Assembly (NCBI RefSeq): GCF_002163855.1
Contig: NZ_CP019332.1
Span: forward strand, 1,963,145 to 2,027,144
Origin: Winogradskyella sp. PC-19
Lineage (GTDB): Bacteria > Bacteroidota > Bacteroidia > Flavobacteriales > Flavobacteriaceae
DNA: 64,000 nucleotides
Direction: 5' to 3'
Made by a program: the position numbers and the translations under genes. Under the pieces are notes generated by a model. The model saw only the letters and a program-made list of their open reading frames with translations. It was not told where the DNA came from and ran no database searches. Of the stretch, positions 1 to 64,000 are shown piece by piece. The first letter of the stretch is position 1. Every line of letters begins with the position of its first letter.

Positions 1-1
1 A

Positions 2-550
2 GGTAATGTGATGAGCTTGTGTATCGAAAAGCGAGGCATGATTATAAATCAGACCTATTTAACGACCGAACGTGTTGAGCTTATTTTTGAAATGCCACTA
101 GCGGAAATTGTATTTGATTTTTACGATAGGTTAAAAACGGTTTCTAAAGGTTATGCGTCTTTTGATTATTCTCCGATTGGGATGAAGGTCTCAAAATTAG
201 TGCGTCTAGATGTACTATTAAATGCTCAGCCAGTTGATGCGCTTTCTGCATTAATCCACGCTGATAACGCACATAACATTGGTAAAAAAATGTGTGAGAA
301 GCTGAAAGAATTAATTCCGAGACAACAATTTGATATTCCGATTCAAGCAGCAATTGGTGCTAAGATTATCGCTCGCGAAACAGTAAAAGCACTTCGTAAA
401 GATGTAACTGCAAAATGTTATGGTGGAGATATTTCTCGTAAACGTAAGCTTTTAGAAAAGCAGAAAAAAGGGAAGAAACGTATGCGTCAAGTAGGAAATG
501 TAGAAATTCCACAGCAAGCATTTATGGCGGTTTTAAAGTTGAATGATTAA
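2..550 (+). CDS. lepA: Elongation factor 4 (LepA), C-terminal part, cut by window edge
   Basis: This is the C-terminal ~183 residues of the ribosomal back-translocase GTPase LepA/EF4. The G domain and domain II lie left of the window. The reading frame is open to base 2, and the GTG/ATG at 8-13 are internal codons of a GNVMSLC strand, not starts. The visible part covers the end of the EF-G-like domain V and the LepA-specific C-terminal domain. It carries the family hallmark [20 protein letters not shown] followed by the basic stretch with [20 protein letters not shown], which contacts the P-site tRNA and peptidyl-transferase region in known structures. It ends in the usual AVLKLND tail and is followed at once by a strong terminator. 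Confidence 0.97.
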
Positions 551-583
551 AATCACTATTCTAAAAATATATTTTATAATTTG

Positions 584-609
584 AAGCCTCTATTTTAGAG
601 GCTTTTTTT
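584..609 (+). terminator. Rho-independent terminator of lepA
   Basis: An inverted repeat (AGCCTC / GAGGCT with a TATTTTA loop) is followed by seven Ts. It sits 34 bases after the lepA stop. The next gene starts only a few bases beyond the T-run, so that gene needs a promoter inside or upstream of this hairpin, or some read-through. Confidence 0.85.
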
Positions 610-614
610 GTTCT

Positions 615-1745
615 ATGAACTTATCCTATTGGGAAATAAAATCTTGGTTAACCGATGTCGACTTTACAATCGTTGGCAGCGGTATTGTTGGTCTCAACTG
701 TGCTTTGCAACTTAAAAATCGTTTTCCAAAAGCTAAAGTTTTAATCTTAGAAAAAGGCATACTGCCACAAGGCGCGAGTACAAAGAATGCTGGGTTTGCT
801 TGTTTTGGAAGTTTAAGCGAGCTTATTGAAGATTTAAAAACACATTCAGAAGCTGAGGTCTTTAATTTAGTTAACCAACGCGTTGAAGGCTTACATTTGT
901 TAAGACAAACACTTGGAGATGACAATATCGATTATCAAGAACTCGGCGGCTACGAGTTGTTTACCAAAGCAGATGAAGTACTTTATGAAGAATGTTTGCA
1001 GCGAAAAGACGCTATAAATAAGTTACTCAAACCAATTTTTAACACATGTGTTTTTAGTTTTAAAGAAGACAGTTTTGGATTTCAAAACATCCAATCAAAA
1101 CAAGGCTTTAATCAATTTGAAGGTCAGATTGACACAGGTAAAATGATGAGCGCTTTATTACAATTAGTATATCAAAAAGGTATTAAAATATTAAACGCAA
1201 CTACGGTAGAATCATTTTCAGAAGACTCAAATTCCGTAAAAGTAAAAACCAATCACTTTGAGTTTACAACAAGTAAATTATTGATTGCAACAAATGGTTT
1301 TGCTTCTAAATTATTGGACGAAAATTTAAATCTCGATTATCGAGTAAAACCAGCAAGAGCTCAAGTGTTGATTACAGAACCCATAAAAAACTTAAAAATT
1401 AAAGGCACATTTCATTTAGAAAAAGGCTATTACTATTTCCGAAATATTGATAATCGCATTCTTTTTGGAGGCGGGCGACACCTTGATTTCAAAGCGGAAG
1501 AAACAACAGAGTTAGCGCAAACAGAACTTGTAAAAAACAAGCTCAAAGAACTTTTAGAAACGACAATTTTACCCAATCAAAATGTAAATATTGACCAATA
1601 TTGGTCTGGGATTATGGGAGTTGGTTCTCAGAAAAAACCAATAGTTAAACAATTAAGTAATAATGTGTTTTGTGGTGTTAGACTTGGTGGAATGGGTGTT
1701 GCTATTGGTAGCTTAGTTGGTAAAGAATTAGCAGATTTAGTGTAG
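615..1745 (+). CDS. FAD-dependent oxidoreductase of the DAO (glycine/D-amino acid oxidase) family
   Basis: A 376-residue soluble flavoprotein. The Rossmann dinucleotide motif is GSGIVGLNCA at residues ~22-31, followed by an acidic strand end (LILEKG) for the FAD ribose and the flavin-contacting segment GASTKNAGFAC at ~53-63. A GGGRHLD segment and a C-terminal GVRLGGMGVAIGS segment complete the DAO fold seen in ThiO, MnmC and glycine oxidase relatives. It presumably oxidises an amine or amino acid, but the substrate cannot be read from sequence or neighbours. The start at 615 leaves ~20 residues before the FAD motif, which is normal for the family. The following Gre-like gene is 36 bases downstream on the same strand. 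Confidence 0.85.
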   Translation: MNLSYWEIKSWLTDVDFTIVGSGIVGLNCALQLKNRFPKAKVLILEKGILPQGASTKNAGFACFGSLSELIEDLKTHSEAEVFNLVNQRVEGLHLLRQTLGDDNIDYQELGGYELFTKADEVLYEECLQRKDAINKLLKPIFNTCVFSFKEDSFGFQNIQSKQGFNQFEGQIDTGKMMSALLQLVYQKGIKILNATTVESFSEDSNSVKVKTNHFEFTTSKLLIATNGFASKLLDENLNLDYRVKPARAQVLITEPIKNLKIKGTFHLEKGYYYFRNIDNRILFGGGRHLDFKAEETTELAQTELVKNKLKELLETTILPNQNVNIDQYWSGIMGVGSQKKPIVKQLSNNVFCGVRLGGMGVAIGSLVGKELADLV

Positions 1746-1781
1746 AAGTAATAATGATTATTTTTAGTTCATATTAAGATA

Positions 1782-2231
1782 ATGAATATCAAAAAACAAT
1801 TATATAAAGAATCTGAAACAATTCTCTACAAACGTTTAGAAGTCATTCAGCATACTATTTCTGATATTCAAAAAGCATTACAATCCGAAACTAAAAGTTC
1901 TGCAGGAGACAAGCACGAAACTGGTCGAGCGATGCTACAATTAGAACGCGAAAAAGCAGGTAATCAATTAGCAGAATTACAAAAACAAATAGAACTACTT
2001 CACAAAATAAATACTGAAGCGTTGCATAACAAAGCCGTACTAGGTAGTATTGTAAAAACTACAGAGTTAAATTACTTTATTAGTGTAAGTGTTGGTGAAA
2101 TAAAAATAGAACATGAATCTTTTTATGCGATTTCAGCCGCAACACCAATCGGAAGACTTTTAATTTCTAAAGAAGTAGGTGATGTAATTCAATTCAGAAC
2201 GCAACAATTCAAAATTATTGAAGTTTTGTAA
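1782..2231 (+). CDS. GreA/GreB-like transcript cleavage factor relative
   Basis: 149 residues with a two-part layout like GreA. Residues ~1-80 are helical and probably form a coiled-coil hairpin, with a tip segment SSAGDKHETGRAM that carries acidic residues where Gre factors place their catalytic acids. Residues ~90-149 resemble the FKBP-like C-terminal domain of Gre (SAATPIGRLLISKEVGDVIQF, ending FKIIEVL). The tip differs from canonical GreA, and the coiled coil is slightly short. A role at the RNA polymerase secondary channel is inferred from the C-terminal domain only. The family is sometimes labelled 3-oxoacyl-ACP synthase in flavobacterial annotations, which nothing in this sequence supports. 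Confidence 0.65.
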   Translation: MNIKKQLYKESETILYKRLEVIQHTISDIQKALQSETKSSAGDKHETGRAMLQLEREKAGNQLAELQKQIELLHKINTEALHNKAVLGSIVKTTELNYFISVSVGEIKIEHESFYAISAATPIGRLLISKEVGDVIQFRTQQFKIIEVL

Positions 2232-2294
2232 GTCTAACCACTACATTTTAACCATTAAATGATTTTAGTTTTCATAAGCGTTTAAGAGTATGTT

Positions 2295-2375
2295 GTCATT
2301 TCGACAGAGCGAGGAACGAGTGACGAGAAATCTCATAAATTAAGAGATTCCTCTTCGTACCTCATTCGGAATGAC
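2295..2375. repeat. Imperfect palindromic intergenic repeat, starts GTCATT and ends AATGAC
   Basis: The outer ends GTCATT (2295-2300) and AATGAC (2370-2375) are complementary. Inner blocks also pair: AGAAATCTC at about 2328-2336 and GAGATTCCTC at about 2344-2353. The unit would fold into one long imperfect hairpin in RNA or single-stranded DNA. A shortened relative (GTCATTCAGAACGAAGTGAA, then GAATCTC) lies at 20011-20037, which points to a dispersed family. No ORF is seen in it. It separates the Gre-like gene from the biosynthetic cluster. Confidence 0.75.
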
Positions 2376-2471
2376 AAACGATTCTTAGGAAAGAGTTTCA
2401 TTTGTTTTTTGACGTTTTTGTAACATAGTTCTATCAATTATTGTTTTAACTTCACGTTACAATTATTTGTT

Positions 2472-2987
2472 ATGAAAAAACTGTTAACGTCATCTCTCTT
2501 TATAACACTATTTGCATTTAGTTTTGCTCAAAATTCTTCAATAGAATTTAAGATTAAAAACCTTGGGATTAATGTCGATGGATTTTTCAAAACTTTTACC
2601 GTAACCACAAAGTTTGACGATTCTAATACGCTTATAGACTTCAGCAGTGAAATTAAAGTAAAATCTATTGAAACAGGAATTGACAGCCGTGATGAGCATC
2701 TGTTAGAAGAAGACTATTTTCACACATCAAAACACCCGTTAATCACCTTAGATGTTGCAGAGTTATACAAAAAATCAAGCAGTAATTACACAGCAAAAGT
2801 GAATTTAAAAATTAAAGGAAAAGTAAAACAACTATCAATTCCATTACAATTGGAAATCACAAAGACACATAGAAAAATAACCTCTGAATTTGAAATTAAT
2901 AGAAAAGACTTCGGAGTTGGTGGCAGCAGTTTTGTTATGAGTAAAACTGTAAAAATTAAGGTGGTTCATGTCGAAAATATTCAATGA
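2472..2987 (+). CDS. YceI-like periplasmic lipid-binding protein
   Basis: 171 residues with a cleavable signal peptide (MKKLLTSSLFITLFAFSFAQ) and then a single beta-barrel domain of the YceI type. Visible YceI traits are alternating beta strands and a DSRDEHLLEEDYFHTSKHP-like segment, which is the conserved loop around R/D-H-L-x-x-x-x-F found in the family. Characterised relatives enclose polyisoprenoid or ubiquinone-type lipids inside the barrel. Its stop overlaps the start of the FAD oxidoreductase by four bases (ATGA), so the two are translationally coupled. A role as soluble carrier for the cluster's lipid product is inferred from this coupling. It is the first gene of the ten-gene run. 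Confidence 0.8.
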   Translation: MKKLLTSSLFITLFAFSFAQNSSIEFKIKNLGINVDGFFKTFTVTTKFDDSNTLIDFSSEIKVKSIETGIDSRDEHLLEEDYFHTSKHPLITLDVAELYKKSSSNYTAKVNLKIKGKVKQLSIPLQLEITKTHRKITSEFEINRKDFGVGGSSFVMSKTVKIKVVHVENIQ

Positions 2988-4114
2988 GTAAAAACAAGTT
3001 TGATGTTATTATAATTGGTGGTGGATTGGCTGGATTAACTAGCGCAATTCATCTGTCAAAACATAACTTTGAAGTTTTACTGATTGAAAAAAACAGTTAT
3101 CCAAAACATAAAGTTTGTGGAGAATATATTTCCAATGAAGTCCTACCATATCTAAAATATCTAGATTTTGATCCTTTTGAATTTGGTGCAAAAAAGATTT
3201 CAGAATTTGAATTAACCACACATAACAACAAGAAAATTTTAGCAAAACTCCCATTAGGCGGATTTGGAATGAGTCGTTACGAATTAGATTTTCAGCTTTT
3301 TAAATTAGCATTAAAGACAGGCGTTGAAGTCGTTCAAGATACGGTTACAGATGTTCAATTTGAATCTGATAGTTTTCAAATTTCAACAAAATCAAATGTA
3401 CAGATAGAATCAAAAGTAGTTATTGGCGCTTATGGGAAACGCTCAAATCTAGACATTAAATTCAATCGTAAATTCATTACTAAAAAGTCACCGTATTTAG
3501 GCGTCAAAATTCATGCTTCAGGTGAATTTCCTGAAGAAAAAGTAGCACTGCATAATTTTAAAGGTGGTTATTGTGGCGTCTCAAAAGTGGAGAATAATCA
3601 TATTAATCTTTGTTATATAACCAATTACGATGCGTTTAAAAAGTTTAAAGACATTGACACGTTTCAACGTGATGTCATGTTTAATAATTCAGAATTAAAA
3701 AGTATTTTTCAAAATACTAAAGTTGAGTTCGACAAGCCACTAACGATAAGTCAGATTTCGTTTGAGACCAAAGACCCCATCGAAAACCATATGATTATGT
3801 GCGGTGACACTGCAGGTATGATTCATCCATTATGTGGAAACGGAATGGGTATGGCCATTCGAAGTTCGCAATTAGCATCACAGCTTATAATTGATTATCT
3901 TCAAGGAAAAATTGAAGAAAGAAAAACTCTAGAAAAACGTTACGCAAAACAATGGCAAAAAACGTTTAGTTTGCGTTTAAAAGTTGGTCATACAATCGCG
4001 TATTTATTTCGCCAAGACTGGTTAGCACCGAAGCTCCTGATAATGCTTAGAGTTTTTCCATTTTTAGCACCCTTAATTATAAAAATGACGCACGGGAAAC
4101 CGATGAAAATATAA
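2984..4114 (+). CDS. FAD-dependent oxidoreductase, geranylgeranyl-reductase/aromatic hydroxylase type
   Basis: 376 residues. The FAD-binding GGGLAGL is at 12-18, the family-typical KVCGEYIS at 43-50, and the second FAD motif GDTAGMIHPLCGNGMGMA at 274-291. This is the pattern of the FixC / geranylgeranyl reductase / p-hydroxybenzoate hydroxylase superfamily, which includes flavoproteins that hydroxylate phenolic lipids to quinols or quinones next to type III PKSs. It overlaps the YceI gene by four bases and the methyltransferase by one. Hydroxylation or redox tailoring of an aromatic PKS product is the most economical reading. Saturation of an isoprenoid-like chain is an alternative. The C-terminus (~330-376) is hydrophobic and may touch the membrane. 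Confidence 0.85.
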   Translation: MSKNKFDVIIIGGGLAGLTSAIHLSKHNFEVLLIEKNSYPKHKVCGEYISNEVLPYLKYLDFDPFEFGAKKISEFELTTHNNKKILAKLPLGGFGMSRYELDFQLFKLALKTGVEVVQDTVTDVQFESDSFQISTKSNVQIESKVVIGAYGKRSNLDIKFNRKFITKKSPYLGVKIHASGEFPEEKVALHNFKGGYCGVSKVENNHINLCYITNYDAFKKFKDIDTFQRDVMFNNSELKSIFQNTKVEFDKPLTISQISFETKDPIENHMIMCGDTAGMIHPLCGNGMGMAIRSSQLASQLIIDYLQGKIEERKTLEKRYAKQWQKTFSLRLKVGHTIAYLFRQDWLAPKLLIMLRVFPFLAPLIIKMTHGKPMKI

Positions 4115-4824
4115 TGGCAATATTTATTGACACCACACATCGAAGCAATAAGACCGAAATCATGGATGATTTTTCTATGAAAGGCGAGTTGCTTCGTGAT
4201 ACTCTAGATAAACTTGGAAACATTAACAAGTGGCTTGGTGGAAATCGAGTGACTTTAAGTGGTATAAAAAGACTTTTAAAAGAAAAGCCTAAAGACAAAA
4301 TTTATAATATTATTGACTTAGGATGTGGTCACGGCGACATACTTAGATTAATTGCAGATTTTGGTCGTAAGGAAGGTTATAAATTTAAGCTTATTGGTAT
4401 TGACGCCAATCAAGATGCGATAGATTATGCGACTGAGCTATCGATAGATTATCCGGAGTTGGTATTCGAAAATAAGGACATTTTTTCTGAAGATTTTCAG
4501 AAAATGGATTATGATATTGCATTGGCAACATTGTTTCTACACCATTTTAAAACAGATGAATTAGAAGTGCTATTGAAACAATTAGCATCCAAAGCAAAAT
4601 TAGGATTAGTCATTAACGATTTGCATAGAAGCGAAGTGGCGTATGGGCTTTTTAAATTATTAAGCTTGGTGATTTCTAACCAGATGATTATAGACGACGG
4701 CTTAACATCTATTCTTAGGGCTTTTAAAAGAAAAGATTTAGAAAACCTCAACCAAAAACTAAACCTCAAATCAGAAATCCGTTGGAAATGGGCATTCCGC
4801 TACCAATGGTTAATTAAAAAATAA
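4114..4824 (+). CDS. Class I SAM-dependent methyltransferase
   Basis: 236 residues. SAM motif I is IIDLGCGHGDILRL at ~66-79, followed by an acidic strand end (GIDANQDA) that would bind the SAM ribose, and motif IV around ALATLFLHHF at ~135-144. The N-terminus has a RSNKTEIMDDFSMKGELL helix that may cap the substrate. It overlaps the preceding flavoprotein by one base (TAATG), and its stop directly abuts the PKS start codon, so the three are co-expressed. O- or C-methylation of the PKS product is inferred from the parallel with Streptomyces srsABC (type III PKS, methyltransferase, flavin hydroxylase). The acceptor atom cannot be told from sequence. Confidence 0.85.
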   Translation: MAIFIDTTHRSNKTEIMDDFSMKGELLRDTLDKLGNINKWLGGNRVTLSGIKRLLKEKPKDKIYNIIDLGCGHGDILRLIADFGRKEGYKFKLIGIDANQDAIDYATELSIDYPELVFENKDIFSEDFQKMDYDIALATLFLHHFKTDELEVLLKQLASKAKLGLVINDLHRSEVAYGLFKLLSLVISNQMIIDDGLTSILRAFKRKDLENLNQKLNLKSEIRWKWAFRYQWLIKK

Positions 4825-5877
4825 ATGGCTGTAAGAATCACATCAGTTGCCAAACAACTGCCTCAACACACTAGAGAAACCAAGGACATTTTACCTTTTG
4901 TAGAGCTTTGGCTCGAAGGGCAAGAAGACCGTTTTAAGCGCAAAGTCCTTAAGATATTTGAAAACGCAGCAGTAGATAAGCGATACTCTATTATGGGACC
5001 AGAAGAAGTTTTTTTAAACACCTCTTTTGAAGAAAAAAATGATATCTACACAAGAGAATCTATTAAGCTTGCTGAGAAAAGTTTAGTAAAAGCTTTAGAT
5101 AAAGCGAGTCTCAAACCAACAGATATTGATTATATAATCACAGTAAGCTGCACCGGAATTATGATTCCGTCTCTGGATGCGTATTTGATTAATAGTCTTA
5201 AAATGAAACAAGATATTGTGCGTTTACCCGTGACAGAAATGGGTTGTGCTGCTGGGGTTTCAGGAATTATATATGCTAAGAATTTTCTCAAAGCCAATCC
5301 TAACAAACGCGCCGCAGTTATTGCTGTTGAGTCGCCAACAGCAACCTTTCAATTGCAAGATTACTCAATGGTAAATATTGTGAGTGCTGCTATCTTTGGA
5401 GATGGATGCGCAAGCGTTATTTTATCATCTTATGAAGATGAAAAAGGGCCAGAAATTAAAGATGAGGCTATGTATCATTTTTATGATGCTAATCACATGA
5501 TGGGGTTTAAGCTGAGGAATACTGGATTGCAGATGGTTTTAGACCAAAGTGTACCGCAAACCATTGCAGACCATTTTCCTAAAATTATTCATCCATTTTT
5601 AGAAAGAAACGATTTAACTATTGAAGATATCGACCACTTGGTATTTCATCCAGGTGGGAAAAAGATTGTGCAAACCGTTGAAGATTTATTTGGTAAGCTA
5701 GGAAAAAACATTGATGACACAAAAGAGGTTTTACGACTTTATGGAAACATGAGTAGTGCTACCGTTTTATATGTATTGGAGCGTTTTATGGATAGAGATT
5801 TGCCAAAAGGCGATAAAGGAGTCATGCTTAGTTTTGGGCCAGGTTTTTCTGCTCAACGTATTTTATTAGAATGGTGA
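4825..5877 (+). CDS. Type III polyketide synthase (chalcone/stilbene synthase superfamily)
   Basis: 350 residues, the normal length for the family. The Cys-His-Asn triad is intact: Cys141 in EMGCAAGVSG, His275 in FHPGGKK and Asn308 in YGNMSSATV. The C-terminal SFGPGFSAQRILLEW corresponds to the family signature GFGPG. Such enzymes use a free active-site cysteine to extend an acyl starter with malonyl-CoA and cyclise the chain to a pyrone, resorcinol or similar ring without an ACP of their own. The dedicated fatty-acid-synthesis genes immediately downstream suggest that the starter is a fatty acyl group handed over from ACP. Chain length and cyclisation mode cannot be predicted here. An HMG-CoA-synthase or FabH identity is unlikely because the Asn/His context is CHS-like. 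Confidence 0.92.
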   Translation: MAVRITSVAKQLPQHTRETKDILPFVELWLEGQEDRFKRKVLKIFENAAVDKRYSIMGPEEVFLNTSFEEKNDIYTRESIKLAEKSLVKALDKASLKPTDIDYIITVSCTGIMIPSLDAYLINSLKMKQDIVRLPVTEMGCAAGVSGIIYAKNFLKANPNKRAAVIAVESPTATFQLQDYSMVNIVSAAIFGDGCASVILSSYEDEKGPEIKDEAMYHFYDANHMMGFKLRNTGLQMVLDQSVPQTIADHFPKIIHPFLERNDLTIEDIDHLVFHPGGKKIVQTVEDLFGKLGKNIDDTKEVLRLYGNMSSATVLYVLERFMDRDLPKGDKGVMLSFGPGFSAQRILLEW

Positions 5878-5895
5878 CAAATATTAGTATTTGTA

Positions 5896-5916
5896 ATGCT
5901 GAACGCGTTTCAGCAT
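5896..5916. repeat. Perfect 8-bp hairpin in the gap between the PKS and the SDR
   Basis: ATGCTGAA (5896-5903) and TTCAGCAT (5909-5916) are exact inverted copies around a five-base loop. The element fills the only sizeable gap (58 bases) in an otherwise overlapping cluster. It has no T-run and so is a poor terminator. It resembles short palindromic intergenic repeats of flavobacterial genomes, and it may affect mRNA stability or partial termination between the two halves of the cluster. Confidence 0.6.
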
Positions 5917-5935
5917 CTCATAACTTTAAGAAAAA

Positions 5936-6733
5936 ATGAATAAAGAGTTTCAAAATAAAAATTACTGGGCATTAATCCTTGGCGGTAGTAGCGGATTGGG
6001 TTTAGCTACGGCAAAAAAACTAGCCAAACATGGCATGAATATTTGTATTGTGCATCGTAATTCTCGCATGCAAGAAGATGAAATTCAAGCTGAATTTGAA
6101 ACGATAAAACAAAAAGGTGTTGCTTTTAAGTCATTCAATACAGACGCTTTTAAACCTGAAAAGCGAGATGCTGTTATAGCGGAATTACTAAGTGAGTTTA
6201 CAGGTGAACACAAAATAAAAACTTTGGTACATAGCGTTGCCAAAGGGAACTTGAAACCAATGGTTTCAGATGAAAAACCAGTATTAAAAACTGATGATTT
6301 TGCATTAACTATTGGAGCTATGGGAATTAGTCTTTACGATTGGACTAAAGCACTTTTTGACGCTAAACTATTTGCAGACGATGCAAGAATTATAAGTTTT
6401 ACAAGCGAAGGCAATAGTAAAGCTTGGCAAAATTATGCAGCAGTTTCAGCAGCAAAAGTAACGCTAGAGGCCATTACAAGAAACATAGCTTTAGAGTTTG
6501 CGCCATATGGCATTAAAGCTAATTGTATACAAGCAGGTGTGACTGATACAAGTTCATTACGGATGATTCCTGGAAGTGAAGAAATCATAAAACATAGTTT
6601 AATAAGAAATCCAAATAAACGCTTAACCTTGCCAGAAGATGTAGCAAATACTGTTTATTTATTAAGTAAAGATGAAGCCTCTTGGATTACAGGAACTGTC
6701 ATTCCTGTAGATGGTGGAGAACATTTGAGTTAG
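5936..6733 (+). CDS. Short-chain dehydrogenase, enoyl-ACP reductase-like (FabI/FabL type)
   Basis: 265 residues. The NAD(P)-binding GGSSGLG is at 16-22, and the C-terminal ITGTVIPVDGGEHLS is typical of both FabG and FabI/FabL. The catalytic spacing is Tyr167-x6-Lys174 (NYAAVSAAK), which is the enoyl-reductase arrangement. Ketoreductases have Tyr-x3-Lys. The second tyrosine that FabI and FabL carry ten residues before the catalytic one is serine here (Ser157), so activity may be altered. In context it would reduce the enoyl-ACP made by the neighbouring dehydratase. The dehydratase gene begins one base after its stop, which implies a shared transcript. A ketoreductase role remains possible since no other KR is in the cluster. 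Confidence 0.8.
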   Translation: MNKEFQNKNYWALILGGSSGLGLATAKKLAKHGMNICIVHRNSRMQEDEIQAEFETIKQKGVAFKSFNTDAFKPEKRDAVIAELLSEFTGEHKIKTLVHSVAKGNLKPMVSDEKPVLKTDDFALTIGAMGISLYDWTKALFDAKLFADDARIISFTSEGNSKAWQNYAAVSAAKVTLEAITRNIALEFAPYGIKANCIQAGVTDTSSLRMIPGSEEIIKHSLIRNPNKRLTLPEDVANTVYLLSKDEASWITGTVIPVDGGEHLS

Positions 6734-6734
6734 T

Positions 6735-7169
6735 ATGAAAACATCAGAAATCATATCATTTTTACCTTATCAAAAACCATTTCTATTTGTAGATGGTATT
6801 GATAACATTTCAGAAGAAGGTGTAACAGGCAATTACACGTTTAAAAAAGGCGAGTCGTTTTATGAAGGTCATTTTAAAAATAATCCTATTACGCCTGGTG
6901 TAATACTTACGGAATGTATGGCGCAAATCGGACTCGTCTGCTTGGGTATTTATTTATTGAAAGATGAGTTGAAAGGGGAAAATCCTCAGATAGCCTTAAC
7001 AAGTCATCAAATGGATTTTTATTTACCTGTTTTACCCGAAGAAAAAGTAACTGTAGTTTCAGAAAAAGAAGTTTTTCGTTTCAATAAACTAAAGTGTAAA
7101 GTAAAAATGCTAAATAGAAAAGGCGAATTGGTTGCCAGAGGAACAATTTCAGGAATGTTGAAAGCATGA
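6735..7169 (+). CDS. 3-hydroxyacyl-ACP dehydratase, FabZ-like hotdog protein
   Basis: 144 residues, a single hotdog domain. The active-site pair is visible as His46 in YEGHFKNNP and Glu60 in TPGVILTECMAQ, which is the FabZ/FabA pattern FxGHFPxxPxxPGVxxxExxAQ. It would remove water from a 3-hydroxyacyl-ACP to give a 2-enoyl-ACP for the adjacent enoyl reductase. It is separated from the SDR by one base and overlaps the ketosynthase start by four, so it belongs to the same translational unit. It is probably a cluster-dedicated paralogue, as core lipid genes of this organism lie elsewhere (acpP-fabF at 48.4-49.9 kb). Confidence 0.88.
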   Translation: MKTSEIISFLPYQKPFLFVDGIDNISEEGVTGNYTFKKGESFYEGHFKNNPITPGVILTECMAQIGLVCLGIYLLKDELKGENPQIALTSHQMDFYLPVLPEEKVTVVSEKEVFRFNKLKCKVKMLNRKGELVARGTISGMLKA

Positions 7170-8440
7170 AAAACAGAGTCGTCATAACAGGATTGGGAGT
7201 CGTTGCGCCAAATGGCATTGGTGTAACTGAATTTACTGAAGCCTTAAAACAGGGAAAGTCAGGCATCACTTTTCATCAAGAGCTCAAAGACCTTAATTTC
7301 TCATGTCAAATAGGTGGTATGCCTAATGTTACGAATGAATTAAAATCAGAATATTTTACAGATTTACAATTACGAGGTTTTAATAGCTCTGGCATTTTAT
7401 ATGGTTGCATTGCCGGAATTGACGCATGGAAAGATGCAGGTTTTGACATGAACCCTGACAGTAAATTAGATTATGATACCGGTTTAATTTTTGGTACAGG
7501 AACGTCAGGAGTTGAAAAATTTCGAGAAGCGATTTATAAGCTTGATGAAGGTCAGGTTAGACGCTTAGGAAGTACAGTGGTTTTACAAACTATGGCAAGT
7601 GGAGTGAGTGCGTATTTAAGTGGTATGTTAGGCTTGGGTAATCAAGTAACTACAAACTCTTCGGCCTGTACAACTGGTACAGAAGGTGTATTGATGGCTT
7701 ACGATAGGATTCAAAACGGAAAAGCAAAACGAATGCTTGTTGGCAGTTGTAGTGACCACGGACCATATTTATGGGGAGGTTTTGATGCGATGCGCGTGAT
7801 GACTTATAAGCATAATGAAAATCCAGAAGAAGGTTCTAGGCCTATGAGTGCTGCCGCCTCAGGATTTGTGCCAGGAAGTGGTGCTGGTGCACTAGTATTA
7901 GAATCTTTAGAAAGTGCTTTGGAGCGCGGTGCAAAAATTTATGCTGAGGTTATAGGTGGCGAGGTAAATTCTGGAGGACAACGTCAAGGTGGTACTTTGA
8001 CAGCACCAAACGCAGAAGCTGTAAAGCGTTGTATTACAAACGCTATTGAAAATTCAGGAATAACATCAAGTCAGGTAGATGTCATTAATGGACATCTTAC
8101 CGCAACATCAAAAGACACTTTAGAGATTGAAAACTGGTCAAAAGCTCTCAGTAGAAATGGAAACACTTTTCCATATATAAACTCAACAAAATCTATGGTT
8201 GGCCACTGTTTGGCAGCTGCTGGCGCTATTGAATGTGTGGCGAGTGTTATTCAGCTCAAAGAACAATTTGTAGCACCAAATATTAATTGTGAGAATCTTA
8301 ATCCCGAAATAGAAAGAATAATTTCTAAAGAGAAAGTTCCAACCACAAAAGTTGACTATAATATTGACGTTCTAATTAAAGCTAGTTTTGGTTTTGGAGA
8401 CGTTAACGCATGTGTTTTATTTAAGCGTTTTATAGCTTAA
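7166..8440 (+). CDS. Beta-ketoacyl-ACP synthase, divergent FabF-type
   Basis: 424 residues with a full thiolase fold of the KAS-II kind. The nucleophile is Cys168 (NSSACTTGTEG). The two histidines are His310 (NGHLTATSKD) and His347 (STKSMVGHCLAAAGA, with Lys342). The segment after the first histidine is unusual: normal FabF has HGTSTPLGD, as in the housekeeping copy at 48.7 kb, while here it is HLTATSKD. The triad itself is kept, so decarboxylative condensation is expected, but with altered acyl or ACP recognition. It overlaps the dehydratase by four bases and precedes a dedicated ACP. Elongation of the starter for the type III PKS is inferred from context. Confidence 0.9.
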   Translation: MKNRVVITGLGVVAPNGIGVTEFTEALKQGKSGITFHQELKDLNFSCQIGGMPNVTNELKSEYFTDLQLRGFNSSGILYGCIAGIDAWKDAGFDMNPDSKLDYDTGLIFGTGTSGVEKFREAIYKLDEGQVRRLGSTVVLQTMASGVSAYLSGMLGLGNQVTTNSSACTTGTEGVLMAYDRIQNGKAKRMLVGSCSDHGPYLWGGFDAMRVMTYKHNENPEEGSRPMSAAASGFVPGSGAGALVLESLESALERGAKIYAEVIGGEVNSGGQRQGGTLTAPNAEAVKRCITNAIENSGITSSQVDVINGHLTATSKDTLEIENWSKALSRNGNTFPYINSTKSMVGHCLAAAGAIECVASVIQLKEQFVAPNINCENLNPEIERIISKEKVPTTKVDYNIDVLIKASFGFGDVNACVLFKRFIA

Positions 8441-8461
8441 CTTTACATTATAAAAAATACC

Positions 8462-8713
8462 ATGACAAAAGAAGAACTAATTGCTAAATTAAAAGGTATC
8501 GTTGCGCCGTATGTACAAGACGAAGAAGCCTTTAAAAATCTTTCCGAAGACACAGATTTCGTTAAGGATTTAAAAATAAATTCGGCTAATTTGGTAGATA
8601 TCATATTAGATATCGAAGATGAATTTGATATTAGACTAGAGAATGAAGACATGGAAAAAATGCTAGATGTTAAATCTGCCATGGCTATTGTCAACACAAA
8701 GCTGAGTTCATAA
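8462..8713 (+). CDS. Dedicated acyl carrier protein
   Basis: 83 residues, acidic, with the four-helix ACP pattern. The phosphopantetheine serine is Ser41 in LKINSANLVDI. The motif lacks the usual Asp before the serine (DSL in the housekeeping AcpP at 48442) and has NSAN instead. Such changes are common in secondary-metabolism ACPs and suggest a partner set separate from the core fatty acid synthase. Its stop overlaps the start codon of the phosphopantetheinyl transferase by one base, which ties the carrier to its activating enzyme. It would carry the growing acyl chain between the ketosynthase, dehydratase and reductase of this cluster. Confidence 0.88.
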   Translation: MTKEELIAKLKGIVAPYVQDEEAFKNLSEDTDFVKDLKINSANLVDIILDIEDEFDIRLENEDMEKMLDVKSAMAIVNTKLSS

Positions 8714-9276
8714 TGGTCGGTAACGATATTATAGATATCGCTAAGGCAAAAAAAGAATCTAATTGGCAACGCCCACGTTTTTTAGATAAATTATTTACCA
8801 TAAAAGAACAGCAACTTATCCGCTATTCTGACAATTCGTTTATTATGGTTTGGCGATTATGGAGCATGAAAGAAGCAGCCTATAAATTATACACACAATT
8901 AAAGCCCAGTAGATTTTATAATCCAAAAGGATTCGAATGTAAAATTGAGGGAAAGCATAGTTTAGTCCGTTTTAAAGACTTTGAGTGTTTTGTTGAAACG
9001 AAAATAACGTCTGACTACATAGTTTCGGAAGCAAGATTAGATACTATTCCAATGACATCAAAAGTGATTAAGTTTAAAAATTACGAACCAGTATTACAGA
9101 GTATTGCCATTAGAAATCAAACACTAAAATTTATAACTAAGCATTTGAGTAAACCAAGTGATAAGATTAGAATTACAAGTTCAGTATTTAATATACCAAG
9201 GGTAAAAATCAATTCAAAGCTTATCCCAATAAGCTTAACGCATCACGGAAATTACGGTGCTTTTGTGATAGCATGA
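8713..9276 (+). CDS. 4'-phosphopantetheinyl transferase
   Basis: 187 residues. The two metal/CoA motifs of the superfamily are present: GNDIIDI at 3-9, with Asp5 as the magnesium ligand, and WSMKEAAYKL at 50-59 with the Glu-Lys pair. It transfers phosphopantetheine from CoA to the serine of apo-ACP. The size is between AcpS (~120 aa) and Sfp (~230 aa), as for single-domain secondary-metabolism types. It overlaps the ACP gene by one base, so the ACP at 8462 is the likely substrate. Dedicated activation of the carrier is further evidence that this cluster works apart from primary lipid synthesis. Confidence 0.88.
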   Translation: MVGNDIIDIAKAKKESNWQRPRFLDKLFTIKEQQLIRYSDNSFIMVWRLWSMKEAAYKLYTQLKPSRFYNPKGFECKIEGKHSLVRFKDFECFVETKITSDYIVSEARLDTIPMTSKVIKFKNYEPVLQSIAIRNQTLKFITKHLSKPSDKIRITSSVFNIPRVKINSKLIPISLTHHGNYGAFVIA

Positions 9277-9277
9277 T

Positions 9278-11530
9278 ATGGAGCGATTAAGAAAAATCAT
9301 AGCAGCAATCATCAAATTTAGAGTAGCAATTATAGCTGTTTTGGCAATTGCTATGGGGTTTTCGGGTTATAACACGCTAAATAAATTGAGCGTTGACAAC
9401 TCACTTGGTATTTGGTTTTTGGAAGATGACCCAAGTTATAAAGCGTATATAGATTTTCAGGAAAGTTTTGGTTCGGATGAGATTTTCATTGCCATGCTGC
9501 CCGTTGAAAACGCTATTGGCGAAGCCGAAGTGTCGGCTCTAAAAGAGTTGCATCAAAAAATTGAAGCGTTGCCATATGTACAAACGTCTTTTAGCTTGGC
9601 AAAGGCAAAATATCCGATTTATGCCAATAAAACCATCAATTTTGATGATTTATACAACCCAAAACGTAGTGAAAAAGGATTAAAAAATCTTTTTAAGAAA
9701 TTACCAAATATTACATCTCAGCTAGTTACTAAAGACTATAAAAATCAATTCTTTTATATTCAGCTTAATCCAACACCAACTGTTGAGGAAGACCGACAAG
9801 CCATTGCCGCAGAAATGCGCGCTATTATAGAGTCTAACTACGAGAATTACTATTTAACAGGACCACCAGTTTTAAACGAAGCATACAGTAAAGGCATATA
9901 TAAAGAGAGTTTAATTTTTGGTGTCTTAACGGTTTTAGTTATCACTATAATGCTTTTGTTTTTGCTACCTAGCAAACGGTATTTAATTATCTCATTATTG
10001 TCTGTTGCCATACCAATAAGTCTACTTTTTGGGTTGATAACGTCACTTGGTTTTGCATTGAATATGATATCGATGCTTATCCCAACAATCCTTATGGTTT
10101 ATAGTGTAAGTGACGCTGTGCACATCATAAACATTTATCATAAAGAAGGATTAGCAAACAAATCATTAACTAAAGTTGAATTACTTTCAGTTGCTATAAG
10201 AAAAAGTTTAACACCTTGTTTTTACACGACTTTAACCACTTTTGTAGGTTACTTTGCGCTGTATTTATCACCATTGCCAGCATTTAAAAATATGGGTATT
10301 TTTACGTGTATTGGATTGCTGCTTAGCTTTATTTTGGTATATATCATTACGATTATTGGGTTCAGTTACATGAATTTAAACTTCGAAAAAGCAAAACCAT
10401 TATTAAGTTTAAAACGTTGGAATCAAACGGCATTTATAGATTGGTTAAACCGTGTAACATCGGATTATAAAAACGGAATAATCATTGGATTTACAGTAGT
10501 ATTATTAATTGGAGTATATTCAATTTTTCAAGTAAAGATTGATACGAATTCACGCGACCTTTTAGCAGAGGGAAAAGCAAAACAAGACTTAAGAAGCGTT
10601 GAGGCAGAACTTGGTGGAAGTAACCGTTTGCAGATTAACATTTCCACAGCCGACGGTAGTGTTATTCTAAAAAAAGACGCCTTAAAAAGCTTAGAAGATT
10701 TTCAAGAAAAACTGGAAGTAAACACATTGATTTCTAATCCAGTTTCAGTGGTTAATATCAAACAATTTTTAGAAAAAAGAACACCAGTTTTATTTCAATC
10801 TAATGTATCTGAAGATAGGATAAAAACTACACTTTCGGAAGTTGACGCTAAAGACAATAGCTTTTTCAAATTATTTTCTGAAGACCTAACCACAGCAGGA
10901 TTTACATTAACACTTATGGAAGGCCGAACCTCTCAGCTTAATCAAGTTTTAGAGGATATAAAAGTGGCTTTTGAAGGCTCTTTTGACACTAATGGGTATA
11001 AACTTAAGATTAATGGATTTGCAGTTGTTTTTGCACAATTGAATAATTTTATTTTAGAAACACAGTTCAAATCATTTTTCGCAGCATTTTTTGTAGCATT
11101 CTTATGCTTGTTAATCTTCATAAAAAATTTTCGAACCACAATTTTAGTTTTGATTCCTAATTTATTACCGTTAACAATTTTAGCCATATTGATGAGTGTT
11201 TTGGATATTCCGTTAGATGTAACAACGGCTATGATTACACCGATAATGTTAGGTATTGCCATGGACGACACTATTCATTTAGTCTATAAATACAGACGTA
11301 GCAAAACTATTTCTGGAACACCAAAACAGCGTATGGATAATGCCATAAACTATACTGGCGGCGCATTATTTAGCACAACTATTGCGCTTGTTGGCGGCTT
11401 TTTAATCATTGCAAGTAGTGCAACACCATCAGTAAGAGATTTTGGGTTGCTTTGTGCAACTACTGTTGCGATTGCTTTGATTACAGATATCTTTTACTTA
11501 CCAGCTTTATTAAAGAAGTTTGATAAATAA
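9278..11530 (+). CDS. RND/MMPL-family lipid exporter
   Basis: 750 residues with a duplicated layout. TM1 lies at ~10-30, a large extracytoplasmic loop follows (~35-200), then a block of five TM helices (~210-370), TM7 at ~400, a second loop (~420-590) and a second TM block (~595-745). The RND motif GIAMDDTIHL with paired acidic residues in the second TM block (~655-665) is the proton-relay site. The matching SDAVHI is in the first block. Relatives (MmpL, HpnN) move hydrophobic lipids out of the inner membrane. It starts one base after the PPTase stop and is the last cluster gene, which makes it the likely exporter of the polyketide lipid. No membrane-fusion or outer-membrane partner is adjacent. 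Confidence 0.88.
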   Translation: MERLRKIIAAIIKFRVAIIAVLAIAMGFSGYNTLNKLSVDNSLGIWFLEDDPSYKAYIDFQESFGSDEIFIAMLPVENAIGEAEVSALKELHQKIEALPYVQTSFSLAKAKYPIYANKTINFDDLYNPKRSEKGLKNLFKKLPNITSQLVTKDYKNQFFYIQLNPTPTVEEDRQAIAAEMRAIIESNYENYYLTGPPVLNEAYSKGIYKESLIFGVLTVLVITIMLLFLLPSKRYLIISLLSVAIPISLLFGLITSLGFALNMISMLIPTILMVYSVSDAVHIINIYHKEGLANKSLTKVELLSVAIRKSLTPCFYTTLTTFVGYFALYLSPLPAFKNMGIFTCIGLLLSFILVYIITIIGFSYMNLNFEKAKPLLSLKRWNQTAFIDWLNRVTSDYKNGIIIGFTVVLLIGVYSIFQVKIDTNSRDLLAEGKAKQDLRSVEAELGGSNRLQINISTADGSVILKKDALKSLEDFQEKLEVNTLISNPVSVVNIKQFLEKRTPVLFQSNVSEDRIKTTLSEVDAKDNSFFKLFSEDLTTAGFTLTLMEGRTSQLNQVLEDIKVAFEGSFDTNGYKLKINGFAVVFAQLNNFILETQFKSFFAAFFVAFLCLLIFIKNFRTTILVLIPNLLPLTILAILMSVLDIPLDVTTAMITPIMLGIAMDDTIHLVYKYRRSKTISGTPKQRMDNAINYTGGALFSTTIALVGGFLIIASSATPSVRDFGLLCATTVAIALITDIFYLPALLKKFDK

Positions 11531-11531
11531 T

Positions 11532-12443
11532 TTATTTGTGTATAGAGAATAATACTCGTGAACCAACTTCAATTTCAGAATCATGATGTATAAACACAGA
11601 TTTAGAAATATATTCAACTTCAATTAACCAAGTACTACCATTAAAATAACTTGCCTTCACAATGCCTTTTAAATCCGAATTATTTACAATCTGAAGCTGA
11701 TGGGCATAATAAATTTGGCCATTAATAACATTAAATTCCCCAAAAAACGAAGCTATAAGAGATAGTTTTGGGTTATTATATAAATTTTGAGGCGTGTCTT
11801 TTGCTATAATTTTTTTATCATGAAGCACCAGTATATCGTCCGAAAATCCAAGAATATCATTTTTGTCGTGAGTAGCAACGATACAGGTAATATTATTTGC
11901 TTTTAGATGTTTAAAGATATTTCTTCGGAGAGATTGTTTTTTAAAATTATCTATGTGACTAAAAGGCTCATCTAGCAAAAAAATTTCGGGTTGTTTTGCT
12001 AGTGCACGCGCTAGAGCAACACGTTGTTTTTGGCCGCCGCTAAGATTTTTAACTTTTGTTTTTGCAAAGGCTTCGAGCTCTACAATTTTAATGAGCTCAT
12101 CTGTGCGTTTTTGTTTTTCTTCTAGGTAAAAACGAGATAAGTGTTTGCCAATGTTTTCTTCAACTGTAGTGTAAGGCATCAAGTCAAATTCTTGGGTGAC
12201 GTATTTCATAAAATCGTACCCAATGACTAAGTTGTGTTTTGGTCCAAGAATTTGTTCGTTTTTCCAAAAAATTTCACCTTGTGGTAAATCATATTCGCCA
12301 TAAAGGATTTTTAGAAGGGTACTTTTTCCTGAGCCACTTTCACCAATAACAGCCAAATTTTCACCGGGCTTCAAAGCGAATGAAATCTCTTCTAAAACCG
12401 AGTTTTGACCATATCCAAACAAAATATTTTTTACTTGAAGCAT
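11532..12443 (-). CDS. Stand-alone ABC transporter ATPase with C-terminal TOBE-like region
   Basis: 303 residues. Walker A is GESGSGKST at ~36-44, the signature is LSGGQKQR (~135) and Walker B is EIFLLDEPFSHID (~158-170), followed by the switch histidine in VATHDKND. The last ~90 residues (after ~215) form a beta-rich extension like the TOBE regulatory domain of PotA/FbpC-type importers. No permease or binding protein gene is near, so its partner must lie elsewhere. Its 3' end is one base from the stop of the convergent MMPL gene with no terminator between. A terminator-bearing gap separates it from the upstream peptidase gene. The substrate is unknown. Confidence 0.85.
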   Translation of the reverse strand: MLQVKNILFGYGQNSVLEEISFALKPGENLAVIGESGSGKSTLLKILYGEYDLPQGEIFWKNEQILGPKHNLVIGYDFMKYVTQEFDLMPYTTVEENIGKHLSRFYLEEKQKRTDELIKIVELEAFAKTKVKNLSGGQKQRVALARALAKQPEIFLLDEPFSHIDNFKKQSLRRNIFKHLKANNITCIVATHDKNDILGFSDDILVLHDKKIIAKDTPQNLYNNPKLSLIASFFGEFNVINGQIYYAHQLQIVNNSDLKGIVKASYFNGSTWLIEVEYISKSVFIHHDSEIEVGSRVLFSIHK

Positions 12444-12464
12444 TTTACAAAAATACCATTAAAA

Positions 12465-12491
12465 AAACCCACTTCAAATTGAAGTGGGTTT
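12465..12491 (-). terminator. Rho-independent terminator downstream of the S9 peptidase gene
   Basis: AAACCCACTTCAA (12465-12477) pairs with TTGAAGTGGGTTT (12479-12491) around a minimal loop, and on the minus strand it runs into a T-run. It sits 20 bases after the peptidase stop and just before the ABC ATPase start, so the ATPase must have its own start site or rely on read-through. Confidence 0.85.
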
Positions 12492-12511
12492 ACTTTAACT
12501 ATAAATTATTT

Positions 12512-14677
12512 TTAGTCTTTTAACTTCTCTTTTGGCTTACTAGGTAATGTTTCAAAACCCATATTATATAAAGTGAAACCATAAATATCGGCATATTGTT
12601 CTATGGTTTTACTTACAGGAGTTCCTGCGCCGTGACCAGCATCAGTTTCAATTCTAATTAGTGTTGGATTATTTCCTGTCTGTTTAGCTTGTAATTCTGC
12701 AGCAAACTTAAAACTATGTGCAGGTACAACACGGTCGTCATGATCACCTGTAGTTACCATAGTTGCTGGATACTCTACGTCTTCTTTTACATTATGTACA
12801 GGAGAATAGCCTTTTAAATAATCAAACATTTCCTTACTGTCTTCTGCCGTACCATAATCGTATGCCCAACCTGCACCAGCAGTAAACGTGTGATAACGCA
12901 GCATATCTAAAACACCAACAGCAGGCAATGCTACTTTCATTAAATCTGGGCGTTGTGTCATTGTTGCACCAACTAATAATCCTCCATTAGAACCACCTCT
13001 AATAGCTAAGTAGTCTGAAGACGTATATTGGTTTTCTATTAGGTATTCTGCAGCAGCTATAAAATCGTCAAAAACGTTTTGCTTTTGCATCTTTGTTCCT
13101 GCATCATGCCATGCTTTACCATACTCGCCACCACCACGTAGATTTGGTACAGCATAGACGCCGCCTTGTTCCATCCAGACAGCATTTGTAATACTAAAAC
13201 TAGGCGTTAAACTGATATTAAAACCACCATAACCATAAAGGATTGTTGGATTTTTCCCATTAAGCTCTAGGCCTTTTTTGTGTGTAATAATCATAGGTAC
13301 TTTTGTACCATCTTTTGACGTGTAAAATACTTGACTACTTTCGTAATCCTCAGGATTAAAATCTATATCTGGCTTACGGAATAATTCTGAAGTACCATTT
13401 TTTATATTGAATTTATAAGTACTTCCAGGGGTCACATAATTGGTAAAAGAATAATACAACTCAGTATCTTCTTTTTTAGCTCCGAAACCTCTAGCAGATC
13501 CAACACCTGGTAATTTAATTTCACGAACCAGCTTACCATCATAATCGTATTGTAGTACTTTTGAAACTGCATCTACCATATAATTGGCAAAGAAGTATCC
13601 ACCACCAGTTGATGGGCTTAATACATTTTTAGTTTCTGGAATAAAATCGACCCAATTTTCTGGAGTAGGATTTGAAGCATTAACTGTAACCACACGTTGG
13701 TTTGGGGCTTTCCAGTTCGTCATTATATACAATTTTGAGTCTACATTTTCGATTATTCTTGAATCTGTATCTGTATGGTCAAGTATTGTAACAAAGTCGG
13801 AATTGGGTTTGGTTAAATCTTTTATAAAAAGTTTATTTCCGGATGTAGAAACACTAGCTGAAATAATTAAATAACGGTCATCTTCTGTTACGCCACCACC
13901 GATATAACGGTGTTTCTCTTCAGGTGTGCCTCCATAAATTAGTTTATCACTAGATTGCGTAGTACCTAGTTTATGATAATATACTTTGTGCTGGTCTGTT
14001 TTTGCAGACAGTTCACTTCCTTTTGGCTTATCATAACTAGAGTAATAAAAACCTTCGTTTTTATACCAAGACATACCACTAAACTTGATGTCAACTAAAG
14101 TGTCCTCAACTATCTCTTTGGATTCAACATCCATTATTAAAATTTTTCTCCAGTCACTTCCGCCTTCAGAGATAGAATAGGCTAATATTTTTCCATTTTT
14201 AGAAAAGCTAGTGCCTCCAAGTGAAATTGTTCCATCTTCTTTAAAAGTATTTGGGTCAAGAAATACTTCTGCTGTACTTGGGTCATCGCCATTTTTGTAA
14301 CGGTAAATAACATATTGATTTTGAAGCCCATCGTTTTTGTAAAAATAGGTGTAATCTCCCTCGATAAATGGCGAGCCGATTTTTTCGTAATTCCATAATT
14401 TAGATAGACGCTCTTTTAATTCTTCACGGTATGGAATATTATCTAAAAATTCTCCAGTAGTTGCGTTTTGAGTCTTTACCCAAGCTTCAGTTTCAGGACT
14501 TCTGTCATCTTCTAACCAACGGTAAGGATCATTGACTTGTTCATTAAAATAGGTGTCCGTATGTTCAATTTTTACGGTTTCAGGATAGTCTACTTTAGCG
14601 ACTTCTTTTGGTTGGGGTTCGTTTTTACAAGACATAAAAAGTACGAGTGCAATAAGCACGTAAGATATGTTTTTCAT
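12512..14677 (-). CDS. Prolyl oligopeptidase family (S9A) lipoprotein
   Basis: 721 residues when started at the Met that opens a lipoprotein signal ([19 protein letters not shown], lipobox LFMSC). An in-frame Met 17 codons upstream (14728) is rejected because it would bury the signal peptide. The N-terminal half is the seven-bladed propeller that gates the active site. The C-terminal half is an alpha/beta hydrolase with Ser563 (GGSNGG), Asp~648 (DHDDRVVP) and His~682 (DAGHGAG). These enzymes cleave short peptides after proline. Being a lipoprotein, this one should face the periplasm or cell surface and help peptide use. It is preceded by the asd terminator. Confidence 0.92.
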
Positions 14678-14711
14678 TATTTCAAGGTTGTTTATTATCC
14701 TAAAATTAATG

Positions 14712-14748
14712 AAAAAAGCATCTTTCAATATGGGAACGATGCTTTTTT
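14712..14748 (-). terminator. Rho-independent terminator of asd
   Basis: AAAAAAGCATC (14712-14722) and GATGCTTTTTT (14738-14748) are exact inverted copies around a 15-base loop. It lies 26 bases beyond the asd stop on the minus strand, with a T-run on that strand. Confidence 0.8.
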
Positions 14749-14774
14749 AAGATTTATTTATGTAAGCTTAAGAA

Positions 14775-15764
14775 TTAAACTAGATCATTAGCTATTAAGT
14801 ATTCAGCTATCTGTACTGTATTTGTGGCCGCTCCTTTTCTGAGATTATCACTAACAATCCATAGGTTTAAAGAATTGGGTTGCGACATGTCACGACGAAT
14901 TCGACCAACAAAAACGTCATCTTTTCCGTGCGCGTACATAGGCATCGGATAGGTATTAACATCTGTGTTGTCTTGTACGATTACACCATCTGTCTCGGTT
15001 AATAACTTACGTACGTTTGCTAAATCAAAATCATTTTCAAATTCGATATTCACAGATTCACTATGTCCACCAGCTGTTGGGATACGGACTGCTGTTGCTG
15101 TTACGGCTATGGTATTATCATTTAAAATTTTTTGAGTTTCACGGACCAATTTCATTTCTTCTTTTGTGTATCCTGTTTCTTCAAATACATCACAATGTGG
15201 AATAGCATTTTTTGCTATTGGATATGGATAAGCCATTTCGCCTTTAATACCAGCAATCTCATTTTCTAATTGCTCTACAGCTTTTACACCAGTTCCAGAT
15301 ACAGATTGGTAAGTAGAAACAACGACACGTTTCATCTTATATGTTGCATGAAGCGGAGCCAAAGCCATTACCATTTGTATGGTAGAACAATTTGGGTTGG
15401 CAATAATCTTATCTTGCTTGGTTAGCCGACCAGCATTAATCTCAGGAACGACTAATTTTTTGTCTAAATCCATACGCCACGCAGACGAGTTGTCAATAAC
15501 AGTCGTACCTGCTTCAGCAAATTTTGGTGCCCATTCTATTGATGTGTTTCCACCTGCAGAAAATAAAGCGATATCTGGTTTTTGATTAATAGCATCAGAA
15601 ATGCTTATGACCTTTATAGGATTGCCTTTAAACACTATTTCTTTACCAACAGAACGCTCTGATGCAACTAATAATAATTCGTCTAATGGGAAGTTACGTT
15701 CTTCCAGCACTTTTAGCATTACAGTACCAACTAAACCAGTGGCGCCAACTATCGCTATTTTCAT
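14775..15764 (-). CDS. asd: Aspartate-semialdehyde dehydrogenase
   Basis: 329 residues, standard length. The NADP-binding GATGLVG is at 7-13, and the acylated cysteine is Cys126 in NPNCSTIQ. The SVSGTGVKAVEQL segment and the conserved GGHSESVNIEFE substrate region are present. It reduces aspartyl phosphate to aspartate semialdehyde, the branch point to lysine/diaminopimelate, threonine and methionine. It appears to be monocistronic, with a -7 box ~30 bases upstream and its own terminator. Nearby mscL, alr and tdk are on the same strand but separated. Together, asd and alr supply peptidoglycan precursors. Confidence 0.96.
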   Translation of the reverse strand: MKIAIVGATGLVGTVMLKVLEERNFPLDELLLVASERSVGKEIVFKGNPIKVISISDAINQKPDIALFSAGGNTSIEWAPKFAEAGTTVIDNSSAWRMDLDKKLVVPEINAGRLTKQDKIIANPNCSTIQMVMALAPLHATYKMKRVVVSTYQSVSGTGVKAVEQLENEIAGIKGEMAYPYPIAKNAIPHCDVFEETGYTKEEMKLVRETQKILNDNTIAVTATAVRIPTAGGHSESVNIEFENDFDLANVRKLLTETDGVIVQDNTDVNTYPMPMYAHGKDDVFVGRIRRDMSQPNSLNLWIVSDNLRKGAATNTVQIAEYLIANDLV

Positions 15765-15793
15765 AATAATAACAATTAAAATATAATAGGGTA

Positions 15794-15801
15794 CAAATGT
15801 A
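15794..15801 (-). promoter_or_regulatory. Candidate Bacteroidetes -7 box upstream of asd
   Basis: The minus strand reads TACATTTG, an exact TAnnTTTG match, ~30 bases before the asd start. No convincing TTTG -33 element is seen at the usual distance. Confidence 0.45.
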
Positions 15802-15851
15802 ATCTATTCATTATTTATTAATGATAGCTATTAAAATTTAAAACAAAAAAG

Positions 15852-15873
15852 ACCCCGATTGTTAAATCGGGGT
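15852..15873 (-). terminator. Rho-independent terminator of mscL
   Basis: ACCCCGATT and AATCGGGGT form a 9-bp GC-rich stem with a short GTTA loop, followed on the minus strand by a T-run. It lies ~34 bases after the mscL stop. Confidence 0.88.
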
Positions 15874-15906
15874 TTGGTTTAAATATGTAATGTAGCGGTT
15901 GCTATA

Positions 15907-16311
15907 TTATTTTTTTAATGAGTCTCTGATTTCAGTTAATAAATCGATTTCAGATGGTCCTGCTGGGGCAGCCTCTTCAGCTGGCTTTTTAGTTTTGTTG
16001 TAAGCTTTAACAATCATGAACATAACTAAACCAACAATTAATAAGTTAATTATAGTGTTAATCCATGAACCATATGCTATTACAGCTGCGCCTGCTTCTT
16101 TAGCAGCAGCAAGTGAAGCATACTCTTGACCGTCCATCGCATAATGAAGGTCTTCAAAGTTCATTCCTCCGGCAAAATATCCAATAAAAGGCATAGCAAT
16201 GTTAGAAACAAAACCATTAATAACAGCACCGAGAGCGCCAGCCATAATAACGGCAACGGCAAAATCAATAACGTTACCCGTCATTATAAAATTCTTAAAT
16301 TCTTTTAACAT
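15907..16311 (-). CDS. mscL: Large-conductance mechanosensitive channel MscL
   Basis: 134 residues. The N-terminal amphipathic helix is MLKEFKNFIMTGNVIDFAVAV, followed by the pore-lining TM1 with glycine/alanine packing (IMAGALGAVINGFV). A periplasmic loop at ~45-75 is followed by TM2 (~78-102) and a charged C-terminal helix with SEIDLLTEIRDSLKK. It opens on membrane tension during osmotic downshock to release solutes. The gene has its own terminator and appears to stand alone between asd and alr. Confidence 0.96.
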   Translation of the reverse strand: MLKEFKNFIMTGNVIDFAVAVIMAGALGAVINGFVSNIAMPFIGYFAGGMNFEDLHYAMDGQEYASLAAAKEAGAAVIAYGSWINTIINLLIVGLVMFMIVKAYNKTKKPAEEAAPAGPSEIDLLTEIRDSLKK

Positions 16312-16398
16312 AATTACATCTGTTTTAGTTAGTATTAATACAGCAATTTAGTTAAAAATTTAACATTTTAAGAAAATTATTTTTTCTGAGAATTTAAA

Positions 16399-17505
16399 TT
16401 ATCGGTAAAAGACACGTTTTACTCGCTGAGACACGCTAGTAAGTACCTCATATGAGATTGTATTAGTAGATTCTGCAAAACTTGAAGCTTTATGATTCTC
16501 ATCAAAGATTATGACTTCATCTCCTTCTTGGCAATCTATACCTGTAATATTTATCATAATCATGTCCATGCACACATTACCAATTATTGGTACTTTCTGA
16601 TTATTTATAAAAACAAAACCTTTTTCATTTCCAAATTGTCTAGAAATGCCATCGGCATGACCGATTGGGATGGTTGCTGTTTTTTCAAAACCAAATGCGG
16701 TATACGCTCTGTTATAGCCTACGGTTTCGTCTTTCTCAATTTTATGGATTTGAGAAATGATAGATTTTAATTTAGCTATTGGTTTTAAATTACCATCTTC
16801 TTTTTCAGAATTTCCAAAGCCATAAAGTCCAATGCCACAACGAACCATATCCAAATGAGCTTCAGGATAATTAATAACACCAGATGTATTACATAAATGT
16901 AACCAAGGTCTATAACCCATTTTAGATGTAAAATCTGTAGCTATAGCCTTGAAATCTTTTATTTGTTGTAATGAAAATTCCTCTTCATTTTCATCTTCAC
17001 TGGCGGCAAGATGAGAGAACAAAGATTTAGCAATAATAGCTTTAGTTTTCTTTAAATTAGAAGCAATAATATCGATATCATTTTGCCAAAATCCTAAACG
17101 ATTTAATCCAGTATTAAATTTAAGATGAACCGGATAATCTTTTTGGTTTTCTTGTTCTGCAACACTTATAAATTCTTTTAGAATCTTTGGGCTATAAATA
17201 CTTGGCTCAAGGCATCGCTCGATTATAGTTTTAAAATTTACAGCTTGTGGATGTAATACTAGAATAGGCGTAGTGACACCAGCATCACGAAGCAAGACGC
17301 CTTCGTTTGTATAAGCAACAGCAAAGTAGTCTACATTAAGAGTCTCAAGGTGTTTTGCGACTTCGACACAATCACTCCCATAAGCAAATGCTTTGATTAC
17401 TGCTAAAAATTTAGTTTTGGACTCTAGTTTATTTTTTAAATAGTTGTAGTTGTGCGTCAGCGCATTTAAGTGAATTTCTAAGATGGTTTCTTGAGCTTTA
17501 GACAT
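16399..17505 (-). CDS. alr: Alanine racemase (PLP-dependent)
   Basis: 368 residues. The PLP lysine is Lys38 in AVIKAFAYG, where most family members have KADAYG, so Asp is replaced by Phe. The second-domain tyrosine is in [10 protein letters not shown] (~265), followed by the beta domain with [11 protein letters not shown]. It makes D-alanine for peptidoglycan. Its start overlaps the 3' end of tdk by eight bases, so both are read from one message starting upstream of tdk. Confidence 0.95.
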
Positions 17506-18145
17506 CAGATTTTTCGTCTTTTGAGTTCAATTCTTCAGCATCTTTAACTTTCATTTGACGTACTTTTTCACGAAGCATAGATTTGTAATATGCTGCACGA
17601 CTCAAAGGTTCGTATTCGTCAACTTCTCCCAATAAAACTAAATCGTCACTTTTGGCTTTTCGATAACTGTACTGTGCAAGATTTCCGGTCTTTGTGCAAA
17701 CCGCATGCACTTTTGTAACGTATTCTGCAGTAGCCATAAGGTTTGGCATTGGTCCAAACGGATTACCTTTAAAGTCCATGTCTAAACCAGCAACAATTAC
17801 TCGAATACCTTTATTTGCCAAATCATTACAAACACTAACAATTTCATCATCAAAAAACTGAGCTTCGTCAATACCAACAACATCACAACCATCAGCCAAA
17901 ATCGGAATATTTGCTGCTGCAGGTACTGGTGTTGAGCGAATTTCATTAGAATCGTGAGACACAACTTTTTCTTCGTCATAACGCACGTCAACAGCAGGCT
18001 TAAATATTTCAACCTTTTGCCTAGCAAATTGGGCACGTTTAAGTCGACGTATTAATTCTTCTGTTTTACCAGAAAACATAGAACCGCAAATGACTTCAAT
18101 CCAACCAAATTGTTCTTTCTGATTTACCGTATTTTCGAGAAACAT
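17498..18145 (-). CDS. tdk: Thymidine kinase (type II)
   Basis: 215 residues. The P-loop is [15 protein letters not shown] at ~21-35, the DEAQFF motif is at ~105, and the lasso region is [10 protein letters not shown] with the C-terminal [11 protein letters not shown]. Type II kinases normally carry four zinc-binding Cys/His residues. Here the first pair reads VCTKTGN and the second [10 protein letters not shown], so only one cysteine remains and the zinc site appears lost. The enzyme salvages thymidine to dTMP. It is the first gene of a tdk-alr transcript with an eight-base overlap, and it is divergent from the 18230 gene. Confidence 0.95.
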
Positions 18146-18198
18146 TTTGTAATTTTAGCACTAAATCGTGTTCGATTTTCGTTTGTATAAAGGTGACG

Positions 18199-18229
18199 CA
18201 AATTTATTAAAAATCAAAAGTATTTCAAG
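18199..18229 (-). promoter_or_regulatory. Candidate promoter of tdk-alr
   Basis: On the minus strand, CTTG is followed after 19 bases by TAAATTTG (18199-18206), close to the Bacteroidetes consensus TTTG-N19-TAnnTTTG. It lies ~55 bases before the tdk start in the divergent gap. Confidence 0.5.
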
Positions 18230-18976
18230 ATGAAAAAGAAATTAGAATCAGAATTAGTTAGCATTGCGCATAGGATTCTAAAACTAACAGGAAAAGAAGA
18301 CATTAATCGCATGCATAAAGAGGTTGCGGTATTGTATGAGAAGCTTACGGTTTTAAAATTTGCACAAGAAAACTTCGAAGATGATTTACCAACTATCGGT
18401 AACGATTCTTCATTTTTCGGGATGTTAGATGCGGCCTTTAACAATAAAATCAGCGATAATATAGAGGTTGAAAACAAGGTATACGTCAATATGGATGAGC
18501 GCGAAGACGATGGTATTATGGAGCCTGTTATGAACAAAATAAAAGACATGGTTGCTTTTATGCCAGAAGAAGATGAAGCCATCGAAGAGGTTCCAAAAGT
18601 AAGCTCAAACGGACAGCAGGCAAAAACGATTGAGTTTGAAACTATAACCAAAGATTTTGCCAATATTCCTGAGTTTGAGCCTATAGAAGATGCCCAAAAA
18701 CGTGAAGCTGAGAGTAAAGTAAAATCTTTAAATGACAAGTTGAAATCTGGTGGATTGCAAATTGGACTTAATGATAAAATTGCTTTTATAAAGCATTTGT
18801 TTGATGGACAGAGTGAAGATTATGACCGGGTTATATCTCAAATAAACACATCAACTACGCTTCAAGAAGCAGAAGATTTTATACATCAATTGGTAAAGCC
18901 AGACTATAATAATTGGGAAGGAAAGGAAGAATATGAAGCCCGTTTCCTTGAAATAGTAGAAGGTAAATTTAACTAA
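18230..18976 (+). CDS. Conserved hypothetical protein, acidic linker between two helical ends
   Basis: 248 residues with no catalytic motif that I recognise. Residues ~1-65 are helical (MKKKLESELVSIAHRILKLT...). Residues ~75-165 are very acidic and low in order, with two EEDEAIEEVP-like stretches. The last ~80 residues are a compact helical region with GLNDKIAFIKHLFDGQSEDY and KPDYNNWEGKEEYEARF, a C-terminal block I recall as conserved across Bacteroidetes. There is no signal peptide or TM helix, so it is probably cytoplasmic. The DoxX-like gene begins three bases downstream and rsmI follows directly, which suggests one operon. Function is unknown. Confidence 0.75.
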   Translation: MKKKLESELVSIAHRILKLTGKEDINRMHKEVAVLYEKLTVLKFAQENFEDDLPTIGNDSSFFGMLDAAFNNKISDNIEVENKVYVNMDEREDDGIMEPVMNKIKDMVAFMPEEDEAIEEVPKVSSNGQQAKTIEFETITKDFANIPEFEPIEDAQKREAESKVKSLNDKLKSGGLQIGLNDKIAFIKHLFDGQSEDYDRVISQINTSTTLQEAEDFIHQLVKPDYNNWEGKEEYEARFLEIVEGKFN

Positions 18977-18979
18977 CAC

Positions 18980-19336
18980 ATGCTAACAAAAAAAATCATT
19001 TACTGGGTGTCGACAGCGGTACTATGTGGTATTATGTTGTATTCGGCACAGATGTATTTTAGGAATACTGAAATGGTCAAAGGTTTTTTTGAGAGTTTTA
19101 ATTACCCAACATATTTCGTGATTCCACTTGCAGTTTTAAAAGTGTTTGGTGTAATTATGATTTTATGGAGAAAAAGCCAATGGCTTACCGAATGGGCATA
19201 TGCTGGTTTCTTTTTTGATTTGGTTTTAGCTTACATGGCACATCATTTTGCTAATGATGGACAAGAACTATTTGCTTTGATAGCGCTAGTAGCAATTTTT
19301 CCTTCTTATTTTTTGGGTAAATATATTAGAGATTAA
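18980..19336 (+). CDS. DoxX-like four-helix membrane protein
   Basis: 118 residues with four TM helices at about 7-25, 45-62, 70-90 and 97-113. The second helix carries VLKVFGVIMIL and the region after it has WLTEWAYAGFFFDL, the usual look of the DoxX-like family. Members of the DoxX fold have been tied to redox roles, but these short versions have no assigned function. It lies between a conserved hypothetical and rsmI with gaps of three and zero bases. Confidence 0.75.
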   Translation: MLTKKIIYWVSTAVLCGIMLYSAQMYFRNTEMVKGFFESFNYPTYFVIPLAVLKVFGVIMILWRKSQWLTEWAYAGFFFDLVLAYMAHHFANDGQELFALIALVAIFPSYFLGKYIRD

Positions 19337-20008
19337 ATGGGAAAACTCTATCTCGTACCAACGCCAATAGGAAATTTAAAAGATATGACGTTTAGAGCCG
19401 TTGAGGTACTAAATGAAGTCGACCTAATTTTAGCCGAAGACACACGTACTTCGGGTAAACTTTTAAAACATTTTGAAATTACGACACAGATGCAAAGCCA
19501 TCACATGCACAACGAGCATAAAACGGTAACACATTTGGTCGAAAAATTAAAATCAGGATTATCAATAGCTGTGATTAGCGATGCAGGTACACCAGCAATT
19601 TCTGATCCAGGTTTTTTATTAACGCGTGCTGCAGTAGAAAACAATATTGAAGTCGAATGTTTACCAGGAGCCACTGCTTTTGTGCCAGCTTTGGTAAATA
19701 GTGGATTACCAAATGATAAGTTTGTTTTTGAAGGCTTTTTACCTGTAAAAAAAGGGCGTCAAACACGTTTGCTATTACTTGCTGAAGAAACTCGAACTAT
19801 GATTTTTTATGAAAGCCCACATAAGCTAGTAAAGACTCTAGGACATTTTAGCGAATATTTTGGAGAAGACAGACCAGTTTCAGTTTCGCGAGAATTAACT
19901 AAATTATTTGAAGAAACCATTAGGGGAACGGCTAAAGAGGTTTTAGAACATTACACGAATAAGCCACCCAAAGGAGAGATTGTAATTGTTGTTGGTGGTA
20001 AGAAATAG
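19337..20008 (+). CDS. rsmI: 16S rRNA (cytidine-1402-2'-O)-methyltransferase RsmI
   Basis: 223 residues of the tetrapyrrole-methylase fold. The N-terminal YLVPTPIGNLKDMTFRAVE, EDTRTSGKLLKHF and SDAGTPAISDPGF blocks are diagnostic for RsmI, and the PGATAFVPALVNSGLP segment closes the SAM pocket. It methylates the ribose of C1402 in the decoding centre of 16S rRNA. It starts directly after the DoxX gene stop, and its own stop runs into a repeat-derived sequence that supplies the start of the next gene. Confidence 0.96.
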   Translation: MGKLYLVPTPIGNLKDMTFRAVEVLNEVDLILAEDTRTSGKLLKHFEITTQMQSHHMHNEHKTVTHLVEKLKSGLSIAVISDAGTPAISDPGFLLTRAAVENNIEVECLPGATAFVPALVNSGLPNDKFVFEGFLPVKKGRQTRLLLLAEETRTMIFYESPHKLVKTLGHFSEYFGEDRPVSVSRELTKLFEETIRGTAKEVLEHYTNKPPKGEIVIVVGGKK

Positions 20009-20010
20009 TT

Positions 20011-20037
20011 GTCATTCAGAACGAAGTGAAGAATCTC
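20011..20037. repeat. Partial copy of the GTCATT...GAATCTC repeat
   Basis: GTCATTCAGAACGAAGTGAA followed by GAATCTC resembles one arm of the palindrome at 2295-2375. It occupies the whole gap between rsmI and the glycosylase gene and continues into the glycosylase coding region. The second arm is missing. Confidence 0.6.
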
Positions 20038-20598
20038 TTAAAAGAAATTAGCCAGTGCACAATTTGTAAAGCATATTTACCATTAGGACCACGACCTGTA
20101 GTAACAGCAAACATAAATTCTAAAATTATAATCATTGGTCAAGCACCAGGAACTAAGGTTCATGAATCCGGAATTCCTTGGGATGATCAAAGTGGCAAAA
20201 AACTGCGACAATGGCTCAATGTTACTGACGAGCAATTTTATAATACTGAAAACTTTGCGATTATACCCATGGGATTTTGTTATCCTGGAAAAGGAAAAAC
20301 AGGAGATTTACCACCAAGACCGGAATGTGCGCCGCAATGGCATCAGCTATTATTGGACAAAATGCCAAATGTTGAGTTGGTTATTTTAGTCGGTGCTTAC
20401 GCACAGAAATATTATCTAAAAGATAAAGCTAAACGGACATTGACCGAAACTGTAGGTGAGTACAAAAGCTATTTACCAAAGTATTTTCCTATTGCTCATC
20501 CATCACCTACCAATCGTTTTTGGCGGGCTAAAAATCCTTGGTTTGAGGAGTTGATTGTGGCGGAGTTGCAGAAGAAAGTAAGGGAAATATTGAATTAG
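20026..20598 (+). CDS. Uracil-DNA glycosylase superfamily protein, iron-sulfur (family 4-like)
   Basis: 190 residues. Motif A is IIGQAPGTKVHESGIPW at ~36-52 and motif B is AHPSPTNRFW near 165, the two base-binding and catalytic motifs of the superfamily. Four cysteines at 11, 14, 85 and 101 (CTIC, GFCYPG, RPECAPQ) match the layout of the [4Fe-4S] cluster of family 4 enzymes. It probably excises uracil from DNA. The start used here is a GTG at 20026 that lies inside a dispersed repeat. No ATG is available before Cys11, so GTG is the only start that keeps the first cluster cysteines. Confidence 0.85.
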   Translation: MKNLLKEISQCTICKAYLPLGPRPVVTANINSKIIIIGQAPGTKVHESGIPWDDQSGKKLRQWLNVTDEQFYNTENFAIIPMGFCYPGKGKTGDLPPRPECAPQWHQLLLDKMPNVELVILVGAYAQKYYLKDKAKRTLTETVGEYKSYLPKYFPIAHPSPTNRFWRAKNPWFEELIVAELQKKVREILN

Positions 20599-20622
20599 AA
20601 ACCTCACCATTTCTGATGAGGT
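20599..20622 (+). terminator. Weak hairpin after the glycosylase gene
   Basis: AACCTCA and TGAGGTT pair around a ten-base loop directly after the stop codon. The T-run is poor (AATCTTA), so termination efficiency is doubtful. Confidence 0.4.
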
Positions 20623-20649
20623 TAATCTTATATCTAAAAGCGACGCGAT

Positions 20650-21252
20650 TTAATATTTACTGCCATCATGTTTTCCAACTTCAAAGCCATGCTTTCCTAA
20701 ATATTGGTTTCCACTTTCAATAGCACCTTCTTCGATGTTTGTTCCCATAGAATCATTCCATCTATTTAAGTAGCCAAAGAGTGAAATAACACCAAGCATT
20801 TCTACAATTTCACCTTCATCCCAATGTTTATATAAACGTTCTTTAATTTCTGCATCAACAGCATTTGGCACCATAGACGCTTGCAAAGAAAAGTCTAAGG
20901 CAGCACGTTCAGCTTCAGAAAAAGCGGGGTGTGTTCTATATTCCCAAATGTTATCTAATTGTTCTTGTTCTGCACCATAACGTTCCGCAGCTCTAATAGC
21001 ATGCGCTTGGCAATAACGGCAACCTGTACTGTTACTACTTACCCAGGCAATCATACGCTTTAATGCCGAAGTTACACGACCTTCATTAGCCATTACAGCT
21101 TTATTTAAGTTTATAAACGCCTTAGAAATTGCTGGTCTGCGTTGCATCGTTAAGACAGAATTTGGACAAAACCCCAAGGTTTCATTAAAGAATTCTGCAA
21201 GTTCTTTGGTTTCTAAATCGTGTTCAGGAGATAACGGAGTTACTAATGCCAT
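20650..21252 (-). CDS. AhpD-like carboxymuconolactone decarboxylase family protein
   Basis: 200 residues when started at MALVTPLSP. An in-frame Met 30 codons upstream (21342) would add a hydrophobic leader and run into the divergent OsmC gene, so it is rejected. The redox motif Cys78-x2-Cys81-x2-His84 (CRYCQAHA) sits in the conserved helix hairpin of the AhpD/CMD fold. These proteins act as peroxidase-linked thiol reductases, although true lactone decarboxylases also share the fold. It is divergent from osmC, another thiol-peroxide enzyme, with 66 bases between the starts, so a shared response to oxidants is a reasonable inference. Confidence 0.85.
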   Translation of the reverse strand: MALVTPLSPEHDLETKELAEFFNETLGFCPNSVLTMQRRPAISKAFINLNKAVMANEGRVTSALKRMIAWVSSNSTGCRYCQAHAIRAAERYGAEQEQLDNIWEYRTHPAFSEAERAALDFSLQASMVPNAVDAEIKERLYKHWDEGEIVEMLGVISLFGYLNRWNDSMGTNIEEGAIESGNQYLGKHGFEVGKHDGSKY

Positions 21253-21318
21253 ATTTGTTTGTTTTAAGTCGTATTTTTGAAAGGACAAGATAATAGTTAT
21301 AACATAAAATAGTATAAA

Positions 21319-21750
21319 ATGCCAGATAAAATCACAACACACTGGAAAGACGGATTAACTTTTGAATCTGATAATCCAAGCGGAAAAACTGTAGTCATGG
21401 ATACCAATATCGATGGTCAGGATGAGCGTTATGGATTATCACCAAAAGCGATGATGTTGTCTTCTTTGGCTGGTTGTTCGGCATTAGACGTGATTTCAAC
21501 TTTAGAGAAAATGAAATCACCTATCGATGATTTTAAAATTGAAGTTTCTGGAGAATTAACCGATGAGCATCCAAGATATTACCATTCGGTAGTTGTGGAT
21601 TATCACTTCTATGGTACAGATTTAAATAAGAAAAAGTGTGAACGCGCTGTAGAGTTATCTGTTGAAAAATATTGTGGTGTTATGGAAATGTTCAGACAAT
21701 TTGCAAAAGTTGAAACGAATAATCATTTTCATATTATTATGAAGCAGTAA
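21319..21750 (+). CDS. OsmC-family organic hydroperoxide reductase
   Basis: 143 residues. The two peroxidatic and resolving cysteines are Cys53 (LAGCSALDV) and Cys119 (EKYCGVMEMF), placed as in OsmC/Ohr, with the conserved acidic residues around them. Ohr and OsmC detoxify fatty acid and other organic peroxides. It is divergent from the AhpD-like gene. A short palindromic stretch lies between its stop and recJ, so it may not be in one transcript with recJ. Confidence 0.88.
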   Translation: MPDKITTHWKDGLTFESDNPSGKTVVMDTNIDGQDERYGLSPKAMMLSSLAGCSALDVISTLEKMKSPIDDFKIEVSGELTDEHPRYYHSVVVDYHFYGTDLNKKKCERAVELSVEKYCGVMEMFRQFAKVETNNHFHIIMKQ

Positions 21751-21780
21751 CGGTTTAAAAACTTATTTCCGCAGGAAATT

Positions 21781-23472
21781 ATGCGTTGGACGATAAAACC
21801 AAAACCCGAAGCCACCAAAGTTGAAGCGTTGCAAAAAGCACTTCAAGTCGATGAAACCGTAGCAACTTTATTGTTACAACGTGACATTGAAACTTACGAA
21901 GCTGCAAAGACGTTTTTCAGACCAAGTTTTAAAGATTTGCACGACCCATATTTAATGAAAGATATGGACAAAGCTGTTGCTAGAATAGAAACTGCTATAG
22001 TCGAATGTGAAAACATAATGGTTTATGGCGATTATGATGTAGATGGAACAACATCTGTGGCTTTAATGTCTTCCTATTTAAAAACAAAAACCGAAAATAT
22101 AGCAACATACATTCCTGATCGTTATGATGAAGGTTATGGCGTGTCTTATAAAGGTATTGACTTCGCTGAAGACAATGGGTTTAGTCTTATTATAGCCTTA
22201 GATTGTGGTGTAAAAGCTATTGAAAAAGTAGCCTATGCTAAAGAAAAAGGTATCGATTTTATAATTTGTGACCATCATAGACCAGGTGATGATTTACCAA
22301 ATGCAGTCGCAGTTTTAGACCCAAAACGTAACGACTGCGACTATCCGTTTAAAGAACTTTGCGGTTGCGGTGTTGGGTTTAAATTGATTTCTGCTTTGGC
22401 TGAAAAAGAAGGTCACACTCCTGAAGATTTGGTTCAATATTTAGATTTAGTGGCGACTGCCATTGGAGCAGATATTGTTCCTATTGTGGGCGAGAATAGA
22501 GCATTAGCTTATTTTGGTTTACAGGTTATAAATAGTAATCCAAGACCCGGAATGAAGGCTATGATTGTTGAGGTCAAAAAGGAGGAGTTAACAATTACAG
22601 ATGTTGTTTTTATAATAGCGCCAAGAATAAATGCCGCAGGCAGAATGAAACATGGTAATCATGCTGTGACTTTACTAACCGAAACAGATTTTAATCTAGC
22701 AGCCGAGTATGCAGTTGATATTGATCAGTACAATACAGACCGCAGAGAAACGGATAAACGCATTACCGAAGAAGCCTTAATTAAGATAGAAGAAAATAAT
22801 GAACACGACCGTTTTACAACAGTCGTTTTTGATAAGGATTGGCATAAAGGTGTCATTGGGATTGTAGCTTCTCGATTAATAGAAACGTATTATAGACCAA
22901 CTTTAGTTTTTACAAAAAGTGGTGGTAAACTAGCAGCTTCGGCACGTTCGGTAAATGGTTTTGATGTTTATAATGCTCTAGAAGCTTGCTCCGAGTATAT
23001 CGAACAATTTGGAGGACATAAATATGCAGCTGGCTTAACCTTATTACCAGAAAATTACGTCGCTTTTAAGTCGAAGTTCGAAGAAGTGGTAAAAGAAACT
23101 ATTGACCCAAAACTATTAGTACCAGAATTAAAAATAGATTTAGAGATTGACCTTAGTCAAATAGATGATAGATTAATGCGAATTCTAAAACAATTTGCAC
23201 CTTTTGGGCCAGGAAATATGACACCGGTTTTTATGACACAAGGCATCAGAGACACTGGTTGGGGAAAATGTGTTGGCGAGGATAAGACACATATAAGATT
23301 AACGGCTAGTCAAAATCACAAAGACCAAATTGTATGTATTGGTTTTGGTTTGGGAAATAAAATAGACTTGATCAAAGACAAACAATTATTTAATGTAGCT
23401 TATACTGTTGATGAAAATCATTGGAATGGCAATGTGAGTTTACAATTAAAGTTAAAAGACATTAAAGCATAA
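21781..23472 (+). CDS. recJ: Single-stranded-DNA-specific exonuclease RecJ
   Basis: 563 residues. The DHH-phosphoesterase motifs are in order: VYGDYDVDGTTSVAL at ~80-94 (motif I), ALDCGVKA (motif II), CDHHRPGDD at ~163 (motif III, DHH) and AVLDPKR. The DHHA1 half contains SARSVNGFDVYNALE and the GGHKYAAGL metal/ssDNA loop (~400-425), followed by the OB-fold. RecJ degrades 5' ssDNA ends in recombination and mismatch repair. ATG at 21781 follows a TTTCCGCAGGAAA palindromic stretch. It sits near two other repair genes in the window (glycosylase upstream, AddAB-type further on). Confidence 0.96.
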   Translation: MRWTIKPKPEATKVEALQKALQVDETVATLLLQRDIETYEAAKTFFRPSFKDLHDPYLMKDMDKAVARIETAIVECENIMVYGDYDVDGTTSVALMSSYLKTKTENIATYIPDRYDEGYGVSYKGIDFAEDNGFSLIIALDCGVKAIEKVAYAKEKGIDFIICDHHRPGDDLPNAVAVLDPKRNDCDYPFKELCGCGVGFKLISALAEKEGHTPEDLVQYLDLVATAIGADIVPIVGENRALAYFGLQVINSNPRPGMKAMIVEVKKEELTITDVVFIIAPRINAAGRMKHGNHAVTLLTETDFNLAAEYAVDIDQYNTDRRETDKRITEEALIKIEENNEHDRFTTVVFDKDWHKGVIGIVASRLIETYYRPTLVFTKSGGKLAASARSVNGFDVYNALEACSEYIEQFGGHKYAAGLTLLPENYVAFKSKFEEVVKETIDPKLLVPELKIDLEIDLSQIDDRLMRILKQFAPFGPGNMTPVFMTQGIRDTGWGKCVGEDKTHIRLTASQNHKDQIVCIGFGLGNKIDLIKDKQLFNVAYTVDENHWNGNVSLQLKLKDIKA

Positions 23473-23498
23473 AGTCTTTTAATATGCGTTATATTTCT

Positions 23499-24611
23499 AT
23501 GAAAAATATTTGCACACTCTTTATTCTATTTAACATTCAGATTACATTTTCTCAAAATTTAGTTTTGAACCCAAGTTTCGAAAGGCAAGTGGACGAAAGA
23601 TGTCGTGTTTATCTAGGCGGTTTTAATAAGACTATTTCAGGTTGGACTATACCAAATATGGGTTCAACAGATTATTTTGATACTTGTAGTGACGACATGG
23701 GTTCGAAAAATTATAACGGTTATCAAAAGCCTAAGTCAGGAAAGGCTTATGCCGGTATATATGTTTATACGGATAAGAATTACAGAGAATATGTACAAGG
23801 TGAACTTTCGGAAACGTTGACTAAAGATGAAATTTATGAAGTGACTTTTTACCTTAGTTTAGCAGATAAGTCATCTTTTGCAATAAATGATATTGAAGTC
23901 TTATTTACTGAAGAAAAATTAAATCCTTGTTATAAGTCTAACAGTTGCGAAAAGGCAATTAAACCAAAGGCCGCTACTGATAAAAAATTCAAAATATATT
24001 CTGATAACAGCGATATGTTTTTTGCTGATAAAAGGTCATGGAAAGCATATACCTTTCAGTTCAAAGCCCAGGGTTATGAAAACTTTTTTTCAATTGGGAA
24101 TTTTTATAGAAATAATAGAACTAAAACTAAAAGAAATTTGTCTTCAAGCCCGTATTTGTTTTCCTATTACTACATCGATGAGGTATCTGTTATACCATTA
24201 AATAAGGCATTAGCCTCAGAAGACTCAAAAATAAGTACTACAAAAGAAGAACTTAAGATTGTGGCTAATAAGACCTATACTTTTAAAAATGTCTTGTTTG
24301 ATTTTGATAAATCTGAATTATTAAATTCGTCTAAAGATGAATTAAAGGGTTTATTTAAGCATCTAAAAGCAAACGAAGAATTAGATATTGAGATTTATGG
24401 ACATACTGACAACATAGGTCTGGATAAAAGAAATGAAGATTTATCCAAACAACGGGCAAAAGCTGTAGCACAATACTTAATTTTACTAGGAATAAAAGAG
24501 ATTCGCATCACATATTTTGGTTTTGGAAGTCTTAACCCTATAACAACCAATAAAACCGAAGAAGGGCGTCAACAAAATAGACGCGTGGAGTTTAGGCTCA
24601 TAAAAAAATAA
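23499..24611 (+). CDS. OmpA-family outer-membrane protein with an N-terminal extracytoplasmic domain
   Basis: 370 residues starting at MKNICTLFILF, which opens a signal peptide ending ITFSQ. The ATG five codons earlier (23484) is in frame but adds nothing typical. Residues ~20-240 form an uncharacterised beta-rich domain opening NLVLNPSFERQ, a pattern seen in cell-surface carbohydrate-binding-like modules. The last ~110 residues are an OmpA peptidoglycan-binding domain with NVLFDFDKSEL, the HTDNIGLDKRNEDLSKQRA motif and a GRQQNRRVEFRL end. It probably anchors an outer-membrane or surface domain to the cell wall. It starts after recJ, and the MFS gene follows within three bases. Confidence 0.85.
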   Translation: MKNICTLFILFNIQITFSQNLVLNPSFERQVDERCRVYLGGFNKTISGWTIPNMGSTDYFDTCSDDMGSKNYNGYQKPKSGKAYAGIYVYTDKNYREYVQGELSETLTKDEIYEVTFYLSLADKSSFAINDIEVLFTEEKLNPCYKSNSCEKAIKPKAATDKKFKIYSDNSDMFFADKRSWKAYTFQFKAQGYENFFSIGNFYRNNRTKTKRNLSSSPYLFSYYYIDEVSVIPLNKALASEDSKISTTKEELKIVANKTYTFKNVLFDFDKSELLNSSKDELKGLFKHLKANEELDIEIYGHTDNIGLDKRNEDLSKQRAKAVAQYLILLGIKEIRITYFGFGSLNPITTNKTEEGRQQNRRVEFRLIKK

Positions 24612-24614
24612 TAT

Positions 24615-25883
24615 TTGACAAAAAACGACCCATACGCAGCGTTACGGATTAAAGAGTTCAATACATTCTTGTTAATTAGGTTTGCACTTATTTTTGGGTG
24701 GTCTATGCAGTTTGTAGTTATAGAGTGGCAGGTGTATGCATTAACTAAAGACCCATTGTCATTGGGCATAATTGGTGCTTGCGAATTTATTCCAGCATTT
24801 TTAATGGCCCCTTTTGCAGGACATATAGTGGACCAACGTGAAAAACGAAATCTATTTATTCAAACAATTGCAGCATTTTCATTAATTAGTTTTGGCTTGT
24901 TTTGGTTGACAACTTCTACTATTGAGGAGAGTTGGTCAAAAAATAGCATCCTTTATTCTATTTATTTCTTAGTTTTTTTTGGAGGTATCCTAAGAGCTTT
25001 TTTTAGCCCCACTATTTTTTCATTAGTTGCTTTAATTGTTCCAAAAAAGCTATATCCAAATGCCGCAACTTGGAGCAGTTCGACATGGCAAATTTCACGT
25101 GTATTAGGTGTTGCTTTTGCGGGATTTTCAATTAGTTGGATCGGTGTACATTGGTCTTTATGTATTGTTTTTGGGTTGGTGATTTTTTCTTTATTCGTAG
25201 TTTTTAGAATCAAAAAGAAACCGATTTTAAATCCAAAAATAGGAGAGCCTATTTTACAAAGCCTCAAAGAAGGTGTCCGATTTGTTTTTAAAACCAAAGC
25301 TATTTTGGGTGCTTTAACATTGGACATGATTTCGGTATTATTTGGAGGAGCAGTAGCCTTATTAGCGGTTTTTGCACAAGACATTTTAAAAGTTGGACCA
25401 CAAGGGTTTGGTATCCTAGTAGCTGCACCATCAGTTGGTGCTTTTTTAACGATGTTAATCACAGCTTACTTACCAATTAGCAAAAATGCAGGTATGAAAT
25501 TACTTGTTGCCATTTTTGGCTTTGGTTTATGTATTATAGTTTTTGGGCTTTCAACATCCTTTTGGCTATCAGTTGCAGCCTTATTTTTTAGTGGTGTAAC
25601 AGATGGTGTGTCGATGGTTATACGTCAAACGATTTTACAATTAAAAACTCCCGATAATATGAGAGGCCGCGTATCATCAGTAAACTCTATGTTCGTGGGC
25701 TCTTCAAATGAGCTTGGCGCTTTTGAAAGTGGTTTAACCGCAAAGTTAATGGGAACGGCTAATGCTGTTGTCTTTGGTGGTACAATGACCTTAATAACAG
25801 TTCTAACTACGGGCATTGCATTACCATCATTTAGAAAACTTGATTTGACAAAAGATATTGAAGAACATTCAGAAGAAGGATAA
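24615..25883 (+). CDS. MFS transporter (12-TM, EntS-like)
   Basis: 422 residues with 12 hydrophobic helices and the loop 2-3 motif GHIVDQREKRN (~65-75), the MFS signature A region. The second half has MRGRVSSVNSMFVGSSNELG, as in the EntS/MdtG-like exporters. The likely start is TTG at 24615, three bases after the OmpA stop, since the first ATG (24707) would delete part of TM1. It is probably an exporter of small molecules. Substrate unknown. It is convergent with the broken sulfatase. Confidence 0.85.
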   Translation: MTKNDPYAALRIKEFNTFLLIRFALIFGWSMQFVVIEWQVYALTKDPLSLGIIGACEFIPAFLMAPFAGHIVDQREKRNLFIQTIAAFSLISFGLFWLTTSTIEESWSKNSILYSIYFLVFFGGILRAFFSPTIFSLVALIVPKKLYPNAATWSSSTWQISRVLGVAFAGFSISWIGVHWSLCIVFGLVIFSLFVVFRIKKKPILNPKIGEPILQSLKEGVRFVFKTKAILGALTLDMISVLFGGAVALLAVFAQDILKVGPQGFGILVAAPSVGAFLTMLITAYLPISKNAGMKLLVAIFGFGLCIIVFGLSTSFWLSVAALFFSGVTDGVSMVIRQTILQLKTPDNMRGRVSSVNSMFVGSSNELGAFESGLTAKLMGTANAVVFGGTMTLITVLTTGIALPSFRKLDLTKDIEEHSEEG

Positions 25884-25887
25884 TTGA

Positions 25888-27202
25888 TTACTCTCGGATT
25901 TCATTTACTCTATTAATCAATTCATTTAGAATGTCACTATCATTTTGACTTAATGGTAACTGATTTGCGTTTAATAAATTTGTGTTCTCTAATGGGTCAA
26001 TAGATAGGTTGTAAAAACGTTCAGCTCCATTATCAAAAATCATGTATTTATGAGTGGTATTTCTAATTGTATAATCTTGCACTCCAACAGGACCTCTTTC
26101 GGCATATATAGTCCCTAGTCACAGCATTTGTTGAGGTAAGAATATCTTTAAAACTTTTACTGTCATTAATTTCAGAAGTAGTATTCCCTGCTAATTCGGA
26201 AATTGTAGCAAATAAGTCTGTAGAATTTAGTAATGCATTTTCAACGGCATTTACCCTTGTAACATTTTTACCAGAAATAACCATTGGGACGTTAACTCCT
26301 CCGTTATAAATTGAGCCTTTTGCTCTTGAGCTTAAATATGCCTGTGCTGTTTCGCCAGGCGTACCATTATCGCCAATAAATATTATAACGGTATTGTCTC
26401 TTTCGGTGTCACTCATTGAGTTAAGTAGTCGACCTATTTCCGTATCCATTGCTTCTAGCATAGCCATGTAATATGGCAAAGGATTGGCATCAATACTTGC
26501 TTGATCAGTTGGGAGGTTTCCTTGATTGTGTAGATTGTTTGGCGGTAAATGAAACGGAGTGTGTGGTGCGTTATATGCCAACCATAAAAACCATGGTTGA
26601 GTTTGTTGGTCAACCCAGTCTATAGCTAAATCTGTAAATTTTGTGGTCGTATATTCTGTTGAATTAGAAGTTTGTCCATTTTCGGTAAAATTCCAACTGT
26701 TGTATGACTGCACACCACCACTAAGCAATCCTGCATAATAATTAACACCCATATTTGTTGGATGACTTGCGTCATTATTGGCTAAATGCCATTTACCTAC
26801 CACCGCATGATTATACCCAGAACCGGCATCATCTAAATGAGATTGTAATGACACCTCTGATAAGGGCATTAGGTCACCAACTTCTGTAACACCTGTTCTA
26901 AATCCATACTTACCTGTAATGATGCTTCCTCTTGTCGGAGTGCATGTCGGATTTGACCAGAAATTATTAAATCGTATTCCTCTACTCATCATCGACTCTA
27001 AATTTGGCATGTTTGGCTTGACACTTCCAACATTGTAGTTAGGTGTTGCGTCTAAGCCTATATCATCTGCTATAATTAATAGGATGTTTGGCTTTTCAGA
27101 CTGTGGATTAGGACCAGGTCCAGAGTCAGAATCATCAGAAGATTGACAAGCAATTACTAAAACAAAGATTAAGGTGATAATGGTGATTGGGCGAAATTTC
27201 AT
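25888..27202 (-). pseudogene. Sulfatase lipoprotein with a frameshift near its 3' end
   Basis: Reads as a ~440-residue arylsulfatase in two frames. The first part (27202 down to ~26104) has a lipoprotein signal (MKFRPITIITLIFVLVIAC), the metal-binding IADDIG and the maturation motif CTPTRGSIITG, whose cysteine becomes formylglycine, plus FIGDNGTPGE and KWHLAN. After DYI the frame is lost and ends in a spurious tail. The true continuation (YAERGPVGVQDYTIRN...) is in another frame and ends at 25888. The break lies in a TATATA run at ~26104-26110, and two extra bases would restore one frame. This is either a real inactivating slip or a sequencing error. No SusC/D pair or anaerobic maturase lies nearby. 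Confidence 0.85.
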
Positions 27203-27268
27203 AAATATATTTTTAATTAAGACTCTGAAACAAGGCCTAGGTTTAATTATAATTATGTAAGATGTGTA

Positions 27269-28039
27269 CTAGTATTTTTTCAACTCAAAAGTATCACCAT
27301 CAAACACACCATAAGTAAAATACTGGATCCAATCACCAATATTGATATACTTAGAATTCTGATTAAGCTGAATTTCTAAAGGTAAATGCCTGTGACCAAA
27401 CACAAAATAATCACGGTGCTTATCTTCTAATTTTTTGCGACTGTATAAAGCCAACCACTCATTATCATCGCCAAGAAATGTAGCGTCATCGTCACCAGAA
27501 ATCAATTTATTTTTTACCGAGAAATATTGAGCAATTCGCATTCCAATATCAGGATGTCCCCATCGAAATAACCATTTAAAAAAGGGGCTTAAAAAGACTT
27601 TTTTCATACGCTTGTAGCCTTTGTCTCCTGGTCCCAAGCCGTCACCATGACCAATAAAAAAATCTTGACTTCCTAATTTAAACTCCTGAGGTTTATGATA
27701 TACAGGTATTCCCAATTCTTCTTCAAAATAGCCATTCATCCATAAGTCGTGATTACCAACAAAGTAGTGAATTGGTATACCAGAGTCAGATATTTCGGCA
27801 AATTTACCTAAAGTTCTTGTAAAGCCTCTTGGCACAACGGTTTTGTATTCAAACCAAAAATCAAATAAATCACCCAATAGAAAAATAGCTGCTGCATCAT
27901 GCTTTATTTCATCTAACCAAGCCACAAATTTCTTTTCGCGAGGTCTAGATGCTTCCATAGTTGGCGCACCTAAATGGTTATCAGAGGCAAAGTAAATTTT
28001 TTTACCAGTTGGTATATTTATGTGATGAATATTAGTCAT
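27269..28039 (-). CDS. lpxH: UDP-2,3-diacylglucosamine diphosphatase, LpxH-like
   Basis: 256 residues started at MTNIHHINIP. The upstream in-frame Met (28063) lies deeper inside queD and is less likely. The calcineurin-type metal motifs are in order: SDNHLGAPT (~21-29), LGDLFDFWFEY (~58-68), VGNHDLW (~98), GHGDG (~135) and FGHRHLP (~220). It removes UMP from UDP-diacylglucosamine in lipid A synthesis. Its start overlaps queD by eight bases, and it is the last gene of a six-gene minus-strand run that begins with a GNAT acetyltransferase. Confidence 0.88.
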   Translation of the reverse strand: MTNIHHINIPTGKKIYFASDNHLGAPTMEASRPREKKFVAWLDEIKHDAAAIFLLGDLFDFWFEYKTVVPRGFTRTLGKFAEISDSGIPIHYFVGNHDLWMNGYFEEELGIPVYHKPQEFKLGSQDFFIGHGDGLGPGDKGYKRMKKVFLSPFFKWLFRWGHPDIGMRIAQYFSVKNKLISGDDDATFLGDDNEWLALYSRKKLEDKHRDYFVFGHRHLPLEIQLNQNSKYINIGDWIQYFTYGVFDGDTFELKKY

Positions 28040-28484
28040 TGTCTGAAGCAAACCACTCAGCAAAGCTTGTAGCTGTTTCTTGAAGTTTTAAGGAATGTAA
28101 CTTGATATGATTAGGTAAACGGTGTTTAATTTTATTTGCAAAATCAATGACCATCATTTCGCTTGTGGGTTGATAATCTGCAAGAATAACATCATGTCCA
28201 CGTTCTTGAAGTTCTTTTGCCAGTTCTACATGTGGTGTGTTTTTATTAAAAACAGTAGCATGGTCAAATACATCTACAATCTCTTCTTTTACAATTTTTT
28301 TAAGGTCACCGAAGTCTATAACCATACCAAACTTAACGTTTGATGTATCGGATATTGGTGTGCCAATAACAGTAACATCTAGTCTATAACTATGACCGTG
28401 AACATTTTTGCACTTACCATCGTAACCATATAATGCATGACCAGTTTCAAAAGAAAACTGTTTTGTGATTCTGATATTACTCAT
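28032..28484 (-). CDS. queD: 6-carboxytetrahydropterin synthase / PTPS-like (QueD family)
   Basis: 150 residues of the tunnel-fold family. The metal histidines are His16 in the segment FETGHALYG and the pair in NVHGHSYRLDV. The catalytic cysteine is in CKNVHGH, with the later FDHATVF and SLKLQETATSFAEW (Glu) blocks. In bacteria this family makes 6-carboxy-tetrahydropterin for queuosine. Other queuosine genes are not in the window, so the pathway role is by family only. Its start codon overlaps the stop of the 32-residue microprotein by one base (TAATG), and it overlaps lpxH by eight bases. Confidence 0.88.
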   Translation of the reverse strand: MSNIRITKQFSFETGHALYGYDGKCKNVHGHSYRLDVTVIGTPISDTSNVKFGMVIDFGDLKKIVKEEIVDVFDHATVFNKNTPHVELAKELQERGHDVILADYQPTSEMMVIDFANKIKHRLPNHIKLHSLKLQETATSFAEWFASDND

Positions 28485-28582
28485 TAACGTCTCTTATTTC
28501 TGTTTACAAAATACACGATAATAAGTACCAATCCTAACAAAAGGAACAGTCCATTTCCACTAAAAAAATTTAAGATATCCAT
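28484..28582 (-). CDS. 32-residue single-pass membrane microprotein
   Basis: MDILNFFSGNGLFLLLGLVL followed by IIVYFVNRNKRR: a short polar N-terminus, one TM helix (~11-25) and a basic C-terminal tail that should stay in the cytoplasm. It is too short for routine gene finding. Support for it being real comes from its packing. It starts on the base after the stop of the 58-residue gene, and its TAA overlaps the queD ATG. The function is unknown. It may steer or tether a neighbour such as the MATE pump. Confidence 0.65.
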   Translation of the reverse strand: MDILNFFSGNGLFLLLGLVLIIVYFVNRNKRR

Positions 28583-28759
28583 TTATTCGTTGTTTAATCT
28601 TCTCTTTCTACTTCTGTAAATAAAGTATGCTATGATTACTAAAACCACAAAAGGCAAGACAGTGCCAATAAAAACACCAATACCATATGCTGCATCAGGA
28701 GCTTCTTTGAGTTTTTGGTCTATCTCTGCGTTTTGTAATAGTAGAATTAATAGATTCAT
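28583..28759 (-). CDS. 58-residue membrane microprotein
   Basis: Starts MNLLILLLQNAEIDQKL, then an acidic-basic stretch with KEAPDAAYG and one strong TM helix (~26-47, GVFIGTVLPFVVLVIIAYF), ending in a basic tail (YRSRKRRLNNE). The N-terminal hydrophobic segment may be a second short anchor or a signal. It lies 26 bases after the MATE stop, and its own stop directly abuts the next microprotein. There are no cysteines or recognisable motifs. The tight fit between full-length genes argues for expression. Confidence 0.7.
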   Translation of the reverse strand: MNLLILLLQNAEIDQKLKEAPDAAYGIGVFIGTVLPFVVLVIIAYFIYRSRKRRLNNE

Positions 28760-28785
28760 TTAACAGTTTTATATATGGCTCAAAT

Positions 28786-30120
28786 TTAAGGGTTTTGGGC
28801 TAGTGGTCTAAATGTTTTTCTTAATTTTATGATTAACGGGAAACCTCTGGCGATAATCCAAAATGTAAAGGCAATAAAAATACCATGTAGTTTTAGGTTA
28901 ATACTATCTGTATAAAGTATTACTGGAATAAAAACGAGTAGTGTTGAGAAAAGGAGTAGATTTCTTAAGTATTTCATTTTCCCCAAGCCTTTAAAAACAC
29001 CGTCAAATATAAATGCTAAAGCGCATAAAGGCTGCATAATAAGAACAATCCAAAAGACGTCATAAAACGCGTTTAAAACTTCAGTATTATTACTAAAGAT
29101 ACTACCAATAAAATAATAAAACGCACCACCAATAACAGCAATTATTAGACCTATGAGAATACCATATTTAATTAGTTTATTACTTAAAAGAATAAGGTTT
29201 TTATAATCTTTAGCACCTAATAATTTACCAGATAAAATATTACCTGCACTAGCATATCCGTCAATTAAAAAAGCCCCCAAAAACCAAAGGTTTATGGCAA
29301 TTGTATAAGCGGCAATGTAAGTTGGTCCGTAAGATGTTGCAAAGCTAGTTGCAAAATACAAAGCCACATTTAATGCGATTGTTCTGATGAATAGATTAAG
29401 AATCATTAAAGTAAACCTTTTGATTTCTGGATTAAAAGGGAATTTAACTAGTAATGGAATATCTGTCTTTTTAAGAATATAGAAAGCAGATAAACCAGCC
29501 ATAAGCATTTGAGCAATAACGCTAGCGTAAGCTGCACCTTTGATATGTAAAGGCGGAATTACATCTGCAATACCATAAACCAATATAAAGTCAAAAATAA
29601 TATTAGCTATAGCTCCAGAAATGGCTATTAACATTGGATAATACGTATTTTGAAGACCTCTAAACGTACCAAAAACTGCAATTGTAAATAAGGTAAACGG
29701 AAAGCCAAAGACACGTATTTTGTAGTAATCTACGCTATATTCTAAAATAATGTTTGACGCATTATATAGCTTGAATATTTGAGATGCAAAAGGATACGTA
29801 AAAGCAATAATTAGTAGACTTAAAGATGTAATAATAAAAATAGCTTGAGCTGGTAAATTTTTTACTGCTTCTACATTTCCTGCACCTAAATATTGAGAAA
29901 CTATTGAAGAGATAGCGCTTCGGGTTTGTCCTAAAACCCAAATTAACATCGATAAAAATGTTGAAACAATACCAACAGCTGCTAGAGATTCTGTTGCATT
30001 TAATTCAATATTACCAACAATAGCTGCATCAGTTAATGACAATATGGGTTCTGAAACTCCGGAAATTAATGCCGGAATTGCCAGTTTATTAATATTTTTT
30101 AATGAAATTATAGTATTCAC
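28786..30120 (-). CDS. MATE-family multidrug/sodium antiporter (DinF-like)
   Basis: 444 residues and 12 TM helices in two similar six-helix bundles. The N-terminal part has LAIPALISGVSEPILSLTDA, the usual MATE helix 1 with an acidic residue (Asp26) in helix 1. The VSQYLGAGN loop is typical of the DinF branch. It exports cationic compounds in exchange for Na+ or H+. It overlaps the GNAT gene by four bases and is followed by two membrane microproteins in the same transcript. Confidence 0.88.
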   Translation of the reverse strand: MNTIISLKNINKLAIPALISGVSEPILSLTDAAIVGNIELNATESLAAVGIVSTFLSMLIWVLGQTRSAISSIVSQYLGAGNVEAVKNLPAQAIFIITSLSLLIIAFTYPFASQIFKLYNASNIILEYSVDYYKIRVFGFPFTLFTIAVFGTFRGLQNTYYPMLIAISGAIANIIFDFILVYGIADVIPPLHIKGAAYASVIAQMLMAGLSAFYILKKTDIPLLVKFPFNPEIKRFTLMILNLFIRTIALNVALYFATSFATSYGPTYIAAYTIAINLWFLGAFLIDGYASAGNILSGKLLGAKDYKNLILLSNKLIKYGILIGLIIAVIGGAFYYFIGSIFSNNTEVLNAFYDVFWIVLIMQPLCALAFIFDGVFKGLGKMKYLRNLLLFSTLLVFIPVILYTDSINLKLHGIFIAFTFWIIARGFPLIIKLRKTFRPLAQNP

Positions 30121-30617
30121 AGCATTAATTCATAACAATGAAAAGGATATTTACTTTGTTTCGGAAAGTAAATATCACCCAATCGTTTGTAGCCACGAAG
30201 TTCGTAAAACTTTTGATTTCTTTTGTTCTGAGAAAAGGTATCTAATCTAATAGACCTATAGTTGTTGTCTATAGCAAACTGTTCTGCAAAATCCATTAGT
30301 TTTTGAGCATAACCATTTCCTTGATGTTTTGGGTCGATTGCCAATCGGTGGATGTATAGATTTTTGTCATTTTCTGTAAGCCAATTAATAGGCATGTATT
30401 CTTCGTCCATTAAATCCGACAACACTACAGAGCCAATTACAGAATTTTCAAATTCTAAAACATAAAGTTCATTTCTTTTTACATCATTTAAAAAAGCAGT
30501 TTTATTTGGGTAGTGTTCATTCCATTGATAAATACCAATACTAATCATGTGTTTTGCACAAGCTTTAGTAACCTGCATTAAGGTATCAATATCGGTAAGT
30601 CGAGCTTTACGAATCAT
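30117..30617 (-). CDS. GNAT-family N-acetyltransferase
   Basis: 166 residues. The acetyl-CoA motif A is YIHRLAIDPKHQGNGYAQKLMDFAE at ~88-112, with the Q/R-x-x-G-x-G/A loop as HQGNGYAQ. The C-terminal block NQKFYELRGYKRLG is the usual GNAT beta-alpha motif. The acceptor is unknown. It is the first gene of the GNAT-MATE-microprotein-queD-lpxH run and is divergent from the universal stress protein gene, with 33 bases between the two starts. Confidence 0.85.
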   Translation of the reverse strand: MIRKARLTDIDTLMQVTKACAKHMISIGIYQWNEHYPNKTAFLNDVKRNELYVLEFENSVIGSVVLSDLMDEEYMPINWLTENDKNLYIHRLAIDPKHQGNGYAQKLMDFAEQFAIDNNYRSIRLDTFSQNKRNQKFYELRGYKRLGDIYFPKQSKYPFHCYELML

Positions 30618-30627
30618 TAATAATGTT

Positions 30628-30635
30628 TACTTTTG
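30628..30635 (+). promoter_or_regulatory. Candidate -7 box for the universal stress protein gene
   Basis: TACTTTTG matches TAnnTTTG exactly and lies 15 bases before the ATG at 30651, implying a very short leader. It overlaps the GTG at 30633, which argues against that codon as a start. Confidence 0.5.
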
Positions 30636-30650
30636 TGGTCTAATTCTATT

Positions 30651-31451
30651 ATGATGAAAAATATTTTAGTTCCTGTTGGGTCATCCAAAAACGCAAAAAG
30701 TCACTTGCAATATGCTGTTGATTTTGCTAAAAGTTTTGGAGCAAAGGTTTATGTTGTTCAAATATATAATGTTTACACCAAAGCCGGAACTTTAGTGAAG
30801 ATAGATCATATTTTAGAACGTGAAAGTCAAGCATTTTTAGATAAACATGTTGCGTCTATTGATAAAAAAGGTGTTGAGGTTGTTACAAGAGTCTTTAAAG
30901 GAAAATTAATTGACACCATTGAGTTAGCTTGTAAAGCTTTGGATGTAGATTTAATTATTTTAGAACCAAGAACAAATTCAATTAAAGATGAAGTTTATCT
31001 AGGAAAAACTTCTGGTAAAATAGTAAAGCAAACACAAATCCCTGCTTTGATAGTCCCAGAGAACTATACTTACAAACCAATGGTTAAGATATTAATGGCC
31101 ATTAAATCTGCCGTAATTAAAAAGGAAGATGCATTAATTCCTTTAATTGCCATAAAGGATAAGTATAAGGCAGTCCTTAATTTATTAGTTGTAAAGACAC
31201 CTAATTATAATGAAGGTGATTTAGAAGTCGGTAAAAAACTGTCGAGTCTTATTACAAACACAACAAAAACTAATGCCCAGACAACGTTTCAAGGTGTCTT
31301 AGAGCATTACAAGAATCATAATCCAGATTTACTTTGTGTTGTAAGACGAAAGAGAGGTTTTTTCAAAAAACTATGGGAAGATAACACGATACTAAAAAAA
31401 GATTTTCACAGCACGACAATACCCGTTTTAGTTTTAAGCGGCTTAAAATAG
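30651..31451 (+). CDS. Tandem universal stress protein (UspA family)
   Basis: 266 residues with two Usp-type alpha/beta halves. The first (~1-145) opens MKNILVPVGSSKNAKSHLQYA and ends GKIVKQTQIPALIVPENY. The second is more decayed and ends STTIPVLVLSGLK. The ATP-loop GxxGx9G is not clearly intact in either half, so nucleotide binding is uncertain. An ATG three bases later (30654) is equally possible as start. The tRNA-Ala gene follows the stop after five bases, so this transcript may carry the tRNA. Confidence 0.8.
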   Translation: MMKNILVPVGSSKNAKSHLQYAVDFAKSFGAKVYVVQIYNVYTKAGTLVKIDHILERESQAFLDKHVASIDKKGVEVVTRVFKGKLIDTIELACKALDVDLIILEPRTNSIKDEVYLGKTSGKIVKQTQIPALIVPENYTYKPMVKILMAIKSAVIKKEDALIPLIAIKDKYKAVLNLLVVKTPNYNEGDLEVGKKLSSLITNTTKTNAQTTFQGVLEHYKNHNPDLLCVVRRKRGFFKKLWEDNTILKKDFHSTTIPVLVLSGLK

Positions 31452-31456
31452 TTTTC

Positions 31457-31530
31457 GGGGATGTAGCTCAGTTTGCTAGAGTGCTTGACTGGCAGTCAAG
31501 AGGTCGTGGGTTCGAATCCCATCTTCTCCA
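31457..31530 (+). tRNA. tRNA-Ala (anticodon GGC)
   Basis: 74 bases folding as a cloverleaf. The acceptor GGGGATG pairs with CTTCTCC, including the G3-U70 pair that marks alanine tRNAs. The anticodon stem is CTTGA/TCAAG, and the loop CTGGCAG carries GGC at 31491-31493. The T-loop is TTCGAAT. The CCA end is not encoded (CCT follows the discriminator A). Two oddities: the D-loop reads AGTTTGCTA, lacking the normal adjacent G18-G19 pair, and acceptor position 6-67 is a U-U mismatch. It lies five bases after the usp stop and five before the convergent hydrolase stop. Confidence 0.92.
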
Positions 31531-31534
31531 CCTT

Positions 31535-32374
31535 TTATTTTAAAAAATTTATAGATGCATTCATCATCGCTTTAAACTCTTTTGGAACAGATTTTTCTGT
31601 CCACGGATGTTTTACGTTAAATACATGATTTGCACCTTTGATAATATTTAACTGACTTTTGGGATTCCAGTGATTAAGATTTTCTGCTTCAGAAACAGCG
31701 ATTGAAGTATCACTTTCCCCATGAATAATTAGATGCGGCACATTAATTTTTTTGCATGCTGATTTAATATTTAAATTATCTTTATTCTTAATAAAATCCT
31801 CATAAAACTGATAATAATGAGGCATTTGTTGTTTTGTACGTCCGTTAGTCACGTATTTAACACCATCTTTTTTCCATTGTTCTAAATTGCCAAAAGTTGC
31901 AGTGCGCTTTTCAAAATCGCATACGCTTGCTAAAGTGACAAGTTTTTTTATTCGATTATCTTCAGCAGTTTTAAGCACAGTAATGCCGCCTCCACGACTA
32001 TGTCCTATGAGATATATTTTTGTTGTGTCTATCGCTGAGTTATTCTCAAATTTATCAATTGACCAATTAATAACGTCACCCAAATCATTAATCTCTTTTG
32101 TATAATTATTATTTCCAAAGGCCTTTAAATCTGGAAAATCTATTGGATTTTCAACAGTGCCTCCATTATGAGAAAAATTAAATTTCAAGAAACAAAACCC
32201 AGATTTTGCAATTGTTTTGGCCATTATATTCCAAGCGCCCCAATCTTTAAAACCCTTATAGCCATGAGAAAAAATAATTATTGGCTGCTTCTTTATTTCT
32301 GGATTATAAAACGTATCAACAACCATTGGTTTTTGACCATAGCGCTTTATTATAGTATTTTTTTCGATATACAT
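31535..32374 (-). CDS. Alpha/beta hydrolase (esterase/lipase-like)
   Basis: 279 residues. The oxyanion region is FSHGYKGFKDWG (~34-45), the nucleophile elbow GHSRGGG (~124-130), the acid in HGESDTS (~220-226) and the histidine in GANHVF (~247-252). It is cytoplasmic, with no signal peptide. The start overlaps the stop of the AddB-like gene by one base, so it is read from the same message. The substrate is unknown; the closest general class is dienelactone hydrolase/acyl-peptidase-like esterases. Confidence 0.85.
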   Translation of the reverse strand: MYIEKNTIIKRYGQKPMVVDTFYNPEIKKQPIIIFSHGYKGFKDWGAWNIMAKTIAKSGFCFLKFNFSHNGGTVENPIDFPDLKAFGNNNYTKEINDLGDVINWSIDKFENNSAIDTTKIYLIGHSRGGGITVLKTAEDNRIKKLVTLASVCDFEKRTATFGNLEQWKKDGVKYVTNGRTKQQMPHYYQFYEDFIKNKDNLNIKSACKKINVPHLIIHGESDTSIAVSEAENLNHWNPKSQLNIIKGANHVFNVKHPWTEKSVPKEFKAMMNASINFLK

Positions 32375-35118
32375 TATTCCAATTCTTTTTCGATAAAATC
32401 TATATTAGGATTGCAGATTTCTATAATTAACGATTTAAGTTGAGCTTCAAAATTTTGAAGGGTTTCATCAAAAATTTCGTGGTTTTTCTTTCTGCTATGA
32501 GTAGATTCCTTTTCAGCAAACTTTAAAAAGCCCTGTTTTAGATTTTTGAAGGAAATGATGCCAGCTTCAACAGGAAGTTTAATAAGATTTTGTTTTTTCA
32601 TCATATAAGCATAACAAAGTACTTGGAAAGACTTACTGTACTTTTTGTAATCTGTATTTAATAAATTCCAGTCTACAATTTCGACATTGTTTTGCTCTAC
32701 CTTACCAGATTTATAATCCACTATTCTTGTCACGCCATTAAGTTCGTCAACGCGGTCTACTTTACCAGTTATATTGATTGGGAAACCAAGTTCTGGGATA
32801 TTTATAGCAACAGTATTATCTACTTCTATTGCAATTATCTTTAAAGCATTTCCGTTTTTTAAAAGGTCTATTTCAGAATTTAAAAAATTGACGATGTAAC
32901 GTTTTGCAATTTCGAATATGATAAGATTTTTGCCAGATGTTATATCACCTTGTTTATACTCTTTAGTAAAATGTTTAGTAATAGTTATATCAATTAAAGA
33001 CTTCATTTTTTTGATGTCTTCAATTTGAAGAAATTTACCTTCAAAAGGTTTATAGAAATCTTCGAGAGAATTGTGTACAACTGTTCCTAAAGTATTAGCT
33101 GCAACAGTTTCTTCAACTTCTTCAGTATTTCTAATACCCAAAACCTTCTCAAAATAGAAGTCTATCGGGTTTCGAATGTATTTTGTTAATGATGAAGGTG
33201 AAAACCCTTTAGTAGCATAGTTTTTGAGTTTATTAATAATAGTATCATCTTTTTTTATAGTCATTAATTTACTTTCTATTTTTGGGATAGAAGGCGAAAT
33301 GACTTTATGTTTTATATCATGAATACCCTCGATTTCAAGTTGGGTTATAAAACGACTTTTTTCTCCACCTTTTAAGGCATCGACTTCGGTATTATAAATT
33401 AAATAAACATTTTTAGCTCTTTGAATTAAGCTATAAAAGTGGTAGGTATAAACGGCATCTTTTTCTTTGTAGGTTGGTAATTCATTTTCAATTTTTACAT
33501 CAAATGGAATAAAGGAATTATTGGTTTTCCCACCAGGTAGAATACCTTCGTTTACTGAGGTTATAATTACGGTTTCAAAATCCAACACACGAGACTCTAA
33601 CATTCCCATAATCTGAAGTCCTTCTAAGGGTTCTCCCTGAAAATCTAAAGTTTCACTATTCAGTAATTCTTTATAAACAGAGAATAGTGTTGAAACGTCA
33701 TTTATGAATCCAAATTTAGAGTTTAGAGACGCTATTTCATTAAAAAGAGTATTAAAACGGTATAGATATTCTAACTCTAATCTTTTTTCTGTTTTAAAAT
33801 CATCAAAACCTTCTTTGATACTTTTAATTAGCTTTAGACAGTTGCTTATATTTTTTGTAATAGACACATGCCAATCTTCAAACAGTAACTTTATTAATTC
33901 TACATCTGATTCATATGATAATTTTATAATATCATCTACTGATAAATAGGCGATATTGTTTTTATGAATTGTTTTTATGATATGCTCGCTAGATTCAAAA
34001 ATATATTGAATCATTTGATGAGAAAGAATAGCAATAACGTCTTTAAAATAAAAACGCTTAACCTTTACTCTGTGAATCATAAAAAGCTGCTCAAATAAAG
34101 ACGCTACTGGTATTGATTTTAAAGGCAAACCCATTGTAACGTTTACTGCATTTATACCAATTGGTAGAGCGTTAAGTACAGGCATTAATAATAGTTCGTC
34201 TCCTAGCACAACTGCAGTGCTGTTTAAAGAACTGTTTTCTTTTGATAATTGTTTTAACAAGTTACCAACGTATTTACTTTGACCTACAGACTTTGGGCAG
34301 CCAATAATATTAATGTTTTTTCGTAAAGAGTAAGTTGTTGTTATCCAATTAAATGGATTTGTCTTGTAAAATGACCATTTTTGTTGGTGACGCAGGGCAA
34401 ATAAACTTGCGCTATGATTTTTATTATTAAAAAAATGAGAATCAATATCCCAATACACATGACCTATATTGTTTTGTAATAATTCTTGAATGATTAATTC
34501 CTCAGCAGAATTAAGCGCATTGAAACCAAGAAAGACATGTGTTTTTTTTGTGTTCTGAATATAAGTTTCTACGTGTTCTGTAGCCTCTTTATATATTAGA
34601 CCTTGATAGGCAGTTTCTTCAGAAATTAAGTCATTAGTAAACTGATTGTAGTATCTACTCAGGTTTTTCCAAAAACTAAGATAGTTAGTAACTAATTCTG
34701 TCTTCTGAGTCTCTAAAGACCAATGATTTAGTTCTTGAATAGCACCCAAATAATCGAAAATCTTTATCGAATTAATAAGATACCTATCAATTTCATTAAA
34801 GTCCTGAACTAAAATTTGAGCCCATTTTGAAAAAGAATCAAAAGGTTCAACTTTATTTTTTGGAGTAATTTTTTTGTAAGACGAATAAAATTCAAATAAT
34901 AATTCGACACCAGATATCTGTCTTAACTGCGAAAGATCTTGAACAAAATCCTCGATACTTATTATCTCTGGAGCGAAGCAGGTTTCTGAAATAAAATTAT
35001 TAAGTCTGTTTTTTAAAAAGACACCAGCTCTTTTACTTGGTAAAATAAAAACTAACTCTGAAAAAGAAACGTCCTTTTTTTTTAAATCTTTTAAAACATT
35101 TTCTATAAAACTATCCAT
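32374..35118 (-). CDS. addB: AddB-like PD-(D/E)XK nuclease with degenerate helicase domain
   Basis: 914 residues. The N-terminus has FILPSKRAGVFLKNRL where a helicase would have a P-loop, so ATP binding is lost or degenerate, as known for AddB-type subunits. The last ~250 residues hold the RecB-type nuclease: GTVVHNSLEDFY (His), INITGKVDRVDE (Asp) and IVDYKSGK (Asp-x-Lys), then the FQVLCYAYMM helix. It would pair with the UvrD-type protein at 37916 to resect double-strand breaks. An ompA-type gene and kbl separate the two. It begins just after the ompA terminator and is coupled to the hydrolase downstream. Confidence 0.8.
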   Translation of the reverse strand: MDSFIENVLKDLKKKDVSFSELVFILPSKRAGVFLKNRLNNFISETCFAPEIISIEDFVQDLSQLRQISGVELLFEFYSSYKKITPKNKVEPFDSFSKWAQILVQDFNEIDRYLINSIKIFDYLGAIQELNHWSLETQKTELVTNYLSFWKNLSRYYNQFTNDLISEETAYQGLIYKEATEHVETYIQNTKKTHVFLGFNALNSAEELIIQELLQNNIGHVYWDIDSHFFNNKNHSASLFALRHQQKWSFYKTNPFNWITTTYSLRKNINIIGCPKSVGQSKYVGNLLKQLSKENSSLNSTAVVLGDELLLMPVLNALPIGINAVNVTMGLPLKSIPVASLFEQLFMIHRVKVKRFYFKDVIAILSHQMIQYIFESSEHIIKTIHKNNIAYLSVDDIIKLSYESDVELIKLLFEDWHVSITKNISNCLKLIKSIKEGFDDFKTEKRLELEYLYRFNTLFNEIASLNSKFGFINDVSTLFSVYKELLNSETLDFQGEPLEGLQIMGMLESRVLDFETVIITSVNEGILPGGKTNNSFIPFDVKIENELPTYKEKDAVYTYHFYSLIQRAKNVYLIYNTEVDALKGGEKSRFITQLEIEGIHDIKHKVISPSIPKIESKLMTIKKDDTIINKLKNYATKGFSPSSLTKYIRNPIDFYFEKVLGIRNTEEVEETVAANTLGTVVHNSLEDFYKPFEGKFLQIEDIKKMKSLIDITITKHFTKEYKQGDITSGKNLIIFEIAKRYIVNFLNSEIDLLKNGNALKIIAIEVDNTVAINIPELGFPINITGKVDRVDELNGVTRIVDYKSGKVEQNNVEIVDWNLLNTDYKKYSKSFQVLCYAYMMKKQNLIKLPVEAGIISFKNLKQGFLKFAEKESTHSRKKNHEIFDETLQNFEAQLKSLIIEICNPNIDFIEKELE

Positions 35119-35130
35119 TACCTAAAAATA

Positions 35131-35160
35131 AAAAACGCTTCGAATATCCGAAGCGTTTTT
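35131..35160 (-). terminator. Rho-independent terminator of the ompA gene
   Basis: AAAAACGCTTCG and CGAAGCGTTTTT pair around a short AATATC loop. It lies ~22 bases after the ompA stop and 12 before the addB start. Its symmetry means it could also act on the other strand. Confidence 0.85.
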
Positions 35161-35182
35161 TAAAATTTATGTGATAAAAAAA

Positions 35183-36571
35183 CTAGTTAGCTAAGTTAAT
35201 CTCAACTCTTCTATTTTGTTTTCTTCCGTCTCTTGTTTTGTTAGAGGCAATAGGCTTACTTTCACCAAAACCTTCAGCAGATAATCTAAATTGATTAACT
35301 CCGTTAGCAACTAAGTAATCTCTAACAGATATTGCTCTTTCATCAGACAGTCTTAGGTTTAATTTTTCTGAACCAACGCTATCAGTGTGACCTTCAACTG
35401 TAAATTTAGCATCTGGGTATTTACTTAATATAGCTATAATATCAGCTAATACTTGCTTAGACTCATCTTTAATTGACGCTCTACCAGTATCAAATAAGAT
35501 AGTTTTAGCATAAGCATTTAATTGATCTTTTTCTGCTTCAGTTATTTCTGGGCAACCATTATTAGCTACAGTACCAGCAACATCTGGACATTTATCATCT
35601 TTGTCTAATACACCATCACCATCTTTATCTTGGTAAGGGCAACCGTTGTTTGCTGCAGGACCAGCTTCATTAGGACAACCATCTTTAGCATCAGCAATAC
35701 CATCGCTATCAGCATCAGGACAACCATTTAAAGATTTTAGACCAGCAACTGTAGGACAATCATCTTTACCATCAATTACACCATCACCATCAGCATCAGG
35801 ACATCCATTAAATTCAGCTAATCCAGCTTCGTTAGGACAATCATCTTTAGAATCTTCGATACCGTCATTGTCAGAATCAGGACAACCGTTAAAGGCTTCT
35901 AAACCTGCAACTTCTGGACAAGCATCTTCATGATCAAAAATACCATCACCGTCAGTATCAGTTCCACCAAATTTGAATTTAACACCAAATGAATGTTGGA
36001 AATGTTTCGCTAATCTATCTTCGAAAGAATGCTTGTAAGATGTTTGTAAGTTTAAAGCAACTTTTTCAGAAACCCAGTAGTCAAGGCCTAAAGTACCATT
36101 TAAAGTACCAGCACCAATATCATCTACCCAAGTGTAACCACCACCAACACCTAAGTAAGGGTCAAGAGTGTTTGATTTGATTAAGTCCATGAAACTGTAA
36201 GAAACAGTTGCATCAACAGCATAATAATTTAAATTTGGAACACTGTTAACTGATTCATTACCGAAAGCGTCAACAACGTCTCCAAACTTGCTAATTCTGT
36301 TAAGACTACCAGCAATTGTAAAAGTAAAACCATCGTCTAAATATCTAGAAACTGCTATTCTCGATAAGAAAGGTAATACATTGTAATGGTCGTTTGCATT
36401 AAGAAATTCGTCAAAAAACTCACCTTGAGGAAGAGGCTCTCCCACAGGATAAAAATCAACTGCATTGATACCAAGACCAAAAGCCCAAGGATTGTTCTCA
36501 TCCTGAGCGTTAGCAGTGCTAAAGCTCGCTAGAAGCACAGCTACAAATAATAATCTGCTAAGATTTTTCAT
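35183..36571 (-). CDS. OmpA-family porin with thrombospondin type-3 repeats
   Basis: 462 residues. The signal peptide is [20 protein letters not shown]. Residues ~25-205 form an OmpA-like beta-barrel. Then five TSP3-type calcium-binding repeats (~210-345) follow, each with a D-x-DGDG-like loop and a CP pair at ~25-residue spacing. The C-terminal OmpA domain binds peptidoglycan ([43 protein letters not shown]). It is a major outer-membrane structural protein type in Bacteroidetes. It has a textbook promoter and its own terminator, so it is a monocistronic, probably highly expressed gene set between the two Add-type genes. Confidence 0.93.
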
Positions 36572-36607
36572 ATTCTAAATAATTTAATTTTAAGTGTTAA
36601 TTGTTAG

Positions 36608-36638
36608 CAAATGTAAGTTGTTAAATATTATTAACAAA
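36608..36638 (-). promoter_or_regulatory. Consensus Bacteroidetes promoter of ompA
   Basis: On the minus strand TTTG (36638-36635), 19 bases, then TACATTTG (36615-36608): an exact match to TTTG-N19-TAnnTTTG. It predicts transcription start ~36600 and a ~30-base leader before the ompA ATG. A second -7-like box, TATATTTG, lies just upstream (36648-36641). Confidence 0.8.
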
Positions 36639-36694
36639 GACAAATATATAAAAATATTGATAGAAAGCCTTTAAATAAAGCCATTCTAAAGAAT

Positions 36695-37888
36695 TTAGAT
36701 TATTTCTAATCTTTTACCAACTTCAATAAATGCATTAATTGCTTTATCTAAATGCTCCTTTTCGTGAGCAGCTGAAAGTTGGACTCTAATTCGTGCTTTA
36801 TCTTTTGGTACTACAGGAAAAAAGAATCCTATAACGTATATACCTTCTTCTAACAGCATATTGGCCATGGTTTGTGATAGCTTTGCATCGTATAACATTA
36901 CTGGTACAATCGCGGAATCACCATCAATGATATCAAAACCAGCTTTTTTCATTCCGGCTTTAAAATAATTTGTATTTGCTTCTAGTTTGTCTCTTAATGA
37001 AGTGTCACCTGAAAGCATGTCAAATACCTTAATTGATGCTCCAACAATTGCTGGCGCTAATGAATTTGAAAATAAATAAGGTCTAGAACGCTGTCTTAAG
37101 ATTTCAATAATTTCTTTTTTTGCGGTAGTGTAGCCACCCATAGCACCACCTAATGCTTTACCTAAAGTTCCAGTGATAATATCTATTCGACCCAAAACAC
37201 CTTTTTCTTCTAATGTCCCAATTCCCGTTTCTCCTATAAATCCTGTAGCATGACACTCGTCAATCATAACCATAGCGTCATATTTATCTGCTAAATCACA
37301 AATTTTATCTAACGGAGCTACAAGTCCATCCATAGAAAACACACCATCGGTAACAATTATTTTATGTCGTGCTCCATTTTTGTTAGCCTCAATCAACTGA
37401 GTTTCTAAGTCAGCCATATCATTATTTTGATAACGATATCGGGCAGCTTTACATAAACGCACACCATCGATAATGGATGCGTGATTTAATGAGTCAGAGA
37501 TAATAGCGTCTTCCTTACCCAGTAAAGGTTCAAAAACACCTCCATTAGCGTCAAATGCTGCAGCATATAAGATGGTGTCTTCAGTACCATAAAAATCCGC
37601 TATTTTTTGCTCAAGTTCTTTGTGTATGTCTTGAGTACCACAAATAAAACGCACTGACGACATCCCAAAACCATGAGTATCCATAATGTCTTGCGCTGCT
37701 TTTACAACTTCAGGATGGGATGATAAACCCAAATAATTGTTTGCACAAAAATTTAAAACTTTTTCTCCTGTATTCAAGGTAATTTCAGGACCTTGTGCAG
37801 ATGTTATGATACGTTCTTCTTTAAAAAGTCCAGCATCTTTTATATTTTCTATTTCTTGATTAAGATATTCTTTTATTGCTCCGTACAT
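36695..37888 (-). CDS. kbl: Glycine C-acetyltransferase (2-amino-3-ketobutyrate CoA ligase)
   Basis: 397 residues, family length. The PLP lysine is Lys244 in [10 protein letters not shown]. Other cofactor contacts are the [11 protein letters not shown] loop (~132-142) and MIDECHATG (~208-216). The start of the alpha-oxoamine synthase fold ([21 protein letters not shown]) is clear. It converts 2-amino-3-ketobutyrate plus CoA to glycine and acetyl-CoA in threonine degradation. A related serine palmitoyltransferase role is possible in Bacteroidetes, but the overall pattern is closer to Kbl. It lies 27 bases after the AddA-like gene on the same strand. Confidence 0.9.
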
Positions 37889-37915
37889 TATTGCTTTTTT
37901 TGTTTTACAAAGTTA

Positions 37916-40900
37916 CTATTTAACTTCTAAAATCTTAATAGTATCGTTAGTATAAACTATCAATTTTTTTTTAATAACATACCCCATTTCTTTTAAGACA
38001 TTGGAATAGTCGTTTATCTGAGCTTCGTATTTTTTGTTTTCAACCCCAGTTTTATAATCTATAATTACCGCTTTGTTACCTTTTACTACCAATCTATCTG
38101 GTCTAAAAAAGTGGCCTTCTTTTGTAATAATATCTTTTTCGTTATATATTAAATAGTCAGTTGAGAAATATGCTGAAAGCATTTTATGATTAATAATTGA
38201 AAGTACAATTTGCTTAAGCGATTCTGACTCCGATGCTTTGATATGCCCATCACTCACTACTGATTTAATAGAAAAATCGACATCATGAGGTGTTGTGATT
38301 TTAGACATCACTAAATGTACTAGATTACCATATTCAATAGCTTTTTCTTGATCAGTCTCCCATAAAACACCTGAGCTAGTAATGATTCTGAGGTTATGCG
38401 ATTCTTTGGGAGTAGATATAAATTCGTAGTCTTCTGATTCTTCAGAGACAGCTTGCCCGATAGATAATTTAGTAGGTTCTCCAAAACTGTATTCAGATTG
38501 GTTTTCTTTCCATATATTTTCAGAAATAAGGTAATTGATAAAAATCCCCGCGTATGTTTTTTCGTTAACAACACCTTTGTTACTGATGTCTTTTTTTGTG
38601 ATTATATATAATTGCTCAATTGCTCGAGTCAAGGTTACGTATAACAAGTTAATACCATCTAGTTCTAACTCTGATTGATGTTTATTATGGATGACTTCAC
38701 CAATTCCGCCGTAATTCTGAAAGTCTTTAGAGTAATTTATCAAGGCATTTTCAAAACCATTGTAGTTTTCCTTTTCTAACGGAAACCATTCTTTCGGCTC
38801 TAATTCGCGATAAATATCCAAATCTGCAAAAGGAAAAACCACCACCGGAAATTCTAAACCTTTAGATTTGTGGATAGTCATTATTGAAACTGCATCTAAA
38901 TTATTGGACATAGTTATACTTAGTGTTTCTTTTTTAGTTTCAAAATAATCCAGAAAGCTTAAAATGTCTGATGCTTGCTTATTGCTATAATCAAAAACAG
39001 TATCTAGATAAAACTGAACATAAGCATTTGGCTTTGTTTTACACAATCCAAAACCACGCACCAAACTTTCAGCCATTTCATAAATAGGCATTTGTAATAA
39101 TCTATTATAATCGAGGTGAATGTCAATCGATCTTAGCTTGTCTAATAATTCTGAAATCGAAAACGACAAATGAGACTTAAAAAATGTGTGCTTATCTTCA
39201 ATTTCAAAAATTCTTGAAATATTGTTCAGCATTTCTAACTTTAATTTTTCATCATCTGGGCTAACCAATAATGCCATAACTTGATTAAGCAACTGCACTT
39301 TTGGTGAATTATTCAATAACAAAGTTTCAGATGAAACAATGCTAATATTGTTATTAGTTAGATAATCCGAAACAGCAATACCTTCTTTCTTTTTGCGTAC
39401 CAAAACACAAATATCTTTTGGTCTATAGCCTTTTTCGAGACAGGATTTTATTGTCTCAAAGGTTTTTTGAACGTAAGCATCTATTCTGTCTTCGGTATTT
39501 TCCCAATCTAAAAATGAAGTATGAACATAACCACCTTTATCTTTTTTTAGTTTTTGAGAAGCCTCTTTATATAGCGACTTATAACTATCTTTTGAGAAAA
39601 ACTGCTCTGAGATGAATTTAAAAAGCGAGTTGTTAAAATCTACAACGACTTGGTAACTTCGGAAGTTGTTTTCTAAATTTTTGACATCTGCCTGAATCTG
39701 AAATGGATGTGTTCTTTTTTGATATAAATCAATAAACTGCTCGGCATCACCACCACGCCATCTATAAATAGATTGTTTGGCATCACCAACTAGCATTGCA
39801 GAGCCATTTGTAGACGACAATGCATTGTCCATTAGCGGAATTAAATTTTGCCATTGCATTGCAGAGGTGTCCTGAAATTCATCCACAAAATAATGTTTAA
39901 ATTTTTCACCCAAACGCTCATAAATAAAAGGTGTTGGCTGATTTTTAATCTCATTACTTATAAGTGAATTAAATTCTGAAATCAACAACTTATTCTCGTC
40001 TTCTTTTAAAGTTTTTAGTTCTTTTTGAAGTGCATTTATAACAGAAAGTGGTGTGATATTTTTATAAACTGCTCTATTGAATTTTAAATCAAAAACCCAT
40101 TTTTTAGTATTTCTAAACGCTTTTGCAAGATTGGGCTGGATACTTTGTATTGTTTGTGCAATGGTATCTGAAACACGTTTTGGATATAATGTATTTCCAT
40201 CAACTAAATCGGTTTGCCAATTAGGGTCAAAACTAACACTGTAATTCTCATCAGCTAACTTTTCAAAATATTTGGGCAAATAACTTCGGTTAAAATCATC
40301 ATACTGTAAACCAGCTTCGTCAATCAGTTGTAATGTTTTTTTAGCTTCTTCCTTGATTTTGATCTCAAGCTCAGCTTTGGTTTTTTGCAATGTGCTTTTG
40401 AGTGTTTTAAAATCATCAAGTGTTTTCTCTTTGAGTTTATTGATATATGGAATATCATTTTCCTTTAGGAGCAGTTTTCCTATTTTTTTAAAATCATAAC
40501 TAACATCCCAACTTTTATCGTCATCGGCTTTTTCAATAGCAAAATCTACAAGTATTTGCGTTAGTACCTTGTCTTTTCCTGCTCTGGCAATCAAAGCATC
40601 AACAGCTTTAGTCAATAAATAATCTTGGTCAAGCTCTACTTCAAAATTTATAGGTAGTTTTAAATCAAAGGCAAAAGTTCTGATAACACGATGCGTAAAC
40701 CCATCAATGGTCGAAATATCAAAAGCTCCGTAATTATGTATGATTTTGTGTAGTACAGTTTTTGATTTCTTGTGAAGCTCTTCTGGAGAAATGGAAAGTT
40801 CCCTACAAATATCCAAAAACATTGGATGAGGGTTTTCGTCATAATTTTCTTCAGAAAAGGTCTTAAGCATATCTATAATCCGCTTTTTCATTTCACCAAC

Positions 40901-41047
40901 GGCTTTGTTAGTAAAGGTAATGGCAAGGATATTTTTGAAAGCTTCAGAATGCTTTGAAGAAATAAGACGCTTTATGTAAGATTTGGCAAGTGTATAGGTT
41001 TTACCACTACCGGCAGACGCGCTGTATATTTCAAAGGTGTGTTGCAA
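37916..41047 (-). CDS. addA: UvrD-type helicase/nuclease, AddA-like
   Basis: 1043 residues. Helicase motifs in order: Walker A SASAGSGKT (~9-17), TFTNKAVGEMKKRI (Ia), VDEFQDTSAMQW (II, ~391), GDAKQSIYRWRGGDAE (III, ~420), SIMTIHKSKGLEFPVV (V, ~725) and YVTLTRAIEQLYI (VI). The C-terminal PD-(D/E)XK nuclease has YGNLVHLVMS (His), RPDRLVV (Asp) and IIDYKTG (Asp-x-Lys). It is the helicase-nuclease half of an AddAB-type break-resection machine, with the AddB-like partner at 32374. The gene is the first of a minus-strand run with kbl and divergent from sodA. Confidence 0.9.
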   Translation of the reverse strand: MQHTFEIYSASAGSGKTYTLAKSYIKRLISSKHSEAFKNILAITFTNKAVGEMKKRIIDMLKTFSEENYDENPHPMFLDICRELSISPEELHKKSKTVLHKIIHNYGAFDISTIDGFTHRVIRTFAFDLKLPINFEVELDQDYLLTKAVDALIARAGKDKVLTQILVDFAIEKADDDKSWDVSYDFKKIGKLLLKENDIPYINKLKEKTLDDFKTLKSTLQKTKAELEIKIKEEAKKTLQLIDEAGLQYDDFNRSYLPKYFEKLADENYSVSFDPNWQTDLVDGNTLYPKRVSDTIAQTIQSIQPNLAKAFRNTKKWVFDLKFNRAVYKNITPLSVINALQKELKTLKEDENKLLISEFNSLISNEIKNQPTPFIYERLGEKFKHYFVDEFQDTSAMQWQNLIPLMDNALSSTNGSAMLVGDAKQSIYRWRGGDAEQFIDLYQKRTHPFQIQADVKNLENNFRSYQVVVDFNNSLFKFISEQFFSKDSYKSLYKEASQKLKKDKGGYVHTSFLDWENTEDRIDAYVQKTFETIKSCLEKGYRPKDICVLVRKKKEGIAVSDYLTNNNISIVSSETLLLNNSPKVQLLNQVMALLVSPDDEKLKLEMLNNISRIFEIEDKHTFFKSHLSFSISELLDKLRSIDIHLDYNRLLQMPIYEMAESLVRGFGLCKTKPNAYVQFYLDTVFDYSNKQASDILSFLDYFETKKETLSITMSNNLDAVSIMTIHKSKGLEFPVVVFPFADLDIYRELEPKEWFPLEKENYNGFENALINYSKDFQNYGGIGEVIHNKHQSELELDGINLLYVTLTRAIEQLYIITKKDISNKGVVNEKTYAGIFINYLISENIWKENQSEYSFGEPTKLSIGQAVSEESEDYEFISTPKESHNLRIITSSGVLWETDQEKAIEYGNLVHLVMSKITTPHDVDFSIKSVVSDGHIKASESESLKQIVLSIINHKMLSAYFSTDYLIYNEKDIITKEGHFFRPDRLVVKGNKAVIIDYKTGVENKKYEAQINDYSNVLKEMGYVIKKKLIVYTNDTIKILEVK

Positions 41048-41095
41048 CAGATTATTTTTATACCAAAATAGGGAATCTTAATATTTTATTTAGAA

Positions 41096-41122
41096 TTTGT
41101 TGATGTCATTATTGTAAATTTG
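41096..41122 (+). promoter_or_regulatory. Candidate promoter of sodA
   Basis: TTTG (41096-41099) and TAAATTTG (41115-41122) are both exact boxes but spaced 15 rather than ~19 bases. This gives a ~35-base leader before the sodA ATG. Confidence 0.45.
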
Positions 41123-41163
41123 TTAAAATCTAATATTACTAACACTTAAAAAATATAAATATT

Positions 41164-41772
41164 ATGGCTTTTGAATTACCAAAACTAAAATATGCCTATG
41201 ACGCTCTAGAGCCTCATATCGATGCTCGAACGATGGAGATACATCACTCAAAGCACCACAACGGATATACTACAAAATTGAATAATGCAATTGAAGGGAC
41301 AGATTTAGCAAATAAATCTATAGAAGATATTTTGACAAATTTAGACATGTCTAATTCTGGTGTAAGAAATAATGGTGGTGGTTTTTATAACCATTCTTTA
41401 TTTTGGGAGGTTATGAATCCTGAAGATAGAGGTTACTTATCTGGAGATTTAAAAGATGCTATTGATGCAGAGTTTGGCTCTAAAGATGCTTTTATAGAAG
41501 CATTTAGTAAAGCAGCTGCAACACAGTTTGGTTCTGGTTGGGCTTGGTTATGTGTACATAAAGGTGGAAAAGTTGAAGTTTGCTCTACGCCAAATCAAGA
41601 CAATCCGTTAATGCCAGGGGTAACATGTGGCGGAGCACCAATCTTAGGTTTAGATGTTTGGGAACACGCTTATTATTTAAACTACCAAAACAGAAGACCA
41701 GATTATATTGATGCTTTTTTTAAAGTCATTAACTGGAACGAAGTTGAAAGACGTTATGCAGAGGCTAAGTAA
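41164..41772 (+). CDS. sodA: Superoxide dismutase, Mn type
   Basis: 202 residues. Metal ligands are His27 (EIHHSKHH), His77 (YNHSLFW), Asp164 and His168 ([11 protein letters not shown]). The second-shell residue is Gln145 in [10 protein letters not shown] and a glycine occupies the site where Fe enzymes carry Gln ([10 protein letters not shown]), so manganese or cambialistic use is more likely than iron. There is no signal peptide, so it is cytoplasmic. The gene is monocistronic with its own promoter and strong terminator. Confidence 0.95.
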
Positions 41773-41796
41773 TTAGTCAAACATTATATAAAAAAG

Positions 41797-41824
41797 AAAA
41801 CCCAAGCCACACGGCTTGGGTTTT
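41797..41824 (+). terminator. Rho-independent terminator of sodA, bidirectional
   Basis: AAAACCCAAGCC and GGCTTGGGTTTT pair around ACAC. A- and T-runs on both sides allow it to work for sodA and for the convergent zinc-ribbon gene, whose reading frame ends seven bases away. Confidence 0.9.
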
Positions 41825-41830
41825 ATGGTT

Positions 41831-42228
41831 TTAAATATTATGAATTCGGCCTTTTAGTTTTCTTCTATTAAAGTCACTTACTCGAGTTTGGTCTTGTTTG
41901 TTGATTATAGTATATGCTAATACAGGAACTATAAGAAACCCACCAACTGCGTAAATAACATAATTACTTCTACTTTCAGTTAATATTTGATTTATAGAAT
42001 ATAGATTAAAGGAGTTCCAAAGAAAAATATAAATGCAGCACAGAGTTGTGCTATTTTAGAGGGTTTAGCAAATAATTCATCTACATGAAAGGTAGAATTT
42101 TTATTACACTTTTTGCAAAATAAATCTACAGAATCATTATGTGACATAGCAAATTCTACTCTAGTTTTTGTTGATGTAGAATAAGAAATGTCCTCTAAAC
42201 AATTTTCACATCTTCCGTAGACTTTCAT
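41831..42228 (-). pseudogene. Zinc-ribbon two-TM membrane protein gene with a frameshift
   Basis: The first frame starts MKVYGRCENCLEDISY (an extra 15-codon upstream start at 42273 is less likely), with two Cys pairs at 7/10 and in LFCKKCNKN. It has one TM segment (CAAFIFFFGTPLIYIL) and then stops at 41992. The continuing frame, entered near 41990-42000, encodes a second TM helix (SNYVIYAVGGFLIVPVLAY) and a polar tail KKx-like end (QDQTRVSDFNRRKLKGRIHNI in part), with its stop at 41831. The split falls between two helices that belong together, so one base appears lost or gained. Function unknown. It lies directly downstream of the tandem small-RNA-like elements. Confidence 0.65.
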
Positions 42229-42249
42229 AAAAATGAACTTATATAAAAT

Positions 42250-42322
42250 GAAAAAGGGCGAATATAAATTCACCCTTTTTGCCCCAAATCTACCATAAAC
42301 TTAACCTACTTATGTTATGGTA
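42250..42322 (-). ncRNA. Small RNA candidate B (second of a tandem pair)
   Basis: Minus-strand unit of ~72 nt. An exact -7 box TATATTTG (42334-42327) stands five bases before the RNA-like part. Next comes a hairpin with stem ACCATAA/TTATGGT, a single-stranded AGATTTGGGGCA linker and a terminator hairpin GGGTGAAT/ATTCGCCC followed by Ts. The terminator stem is perfect only on the minus strand, through a U-G pair, which fixes the direction. The first 41 nt are identical to copy A at 42480-42520. No ORF is present. Expression is inferred, not shown. Confidence 0.6.
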
Positions 42323-42520
42323 AGGACAAATATATGTTAAGCCTAGCAATTAAGGCTTAAAACCTAGACGAAACGCTTAAATATCGGTCTAAACGATGGG
42401 TTTTGTGAGTATATGTCTGTGAGTAAGACCTTTACAAGCTTATAGAAATAAAAAAGGACGATACTTATCGTCCTTTTTTGCCCCAAATCTACCATAAACT
42501 TAACCTACTTATGTTATGGT
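42281..42520. repeat. Two identical 41-bp direct repeats, 199 bp apart
   Basis: Positions 42281-42321 and 42480-42520 are identical base for base (GCCCCAAATCTACCATAAAC, then TTAACCTACTTATGTTATGG, then T). Identity also extends weakly into an ACATATATT-like box on one side and a T-run plus terminator stem on the other. The sequence between the copies (42322-42449) shows no gene. Together with the sRNA candidates this is what fills the 393-base gap 42229-42621. Confidence 0.9.
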
Positions 42521-42522
42521 GG
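42450..42522 (-). ncRNA. Small RNA candidate A (first of a tandem pair)
   Basis: The same design as candidate B. A near-consensus -7 box TATATTAG (42532-42525) is followed by the 41-nt core with hairpin ACCATAA/TTATGGT and linker AGATTTGGGGC, then a perfect 8-bp terminator stem GGACGATA/TATCGTCC with a T-run on the minus strand. It lies 100 bases after the purF stop, so it could also be cut from the purF 3' end. Terminator stems of A and B differ in sequence while the core does not, so selection seems to act on the core. Confidence 0.6.
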
Positions 42523-42621
42523 TACTAATATATGTGTCTAGATTATAACTAGATTATTTTTTGGATTAACTGCAGTAATATCAGCTATATAACAAGGCCT
42601 TGGTTATTAATGTGTGCCTTA

Positions 42622-44520
42622 CTAATAAGCACGTTCTTTATTCCCTTCAAAGAAATTAATAAAAGCTCTGTTAACCACACGGTTTCCACCGGCAGTTGGA
42701 TAATCTCCTGTAAAATACCAGTCACCTAAATTTTTAGGACAGGCTTTGTGTAAATTTTCAACAGGTTGAAAAATGATTTTAACTTCGGCATTGACATCCT
42801 CATCACTTAGGAGTTCAGAAATTTTATCTGAAATTTGTTCGTCAGAGAAGTTGTCATAAATCTCTTTAACATAGTTAACGACTTTTTTATCTTTTAAATC
42901 GACTTGCTTTAGGCATTTTTTATAAACCTCTTCTACAATGTGGTATTGATTGGTGTCTTTTAAAAGTGCTAATGCTGCTCTAAAAGCAACAAGACCTTCT
43001 AAATTTGCCATATCAATACCATAACAGTCAGGATATCTAATCTGAGGTGCAGAGGAAACAACAACAATCTTTTTAGGTTGTAACCTATCCATCATCTTAA
43101 TGATACTTTTCTTTAGCGTTGTTCCACGAACAATACTATCGTCTATAATCACCAAGTTGTCTGTTGGCTTTATAACACCATAAGTCACATCATAAACGTG
43201 TGCCACTAAATCATCTCGACTACTATCTTCGGTAATAAAAGTTCTGAGTTTTACATCTTTGATTGCGATTTTTTCAATTCTTGGGCGTTCTGATAAAATT
43301 TCAGTGACTTTTGCTGCAGAAAGTTTTCCGCCACCATCTAATATAGCTTGTGTTTTTCTTTGATTCAGGTGCTCTTCTACAGTGTCAATCATACCGAAGA
43401 AAGACGTTTCAGCAGTATTAGGAATAAAAGAAAACACTGAATTTTTGGTATCATAATCTATTGCTTCCAATACTCTAGGCATTAACAAACGTCCTAGTTC
43501 TTTACGTTCTTCATAGATTTCAGCATCACTACCTCTTGAAAAGTATATGCGTTCAAAAGAACATGCTTTTCGTTCTAAAGGTTCTAAAATCTGTTTGATA
43601 GAAGTTTCGCCAGATTTTTTTGTAATTATTGCGTGACCTGGGTCAAGCTCTTTGACATCTTCAAAACTAACATTAAATACTGTTTGGATTACAGGTCGCT
43701 CTGATGCTACAACCACAACCTCATCATCTTCATAATAATAAGCAGGGCGAATACCTGCTGGATCACGTAAAACAAAACTATCACCATGTCCTAACAGTCC
43801 AGCCATAGCATAACCACCATCCCAGTTTTTGGCTGCTTTTCTTAATATTTTTGCAACATTAAGACGTTCAGCAATTAACGGAGAACATTCTTCTTTGTTA
43901 TAACCTTCTTTTTTAAGATTCTTGTAAATTTTTGAAACTGCATCATCTAGAAAATGACCGATTTTTTCCATAATGGTAATGGTATCGGCTTTTTCTTTTG
44001 GGTGTTGACCTATTTTGACAAGATTAGCAAAAAGCTCACGAACGTTAGTCATATTAAAGTTACCCGCAACAATTAGGTTTCTGTGCATCCAATTGTTTTG
44101 TCTTAAAAACGGATGTACACTCTCGACACTGTTTTTTCCAAACGTTCCATAACGAACATGCCCTAAAAGTAATTCACCAATGTATGGAATATGCTTTTTT
44201 TGAGCGGCTACATCATTTTGATATTCTGGGTTTTTGGTAAGGTCATCATTGATACGTTCATTAATCTGAGCAAAGATATCTTGTATGGGTTGTTGTGCTA
44301 TAGATCGTACACGACTTATATAACGCTCACCTGGTTGTGTGTCAAGTTTTATACTTGCAAAACCAGCACCATCCTGACCACGGTTATGCTGTTTTTCCAT
44401 CATGAGATACATTTTGTTTACCCCATAAAATGCGCTACCGTATTTTTCTTTATAAAACTCTAAAGGTTTTTTTAGTCTAATTAATGCAATTCCGCATTCG
44501 TGTTTTAAAGCGTCACTCAT
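42622..44520 (-). CDS. purF: Amidophosphoribosyltransferase, long Bacteroidetes form
   Basis: 632 residues, longer than the ~470-505 of classical PurF. The Ntn glutaminase half begins after an eight-residue leader, with the nucleophile at Cys9 (KHECGIAL), and holds HNRGQDGAG and the RYGTFG segment (~120). The phosphoribosyltransferase half has the PRPP loop VIIDDSIVRGTTL (~427-439). Extra sequence (~490-632) follows the usual end, with the PYPTAGGNRV-like tail YFTGDYPTAGGNRVVN. It makes phosphoribosylamine from PRPP and glutamine, the first step of purine synthesis. purN lies 3 kb upstream on the same strand. A promoter inside the preceding terminator region suggests independent expression. 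Confidence 0.9.
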   Translation of the reverse strand: MSDALKHECGIALIRLKKPLEFYKEKYGSAFYGVNKMYLMMEKQHNRGQDGAGFASIKLDTQPGERYISRVRSIAQQPIQDIFAQINERINDDLTKNPEYQNDVAAQKKHIPYIGELLLGHVRYGTFGKNSVESVHPFLRQNNWMHRNLIVAGNFNMTNVRELFANLVKIGQHPKEKADTITIMEKIGHFLDDAVSKIYKNLKKEGYNKEECSPLIAERLNVAKILRKAAKNWDGGYAMAGLLGHGDSFVLRDPAGIRPAYYYEDDEVVVVASERPVIQTVFNVSFEDVKELDPGHAIITKKSGETSIKQILEPLERKACSFERIYFSRGSDAEIYEERKELGRLLMPRVLEAIDYDTKNSVFSFIPNTAETSFFGMIDTVEEHLNQRKTQAILDGGGKLSAAKVTEILSERPRIEKIAIKDVKLRTFITEDSSRDDLVAHVYDVTYGVIKPTDNLVIIDDSIVRGTTLKKSIIKMMDRLQPKKIVVVSSAPQIRYPDCYGIDMANLEGLVAFRAALALLKDTNQYHIVEEVYKKCLKQVDLKDKKVVNYVKEIYDNFSDEQISDKISELLSDEDVNAEVKIIFQPVENLHKACPKNLGDWYFTGDYPTAGGNRVVNRAFINFFEGNKERAY

Positions 44521-44555
44521 TGTTGTTGTGAGAGTTTGTTGTGTTGTTGAGTATT

Positions 44556-44585
44556 CAAAAATAATGAATTAAAAAACGCGCCAAA
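44556..44585 (-). promoter_or_regulatory. Candidate promoter of purF
   Basis: TTTG (44585-44582), 18 bases, then TATTTTTG (44563-44556) on the minus strand. The -33 box falls in the loop of the pfkB terminator hairpin, so the two signals are nested. Confidence 0.55.
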
Positions 44586-44598
44586 ATTAGGCGCGTTA
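44571..44598 (-). terminator. Rho-independent terminator of the PfkB kinase gene
   Basis: AACGCGCC and GGCGCGTT form an eight-pair GC-rich stem around AAAATTA, followed on the minus strand by TTTTTT. It lies eight bases after the kinase stop. Confidence 0.85.
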
Positions 44599-44605
44599 GT
44601 TTTTA

Positions 44606-45535
44606 TTAGTTCAATTCGATTTCAAATTGTGTTAAGTCTTTAAATTGCTGTAGGCGTTGGTATATTTCATCATCTGTTAGCGTAAGCATTCGTTCTGTAC
44701 CGAACTTTTCTACACAGAAAGAGGCTAATGCTGAGCCATATATAACAGCTTTTTTCATATTCTCAAATGACACATTACCTGTTTTTGCAAGATAACCAGA
44801 AAAACCACCAGCAAATGTATCTCCTGCGCCAGTTGGGTCAAAAACTTCAGCTAAAGGCAATGCTGGAGCGTAAAACATGTTGTCTTCATTAAATAGTAAA
44901 GCACCATGCTCTCCCTTTTTGATGACCACATATTTTGGACCCATAGAATGGATTTTTTTTGCTGCGTTGACTAAAGAATACTCTCCAGATAACTGCCTTG
45001 CTTCTTCATCATTTATCGTTATAACGTCCACATTTTTAAGAACGGCTTTCAAATCATCCATTGCAATATCCATCCAAAAATTCATAGTATCTAAAATAGC
45101 CAATTTTGGTTTTTTAGACATCTGGTCTAATACGCTTTGTTGTGTTAGTGGATGTAAATTACCAAGCATAACAATATCTGCATCTTGATAATTTTCTGGA
45201 ACAACAGGTGTAAATGTTTCTAATACATTAAGCTCAGTCGCTAAAGTATCACGAGAATTCATATCGTTATGATATTTTCCGCTCCAAAAGAAAGTCTTAC
45301 CTTCTTTTACGATCTCAATACCGTCTATATTAACTTTTCTATCTATTAATAGGTCTAAATATTCTTGCGGAAAATCTCCTCCAACAACAGAAACAGCTGC
45401 AGCATTGACATTATCAAAATTTGCCGCAGAAAGACCAATGTATGTGGCGGCTCCACCTAAAATTTTGTCAGTTTTACCAAAAGGTGTTTCAATAGCATCA
45501 AAGGCAACAGTTCCGACAATTACTAATTTACTCAT
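44606..45535 (-). CDS. PfkB-family carbohydrate/nucleoside kinase
   Basis: 309 residues. The anion hole and catalytic base are in FDPTGAGDTFAGGFSGYL (~232-249), and the N-terminal GGAATYIGLSAA (~27-38) is the substrate-side motif. The lid and DTMNFW region are typical of the adenosine/ribokinase branch. It phosphorylates a sugar or nucleoside, but the substrate cannot be told. The gene next to purF encourages a guess at nucleoside salvage. It has its own promoter-like boxes and terminator, so it is monocistronic. Confidence 0.85.
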   Translation of the reverse strand: MSKLVIVGTVAFDAIETPFGKTDKILGGAATYIGLSAANFDNVNAAAVSVVGGDFPQEYLDLLIDRKVNIDGIEIVKEGKTFFWSGKYHNDMNSRDTLATELNVLETFTPVVPENYQDADIVMLGNLHPLTQQSVLDQMSKKPKLAILDTMNFWMDIAMDDLKAVLKNVDVITINDEEARQLSGEYSLVNAAKKIHSMGPKYVVIKKGEHGALLFNEDNMFYAPALPLAEVFDPTGAGDTFAGGFSGYLAKTGNVSFENMKKAVIYGSALASFCVEKFGTERMLTLTDDEIYQRLQQFKDLTQFEIELN

Positions 45536-45558
45536 TATCTGGGTTTAGATTTAAGGTG

Positions 45559-45589
45559 CAAACTTACGTAAAATATATTCCTTTATAAA
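45559..45589 (-). promoter_or_regulatory. Candidate promoter of the PfkB kinase gene
   Basis: On the minus strand TTTA, 19 bases, then TAAGTTTG (45566-45559, exact TAnnTTTG). It lies 24 bases upstream of the start codon. Confidence 0.6.
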
Positions 45590-45603
45590 GAGATATTCTA
45601 TGT

Positions 45604-47052
45604 CTATTTAAAAACAGCAACACCATCATTTACTCGGTCAATTCTTAACATTTTATAGTCTAGTATGTAATTTTGATAAACGCGCCATGGTGCTTTGTCG
45701 CCTTGATTGGGCAAAATATTTTTTGCGCGATTAATGTATCCTGAATTTAAATTTAATAATGGCGTAGGTTTAAGATTTTTATCTTTTACAATTGGGCAAA
45801 TGGTGTCTAAATTATGCTTGTCGATGTATTTAATAACACGAGAAATATACTCGCTAGTCAAATCACTTTTTAGTGTCCAAGAAGCGTTGGTATAGCCTAC
45901 AAATAAAAATAAATTAGGTAACCCGCTTAACATGGCACCTCTATAAACAAAAGTTTTTGAAACATCGATAGGATTGCCATCTATAGAAATTTTAATACCA
46001 CCTAGAGGCAAGATTTTAAGCCCAGTTGCGCTGACAATAATATCTGTTTTGATGGCTTCTCCAGATTCTAAAATAATACCGTTTTCGTCAAAATGCGAAA
46101 TCTTTGCAGTGACGATTGATGCTTTTTTCTTTATCAGAGCTTTAAACAAGTCACCATCCGGAGCAATACAAAAACGTTGTTCCCAAGGTTCGTAATTTGG
46201 TGTAAAGTGAGGATTTACAGGGATATCACCTAATTGCTTTTGAGCTTTTTTTGATATAAACTTTCTCAGTGCATTTGGCCATTTCCTACAGGCATTAAAA
46301 AAAGCAATGCTCAATAAAATATTTTTGGTTCGGATGGCTTTATGAGCCCATGTCTTGGGCAAGATTTTTTTTAATAACTCAGCAATTTTATCTTTGTTTG
46401 GTAGTGCACTTACATATGTTGGCGTTCGCTGAAGCATAGTCACCTGACCTACTTGGTCTGCAATTTTGGGTACAATGGTAACTGCAGTTGCACCACTACC
46501 AATAACTACCACTTTTTTCTTTTTAAGATTTAAATTTTCTGGCCATTTTTGAGGATGTATAAATTGCCCTTTAAAGTTTTCTAAACCTTTAAACTCTGGC
46601 GTATATCCTTTATCATAGTTATAGTAACCACTACAATTAAAAATAAATTTTGAAGTATAAGTATGCTCTTCTTTGGTGATAACATTTTCAGTTGTAATGG
46701 TCCAAAGCGCATTTTTAGAATTAAAGTTACAAGAAATAGCTTTCTGATGATATGTAATTTGGTCTTTAACGCCGTATTCTTCAGAGGCTTCTTTTAAATA
46801 TGTTAAAATTGAACCTGCATCGGCATACGATTTTGGATTATCCCAAGTTTTGAAAGAATATCCAAACGTGTACATATCAGAATCAGAACGAATACCAGGA
46901 TATTTAAATAAATCCCAAGTACCACCAAATGTAGCTCTGGACTCTAAAATAATATAGGTTTTTTCAGGATTCTTTCTTTGTAAATGGCAAGCTGCACCAA
47001 TTCCAGAAAGACCTGCGCCGACAATTAATATATCAAAATGACTACTGCTCAT
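45604..47052 (-). CDS. Flavin-containing monooxygenase (Baeyer-Villiger/FMO type)
   Basis: 482 residues. The FAD motif GAGLSGIGAA is at ~11-20. The BVMO/FMO fingerprint FKGQFIHPQKWP (~162-173) matches FxGxxxHxxxWP, and the NADPH motif is GSGATAV (~187). It inserts oxygen into ketones, amines or sulfides using NADPH and O2. Substrate unknown. The RNase H gene ends eight bases upstream on the same strand. No nearby pathway genes explain its role. Confidence 0.85.
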   Translation of the reverse strand: MSSSHFDILIVGAGLSGIGAACHLQRKNPEKTYIILESRATFGGTWDLFKYPGIRSDSDMYTFGYSFKTWDNPKSYADAGSILTYLKEASEEYGVKDQITYHQKAISCNFNSKNALWTITTENVITKEEHTYTSKFIFNCSGYYNYDKGYTPEFKGLENFKGQFIHPQKWPENLNLKKKKVVVIGSGATAVTIVPKIADQVGQVTMLQRTPTYVSALPNKDKIAELLKKILPKTWAHKAIRTKNILLSIAFFNACRKWPNALRKFISKKAQKQLGDIPVNPHFTPNYEPWEQRFCIAPDGDLFKALIKKKASIVTAKISHFDENGIILESGEAIKTDIIVSATGLKILPLGGIKISIDGNPIDVSKTFVYRGAMLSGLPNLFLFVGYTNASWTLKSDLTSEYISRVIKYIDKHNLDTICPIVKDKNLKPTPLLNLNSGYINRAKNILPNQGDKAPWRVYQNYILDYKMLRIDRVNDGVAVFK

Positions 47053-47060
47053 TCAAAAAA

Positions 47061-47702
47061 TTATTTACGACCAAAATCCGCAGGGATTTCTCCCCAAGCT
47101 TTTGTTTCCCACTTTACGATTGTGGTCCTGTAATCATTAGTTTCTAACCATTTTATAGCACGATCCACCAATTCAAAAACAGGTTCGTTTTTTTTATTAC
47201 GTTTCAATTTAGTGTTGCAGTTTTTTTTGCGCACCCAACTCATTGCAGTACGGCTGTCGGTGTACATAATGCGGTCGCTGTTGTGTTGTTTTAAAAATGC
47301 TAAACCGTGAACTAATGCCAGAAACTCGCCAATATTATTGGTGCCTTCATCGAAAGGACCTTGGATAAAGAGTTGCTTTTTGGTTTTGGTATCCACACCA
47401 CGATATTCCATAACTCCTGGATTACCACTTGATGCTGCATCAACTGAAATAGAGTTATAGTTTGGCTTTCCTATTTTTTTGAGTTGAGCTTCTGACAATT
47501 CACTTTTAAAGGTTTTTGATTTACCAATGTAGTCTTTATAGTTGCCTTTTAATGCTTTTTTTGCAGCTTCAAACGTTGTAAAAGATTTGTATTGCGCGCC
47601 TTCAAAGTTTTTGATTTGGGCTTTACAATCGTCCCAAGTTTCAAAAACACCTATACGATGTCCTTTCCAGACAGTGTAGTATTTCTTCTTTTTTTTACCC
47701 AT
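47061..47702 (-). CDS. Ribonuclease H with N-terminal viroplasmin (hybrid-binding) domain
   Basis: 213 residues. The N-terminal ~50 residues (KKYYTVWKGHRIGVFETWDD) are the RNA/DNA hybrid-binding viroplasmin domain. The catalytic domain has Asp in SVDAASSGNPG, Glu in NNIGEFLALVHG and Asp in MYTDSRTAMSW. The divergent VDAASSGNPGV (Ser-Gly for the usual Cys-Gly) is typical of Bacteroidetes copies. It cuts RNA in RNA-DNA hybrids. It overlaps purN by eight bases at its start. Confidence 0.88.
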   Translation of the reverse strand: MGKKKKKYYTVWKGHRIGVFETWDDCKAQIKNFEGAQYKSFTTFEAAKKALKGNYKDYIGKSKTFKSELSEAQLKKIGKPNYNSISVDAASSGNPGVMEYRGVDTKTKKQLFIQGPFDEGTNNIGEFLALVHGLAFLKQHNSDRIMYTDSRTAMSWVRKKNCNTKLKRNKKNEPVFELVDRAIKWLETNDYRTTIVKWETKAWGEIPADFGRK

Positions 47703-48261
47703 TTAATAGCTTTTCAACCACTTTAGGAAAATGCTCCATTTCTAATTCATGAATTTTTATGGCCACATCTTCAGCTGTATCTTTTTCTGAAACATCACAT
47801 TTTGCTTGAAAAATAATAGCACCTTCATCATAATTCTCATTGACATAATGTATAGTTATACCGGTTTCAGTTTCATTATTTGCAACAACAGCGTTGTGAA
47901 CATTCATTCCATACATGCCTTTTCCGCCATATTTTGGTAAAAGTGCTGGATGTACATTTATGACCTTGTTTTTAAAATGTTTTAGAATGTGCTCAGGAAA
48001 TTTCCATAAAAATCCTGCCAAAACTATTAAGTCGGGATTGTTGTTTTTCAGAATATTTAATACATCATCAGTTTTTGTAAATGCAATTCTGTTAAATGAA
48101 AGAGCAGAAACCTCTAGGCGTTTGGCACGATCTAACACTTTGGCATGAGGATTGTTAGATAATATTTGAATAACCGATGCTTGGTCACTGTCTTGAAAAA
48201 AATTTATCAAATTTTCAGCATTACTTCCCGAGCCGGACGCAAAAATTACAATACGCTTCAT
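47695..48261 (-). CDS. purN: Phosphoribosylglycinamide formyltransferase
   Basis: 188 residues. The phosphate-binding FASGSGSNAENLI (~7-19), the formyl-transfer block HPALLPKYGGKGMYG with the active His (~103-117) and the DEGAIIFQ acid (~144) are all in place. It adds the formyl group to GAR in purine synthesis. It is the first gene of the purN-rnh pair with an eight-base overlap, and divergent from acpP. Confidence 0.95.
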   Translation of the reverse strand: MKRIVIFASGSGSNAENLINFFQDSDQASVIQILSNNPHAKVLDRAKRLEVSALSFNRIAFTKTDDVLNILKNNNPDLIVLAGFLWKFPEHILKHFKNKVINVHPALLPKYGGKGMYGMNVHNAVVANNETETGITIHYVNENYDEGAIIFQAKCDVSEKDTAEDVAIKIHELEMEHFPKVVEKLLNG

Positions 48262-48402
48262 AATCTAGTTATCACGTTAGTTATTCAAACAAAAAAAAGA
48301 ATAATAATTTACAATTAGGCTCAAAAACTAAATACTTATTTCTATTTTTATCTATGTAAGTCACATTTATTAGGTAAATGTATATTTTAAAATAAAGTTT
48401 TT

Positions 48403-48410
48403 TATTTTTG
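48403..48410 (+). promoter_or_regulatory. Candidate -7 box of acpP-fabF-rnc
   Basis: TATTTTTG is an exact TAnnTTTG match 31 bases before the acpP ATG, preceded by a very AT-rich stretch. No clear -33 TTTG is seen. Confidence 0.5.
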
Positions 48411-48441
48411 CCCTCTAATTAAAACTTAAAACTAAAAAATT

Positions 48442-48675
48442 ATGTCAGACATTGCATCAAGAGTAAAAGCGATTATCGTAGACAAATTAGGTGTTGATGA
48501 AAACGAAGTTGTAACCGAAGCTAGCTTTACTAACGATTTAGGAGCAGATTCATTGGATACAGTAGAGTTAATCATGGAATTCGAAAAAGAATTCGATATT
48601 CAAATACCAGACGATCAGGCTGAAAACATTGCAACAGTTGGTCAAGCTGTCTCTTATATTGAAGAAGCAAAATAA
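48442..48675 (+). CDS. acpP: Housekeeping acyl carrier protein
   Basis: 77 residues, acidic. The modified serine is Ser37 in [15 protein letters not shown], the classical motif. It carries acyl chains for primary fatty acid and lipid A synthesis. The fabF gene follows after 12 bases. It is the standard counterpart to the cluster ACP at 8462, whose motif is NSANL. Confidence 0.98.
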
Positions 48676-48687
48676 GAAGTTAATTTT

Positions 48688-49938
48688 ATGGAATTAAAGC
48701 GAGTTGTAGTTACCGGTTTAGGTGCGCTTACACCCATTGGCAATACCAAAGATGAATATTGGGATGCCCTTGTTAGTGGAAAAAGTGGCGCTGCACCTGT
48801 CACACATTTTGATGCTGAAAAGTTCAAAACGCAGTTTGCTTGTGAAGTAAAAAACTTTGAAGTTACTGACTTTATTGACAGAAAGTTAGCGCGTCAAATG
48901 GATAAGTTTTCGCAATATGCAATGGTAGCTTCGGATGAAGCTATTGCAGATGCAAACTTAGATTTGGATGCACTAAACAAATACAGAGTAGGTGTAATTT
49001 GGGGTGCCGGAATTGGAGGCTTAGAAACATTTCAGGAAGAAGTGTTAAACTATGCCAAAGGTGATGGAACACCAAGATTTAACCCACGTTTCATTCCGAA
49101 AATGATTGCCGATATAGCACCAGGAAACATATCCATAAAGCATGGATTCATGGGACCAAACTATACAACGGTATCTGCTTGTGCCTCTTCTGCAAATTCA
49201 ATGATTGATGCCTTAAACAATATACGTTTAGGTCATTGTGATGTTGTGATTACAGGAGGAAGTGAAGCCGCTGTTACCATTGCTGGTATGGGTGGTTTTA
49301 ATGCTATGCACGCCATGAGTACTCGTAACGATAGCCCAGAGACAGCTTCAAGACCCTTTGACGCAAACCGAGATGGTTTTGTGTTAGGTGAAGGTGCTGG
49401 TGCGATTGTTTTAGAGGATTATGACCATGCAAAAGCTAGAGGCGCAAAAATTTATGCCGAAGTTGTAGGTGGCGGTTTATCATCAGATGCTTATCATATG
49501 ACTGCACCACATCCAGACGGAATTGGTGTTATCGCAGTAATGAAACATTGTTTAGAAAATGCAGGTTTAAATCCTGAAGATGTAGATCATATAAATACAC
49601 ACGGAACATCTACACCATTAGGTGATGTTGCCGAATTAAAAGCTATATCTGAAGTATTTGGAAGTCACGCTAAAAACATAAATATTAATTCTACTAAATC
49701 TATGACTGGGCACTTATTGGGTGCTGCTGGTGCGATTGAGGCAATTGCTTCAATACTAGCAATCGAGCACGGTATTATTCCGCCAACAATCAATCACGAA
49801 ACGGTTGACGAAAACATAGACCCAGAATTAAATTTAACTCTCAATAAAGCGCAGAAACGCGATATTAAAGTAGCAATGAGTAATACATTTGGATTTGGCG
49901 GACACAACGCTTGTGTATTATTTAAGAAACTAGATTAA
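48688..49938 (+). CDS. fabF: Beta-ketoacyl-ACP synthase II
   Basis: 416 residues. The catalytic residues are Cys165 (SACASSANSM), His305 (NTHGTSTPLGD) and His342 with Lys337 (STKSMTGHLLGAAGA), all canonical. It elongates acyl-ACP with malonyl-ACP in primary fatty acid synthesis. It is next to acpP and rnc in the widespread acpP-fabF-rnc order, which marks it as the housekeeping copy. Confidence 0.97.
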   Translation: MELKRVVVTGLGALTPIGNTKDEYWDALVSGKSGAAPVTHFDAEKFKTQFACEVKNFEVTDFIDRKLARQMDKFSQYAMVASDEAIADANLDLDALNKYRVGVIWGAGIGGLETFQEEVLNYAKGDGTPRFNPRFIPKMIADIAPGNISIKHGFMGPNYTTVSACASSANSMIDALNNIRLGHCDVVITGGSEAAVTIAGMGGFNAMHAMSTRNDSPETASRPFDANRDGFVLGEGAGAIVLEDYDHAKARGAKIYAEVVGGGLSSDAYHMTAPHPDGIGVIAVMKHCLENAGLNPEDVDHINTHGTSTPLGDVAELKAISEVFGSHAKNININSTKSMTGHLLGAAGAIEAIASILAIEHGIIPPTINHETVDENIDPELNLTLNKAQKRDIKVAMSNTFGFGGHNACVLFKKLD

Positions 49939-49945
49939 ATCCCGA

Positions 49946-50689
49946 ATGAGTATCATTCGTAACATATTAAAAAATTCCCGTTCTGAAGATGACGGGAATT
50001 TTTTTTTACAACTTCAACAGATTTTAGGCTATAAGCCCAAAAAGAAACATATTTATAGAAAAGCATTTACCCATCGTTCGATGAATATCAAGGACAAAAA
50101 GGGTAATCCTATTAATTACGAACGCTTAGAGTTTGTGGGTGACGCCATGCTAGGCTCTGTAATTGCTTCTTTTTTATTTAGTGAAGTTCCGCATGGAGAC
50201 GAAGGTTATTTGACCAAAATGAGGTCTAAAGTCGTCAGTCGCGAGCATTTAAATGAGCTTGGTAAGGAATTAAAACTCATAGATATAGTCACTAGCAGGA
50301 TACCAACTGAGAATTTTGGAAATAATATTCACGGAAACCTTTTTGAAGCACTTGTCGGAGCAATTTATCTAGACAAAGGTTACAAAGCTTGTGAGAAATT
50401 TATTCATAAAAATGTAATACTTCCTCATGTAGACATTAGTAAATTAGAAGGAAAAGTTATTAGTTATAAAAGTTTGCTTATCGAGTGGTGTCAAAAAGAA
50501 AAAAAGACTTTTAATTACGAAGTTTATGAAGACACAGGTAATGACTCTTTAAAACACTTTTCTGTAAAGCTTAGTATCGATGAAAAAGTGATTTCAAAAG
50601 GTCGAGCAACATCAAAAAAGAAAGCTGAAGAAAAAGCATCAAAACGCGCTTTTTTTGCCTTTCAAAGCCAAATGACAGAACGTCCTTAG
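49946..50689 (+). CDS. rnc: Ribonuclease III
   Basis: 247 residues. The catalytic signature is NYERLEFVGDAMLG (~59-72), with the second acidic cluster around NLFEALVGAIYLDKG (~130). The dsRNA-binding domain (~177-245) has the KKKAEEKASKRAFF end. It cuts double-stranded RNA in rRNA and mRNA maturation. It starts seven bases after fabF and is the last gene of the acpP-fabF-rnc unit. Confidence 0.96.
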   Translation: MSIIRNILKNSRSEDDGNFFLQLQQILGYKPKKKHIYRKAFTHRSMNIKDKKGNPINYERLEFVGDAMLGSVIASFLFSEVPHGDEGYLTKMRSKVVSREHLNELGKELKLIDIVTSRIPTENFGNNIHGNLFEALVGAIYLDKGYKACEKFIHKNVILPHVDISKLEGKVISYKSLLIEWCQKEKKTFNYEVYEDTGNDSLKHFSVKLSIDEKVISKGRATSKKKAEEKASKRAFFAFQSQMTERP

Positions 50690-50812
50690 TTCTTCTAAAA
50701 ACAGATAATTAGCGCAAACGTTTTCGTAAAAAGTTAACTTTAAGTTTCACAAAAAGGTAATGTTTGACGTATCTTTATATCTTATATTTACTTAATATTT
50801 GTAAATAATAAT

Positions 50813-51292
50813 ATGGCACTGCATAAGCTTTTAGTAGATGATTTTTATGATGAGACCTATGTACTAATTGCCCTGCATTGTAGATTAGAGGATTACCGTT
50901 TAGCCTATATGATTAATAAACATTTTGGTATTAATCTTGAGCGTAATAAAAAAGATTTGGACCTCAATTATACGTCTTCATCTTACGCGGTATACCAATG
51001 GTATAATGAAGCAAACGATGCTACGTGGAGTCTAATAGCAAATATTTGTAAAAAGGAAGAAGAGAGTGTGACAAGTAGTGGCGTTCTTTTTAGCGACGAT
51101 AAAAAGGTAACAAAGACTTACAATCTACTACCAGAATTAAGACAAGTCGATTATTTTATAAAAATAACAAACGATACTTATCAGGTTAACGAAAAACTGA
51201 TGATTAGCAAATTACAGAGTATACCTCACATCATAACAAGTTATACTGTAGATTTGGCTAAAATAAAATCCAAAGAACATTTAATTTTTTAG
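50813..51292 (+). CDS. IPExxxVDY family protein
   Basis: 159 residues. It carries the family's namesake region as LPELRQVDYFIKI (~112-124) and a conserved N-terminal block with DDFYDETYVLIALHC. There is no signal peptide, TM helix or known catalytic motif. The family is Bacteroidetes-restricted as far as I know, and its function is unknown. It lies six bases upstream of pyk and may be co-transcribed with it, so a role around glycolysis is conceivable but unproven. Confidence 0.8.
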   Translation: MALHKLLVDDFYDETYVLIALHCRLEDYRLAYMINKHFGINLERNKKDLDLNYTSSSYAVYQWYNEANDATWSLIANICKKEEESVTSSGVLFSDDKKVTKTYNLLPELRQVDYFIKITNDTYQVNEKLMISKLQSIPHIITSYTVDLAKIKSKEHLIF

Positions 51293-51297
51293 AATTA

Positions 51298-52737
51298 ATG
51301 AAGAATAAGAAAACGAAGATAGTTGCAACGCTTGGGCCAGCAACAAGCAGCAAGAAGGTTTTAAAACAAATGTTAGATGAAGGCGCAAATGTCTTTAGAA
51401 TTAACTTTTCTCACGCCGATTATGATGGTGTAAAAGAGCGTATAAAAATGATACGTGAACTTAATGAAGAGTATGGTTACAACGCTGCGATATTAGGTGA
51501 TTTACAAGGACCAAAATTACGCGTCGGTAAGATGAAAGAAGAGGTTGTCGTAAATCCTGGTGACGAAATTATTTTTGCAACTGGCGAACGTTTTGAAGGC
51601 ACAAAAGAACGTGTTTACATGACTTATGATAAGTTTCCTCAAGACGCTAAACCCGGAGAGCGTATTCTTTTAGATGACGGAAAACTAATCTTTGAAGTGG
51701 TATCTACAGATAAAAAATCTGAAGTTAAAGCTAAGGTTATTCAAGGTGGTCCATTAAAATCCAAAAAAGGAGTTAATCTACCTAACACTAATATATCACA
51801 ACCGGCATTAACCGAAAAAGATATAGAGGACGCTATTTTTGCGATTGGACAACAAGTCGATTGGCTGGCTTTATCTTTTGTGCGTCATGCCGAAGATTTA
51901 ATGGAACTTCAAAAATTAATTAATGAACATACCGACCACAAAATTCCTATCATCGCTAAAATTGAAAAACCTGAAGCAGTTGCCAATATCGATAAGATTG
52001 TGGCCTATTGTGATGGTTTAATGGTTGCTCGTGGTGATTTGGGAGTAGAAATCCCAGCTGAAGAAGTGCCATTGGTACAAAAGAAATTAGTACTTAGAGC
52101 AAAACGCGCTCGTATACCAGTAATTATTGCTACCCAGATGATGGAAACCATGATTACAAGTTTGACACCAACACGTGCTGAGGTTAATGATGTTGCAAAT
52201 TCTGTAATGGATGGAGCAGACGCAGTAATGCTTTCTGGAGAAACATCGGTTGGTAAATATCCGGTCCAGGTTATTAGACAAATGGCAAATATTATTCGTA
52301 GTGTCGAGGATTCTCCATTAATTGAAGTTCCACAATTACCACCGCATATTCGTACCAACAGATATATTACAAAGTCAATTTGTTATCATGCTGCAAAAAT
52401 GGCTAATGAGATAGATGCCAAAGCAATTTCTACATTGACAAATAGTGGTTACACTGCTTTTCAGATATCTGCTTGGCGACCAAGTGCACACATATTGGTA
52501 TTTAGCTCAAACGAGCGTATTTTAACACGCTTAAGTTTACTTTGGGGAGTTACAGCGTTTCATTACGATAAGTTTGTAAGCACTGACGAAACTATAGAAG
52601 ACGTTAATGCTATAGCTTGTAAAAAAGGCTATCTCGATGTTGGCGATATGCTAATTAGCTTAGCAGCGATGCCAATTAAGGATAAAGGTATGGTAAACAC
52701 ACTAAGAGTTACCGAGATTGAGAGTTGTAGTTTTTAG
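51298..52737 (+). CDS. pyk: Pyruvate kinase
   Basis: 479 residues, family length. The active-site regions are INFSHADYDG (~34-43), GDLQGPKLRVG (~66-76), the lysine block IIAKIEKPEAVANID (~218-232) and the Mg/substrate loop VARGDLGVEIP (~243-253), ending in the C-terminal regulatory domain. It makes ATP and pyruvate from phosphoenolpyruvate. It starts six bases after the IPExxxVDY gene. No terminator is evident in the 61-base convergent gap after it. Confidence 0.97.
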   Translation: MKNKKTKIVATLGPATSSKKVLKQMLDEGANVFRINFSHADYDGVKERIKMIRELNEEYGYNAAILGDLQGPKLRVGKMKEEVVVNPGDEIIFATGERFEGTKERVYMTYDKFPQDAKPGERILLDDGKLIFEVVSTDKKSEVKAKVIQGGPLKSKKGVNLPNTNISQPALTEKDIEDAIFAIGQQVDWLALSFVRHAEDLMELQKLINEHTDHKIPIIAKIEKPEAVANIDKIVAYCDGLMVARGDLGVEIPAEEVPLVQKKLVLRAKRARIPVIIATQMMETMITSLTPTRAEVNDVANSVMDGADAVMLSGETSVGKYPVQVIRQMANIIRSVEDSPLIEVPQLPPHIRTNRYITKSICYHAAKMANEIDAKAISTLTNSGYTAFQISAWRPSAHILVFSSNERILTRLSLLWGVTAFHYDKFVSTDETIEDVNAIACKKGYLDVGDMLISLAAMPIKDKGMVNTLRVTEIESCSF

Positions 52738-52798
52738 ATTAAGATTCGTAAGTAGGCTATATTAGCAATTAATTATGCACGTTGTTATAAACTGACTT

Positions 52799-53413
52799 TT
52801 ATGCTATTTGTTCAATACGACAATTTTCACATTCAGGGTGAGCTTTTACAAAGTCAGCGATTGATTCTTTGATTTTTTCAAATGAATCTTCATAGAAATA
52901 TAATCCTGTTTCTGTATTTCCTTGCCAATATCGAAGAGTATTATCTTTAATTCCAGCTAATCTTCTTATTTCAACAGCTAAAGCCTCAGAGTCCGAGGTT
53001 TTATATACCTCATCTGACAAATTAATTCCGTCTAGATAAACCCCTAATCCTTCTTTTTTACCAAACTGTATTTTTTGTGCTGTTTTCTCTATTAAAAGTC
53101 TTGACCCTTTTGGAGCCCCAAGTTCTTCTAGCTTATTAATGATTAGTTTTATTTGACTCTCATTGATTTCATCTGAGTATAGTCGGATTTCAACATCACA
53201 ATATTCTAATTCTCCAGATTCCAATTGCATAGTTCCTCCACCTGTAACTTCTCCAATTTTGTTAGCTTGAATAAATTCGTCTAATGGGTCTTCATAAATT
53301 TCTCCTCTATCGATTGGCATTAGCTTATCGTTTAGAGTTGCTACAATATAATTTCCAGAGTATTCTTCTTTCCCTTTTTTATTAATTCCGAAAAGTTTTT
53401 TAATGAAGTTCAT
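52799..53413 (-). CDS. Protein of unknown function (orphan, cytoplasmic)
   Basis: 204 residues. It opens with MNFIKKLFGINKKGKEEYSG, then a mixed alpha/beta body with GEVTGGGTMQLESGELEYCD (~55-74), and it ends CENCRIEQIA (a Cys pair, no other metal ligands). There is no signal, TM helix or known motif. The composition and the isolated position, with no partner on the same strand, recall orphan immunity-type proteins, but no toxin lies nearby. A 7-bp inverted repeat sits in the leader. I do not recognise the family. Confidence 0.7.
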   Translation of the reverse strand: MNFIKKLFGINKKGKEEYSGNYIVATLNDKLMPIDRGEIYEDPLDEFIQANKIGEVTGGGTMQLESGELEYCDVEIRLYSDEINESQIKLIINKLEELGAPKGSRLLIEKTAQKIQFGKKEGLGVYLDGINLSDEVYKTSDSEALAVEIRRLAGIKDNTLRYWQGNTETGLYFYEDSFEKIKESIADFVKAHPECENCRIEQIA

Positions 53414-53436
53414 ATGTTGATTTAGCTTGTTTACAA

Positions 53437-53456
53437 GATTTCACTGATATGAAATC
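53437..53456. promoter_or_regulatory. Inverted repeat in the leader of the 52799 gene
   Basis: GATTTCA and TGAAATC, a 7-bp perfect inverted repeat with a six-base spacer, lie 24 bases before the start codon. It could be an operator or a leader hairpin. No regulator is adjacent. Confidence 0.35.
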
Positions 53457-53537
53457 GTTTTAATGTTTTATGTCAGCCTTTAGATTAAGTTAGTCTAAAA
53501 TAATGGAAAATCAATTGGACATGATTGTTAATATTAA

Positions 53538-53900
53538 TCATAATCGCTCTACAAAAAACACCACATTATTATTCAAATCATAAAACCCAAACTCGTTAGT
53601 ATTCCAAGCTGTTTTTAGGTTTAATTTTTCTGGTGTTACGGTTTTTCGTTCTACAAATTCTTCAAAAATTGGTTTTATATCGTCAACCATGATACGTATA
53701 ACAGAGCCGCCAAGTAATGGATCATCTTTGGTGTCTGCATGCCATTGCAAATGCATATTAATGTTTTCGCGTTGTAATAACGCATACATCTTATCACTAT
53801 ACAATGTTTTAAAACCTATATGTTTTTCGAACCAAGCTATATCGCGCTCAATATTCTGACTTGGTAAAACTGGCGCTACTTCTAAAAGTCTAGTTCTCAT
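53538..53900 (-). CDS. VOC-superfamily (glyoxalase/bleomycin resistance-like) protein
   Basis: 120 residues, one glyoxalase fold. It has a beta-alpha-beta layout from VAPVLPSQNIERDIAWFEKH to the C-terminal FGFYDLNNNVVFFVE with a final Glu. Metal ligands may be His in MHLQWH and that Glu. Members bind antibiotics or handle small molecules. The specific role is not readable. It is 19 bases after dinB on the same strand. Confidence 0.8.
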   Translation of the reverse strand: MRTRLLEVAPVLPSQNIERDIAWFEKHIGFKTLYSDKMYALLQRENINMHLQWHADTKDDPLLGGSVIRIMVDDIKPIFEEFVERKTVTPEKLNLKTAWNTNEFGFYDLNNNVVFFVERL

Positions 53901-53919
53901 AGTTTTCTAAAATTATAAA

Positions 53920-55029
53920 TTAAAACTCAAACTTTAATTGTACACTGACAGATTTTTTCTCTGTTTTTGCTAGCTTTTTTTTGGAGGCTTCTGTGTTTAG
54001 ATTAGACAATGAAATCCCTAAAAGCCTCACAGAATTATTAAGTTTTTCTTGGTAGAGTAAATTCTTTGCAGTTTCTAAGATTATAGATTTGTCGCTTATA
54101 AAATAGGGTAATGTTTTACTTCGTGTTTGCAAAGTAAAATCACTGTATTTTATTTTTAAAGTTACTGTTTTACCAGAGACTTTACTTTTATGTAATCGCC
54201 TGGAAACTTCTTCGGCGATATGCTCTAGTTTTTCGAGCATAAATATTTCGGAAGATAAGTTTTCACTAAATGTACGCTCGGCAGCTAATGATTTTCTGGT
54301 ACGATTTGGTTTGACTTCACTGTTATGAATGCCACGGACAATATGATAATAATAACCACCAGATTTCCCGAAGTTATCAGTTAAGTATTCTAGGGATTTT
54401 GATTTTAAATCTTTGCCAGTAAAAATGCCTTTTTGATACATTTTTTCGGCTGTGACTTTACCAACTCCATAAAATTTTCGGATATCTAATGCTTCCAAAA
54501 ATTCTAAAACATCTTCGGGATTTACGGTTTTTTGTCCATTAGGTTTGTTGTAGTCACTGGCGACTTTAGCCACAAACTTATTAATAGAGATTCCTGCAGA
54601 AGCTGTTAAGCCAGTATCTTCAAAAATACGTTGTCTTATCTGTTGCGCGATTATCGATGCGCTAGGCATACCTATTTTGTTTTGTGTGACGTCTAAATAG
54701 GCTTCATCGAGAGATAGAGGCTCTACCAAATCGGTATAGCTCAAAAATATTTTTCTAATTTTTTGAGAGACTTCTTTATAACGTTCAAAATTGGTTTTGA
54801 CGAAAATCAGTTCAGGGCAAAGTTTTTCAGCCAAGCGTCCAGACATGGCACTTTTTACACCAAACTTTCGTGCCTCGTAACTTGCAGCACTAATGACACC
54901 ACGTTTTCCGCCACCGCCAACAGCGATGGGTTTTCCTCGTAATTCGGGATTATCCAACTGCTCGACAGAGGCATAAAAAGCATCCATATCTACATGAATT
55001 ATTTTCCGAATTGGTAAATCGTCTGGCAT
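53920..55029 (-). CDS. dinB: DNA polymerase IV (Y family)
   Basis: 369 residues. The catalytic acids are in IHVDMDAFYASVEQ (~11-24) and SLDEAYLDVT (~103-112). The helix-hairpin-helix region (KFYGVGKVTAEKM) and the little-finger domain with GKTVTLKIKYSDF follow. The end SVQLKFEF resembles a beta-clamp-binding tail. It performs translesion synthesis. It shares its transcript with the VOC gene, and its 5' side carries a palindromic repeat. Confidence 0.96.
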   Translation of the reverse strand: MPDDLPIRKIIHVDMDAFYASVEQLDNPELRGKPIAVGGGGKRGVISAASYEARKFGVKSAMSGRLAEKLCPELIFVKTNFERYKEVSQKIRKIFLSYTDLVEPLSLDEAYLDVTQNKIGMPSASIIAQQIRQRIFEDTGLTASAGISINKFVAKVASDYNKPNGQKTVNPEDVLEFLEALDIRKFYGVGKVTAEKMYQKGIFTGKDLKSKSLEYLTDNFGKSGGYYYHIVRGIHNSEVKPNRTRKSLAAERTFSENLSSEIFMLEKLEHIAEEVSRRLHKSKVSGKTVTLKIKYSDFTLQTRSKTLPYFISDKSIILETAKNLLYQEKLNNSVRLLGISLSNLNTEASKKKLAKTEKKSVSVQLKFEF

Positions 55030-55044
55030 ACTGTAAATTTATGA

Positions 55045-55064
55045 ATTCCTGCGCAGGCAGGAAT
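55045..55064. repeat. Perfect 8-bp palindromic repeat upstream of dinB
   Basis: ATTCCTGC (55045-55052) and GCAGGAAT (55057-55064) around GCAG. It lies 15 bases before the dinB start in the gap divergent from the CYTH gene. A smaller TTTCCGCAGGAAA version lies before recJ (~21767-21779). It is probably one of a set of short intergenic palindromes rather than a terminator, as it has no T-run. Confidence 0.6.
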
Positions 55065-55119
55065 CTTACAAAAGTTAAATTGAATTATAAAAAAATTTCC
55101 GTTTTCACGGGAAGATAGC

Positions 55120-55590
55120 ATGACTGAAATAGAACGAAAATTTTTAGTAAAATCTGAGGCTTTTAAAGACCAAGCTTTTAACGCCTACGATATAAAGCAA
55201 GGATTTTTGAATAGTGCTCCTGAACGAGCCGTTAGAATAAGACTAAAAAAAGATAAAGGTATTTTGACTATAAAAGGAAAATCATCTGAGGATGGTTTGA
55301 GCCGATTTGAATGGGAAAAGGAAATACCCAAAACGGAAGCAGAAGCACTACTGTTACTATGCGAAAAAGGGATTATAGATAAAACCAGATACGAAGTCAA
55401 AGTCGGTAATCATACTTTTGAAGTAGATGAATTTTATGGTGATAACCAAGGATTAATTATAGCCGAAGTTGAGCTTAACTCAAAAACTGAAACTTTTGAA
55501 AAGCCCGATTGGTTAGGCAAAGAAGTCACTGGAGAGATTAAATACTACAACTCTAATTTGAGTAGACTTCCTTTTATAGACTGGACATAA
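55120..55590 (+). CDS. CYTH-domain protein (adenylate cyclase/triphosphatase fold)
   Basis: 156 residues, a full single CYTH tunnel domain. The signature ExExK is EIERK at 3-7. Basic pairs (RIRLKKDK, KGILTIKGK), the acidic strands with WEKEIP and FEVDEFYG, and a final EV-GEIKYYN strand follow. Family members hydrolyse tripolyphosphate or thiamine triphosphate or make cAMP. Small bacterial ones are mostly triphosphatases. No partner domain (CHAD) is present. A terminator overlaps the stop codon. Confidence 0.85.
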   Translation: MTEIERKFLVKSEAFKDQAFNAYDIKQGFLNSAPERAVRIRLKKDKGILTIKGKSSEDGLSRFEWEKEIPKTEAEALLLLCEKGIIDKTRYEVKVGNHTFEVDEFYGDNQGLIIAEVELNSKTETFEKPDWLGKEVTGEIKYYNSNLSRLPFIDWT

Positions 55591-55621
55591 AAAAACGCTT
55601 TGAGATTCTCAAAGCGTTTTT
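55588..55621 (+). terminator. Rho-independent terminator between CYTH and OmpA genes, bidirectional
   Basis: AAAACGCTTTGAG and CTCAAAGCGTTTT pair around ATT with A/T runs on both sides. It lies directly after the CYTH stop and ~20 bases from the stop of the convergent OmpA gene. Confidence 0.88.
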
Positions 55622-55640
55622 ATTTATAGTTAGTATTCTG

Positions 55641-57554
55641 TTATTGGTTATTTGGACCGCCGCTAATTATAATAAATTCCGAACGTCTATTTTGCTGATG
55701 TTCGTCTTCAGTACAATTATTACCACATTTGATTTTAAGATCATTTTCTCCACGTCCAATGGCCTGAATGCGTTTTTCTGAAATACCTTTTGAAATCACA
55801 TATTGTTGTGTAGATGTTGCACGTCTTTGTGATAGTCTCTGGTTATATGGCTCAGAACCTCTACTATCTGTGTGTGATGCTGCATTAATAACCAAATCAG
55901 GGTATTTATTCATGATTTGTACAAGCTTATCTAATTCAAAAGCTGCTGTAGATGTAATATTGTGTTTATCAAAATCGAAGTAAATAGGTGCTAATTCTAT
56001 TTTGTCTTCAACAATCAATTCTTCAATTGGATTCAAAGAAATTCTAACATCTTGCTCTTCCACACGTTCTGTTTTTTCAGTGATACGTTTACTGTCATAG
56101 CCATCTGCAAGAACTTCGATGTCTGAACTTGTGTTACATTCTACGATGAACGTTGTTTTACCTTCGGCATCCGAAGATTTTGTCGAAATTTTATTGCCTT
56201 GGTCGTCATATAAGCTAACCGATGCTCCTGAAATTGGCTTGCGATTACTGTCATCTAAGACTTCAACATTTAAAACAACATCACAAAGTGGTTGTAGTTT
56301 TTTGATAAGATATACATCGTCACTTCCTTTTCCGCCTTCACGGTTAGAAGACACAAAACCTTCTTCAGAATCTTCGTCAATTGTAAATGCAAAATCATCA
56401 CCATTACTATTTACAGGGATGCCAATATTACGAATAGGCGCCATCTTGCCATCAATTTCTTCAGTATAAAACACATCCATACCACCAAGCCCTAAATGAC
56501 CATTAGATGAAAAGTAAAGTGTGTTATTACTACTGATATAAGGAAACATTTCTTGCGCTTCGGTATTTACTTTCTGCCCCAAGTTTTCTGGTGTTCCGAG
56601 AGAACCATCGTCATTTATTGATGCTTTGTAGATGTCAAATTGCCCAAAACCGCCAGGCATATCTGAAGCAAAGTAAAGTGTCTTACCATCTGCGCTTACA
56701 GAAGGATTTTTAACAGAGTAGTTTTTGCTATTAACCGGTAGACTTACAATATCGTCCCAATCGTCACCAATTTTTGAAGCTTTAAACAAATACAATTGAC
56801 TATATTTTATTTTTGATAAAGAATCTTTTTCAAAAGCCTTTTCAAAATAACTCTCACGAGAAAAATACATTGTATTTCCGTCAGGAGAAAAGGAGACTAA
56901 TCCTTCATGATATTTAGTGTTAATGTCTTTGTTTAATAACTGTGCATCTTGGTATGATCCATCTGTATTTTTGTAAAGTGAATAGATGTCTAAAAAAGGT
57001 TCGTTATTCCAACCGTAAGATTTACGATTGTCATTACGCGCAGAAGCTATGTAAAGATTGCCTTTGTTTACTGTACCACCAAAATCACTATTCTCAGAAT
57101 TGAAATCAGCATTTTGAACATTGAATTTTTTTCCTTGTTCTAATATTTTTGGCAAGTAATTTGGGTTGCTCAAAAAGGCTGTAGCTCTATTGTCTGAAGG
57201 ACGCATCGAAGCAAAACGCTGCATTTGTGTATTTGAAGCTTCATACTTACCATTTGCTTTTAACATTTCGGCATAATTGTATATCATTTCAGGGTTTTCT
57301 GAAGACTCTAATGCTTTGGCATACCAACGCTCAGCTTCAACAGTATTAAACATATTGTAATATGATTCAGCCAGACGTCCGTATACATAGGCATCTCCTT
57401 TTCCATCTTCAACAAGTTTATTGTAACTCTCTGCAGCTTTTACAAATAGAAAGCGTTCGAATTGCTTATCTGCTTTTTTGGTGCTTGAATTTTGAGCAGT
57501 TAAGCTTAAACTACTCATCAATGCTATAAAAAATAATGTTTTAAAAATTTTCAT
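55641..57554 (-). CDS. OmpA-family lipopeptidoglycan-linked protein with PD40 propeller (T9SS-associated)
   Basis: 637 residues. A signal peptide (MKIFKTLFFIALMSSLSLTA) is followed by a TPR-like helical region (~25-125) and a beta-propeller of PD40/WD40-like repeats (~160-420; VSFSPDGNTMYFSRE, NPSVSADGKTLYFASD). Next come a carboxypeptidase-regulatory-like beta domain (~425-515) and a C-terminal OmpA domain with YFDFDKHNI, ASHTDSRGSEPYNQRLSQRRA and QNRRSEF. Such proteins sit next to PorP/SprF and type-B cargo genes and are thought to tether surface adhesins to the cell wall. The PorP/SprF gene lies 19 bases upstream on the same strand. Confidence 0.88.
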   Translation of the reverse strand: MKIFKTLFFIALMSSLSLTAQNSSTKKADKQFERFLFVKAAESYNKLVEDGKGDAYVYGRLAESYYNMFNTVEAERWYAKALESSENPEMIYNYAEMLKANGKYEASNTQMQRFASMRPSDNRATAFLSNPNYLPKILEQGKKFNVQNADFNSENSDFGGTVNKGNLYIASARNDNRKSYGWNNEPFLDIYSLYKNTDGSYQDAQLLNKDINTKYHEGLVSFSPDGNTMYFSRESYFEKAFEKDSLSKIKYSQLYLFKASKIGDDWDDIVSLPVNSKNYSVKNPSVSADGKTLYFASDMPGGFGQFDIYKASINDDGSLGTPENLGQKVNTEAQEMFPYISSNNTLYFSSNGHLGLGGMDVFYTEEIDGKMAPIRNIGIPVNSNGDDFAFTIDEDSEEGFVSSNREGGKGSDDVYLIKKLQPLCDVVLNVEVLDDSNRKPISGASVSLYDDQGNKISTKSSDAEGKTTFIVECNTSSDIEVLADGYDSKRITEKTERVEEQDVRISLNPIEELIVEDKIELAPIYFDFDKHNITSTAAFELDKLVQIMNKYPDLVINAASHTDSRGSEPYNQRLSQRRATSTQQYVISKGISEKRIQAIGRGENDLKIKCGNNCTEDEHQQNRRSEFIIISGGPNNQ

Positions 57555-57573
57555 AATGTTTTAGCTTAACTGG

Positions 57574-58476
57574 TTAGAAATATCTTGGTGAACGTGAAGC
57601 ACGTTTAGAGAAATTTAGATCGAATAATAACATAACCTCATGAGATGCAGGAGCAAATGCATTAATATCTGATGATACAGCATCGTAGGCATACCCAATT
57701 CTCAATGATGGTGAAATAGCAAAGTTTACAAGACCAGAAAACGAATCGTCTAATCTGTATGATGCACCAATCTCAAACTTCTTATAAAATCTTGCATTTA
57801 GATTAACATCAAATGATGTTGGTGCATCAAAAGCAGATTTTACTAAAAATGATGGCTTTAATTCTGTATTAGCAGATAAGTCAAACACATAGCCACCTGA
57901 CACAAAATAGTGTTGTGTTTCTGAGCCAATATTGTTTCCGTTCTGGCTTAAATGTACTGACGATAACATGTTTGGCACTGAAACAGACAAATAGTATTTG
58001 TCTGAATAGTAAAATACACCAGCACCAATGTTTGGTGTCGTTTCATTTATATTTTGAAAAAACGGGTCGTTAGGGTTAATAAGTGCGATATTTGCTAATC
58101 CTATATCGTGAAATGTTGCACCAGCTTTAAGACCAAAAGCCAGATTATGTTCGCCTCCGAGTTTTAACTTGTATGAAAAATCTACATAGGCGTTTGTTTC
58201 TTTTACTGGACCAAGCTGGTCAGCAATAACAGAAAGTCCTAGCCCCATATTATTACCAATACGAGAATGACCAAAAAAGGTACCTGTTTCTGGAGCGCCA
58301 TCTATTTTTGTCCATTGGTTTCTGTACAACAAACCAAAAGATAAGCTTTCGGTTGAACCAGCATATGCAGGATTAATGATATTCATATTATACATATACT
58401 GTGTATACTGTGCGTCTTGCTGCCCTTGCATTTTAAATGCTAAGCACAAAATCAATATTATAGTGAGTTTTTTCAT
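57574..58476 (-). CDS. PorP/SprF-family type IX secretion outer-membrane protein
   Basis: 300 residues when started at MKKLTIILILCLAF, which opens a signal peptide. An in-frame Met 14 codons upstream (58518) does not. After the signal comes the family-typical QQDAQYTQYMYNMNIINPAYAGS, followed by a beta-barrel of ~14 strands ending in an aromatic residue (SRSPRYF). SprF-like proteins are needed for surface attachment of specific large adhesins delivered by T9SS. It is flanked by the OmpA partner and the type-B cargo. Confidence 0.92.
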   Translation of the reverse strand: MKKLTIILILCLAFKMQGQQDAQYTQYMYNMNIINPAYAGSTESLSFGLLYRNQWTKIDGAPETGTFFGHSRIGNNMGLGLSVIADQLGPVKETNAYVDFSYKLKLGGEHNLAFGLKAGATFHDIGLANIALINPNDPFFQNINETTPNIGAGVFYYSDKYYLSVSVPNMLSSVHLSQNGNNIGSETQHYFVSGGYVFDLSANTELKPSFLVKSAFDAPTSFDVNLNARFYKKFEIGASYRLDDSFSGLVNFAISPSLRIGYAYDAVSSDINAFAPASHEVMLLFDLNFSKRASRSPRYF

Positions 58477-58518
58477 TGAATACGGTTTAAATTTTATTTG
58501 GCTTTTGGAGAAAATCAA

Positions 58519-60882
58519 TTAGCGTTGTATATATATCCATCCATTTCGGGTTTCATTATCTGCTAATCGAGCAACATAGAAATAGGTGCCTACAGGTAAC
58601 TCTCCACTACTTGATTGTCCAACCCATTCATTGGTGTAATTGGTTTTTTTATAGACGGAGCGTCCTTGTCTATTGAAGATTTCGATTTCTAAAACATTAA
58701 AAGCTGATAAGTCAAAAGTGTCATTCATAGAATCGCCATTAGGAGAAATACCTTCTGGAAATATACACATGGCATTACTAACCATTGTTGAAACAGTATA
58801 TACACAACCTTCAGCGGTTGTAATATCTACAAAATATTCGCCATCCTCTGTTGCAGTAAACGTGCTTGAGGTATTGTCGACTGTACTTGCACCAATAGGG
58901 CCAGACCATTCATAAGTAACTGTATTTGGGTCATAACTATCATTAATTGGAGATATAGTAATCATATAATCATTTCCATCGCAACCTTGATCAAAAGCTA
59001 CAAGGCTTGTGTCAAAAGAAGTAACACTTAGGTCAAAGTTTCCTGTAGAAAAACAATCAGGACTTATATCATTCACTAATCTGAAATAAATGGTTTGAGG
59101 ATTAGATAGATTTTCGTAATTATCTGGATTAGGAATTGAATTTACATCATTATCGGCATCAGACTGAGATTCATAATACGTAACAGACAAGTCTGTTTGA
59201 CCATTAAATATGGCATCATTTTGAGATGTTAAATCAAAAAAAGCATTGCCATTTGCGTTTTCGCAATTCACTAAATTTTGAAGAATTCCTGCTTGTGGAG
59301 TTTGATCAATTACAGATACTGTAACGTCATCAGTAACTGTAGTTTCAATACCATTAGCATTGGTGTAAGTGACTGTCGCTGAGTAAACGGTAGTTTCTGT
59401 AGGGCTTACTGTAATATCTGTATCGTTTCCTAATGATGTTCCTTGGTCATCAAACCACTCAAAAACATAGTTTGGTGCGCCGTCTGGGATAAATCGCCAC
59501 AACTCTTGAAAAGACACGACCCAATCACCAGTGTTTCTTCCTGCAGGAGTATAGCCAACTGTTCCAGATGCGTTTTGTACACCAACAACAGCGAGACCAT
59601 CATTCCAGGTTTGACACGTAGGTTTTTCTTCGATAATAACATCAATTACGTTTGATGCTTCGTATAAGATGATTTGTGAAGTCGTTAATAATTCGTTACA
59701 ACTAAAATGAGGAACGTGAACAAAACTAACTTTAAATTGACGCTGTGGAGCAACACCGACAGTTGTAAATTCTATCTGTCCACCTTCACTTGGATCGATA
59801 TCATGATAAGGTCCAAAAATAGCATTAGTTGGTAAATCTGGTGTTGGTAATAATTCGTCTGGTTCAAAACTCCAAGGGCAAAAATCTCCTGCTAAACTTG
59901 TGTCAAATCCGATTAGGCCGTTTGCACCGACAACAACTTGGTTATAAGTAATTCCAAAAAACTCAAATTCGAAACCTAAGTCGATAGGTTGAGACCAGCG
60001 GTCATCGATATTTAAACCAGTTGGTGTGCCATCTAAGTTTGCTAACGGGCATTCAAAATCGTCAATTATATAAACGCTAGTATTTGAAGTTAAAGCACTT
60101 GGCATAAAAGTTGCCGAAAGGTCTATCTCTTCAATATCACTAGCACAACCAAATACCGCATCTGGTCCAGCATTCACAATATCACATTCTTGTTGTGGAC
60201 AAAATGCTTGCGATAGCACACCACTTTCTAGAATACAATTGATATCATCAGCATCTTCTACAGTAACATTGACTTCAGTACCGTTTGGAAAAGGACCAAA
60301 AGTAAATGAGCCAGCAACAGTTGTAGTCTGAACTGGGCTATTTTGGTCATCAAGTATATTAATACTTTCTGCGTCACCAACATCTGTGACTATAACGTCT
60401 ATAAAAAATTCTTCATTTCCATTAGCGCAATTACTTACTATATCATAAGCAGCCGTTGGAGACACACATGTTACGCATCTGTAGTTAATTTCCCAAGGCG
60501 TAAATGTAGTACTCGATTGACAGCTTATACTTCCATCACTATCAACTTCAATAAAAAGAGAATCACCTGTTGATTGAAAATTAAGACCTGCTAAATCACC
60601 TCCATTATCACCACTAAATAAAACAGTTCCAGTATTATCAGCACTGTCATAAACGGTGATATCGTCAAAACCGCTTTCAATAGAACCAGCAAGGAATTCC
60701 AGAAAAACAGGAACACCAGTAGTTGAGGTAAATGTGTACGTCGAATTGTCATTGCTGTCGTAACAGTAGCTAAATATATCTGAACCAGCAGCACAGTCTA
60801 CATCAAAGACAAGGTTTTGTGCATCTAGAGTCTGAAAATTACCAACTAAAATGATAAAAAAGTAAAGTAAAAATGATTTCAT
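58519..60882 (-). CDS. T9SS type-B sorted surface protein (gliding-motility C-terminal domain)
   Basis: 787 residues. The signal peptide ends QTLDAQ. Residues ~22-140 look like a CUB-type domain with paired cysteines (FDVDCAAG, INYRCVTC). A middle region has a WD-like fold (~250-440; PNYVFEWFDDQG) and Ig/PKD-like repeats (~450-690). The last ~85 residues are the CHU_C type-B signal (ISPNGDSMNDTFDL, VLEIEIFNRQGRSVYKKTNY, ELPVGTYFYV, GWIYIQR). It is exported by T9SS to the cell surface. With PorP/SprF and OmpA downstream it forms a cargo-anchor trio. The ligand is unknown. Confidence 0.9.
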   Translation of the reverse strand: MKSFLLYFFIILVGNFQTLDAQNLVFDVDCAAGSDIFSYCYDSNDNSTYTFTSTTGVPVFLEFLAGSIESGFDDITVYDSADNTGTVLFSGDNGGDLAGLNFQSTGDSLFIEVDSDGSISCQSSTTFTPWEINYRCVTCVSPTAAYDIVSNCANGNEEFFIDVIVTDVGDAESINILDDQNSPVQTTTVAGSFTFGPFPNGTEVNVTVEDADDINCILESGVLSQAFCPQQECDIVNAGPDAVFGCASDIEEIDLSATFMPSALTSNTSVYIIDDFECPLANLDGTPTGLNIDDRWSQPIDLGFEFEFFGITYNQVVVGANGLIGFDTSLAGDFCPWSFEPDELLPTPDLPTNAIFGPYHDIDPSEGGQIEFTTVGVAPQRQFKVSFVHVPHFSCNELLTTSQIILYEASNVIDVIIEEKPTCQTWNDGLAVVGVQNASGTVGYTPAGRNTGDWVVSFQELWRFIPDGAPNYVFEWFDDQGTSLGNDTDITVSPTETTVYSATVTYTNANGIETTVTDDVTVSVIDQTPQAGILQNLVNCENANGNAFFDLTSQNDAIFNGQTDLSVTYYESQSDADNDVNSIPNPDNYENLSNPQTIYFRLVNDISPDCFSTGNFDLSVTSFDTSLVAFDQGCDGNDYMITISPINDSYDPNTVTYEWSGPIGASTVDNTSSTFTATEDGEYFVDITTAEGCVYTVSTMVSNAMCIFPEGISPNGDSMNDTFDLSAFNVLEIEIFNRQGRSVYKKTNYTNEWVGQSSSGELPVGTYFYVARLADNETRNGWIYIQR

Positions 60883-60997
60883 AAAAATCTAAATTTGGCT
60901 ATTAGACTAGCGAAGATAAATTTTTGTTAAAATTTTAACATAAAAGTTAAGATTAATAGGTGAAATACGGTTTTTACTCGATTAAATGTTAGTTTTT

Positions 60998-61942
60998 TTA
61001 GTCGTCTTCCTTTAGCTCTATGTATACAGGAAAATGATCGCTATAACCACCTTTGTAACGCTTACCAACATAAGTTCTAAAAGGCTGTCCTTTAAATTTT
61101 CCATGATATTGCGTCAAAAATTGTGAATTAAAAACCTTAGCTTCACTAAGATTAAATTGCGTTGATTTTGAATCAAAAAAGTTTGTAGAAATTAAAATCT
61201 GATCAAATAAGTGCCATTCAAAATTATGGTTTAGACTGCCTTTGTCCCGAGTGGATATTTTTTTGAAAGGATTATAAAGTTGTGACTCATTTTCGAGTGA
61301 TAATAAGCTTTTATCATATGGTGTATCGTTAAAGTCACCCATTACAATTATTTTTGGGTCGTCATAATTTTTCTTTAAGATTTCGACAACTTGGTTTACG
61401 GTATTTGCAGCTGCTAGACGTTTGTGTTCTGTCTCTTTTTGTCCTTGGCGACGAGACGACCAATGGTTAACTACAATATGTATTTGTTCGTTATTAAGTC
61501 TTCCTGTGACCTGTAAGACATCTCTGGTATAATCACGACTGCCATCTTCTTTTGTAAGATATACTGCAAAAGCTTCAGAATGTGAAACTTCAAAAACATC
61601 TGTATTATAAATTAAAGCCACATCAATGCCGCGTTCATCTGAAGAATCATAATGTATGATATCATATTTATAATGCTTTAGATACTTGCTGTTAATCAAA
61701 TCTTTAACAACGTGTTCATTTTCAACTTCAGCTAGACCAACTATTGCTGGCGGGCTATCTACATCGTCCTCTCCAATTTGCGAAATAACTTGGCCTAATT
61801 TACGAAGTTTATTCTCGTAACGTTTTGTCGTCCAACGTTTCACCGAAGTTGGTAAAAAGTCTTCATCATTAGTATGTTCGTCATCTTTAGTATCAAATAA
61901 GTTTTCGATATTATAAAATGCAATAGTATGTTTCTCACTCAT
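60998..61942 (-). CDS. Endonuclease/exonuclease/phosphatase (EEP) family protein
   Basis: 314 residues. Motifs in order: the metal Glu in AFYNIENLFD (~9-18), VVNHWSSRRQGQKE (His), VMGDFNDTPYD (Asp/Asn) and YSDHFPVYIEL (Asp-His), the DNase-I-like layout. There is no signal peptide, so the substrate is probably intracellular nucleic acid or a phosphodiester. It is divergent from hflX and followed by a gap before the type-B cargo. Confidence 0.85.
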   Translation of the reverse strand: MSEKHTIAFYNIENLFDTKDDEHTNDEDFLPTSVKRWTTKRYENKLRKLGQVISQIGEDDVDSPPAIVGLAEVENEHVVKDLINSKYLKHYKYDIIHYDSSDERGIDVALIYNTDVFEVSHSEAFAVYLTKEDGSRDYTRDVLQVTGRLNNEQIHIVVNHWSSRRQGQKETEHKRLAAANTVNQVVEILKKNYDDPKIIVMGDFNDTPYDKSLLSLENESQLYNPFKKISTRDKGSLNHNFEWHLFDQILISTNFFDSKSTQFNLSEAKVFNSQFLTQYHGKFKGQPFRTYVGKRYKGGYSDHFPVYIELKEDD

Positions 61943-61991
61943 GTTGCTAAAGATATAATTAATATGAATAATCTGATATGGTGTAATTACC

Positions 61992-61999
61992 TAAATTTG
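61992..61999 (+). promoter_or_regulatory. Candidate -7 box of hflX
   Basis: TAAATTTG, an exact TAnnTTTG, stands 15 bases before the hflX ATG, implying a very short leader, and lies in the 72-base divergent gap with the EEP gene. Confidence 0.5.
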
Positions 62000-62014
62000 C
62001 ACTTTATATAATTT

Positions 62015-63226
62015 ATGTTAGAAAAAAAAGATATCAACCTCGAAAAGGTTGTACTTATAGGAATTGTTACCAAAGAACAAGATGAACAAAGCTCTAAGGA
62101 ATACTTAGACGAGCTTGAGTTTTTGACGTTTACAGCAGGTGGAGAAGTGGTAAAACGCTTTACACAAAAACTAGATATGCCTAATCCAAAAACGTTTATT
62201 GGTACAGGTAAGATGAATGATGTGCAGGATTTTGTAAAAGAAAACGAAGTAGGTACTGTTATTTTTGATGACGAATTATCGCCTGCTCAAGAACGAAACA
62301 TTAGTAAAATACTTAATTGTAAAATTTTAGATCGTACAAATCTCATTCTAGATATTTTTGCGCAACGTGCACAAACCAGTTATGCACGTACGCAAGTAGA
62401 ATTGGCGCAATGTCAATACCTATTACCAAGATTAAAGGGTATGTGGACTCACCTTGAAAGACAAAAAGGTGGTATCGGTATGCGTGGACCGGGAGAAACA
62501 GAGATAGAAACAGATAGACGTATTGTACGTGATAAAATTTCGCTTCTAAAAAAGAAAATCAAGACCATTGACAAGCAAATGGCTGTGCAACGTGGTAACC
62601 GCGGAAAGCTAGTCAGAGTGGCTTTAGTTGGTTATACCAATGTTGGTAAATCTACTTTAATGAATGTGATTAGTAAGTCAGAGGTTTTTGCCGAAAACAA
62701 ACTATTTGCAACGTTAGATACTACTGTACGTAAAGTGGTTATTGGTAATTTGCCATTCTTGGTTAGTGATACCGTTGGTTTTATTAGAAAATTACCAACG
62801 CAATTAGTAGAATCTTTTAAAAGTACTTTGGATGAAGTGAGAGAAGCTGATTTATTATTGCATGTTGTAGATATTTCGCATTCTAATTTTGAAGAACATA
62901 TTGAATCAGTAAATCAAATTTTAGACGAAATTGAAAGTAAAGACAAACCAACCATTATGGTTTTTAATAAGATTGATGCATACGAAGCTGAGCCTTACGA
63001 TGAAGAAGATTTAATTGTTGAGCGTACACCAGCCAATTATTCTATTAATGAGTGGAAACAAACATGGATGTCTAAAATTGGTGATAATGCGTTATTCATT
63101 TCGGCATTAAACAAAGAAAACTTAGACGAATTTAAAAAACGTGTGTATAAAGAAGTCCGTGAAATTCATGTGACACGCTTCCCGTACAATAATTTTTTGT
63201 ATCCTGATGTTGAGGATATTCGGTAA
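62015..63226 (+). CDS. hflX: Ribosome-associated GTPase HflX
   Basis: 403 residues. The N-terminal glycine-rich nucleotide-like domain ends in RRLVRDKISLLKKKIK-type helices. The G domain has GYTNVGKSTLMN (P-loop, ~207-218), DTTVRKV (switch I), DTVGFIRKLP (~253-262) and NKIDAYE (~322). It splits stalled ribosomes, especially under heat stress. It is followed by a bidirectional terminator. Confidence 0.96.
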   Translation: MLEKKDINLEKVVLIGIVTKEQDEQSSKEYLDELEFLTFTAGGEVVKRFTQKLDMPNPKTFIGTGKMNDVQDFVKENEVGTVIFDDELSPAQERNISKILNCKILDRTNLILDIFAQRAQTSYARTQVELAQCQYLLPRLKGMWTHLERQKGGIGMRGPGETEIETDRRIVRDKISLLKKKIKTIDKQMAVQRGNRGKLVRVALVGYTNVGKSTLMNVISKSEVFAENKLFATLDTTVRKVVIGNLPFLVSDTVGFIRKLPTQLVESFKSTLDEVREADLLLHVVDISHSNFEEHIESVNQILDEIESKDKPTIMVFNKIDAYEAEPYDEEDLIVERTPANYSINEWKQTWMSKIGDNALFISALNKENLDEFKKRVYKEVREIHVTRFPYNNFLYPDVEDIR

Positions 63227-63230
63227 ATAA

Positions 63231-63260
63231 AAAAGGCGTCTTAATGAAGACGCCTTTTTT
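63231..63260 (+). terminator. Rho-independent terminator of hflX, bidirectional
   Basis: AAAAGGCGTCTT and AAGACGCCTTTT pair around a short AATG loop, with A- and T-runs on both sides. It serves hflX and the convergent gene ending at 63278. Confidence 0.9.
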
Positions 63261-63277
63261 ATTATTTTTCTATTTGT

Positions 63278-64000
63278 TTAGAAATTATAACTCATACCAA
63301 TAGTATAATATGATTGTAGGTCGTTATCTGCATCGGGTAATGTTGTGCCTTCAAAATTAGCAGCTTCCTGTCTGTTGTTACGTAATCCAAAATCAAAACC
63401 AACACCAATACCTTTCCAAAGTGTATAACTAAAAGAATTTATCCATGTCCAGTTAGATAGGTCACTATCTTTATAGCTCTGAAACGCAGATAAGTTTGTT
63501 TTAAAGTTTACTTTACCGATCTGTTTTGTATAATCTGCGACGATTTTTGCACCAAAAGAAGAATCGAAAACAGTATCGCCAGAAGAAAATACAAAGTTGT
63601 AGTTAGCAGGGTGAATAACAACTACTAAATCCGTAATTGGTGTCCATGTAAAACCAACACCAACATCTAAATATCCAGGATCATTGAAGTTGTTTAAAAT
63701 TGTTGTTCTGTATTCTACAAGACCTGAAACAGCCCATTTATCGTTTAATCTTTTACCATAAAGTGATGTTAAGTTAAAAACATCTGTTGTTGGCTCAAAA
63801 TCGTCACTATCAGTGTCAATATCTTTGTTGTCTAATTTTGTCCAGTTTAAATTTACATTCAAACTATTTCTCCAAAAGTATTTGTCTTCAATTTTATTAG
63901 CGAAAGCATTTACTGTAAAACCAATACTACCTGAAGCGTTATTAGGAGCACCTTGCGCATACCAATTGCTAAAGTTAGATAAACTACCACCAATAGTACC
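63278..64000 (-). CDS. DUF3078-like outer-membrane beta-barrel protein, 5' end outside the window
   Basis: 241 residues are visible and the frame is open to base 64000. The apparent start at 63862 is an internal leucine codon (TTG), as upstream sequence reads on in frame with SNFSNWYAQGAPN and FTVNAFANKIEDKYFW. Alternating polar and aromatic strands (YRTTILNNF, FVFSSGD, YYTIGMSYNF ending in Phe) point to an outer-membrane barrel. The start SLSNFSNWYAQG resembles the DUF3078 block seen in Bacteroidetes. Function unknown. Confidence 0.75.
   Translation of the reverse strand, partial: GTIGGSLSNFSNWYAQGAPNNASGSIGFTVNAFANKIEDKYFWRNSLNVNLNWTKLDNKDIDTDSDDFEPTTDVFNLTSLYGKRLNDKWAVSGLVEYRTTILNNFNDPGYLDVGVGFTWTPITDLVVVIHPANYNFVFSSGDTVFDSSFGAKIVADYTKQIGKVNFKTNLSAFQSYKDSDLSNWTWINSFSYTLWKGIGVGFDFGLRNNRQEAANFEGTTLPDADNDLQSYYTIGMSYNF

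Follow-up and report, generated by a model that had tools for sequence, protein, structure and literature searches.

The operon described here, from Winogradskyella sp. PC-19, is built around a conserved unit of seven or eight genes encoding an FAD-dependent oxidoreductase, a methyltransferase, a type III polyketide synthase (PKS), an optional SDR, a dehydratase, a ketosynthase, an acyl carrier protein (ACP) and, usually, a phosphopantetheinyl transferase (PPTase). The gene set, its order and the catalytic residues of the encoded enzymes are conserved, and the PKS and ketosynthase co-occur genome-wide. Our best reading, to which we assign a probability of roughly 0.6, is a two-module lipid pathway in which an acyl chain made by the operon's own enzymes would feed the PKS and tailoring would then give a membrane alkyl-(hydro)quinone or a related phenolic lipid. 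Such a product would be an alkyl-aromatic lipid that has been methylated and oxidised, and it may be a quinone.

The window analyzed was the whole 64,000-nucleotide stretch of DNA. Ten plus-strand open reading frames fill positions 2472-11530, and their domain and family profile matches agreed with the families named in the original prediction. The genes are also as tightly packed as had been claimed, with seven of the nine junctions overlapping or at most 1 base apart; the larger gaps lie between the PKS and SDR genes (58 bases) and between the ketosynthase and ACP genes (21 bases). The genes are as follows.

2472..2987, + strand, YceI-family lipid/isoprenoid-binding protein, probably secreted (PF04264, E 3.2e-24); accessory and patchy
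2984..4114, + strand, FAD-dependent oxidoreductase of the geranylgeranyl-reductase/hydroxylase superfamily (TIGR02032, E 5e-31, below its cutoff)
4114..4824, + strand, class I SAM methyltransferase of the PRK06202 kind (NF004851, 132.9 bits versus a cutoff of 243)
4825..5877, + strand, type III PKS with C141/H275/N308, F228 and P171 (PF02797, PF00195 and PF08392 above cutoffs)
5936..6733, + strand, FabL-like SDR, probable enoyl-ACP reductase (FabL model, E 1.6e-43, below cutoff)
6735..7169, + strand, FabZ-like 3-hydroxyacyl-ACP dehydratase (PF07977, FabZ model)
7166..8440, + strand, FabF-type ketosynthase of a distinct subfamily with an NGHLTAT motif (TIGR03150, E 3.8e-85, below cutoff)
8462..8713, + strand, acyl carrier protein with Asn-Ser at the attachment site (PF00550)
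8713..9276, + strand, phosphopantetheinyl transferase superfamily protein (PF01648)
9278..11530, + strand, MMPL/HAE3-type RND transporter, a lineage-specific addition (PF03176, E 3.5e-31; TIGR00921)

No Rfam match was found in positions 1-16000 of the window. A scan of the window with the promoter consensus TTTG-N18-24-TANNTTTG gave 10 matches, close to the 7.7 expected by chance, and none of them lay upstream of the operon.

The 80 relative loci first listed were the best 80 of 507, and 40 regions were chosen by hand to spread over the scores, 27 of them falling in the PKS clade and 13 outside it. The core order FAD oxidoreductase, methyltransferase, PKS, [SDR], dehydratase, ketosynthase, ACP was kept in 91 of the 94 loci having long enough flanks, and the gene grouping is therefore not due to chance. 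The FAD oxidoreductase was found at 106/106 loci, the methyltransferase at 107/107, the dehydratase at 101/103, the ketosynthase at 102/103 and the ACP at 101/103. The SDR is optional, being present at no more than 84 of 103 loci, an upper bound since any same-strand SDR within 9 kb of the PKS was counted, and it follows the PPTase gene in one locus. The PPTase gene is adjacent in 82 of 97 loci and missing from 15; these absences, and that of the reductase from at least 19 of 103 loci, count against our best reading. A YceI gene was found no more than 9 kb from the PKS in 53 of 105 loci, one of which has it after the PPTase gene, and an MMPL gene lay near the PKS in 31 of 96, with none found in the other 65. 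The ten-gene set is thus the version of Winogradskyella and its near relatives: the proposed conservation of the ten-gene order holds for the core and fails for the YceI and MMPL genes, and the MMPL protein, put forward as a dedicated exporter, stands outside the conserved system. Inserted open reading frames, within the operon or close by, recur in no more than 13 of the examined loci, and some look mobile by eye (GIY-YIG, transposase-like).

Among 299 genomes of the family, probably Flavobacteriaceae, the PKS was detected in 103 and the ketosynthase in 101, counts that ignore shared ancestry, such that the operon gene set is present in about a third of the sampled genomes. All 101 ketosynthase genomes fall within the 103 with the PKS, and both misses are at contig ends. 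In two genomes (G540 and G580) the set is split into two modules, and both are kept. Together, the co-occurrence and the split genomes suggest that the PKS is supplied by a chain-building module of its own. By comparison, 13 other Bacteroidota type III PKSs had none of the operon partners where flanks were visible. Were the fatty-acid genes to share the operon for regulation only, with the PKS using ordinary acyl-CoA or acyl-ACP, one could account for the related plasmid trios that have no annotated ketosynthase or ACP beside them; yet the near-perfect co-occurrence persists even when the two modules lie at separate sites, and the ACP carries its special Asn-Ser motif (N40-S41) in 102/102 sequences, making this explanation very unlikely.

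The residues of the chain-building enzymes are likewise conserved. The ketosynthase has C168 in 103/103 sequences and H310 and H347 in 102/103, the other having a gap; the dehydratase has His46 and Glu60 in 104/104, and the PPTase D5, D8, K53, E54 and K58 in 88/88. For the SDR, the Tyr of the Y-x6-K motif was found in 87/89 and the Lys in 88/89; its best solved relative is 3oic, and FabL is nearest, though the score is below the cutoff of the FabL model. Conservation of the catalytic residues of these enzymes and the ACP makes a dedicated chain supply credible, and the prediction of a type II FAS with its own ACP and PPTase alongside the PKS and tailoring genes was borne out in that these genes travel together with catalytic residues intact. 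Counting against our best reading, the operon encodes no ketoreductase. KS-DH-ACP pathways for polyenes similarly lack ketoreductase and enoyl reductase, and the dehydratase, ketosynthase and ACP might instead make an unsaturated (polyene) starter for a pigment-like or antioxidant conjugate, the FabL-like reductase having been lost or reassigned in some lineages. The loci lacking an enoyl-type reductase would fit such a scheme, as would the two split genomes, in which the reductase stays with the PKS, apart from the dehydratase, ketosynthase and ACP. However, enoyl reduction could be supplied by a housekeeping enzyme, the SDR most resembles FabL, and the operon is without the KS/CLF pair typical of aryl polyenes, so that we consider a polyene starter quite unlikely.

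The intact Cys141/His275/Asn308 triad claimed for the type III PKS was confirmed and does not vary among relatives (107/107), and the nearest solved relative by sequence is Mtb Pks11. DpgA was the best NCBIfam match, but at 175 bits versus a cutoff of 425 the protein is not filed there. The PKS is the unusual part of the system, with the ring-folding Trp changed to Phe and a pocket Cys changed to Pro. Phe occupies position 228 in 108/108 sequences of the PKS clade, versus Trp in 21/21 other bacterial sequences compared, and P171, which replaces the pocket Cys, is fixed in the same 108/108 and absent from the same 21/21. The window PKS therefore differs at the ArsB-281/CHS-256 position, where Trp marks resorcinol formation, and this change counts against our best reading. 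The window PKS and its relatives form one clade (100/100) on a long stem of 2.04 changes per column. In the drawn tree this clade joins PKSs paired with an ICMT, not those of the trios discussed below, but with three groups and no outgroup the branching order settles nothing. The predicted PKS structure (pLDDT 77, pTM 0.83) had its lowest confidence in residues 172-180 and 226-236, which include or adjoin both swapped positions, and hence no structural claim was drawn from it.

Because the active site departs from those of known resorcinol makers, the phenolic or pyrone product class of the original prediction is less certain than was implied. With its pocket remodelled, as the two fixed replacements and long stem suggest, the PKS might make an alkylpyrone or an acyl-phloroglucinol or resorcylic acid, and tailoring would give a methylated pyrone or acid rather than a quinone. 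In favour of such a change, ArsC, with Gly at the ring-folding site, makes pyrones (PMC6274091), and MMAR_2470, with Tyr, makes triketide pyrones (PMC5916927). Against it, Phe is itself a large aromatic side chain, and the hydroxylase-like FAD enzyme suits a phenol better than a pyrone. We take Phe252 of a fungal ORAS to lie in the same alignment column as F228. The Phe252Gly change in that ORAS, described as abolishing resorcinol and yielding pyrone (PMC8086630), also speaks against a different ring here. On balance a different ring seems unlikely.

The window methyltransferase matches class I SAM domains and is not of the ICMT kind; a Sphingobium methyltransferase adjoining a type III PKS scores 133 on NF004851, as does that of the window. 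The FAD enzyme has a KxCGE[FY] motif common to its trio relatives (9/9 aligned, Deinococcus left out since its FAD enzyme is of a different kind). It is far from any solved enzyme, which counts against our best reading; the best match (E 1.9e-10) is a halogenase. Its solved relatives include flavin halogenases, but the WxWxIP motif of that group was not seen by eye, and we rejected a halogenase assignment.

In the proposed pathway, the dehydratase, ketosynthase, ACP and, where present, FabL-like reductase would build a specialized fatty acyl chain on the operon's own ACP, loaded by the PPTase, with ketoreductase and malonyl transfer borrowed from the housekeeping FAS. The acyl-ACP would be handed as starter to the type III PKS, which would extend it with malonyl units and cyclize it to an aromatic ring, and the methyltransferase and FAD oxidoreductase would then methylate and hydroxylate or oxidize the ring. 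YceI, a lipid-binding family whose N terminus here looks signal-like by eye, and in Winogradskyella relatives the MMPL protein, may move the product outward.

Type III PKS clusters account for about 9-11% of predicted Flavobacteriaceae biosynthetic clusters (PMC7440613, PMC10734526). In the portions of the literature available to our search, no product of these clusters was found, nor a report of the lipid's identity or role. If our reading is correct, a large share of these clusters may encode the same pathway and yield one lipid family, with possible importance for the redox balance or envelope chemistry of abundant marine bacteria. The chain-supply genes and the ring type can be tested directly by means of the split genomes and the two fixed active-site replacements. 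A bolder and rather doubtful version is that this third of sampled genomes makes a previously undescribed lipid, at its boldest a polyketide (hydro)quinone acting as an alternative redox carrier. The PKS would then belong to a new type III subfamily in which the Trp to Phe and Cys to Pro changes reshaped the active site to accept a starter carried by the operon's own ACP, and YceI, where present, would be the periplasmic carrier.

The PKS-methyltransferase-FAD core is not new, and the parallels originally drawn, to ars and srs, were incomplete: they omitted closer ones, namely such trios in other phyla, the hid, pkq and planctomycete operons, and two sphingomonad plasmids. Homologues of the methyltransferase and FAD enzyme adjoin type III PKSs on plasmids of other phyla. 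For five plasmid trios compared with the window, the methyltransferase matched in 5/5 (E 7e-22 to 4e-34) and the FAD enzyme in 4/5 (E 1e-16 to 3e-45), that of Deinococcus being unmatched; the plasmid comparison covered 10 of the 36 plasmid records with a methyltransferase match, and the Paracoccus PKS is an annotated short form of 273 aa. BpsAB/SrsAB-like pairs of a type III PKS and an ICMT, the latter identified by PF04140 or by annotation, occur both on plasmids of Stenotrophomonas and Rhizobium and in further Bacteroidota (L123, L127, L157). They share a PKS and a methyltransferase with the window, but have Trp at the ring site, form a separate clade, and were not seen with the other partners.

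SrsB is an ICMT-type methyltransferase and that of the window is not, so the srsABC parallel is one of analogy only; we know of no FAS belonging to srsABC or pkqABC. These operons (Streptomyces, Mycobacterium; alkylquinones, polyketide quinones) likewise combine a PKS, methyltransferase and oxidoreductase, but their PKSs carry Trp in place of Phe (PMC9927152, PMC5916927). Published trios of like make-up give alkylresorcinols and their methylated, hydroxylated or quinone derivatives (PMC10896814, PMC9927152, PMC8086630). The hidABC genes of cyanobacteria (hierridins) and a Planctomycetota operon share the type III PKS, methyltransferase and FAD oxidoreductase; an alkylresorcinol is made and then methylated, and for hierridin also hydroxylated, and the 'S. 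ferox' operon also has a lipoprotein gene and a lipid/isoprenoid-binding gene (PMC8086630, PMC10896814). In the planctomycete operon the FAD enzyme is described without an assigned role, and the sole methylation seen is probably on carbon (PMC10896814). The likeness is one of gene make-up; the order differs, and genes for a ketosynthase, a dehydratase, an ACP or a PPTase are absent from the available descriptions.

In the Azotobacter ars operon (ArsA-D), as in the window, dedicated acyl-chain genes accompany the PKS, but the FAS there is type I, whereas the window encodes discrete type II enzymes. To our knowledge, the ars operon has no comparable methyltransferase and FAD enzyme pair. Its fatty chain is handed as acyl-ACP from ArsA to the type III PKSs ArsB and ArsC, which accept it, and the ring-folding site is Trp in ArsB and Gly in ArsC, against Phe in the window (PMC6274091). 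Own ACP and ketosynthase genes are found, as in the window, on Sphingobium yanoikuyae pKN1 and Novosphingobium pLA3 (L159, L166), in the order ACP, ketosynthase, type III PKS, methyltransferase and FAD enzyme. No dehydratase or PPTase is annotated in the flanks shown for either, and L159 has an SDR gene 4 kb away on the other strand. The Sphingobium ketosynthase is 26% identical over 353 aa to that of the window, its ACP gave no match at E 1, and its PKS, unlike that of the window, has Trp at the ring-folding site; these sphingomonad loci look like an independent assembly.

Ten open reading frames on the plus strand occupied positions 2472-11530 of the window, and family searches with profile models concurred with the gene labels of the original prediction for all ten. 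In order, these are:

plus strand, YceI (lipid/isoprenoid-binding family)
plus strand, FAD oxidoreductase (FAD) of the geranylgeranyl-reductase/hydroxylase superfamily
plus strand, class I methyltransferase (MT)
plus strand, type III polyketide synthase (PKS)
plus strand, FabL-like reductase (SDR)
plus strand, FabZ-like dehydratase (DH)
plus strand, FabF-like ketosynthase (KS)
plus strand, ACP
plus strand, phosphopantetheinyl transferase (PPTase)
plus strand, MMPL transporter (RND-type)

Flanking genes were assigned by eye: a GreA-like gene and then a 240-base gap lie upstream, and a convergent ABC-ATPase-like gene ends 1 base past the MMPL stop. The sequence separating the GreA-like gene from the operon can fold at window 2293-2377 into a strong hairpin (-31.9 kcal/mol, z -4.6). 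This hairpin includes GTCATTTCGACAGAGC, a sequence found at no other place in the window, and we take the hairpin to resemble a REP-type element of flavobacteria.

The window PKS and its counterpart in Winogradskyella jejuensis share 97% identity, and the family of the W. jejuensis genome was the one sampled. Profile HMMs were used to score 107 loci, comprising the top 80 among 507 candidate PKS loci and 27 further loci, and partners were counted on the same strand within 9 kb of the PKS at loci long enough to show the gene. MT (107/107), FAD (106/106), KS (102/103), DH and ACP (101/103 each) were nearly always present, followed by PPTase (82/97) and SDR (84/103, an upper bound). The genes had been read as a self-contained, fatty-acid-fed pathway with carrier, activator, tailoring and export genes. 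The neighborhood search upheld the core order, kept in 91 of 94 loci with long flanks (the exceptions being one locus without ACP, one without DH and one ending at the SDR), but not the full set, as YceI was found at 53 of 105 loci and MMPL at only 31 of 96; the exporter is not a shared component of the system. None of the nine partners was seen around 13 other Bacteroidota type III PKSs where the flank was visible. Three of these, checked by HMM, each adjoin a methyltransferase of another kind (ICMT), and the same neighbor was read by eye for two more. The PKS clade itself is sharply bounded: 33 of 395 phylum genomes scored at least 571 bits with the next best at 237, and 103 of 299 family genomes scored at least 407 with the next best at 196.

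At a threshold of E up to 1e-90, the operon-type KS was found in 101 of the 299 family genomes, all among the 103 bearing the PKS, and no genome of the 299 had the KS without the PKS. Both apparent exceptions are explained by breaks in the assembly, with a contig ending within the KS in genome G682 and within the DH, about 9 kb past the SDR, in genome G534. Fisher's p for the co-occurrence over the 299 genomes, 1e-78, is a description rather than a test, because kinship makes the genomes non-independent. The PKS and KS lie within 6 kb in 97 of the 101 genomes and on different contigs in G466 and G665. Genomes G540 (loci L153 and L170) and G580 (L176 and L177) carry a split set, with FAD-MT-PKS-SDR apart from DH-KS-ACP, on separate contigs in G540 and 355 kb apart in G580, and both genomes retained both halves. 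The strongest sign that DH-KS-ACP works for the PKS is this genome-wide co-occurrence, together with the retained split halves.

Catalytic residues were counted over aligned operon members, window sequence included. The KS Cys (103/103) and each KS His (102/103), the DH His and Glu (104/104), the SDR Tyr (87/89) and Lys (88/89), and the PPTase Lys/Glu (88/88) were retained. Ordinary FAS ACPs have Asp-Ser, whereas all 102 operon ACPs have Asn-Ser, which marks them as putative special carriers. The SDR aligned best with FabL (3oic), and its job is therefore likely enoyl reduction; no ketoreductase gene lies within the operon, and FabG would supply that step.

The PKS triad was unchanged in all 107 relatives. 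Other PKS columns were located via printed alignments to Pks11, THNS and CHS. PMC6274091 numbers the ring site Gly256 (alfalfa CHS) and Tyr224 (THNS); PMC5916927 gives it as Trp230 for MMAR_2474 and lists Trp at the site in ArsB, SrsA, FtpA, PKS10 and PKS11 as well. ArsB Trp281 was equated with this site on statements in both papers. This site is Phe228 in 108/108 of the clade versus Trp in 21/21 comparison sequences, and the CHS-194 site is Pro171 in 108/108 versus Cys in 21/21; given these swaps, the ring made may differ. In a tree of 36 PKS sequences the clade formed a single group (100/100; stem 2.04 changes per column), separate from the ICMT-pair group and from a trio group with MT and FAD neighbors. 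Midpoint rooting joined it to the ICMT-pair group, not the trio, with three groups on long branches and no outgroup leaving the nearer one unsettled.

A putative integral membrane protein of about 140 residues follows the ACP or PPTase at 14 of 107 loci (L045:15204-15635, L048:15143-15574, L050:13932-14369, L133 and L142, among others) and may be an alternative accessory; none was seen at the 13 loci of other PKSs, and the one copy searched had no Pfam or NCBIfam match. Five loci, including L048 (13863-14558), carry a second methyltransferase-like ORF within or beside the operon, after the ACP in three, and their product might be doubly methylated. In several lineages (L118, L119, L133, L151 and L153) the FAD gene is preceded by genes for a lipoprotein resembling lipocalins and for an OmpA-family protein with a glycine zipper, assignments confirmed for L151 only. 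Three copies looked broken, possibly through sequencing error: the PKS match is in two pieces in G546 (L171), the KS has in-frame stops in G006 (the genome of L064), and L135 has FAD as two ORFs and no DH beside the PKS.

Homologues of the window MT matched 36 plasmid records, and 10 of these loci were inspected. In eight, the annotation places both a type III PKS (named a synthase III domain protein in Deinococcus) and an oxidoreductase that binds flavin or NAD no more than about 5 kb from the MT. At an unannotated Paenibacillus locus the MT is flanked by PKS-sized and FAD-type ORFs, and one Sphingobium locus has a chalcone synthase about 1 kb from the MT and an unspecified oxidoreductase farther away. 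ACP-KS-T3PKS-MT-FAD sets occur at two of the ten, Sphingobium yanoikuyae pKN1 (L159) and Novosphingobium pentaromativorans pLA3 (L166). The Sphingobium and window MTs scored 133 and 132.9 bits with the same model; the Sphingobium KS is just 26% identical to the window KS, so the sphingomonad ACP/KS looks like an independent recruitment.

A search of the open-access literature, with subscription papers and bioRxiv preprints outside its scope, found no product or dedicated description of the operon arrangement, which may already be described elsewhere; the portions of the literature examined give Flavobacteriaceae type III PKS clusters as counts or list entries only. By analogy with published systems, the product expected of the flavobacterial set is an alkyl-aromatic lipid, methylated and oxidised, whose chain the set's own DH-KS-ACP would build. 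Among the solved relatives of YceI are proteins titled polyisoprenoid-binding; this is compatible with a quinone-like lipid without being proof, and a redox role for the product is our guess, made by analogy. In published work, pkqABC yields quinones, reportedly alternative electron carriers (PMC9927152, PMC5916927), and the hidABC product hierridin B is a hydroxylated and O-methylated alkylresorcinol (PMC8086630, PMC10896814). Planctomycete PKSs expressed in Corynebacterium gave pentadecyl- and heptadecylresorcinols, and when the genes for MT and FAD were added a single methylation resulted, probably on carbon, with the role of the FAD enzyme left unknown by the authors (PMC10896814). ArsB and ArsC are described as receiving acyl chains directly from ACP (PMC6274091).
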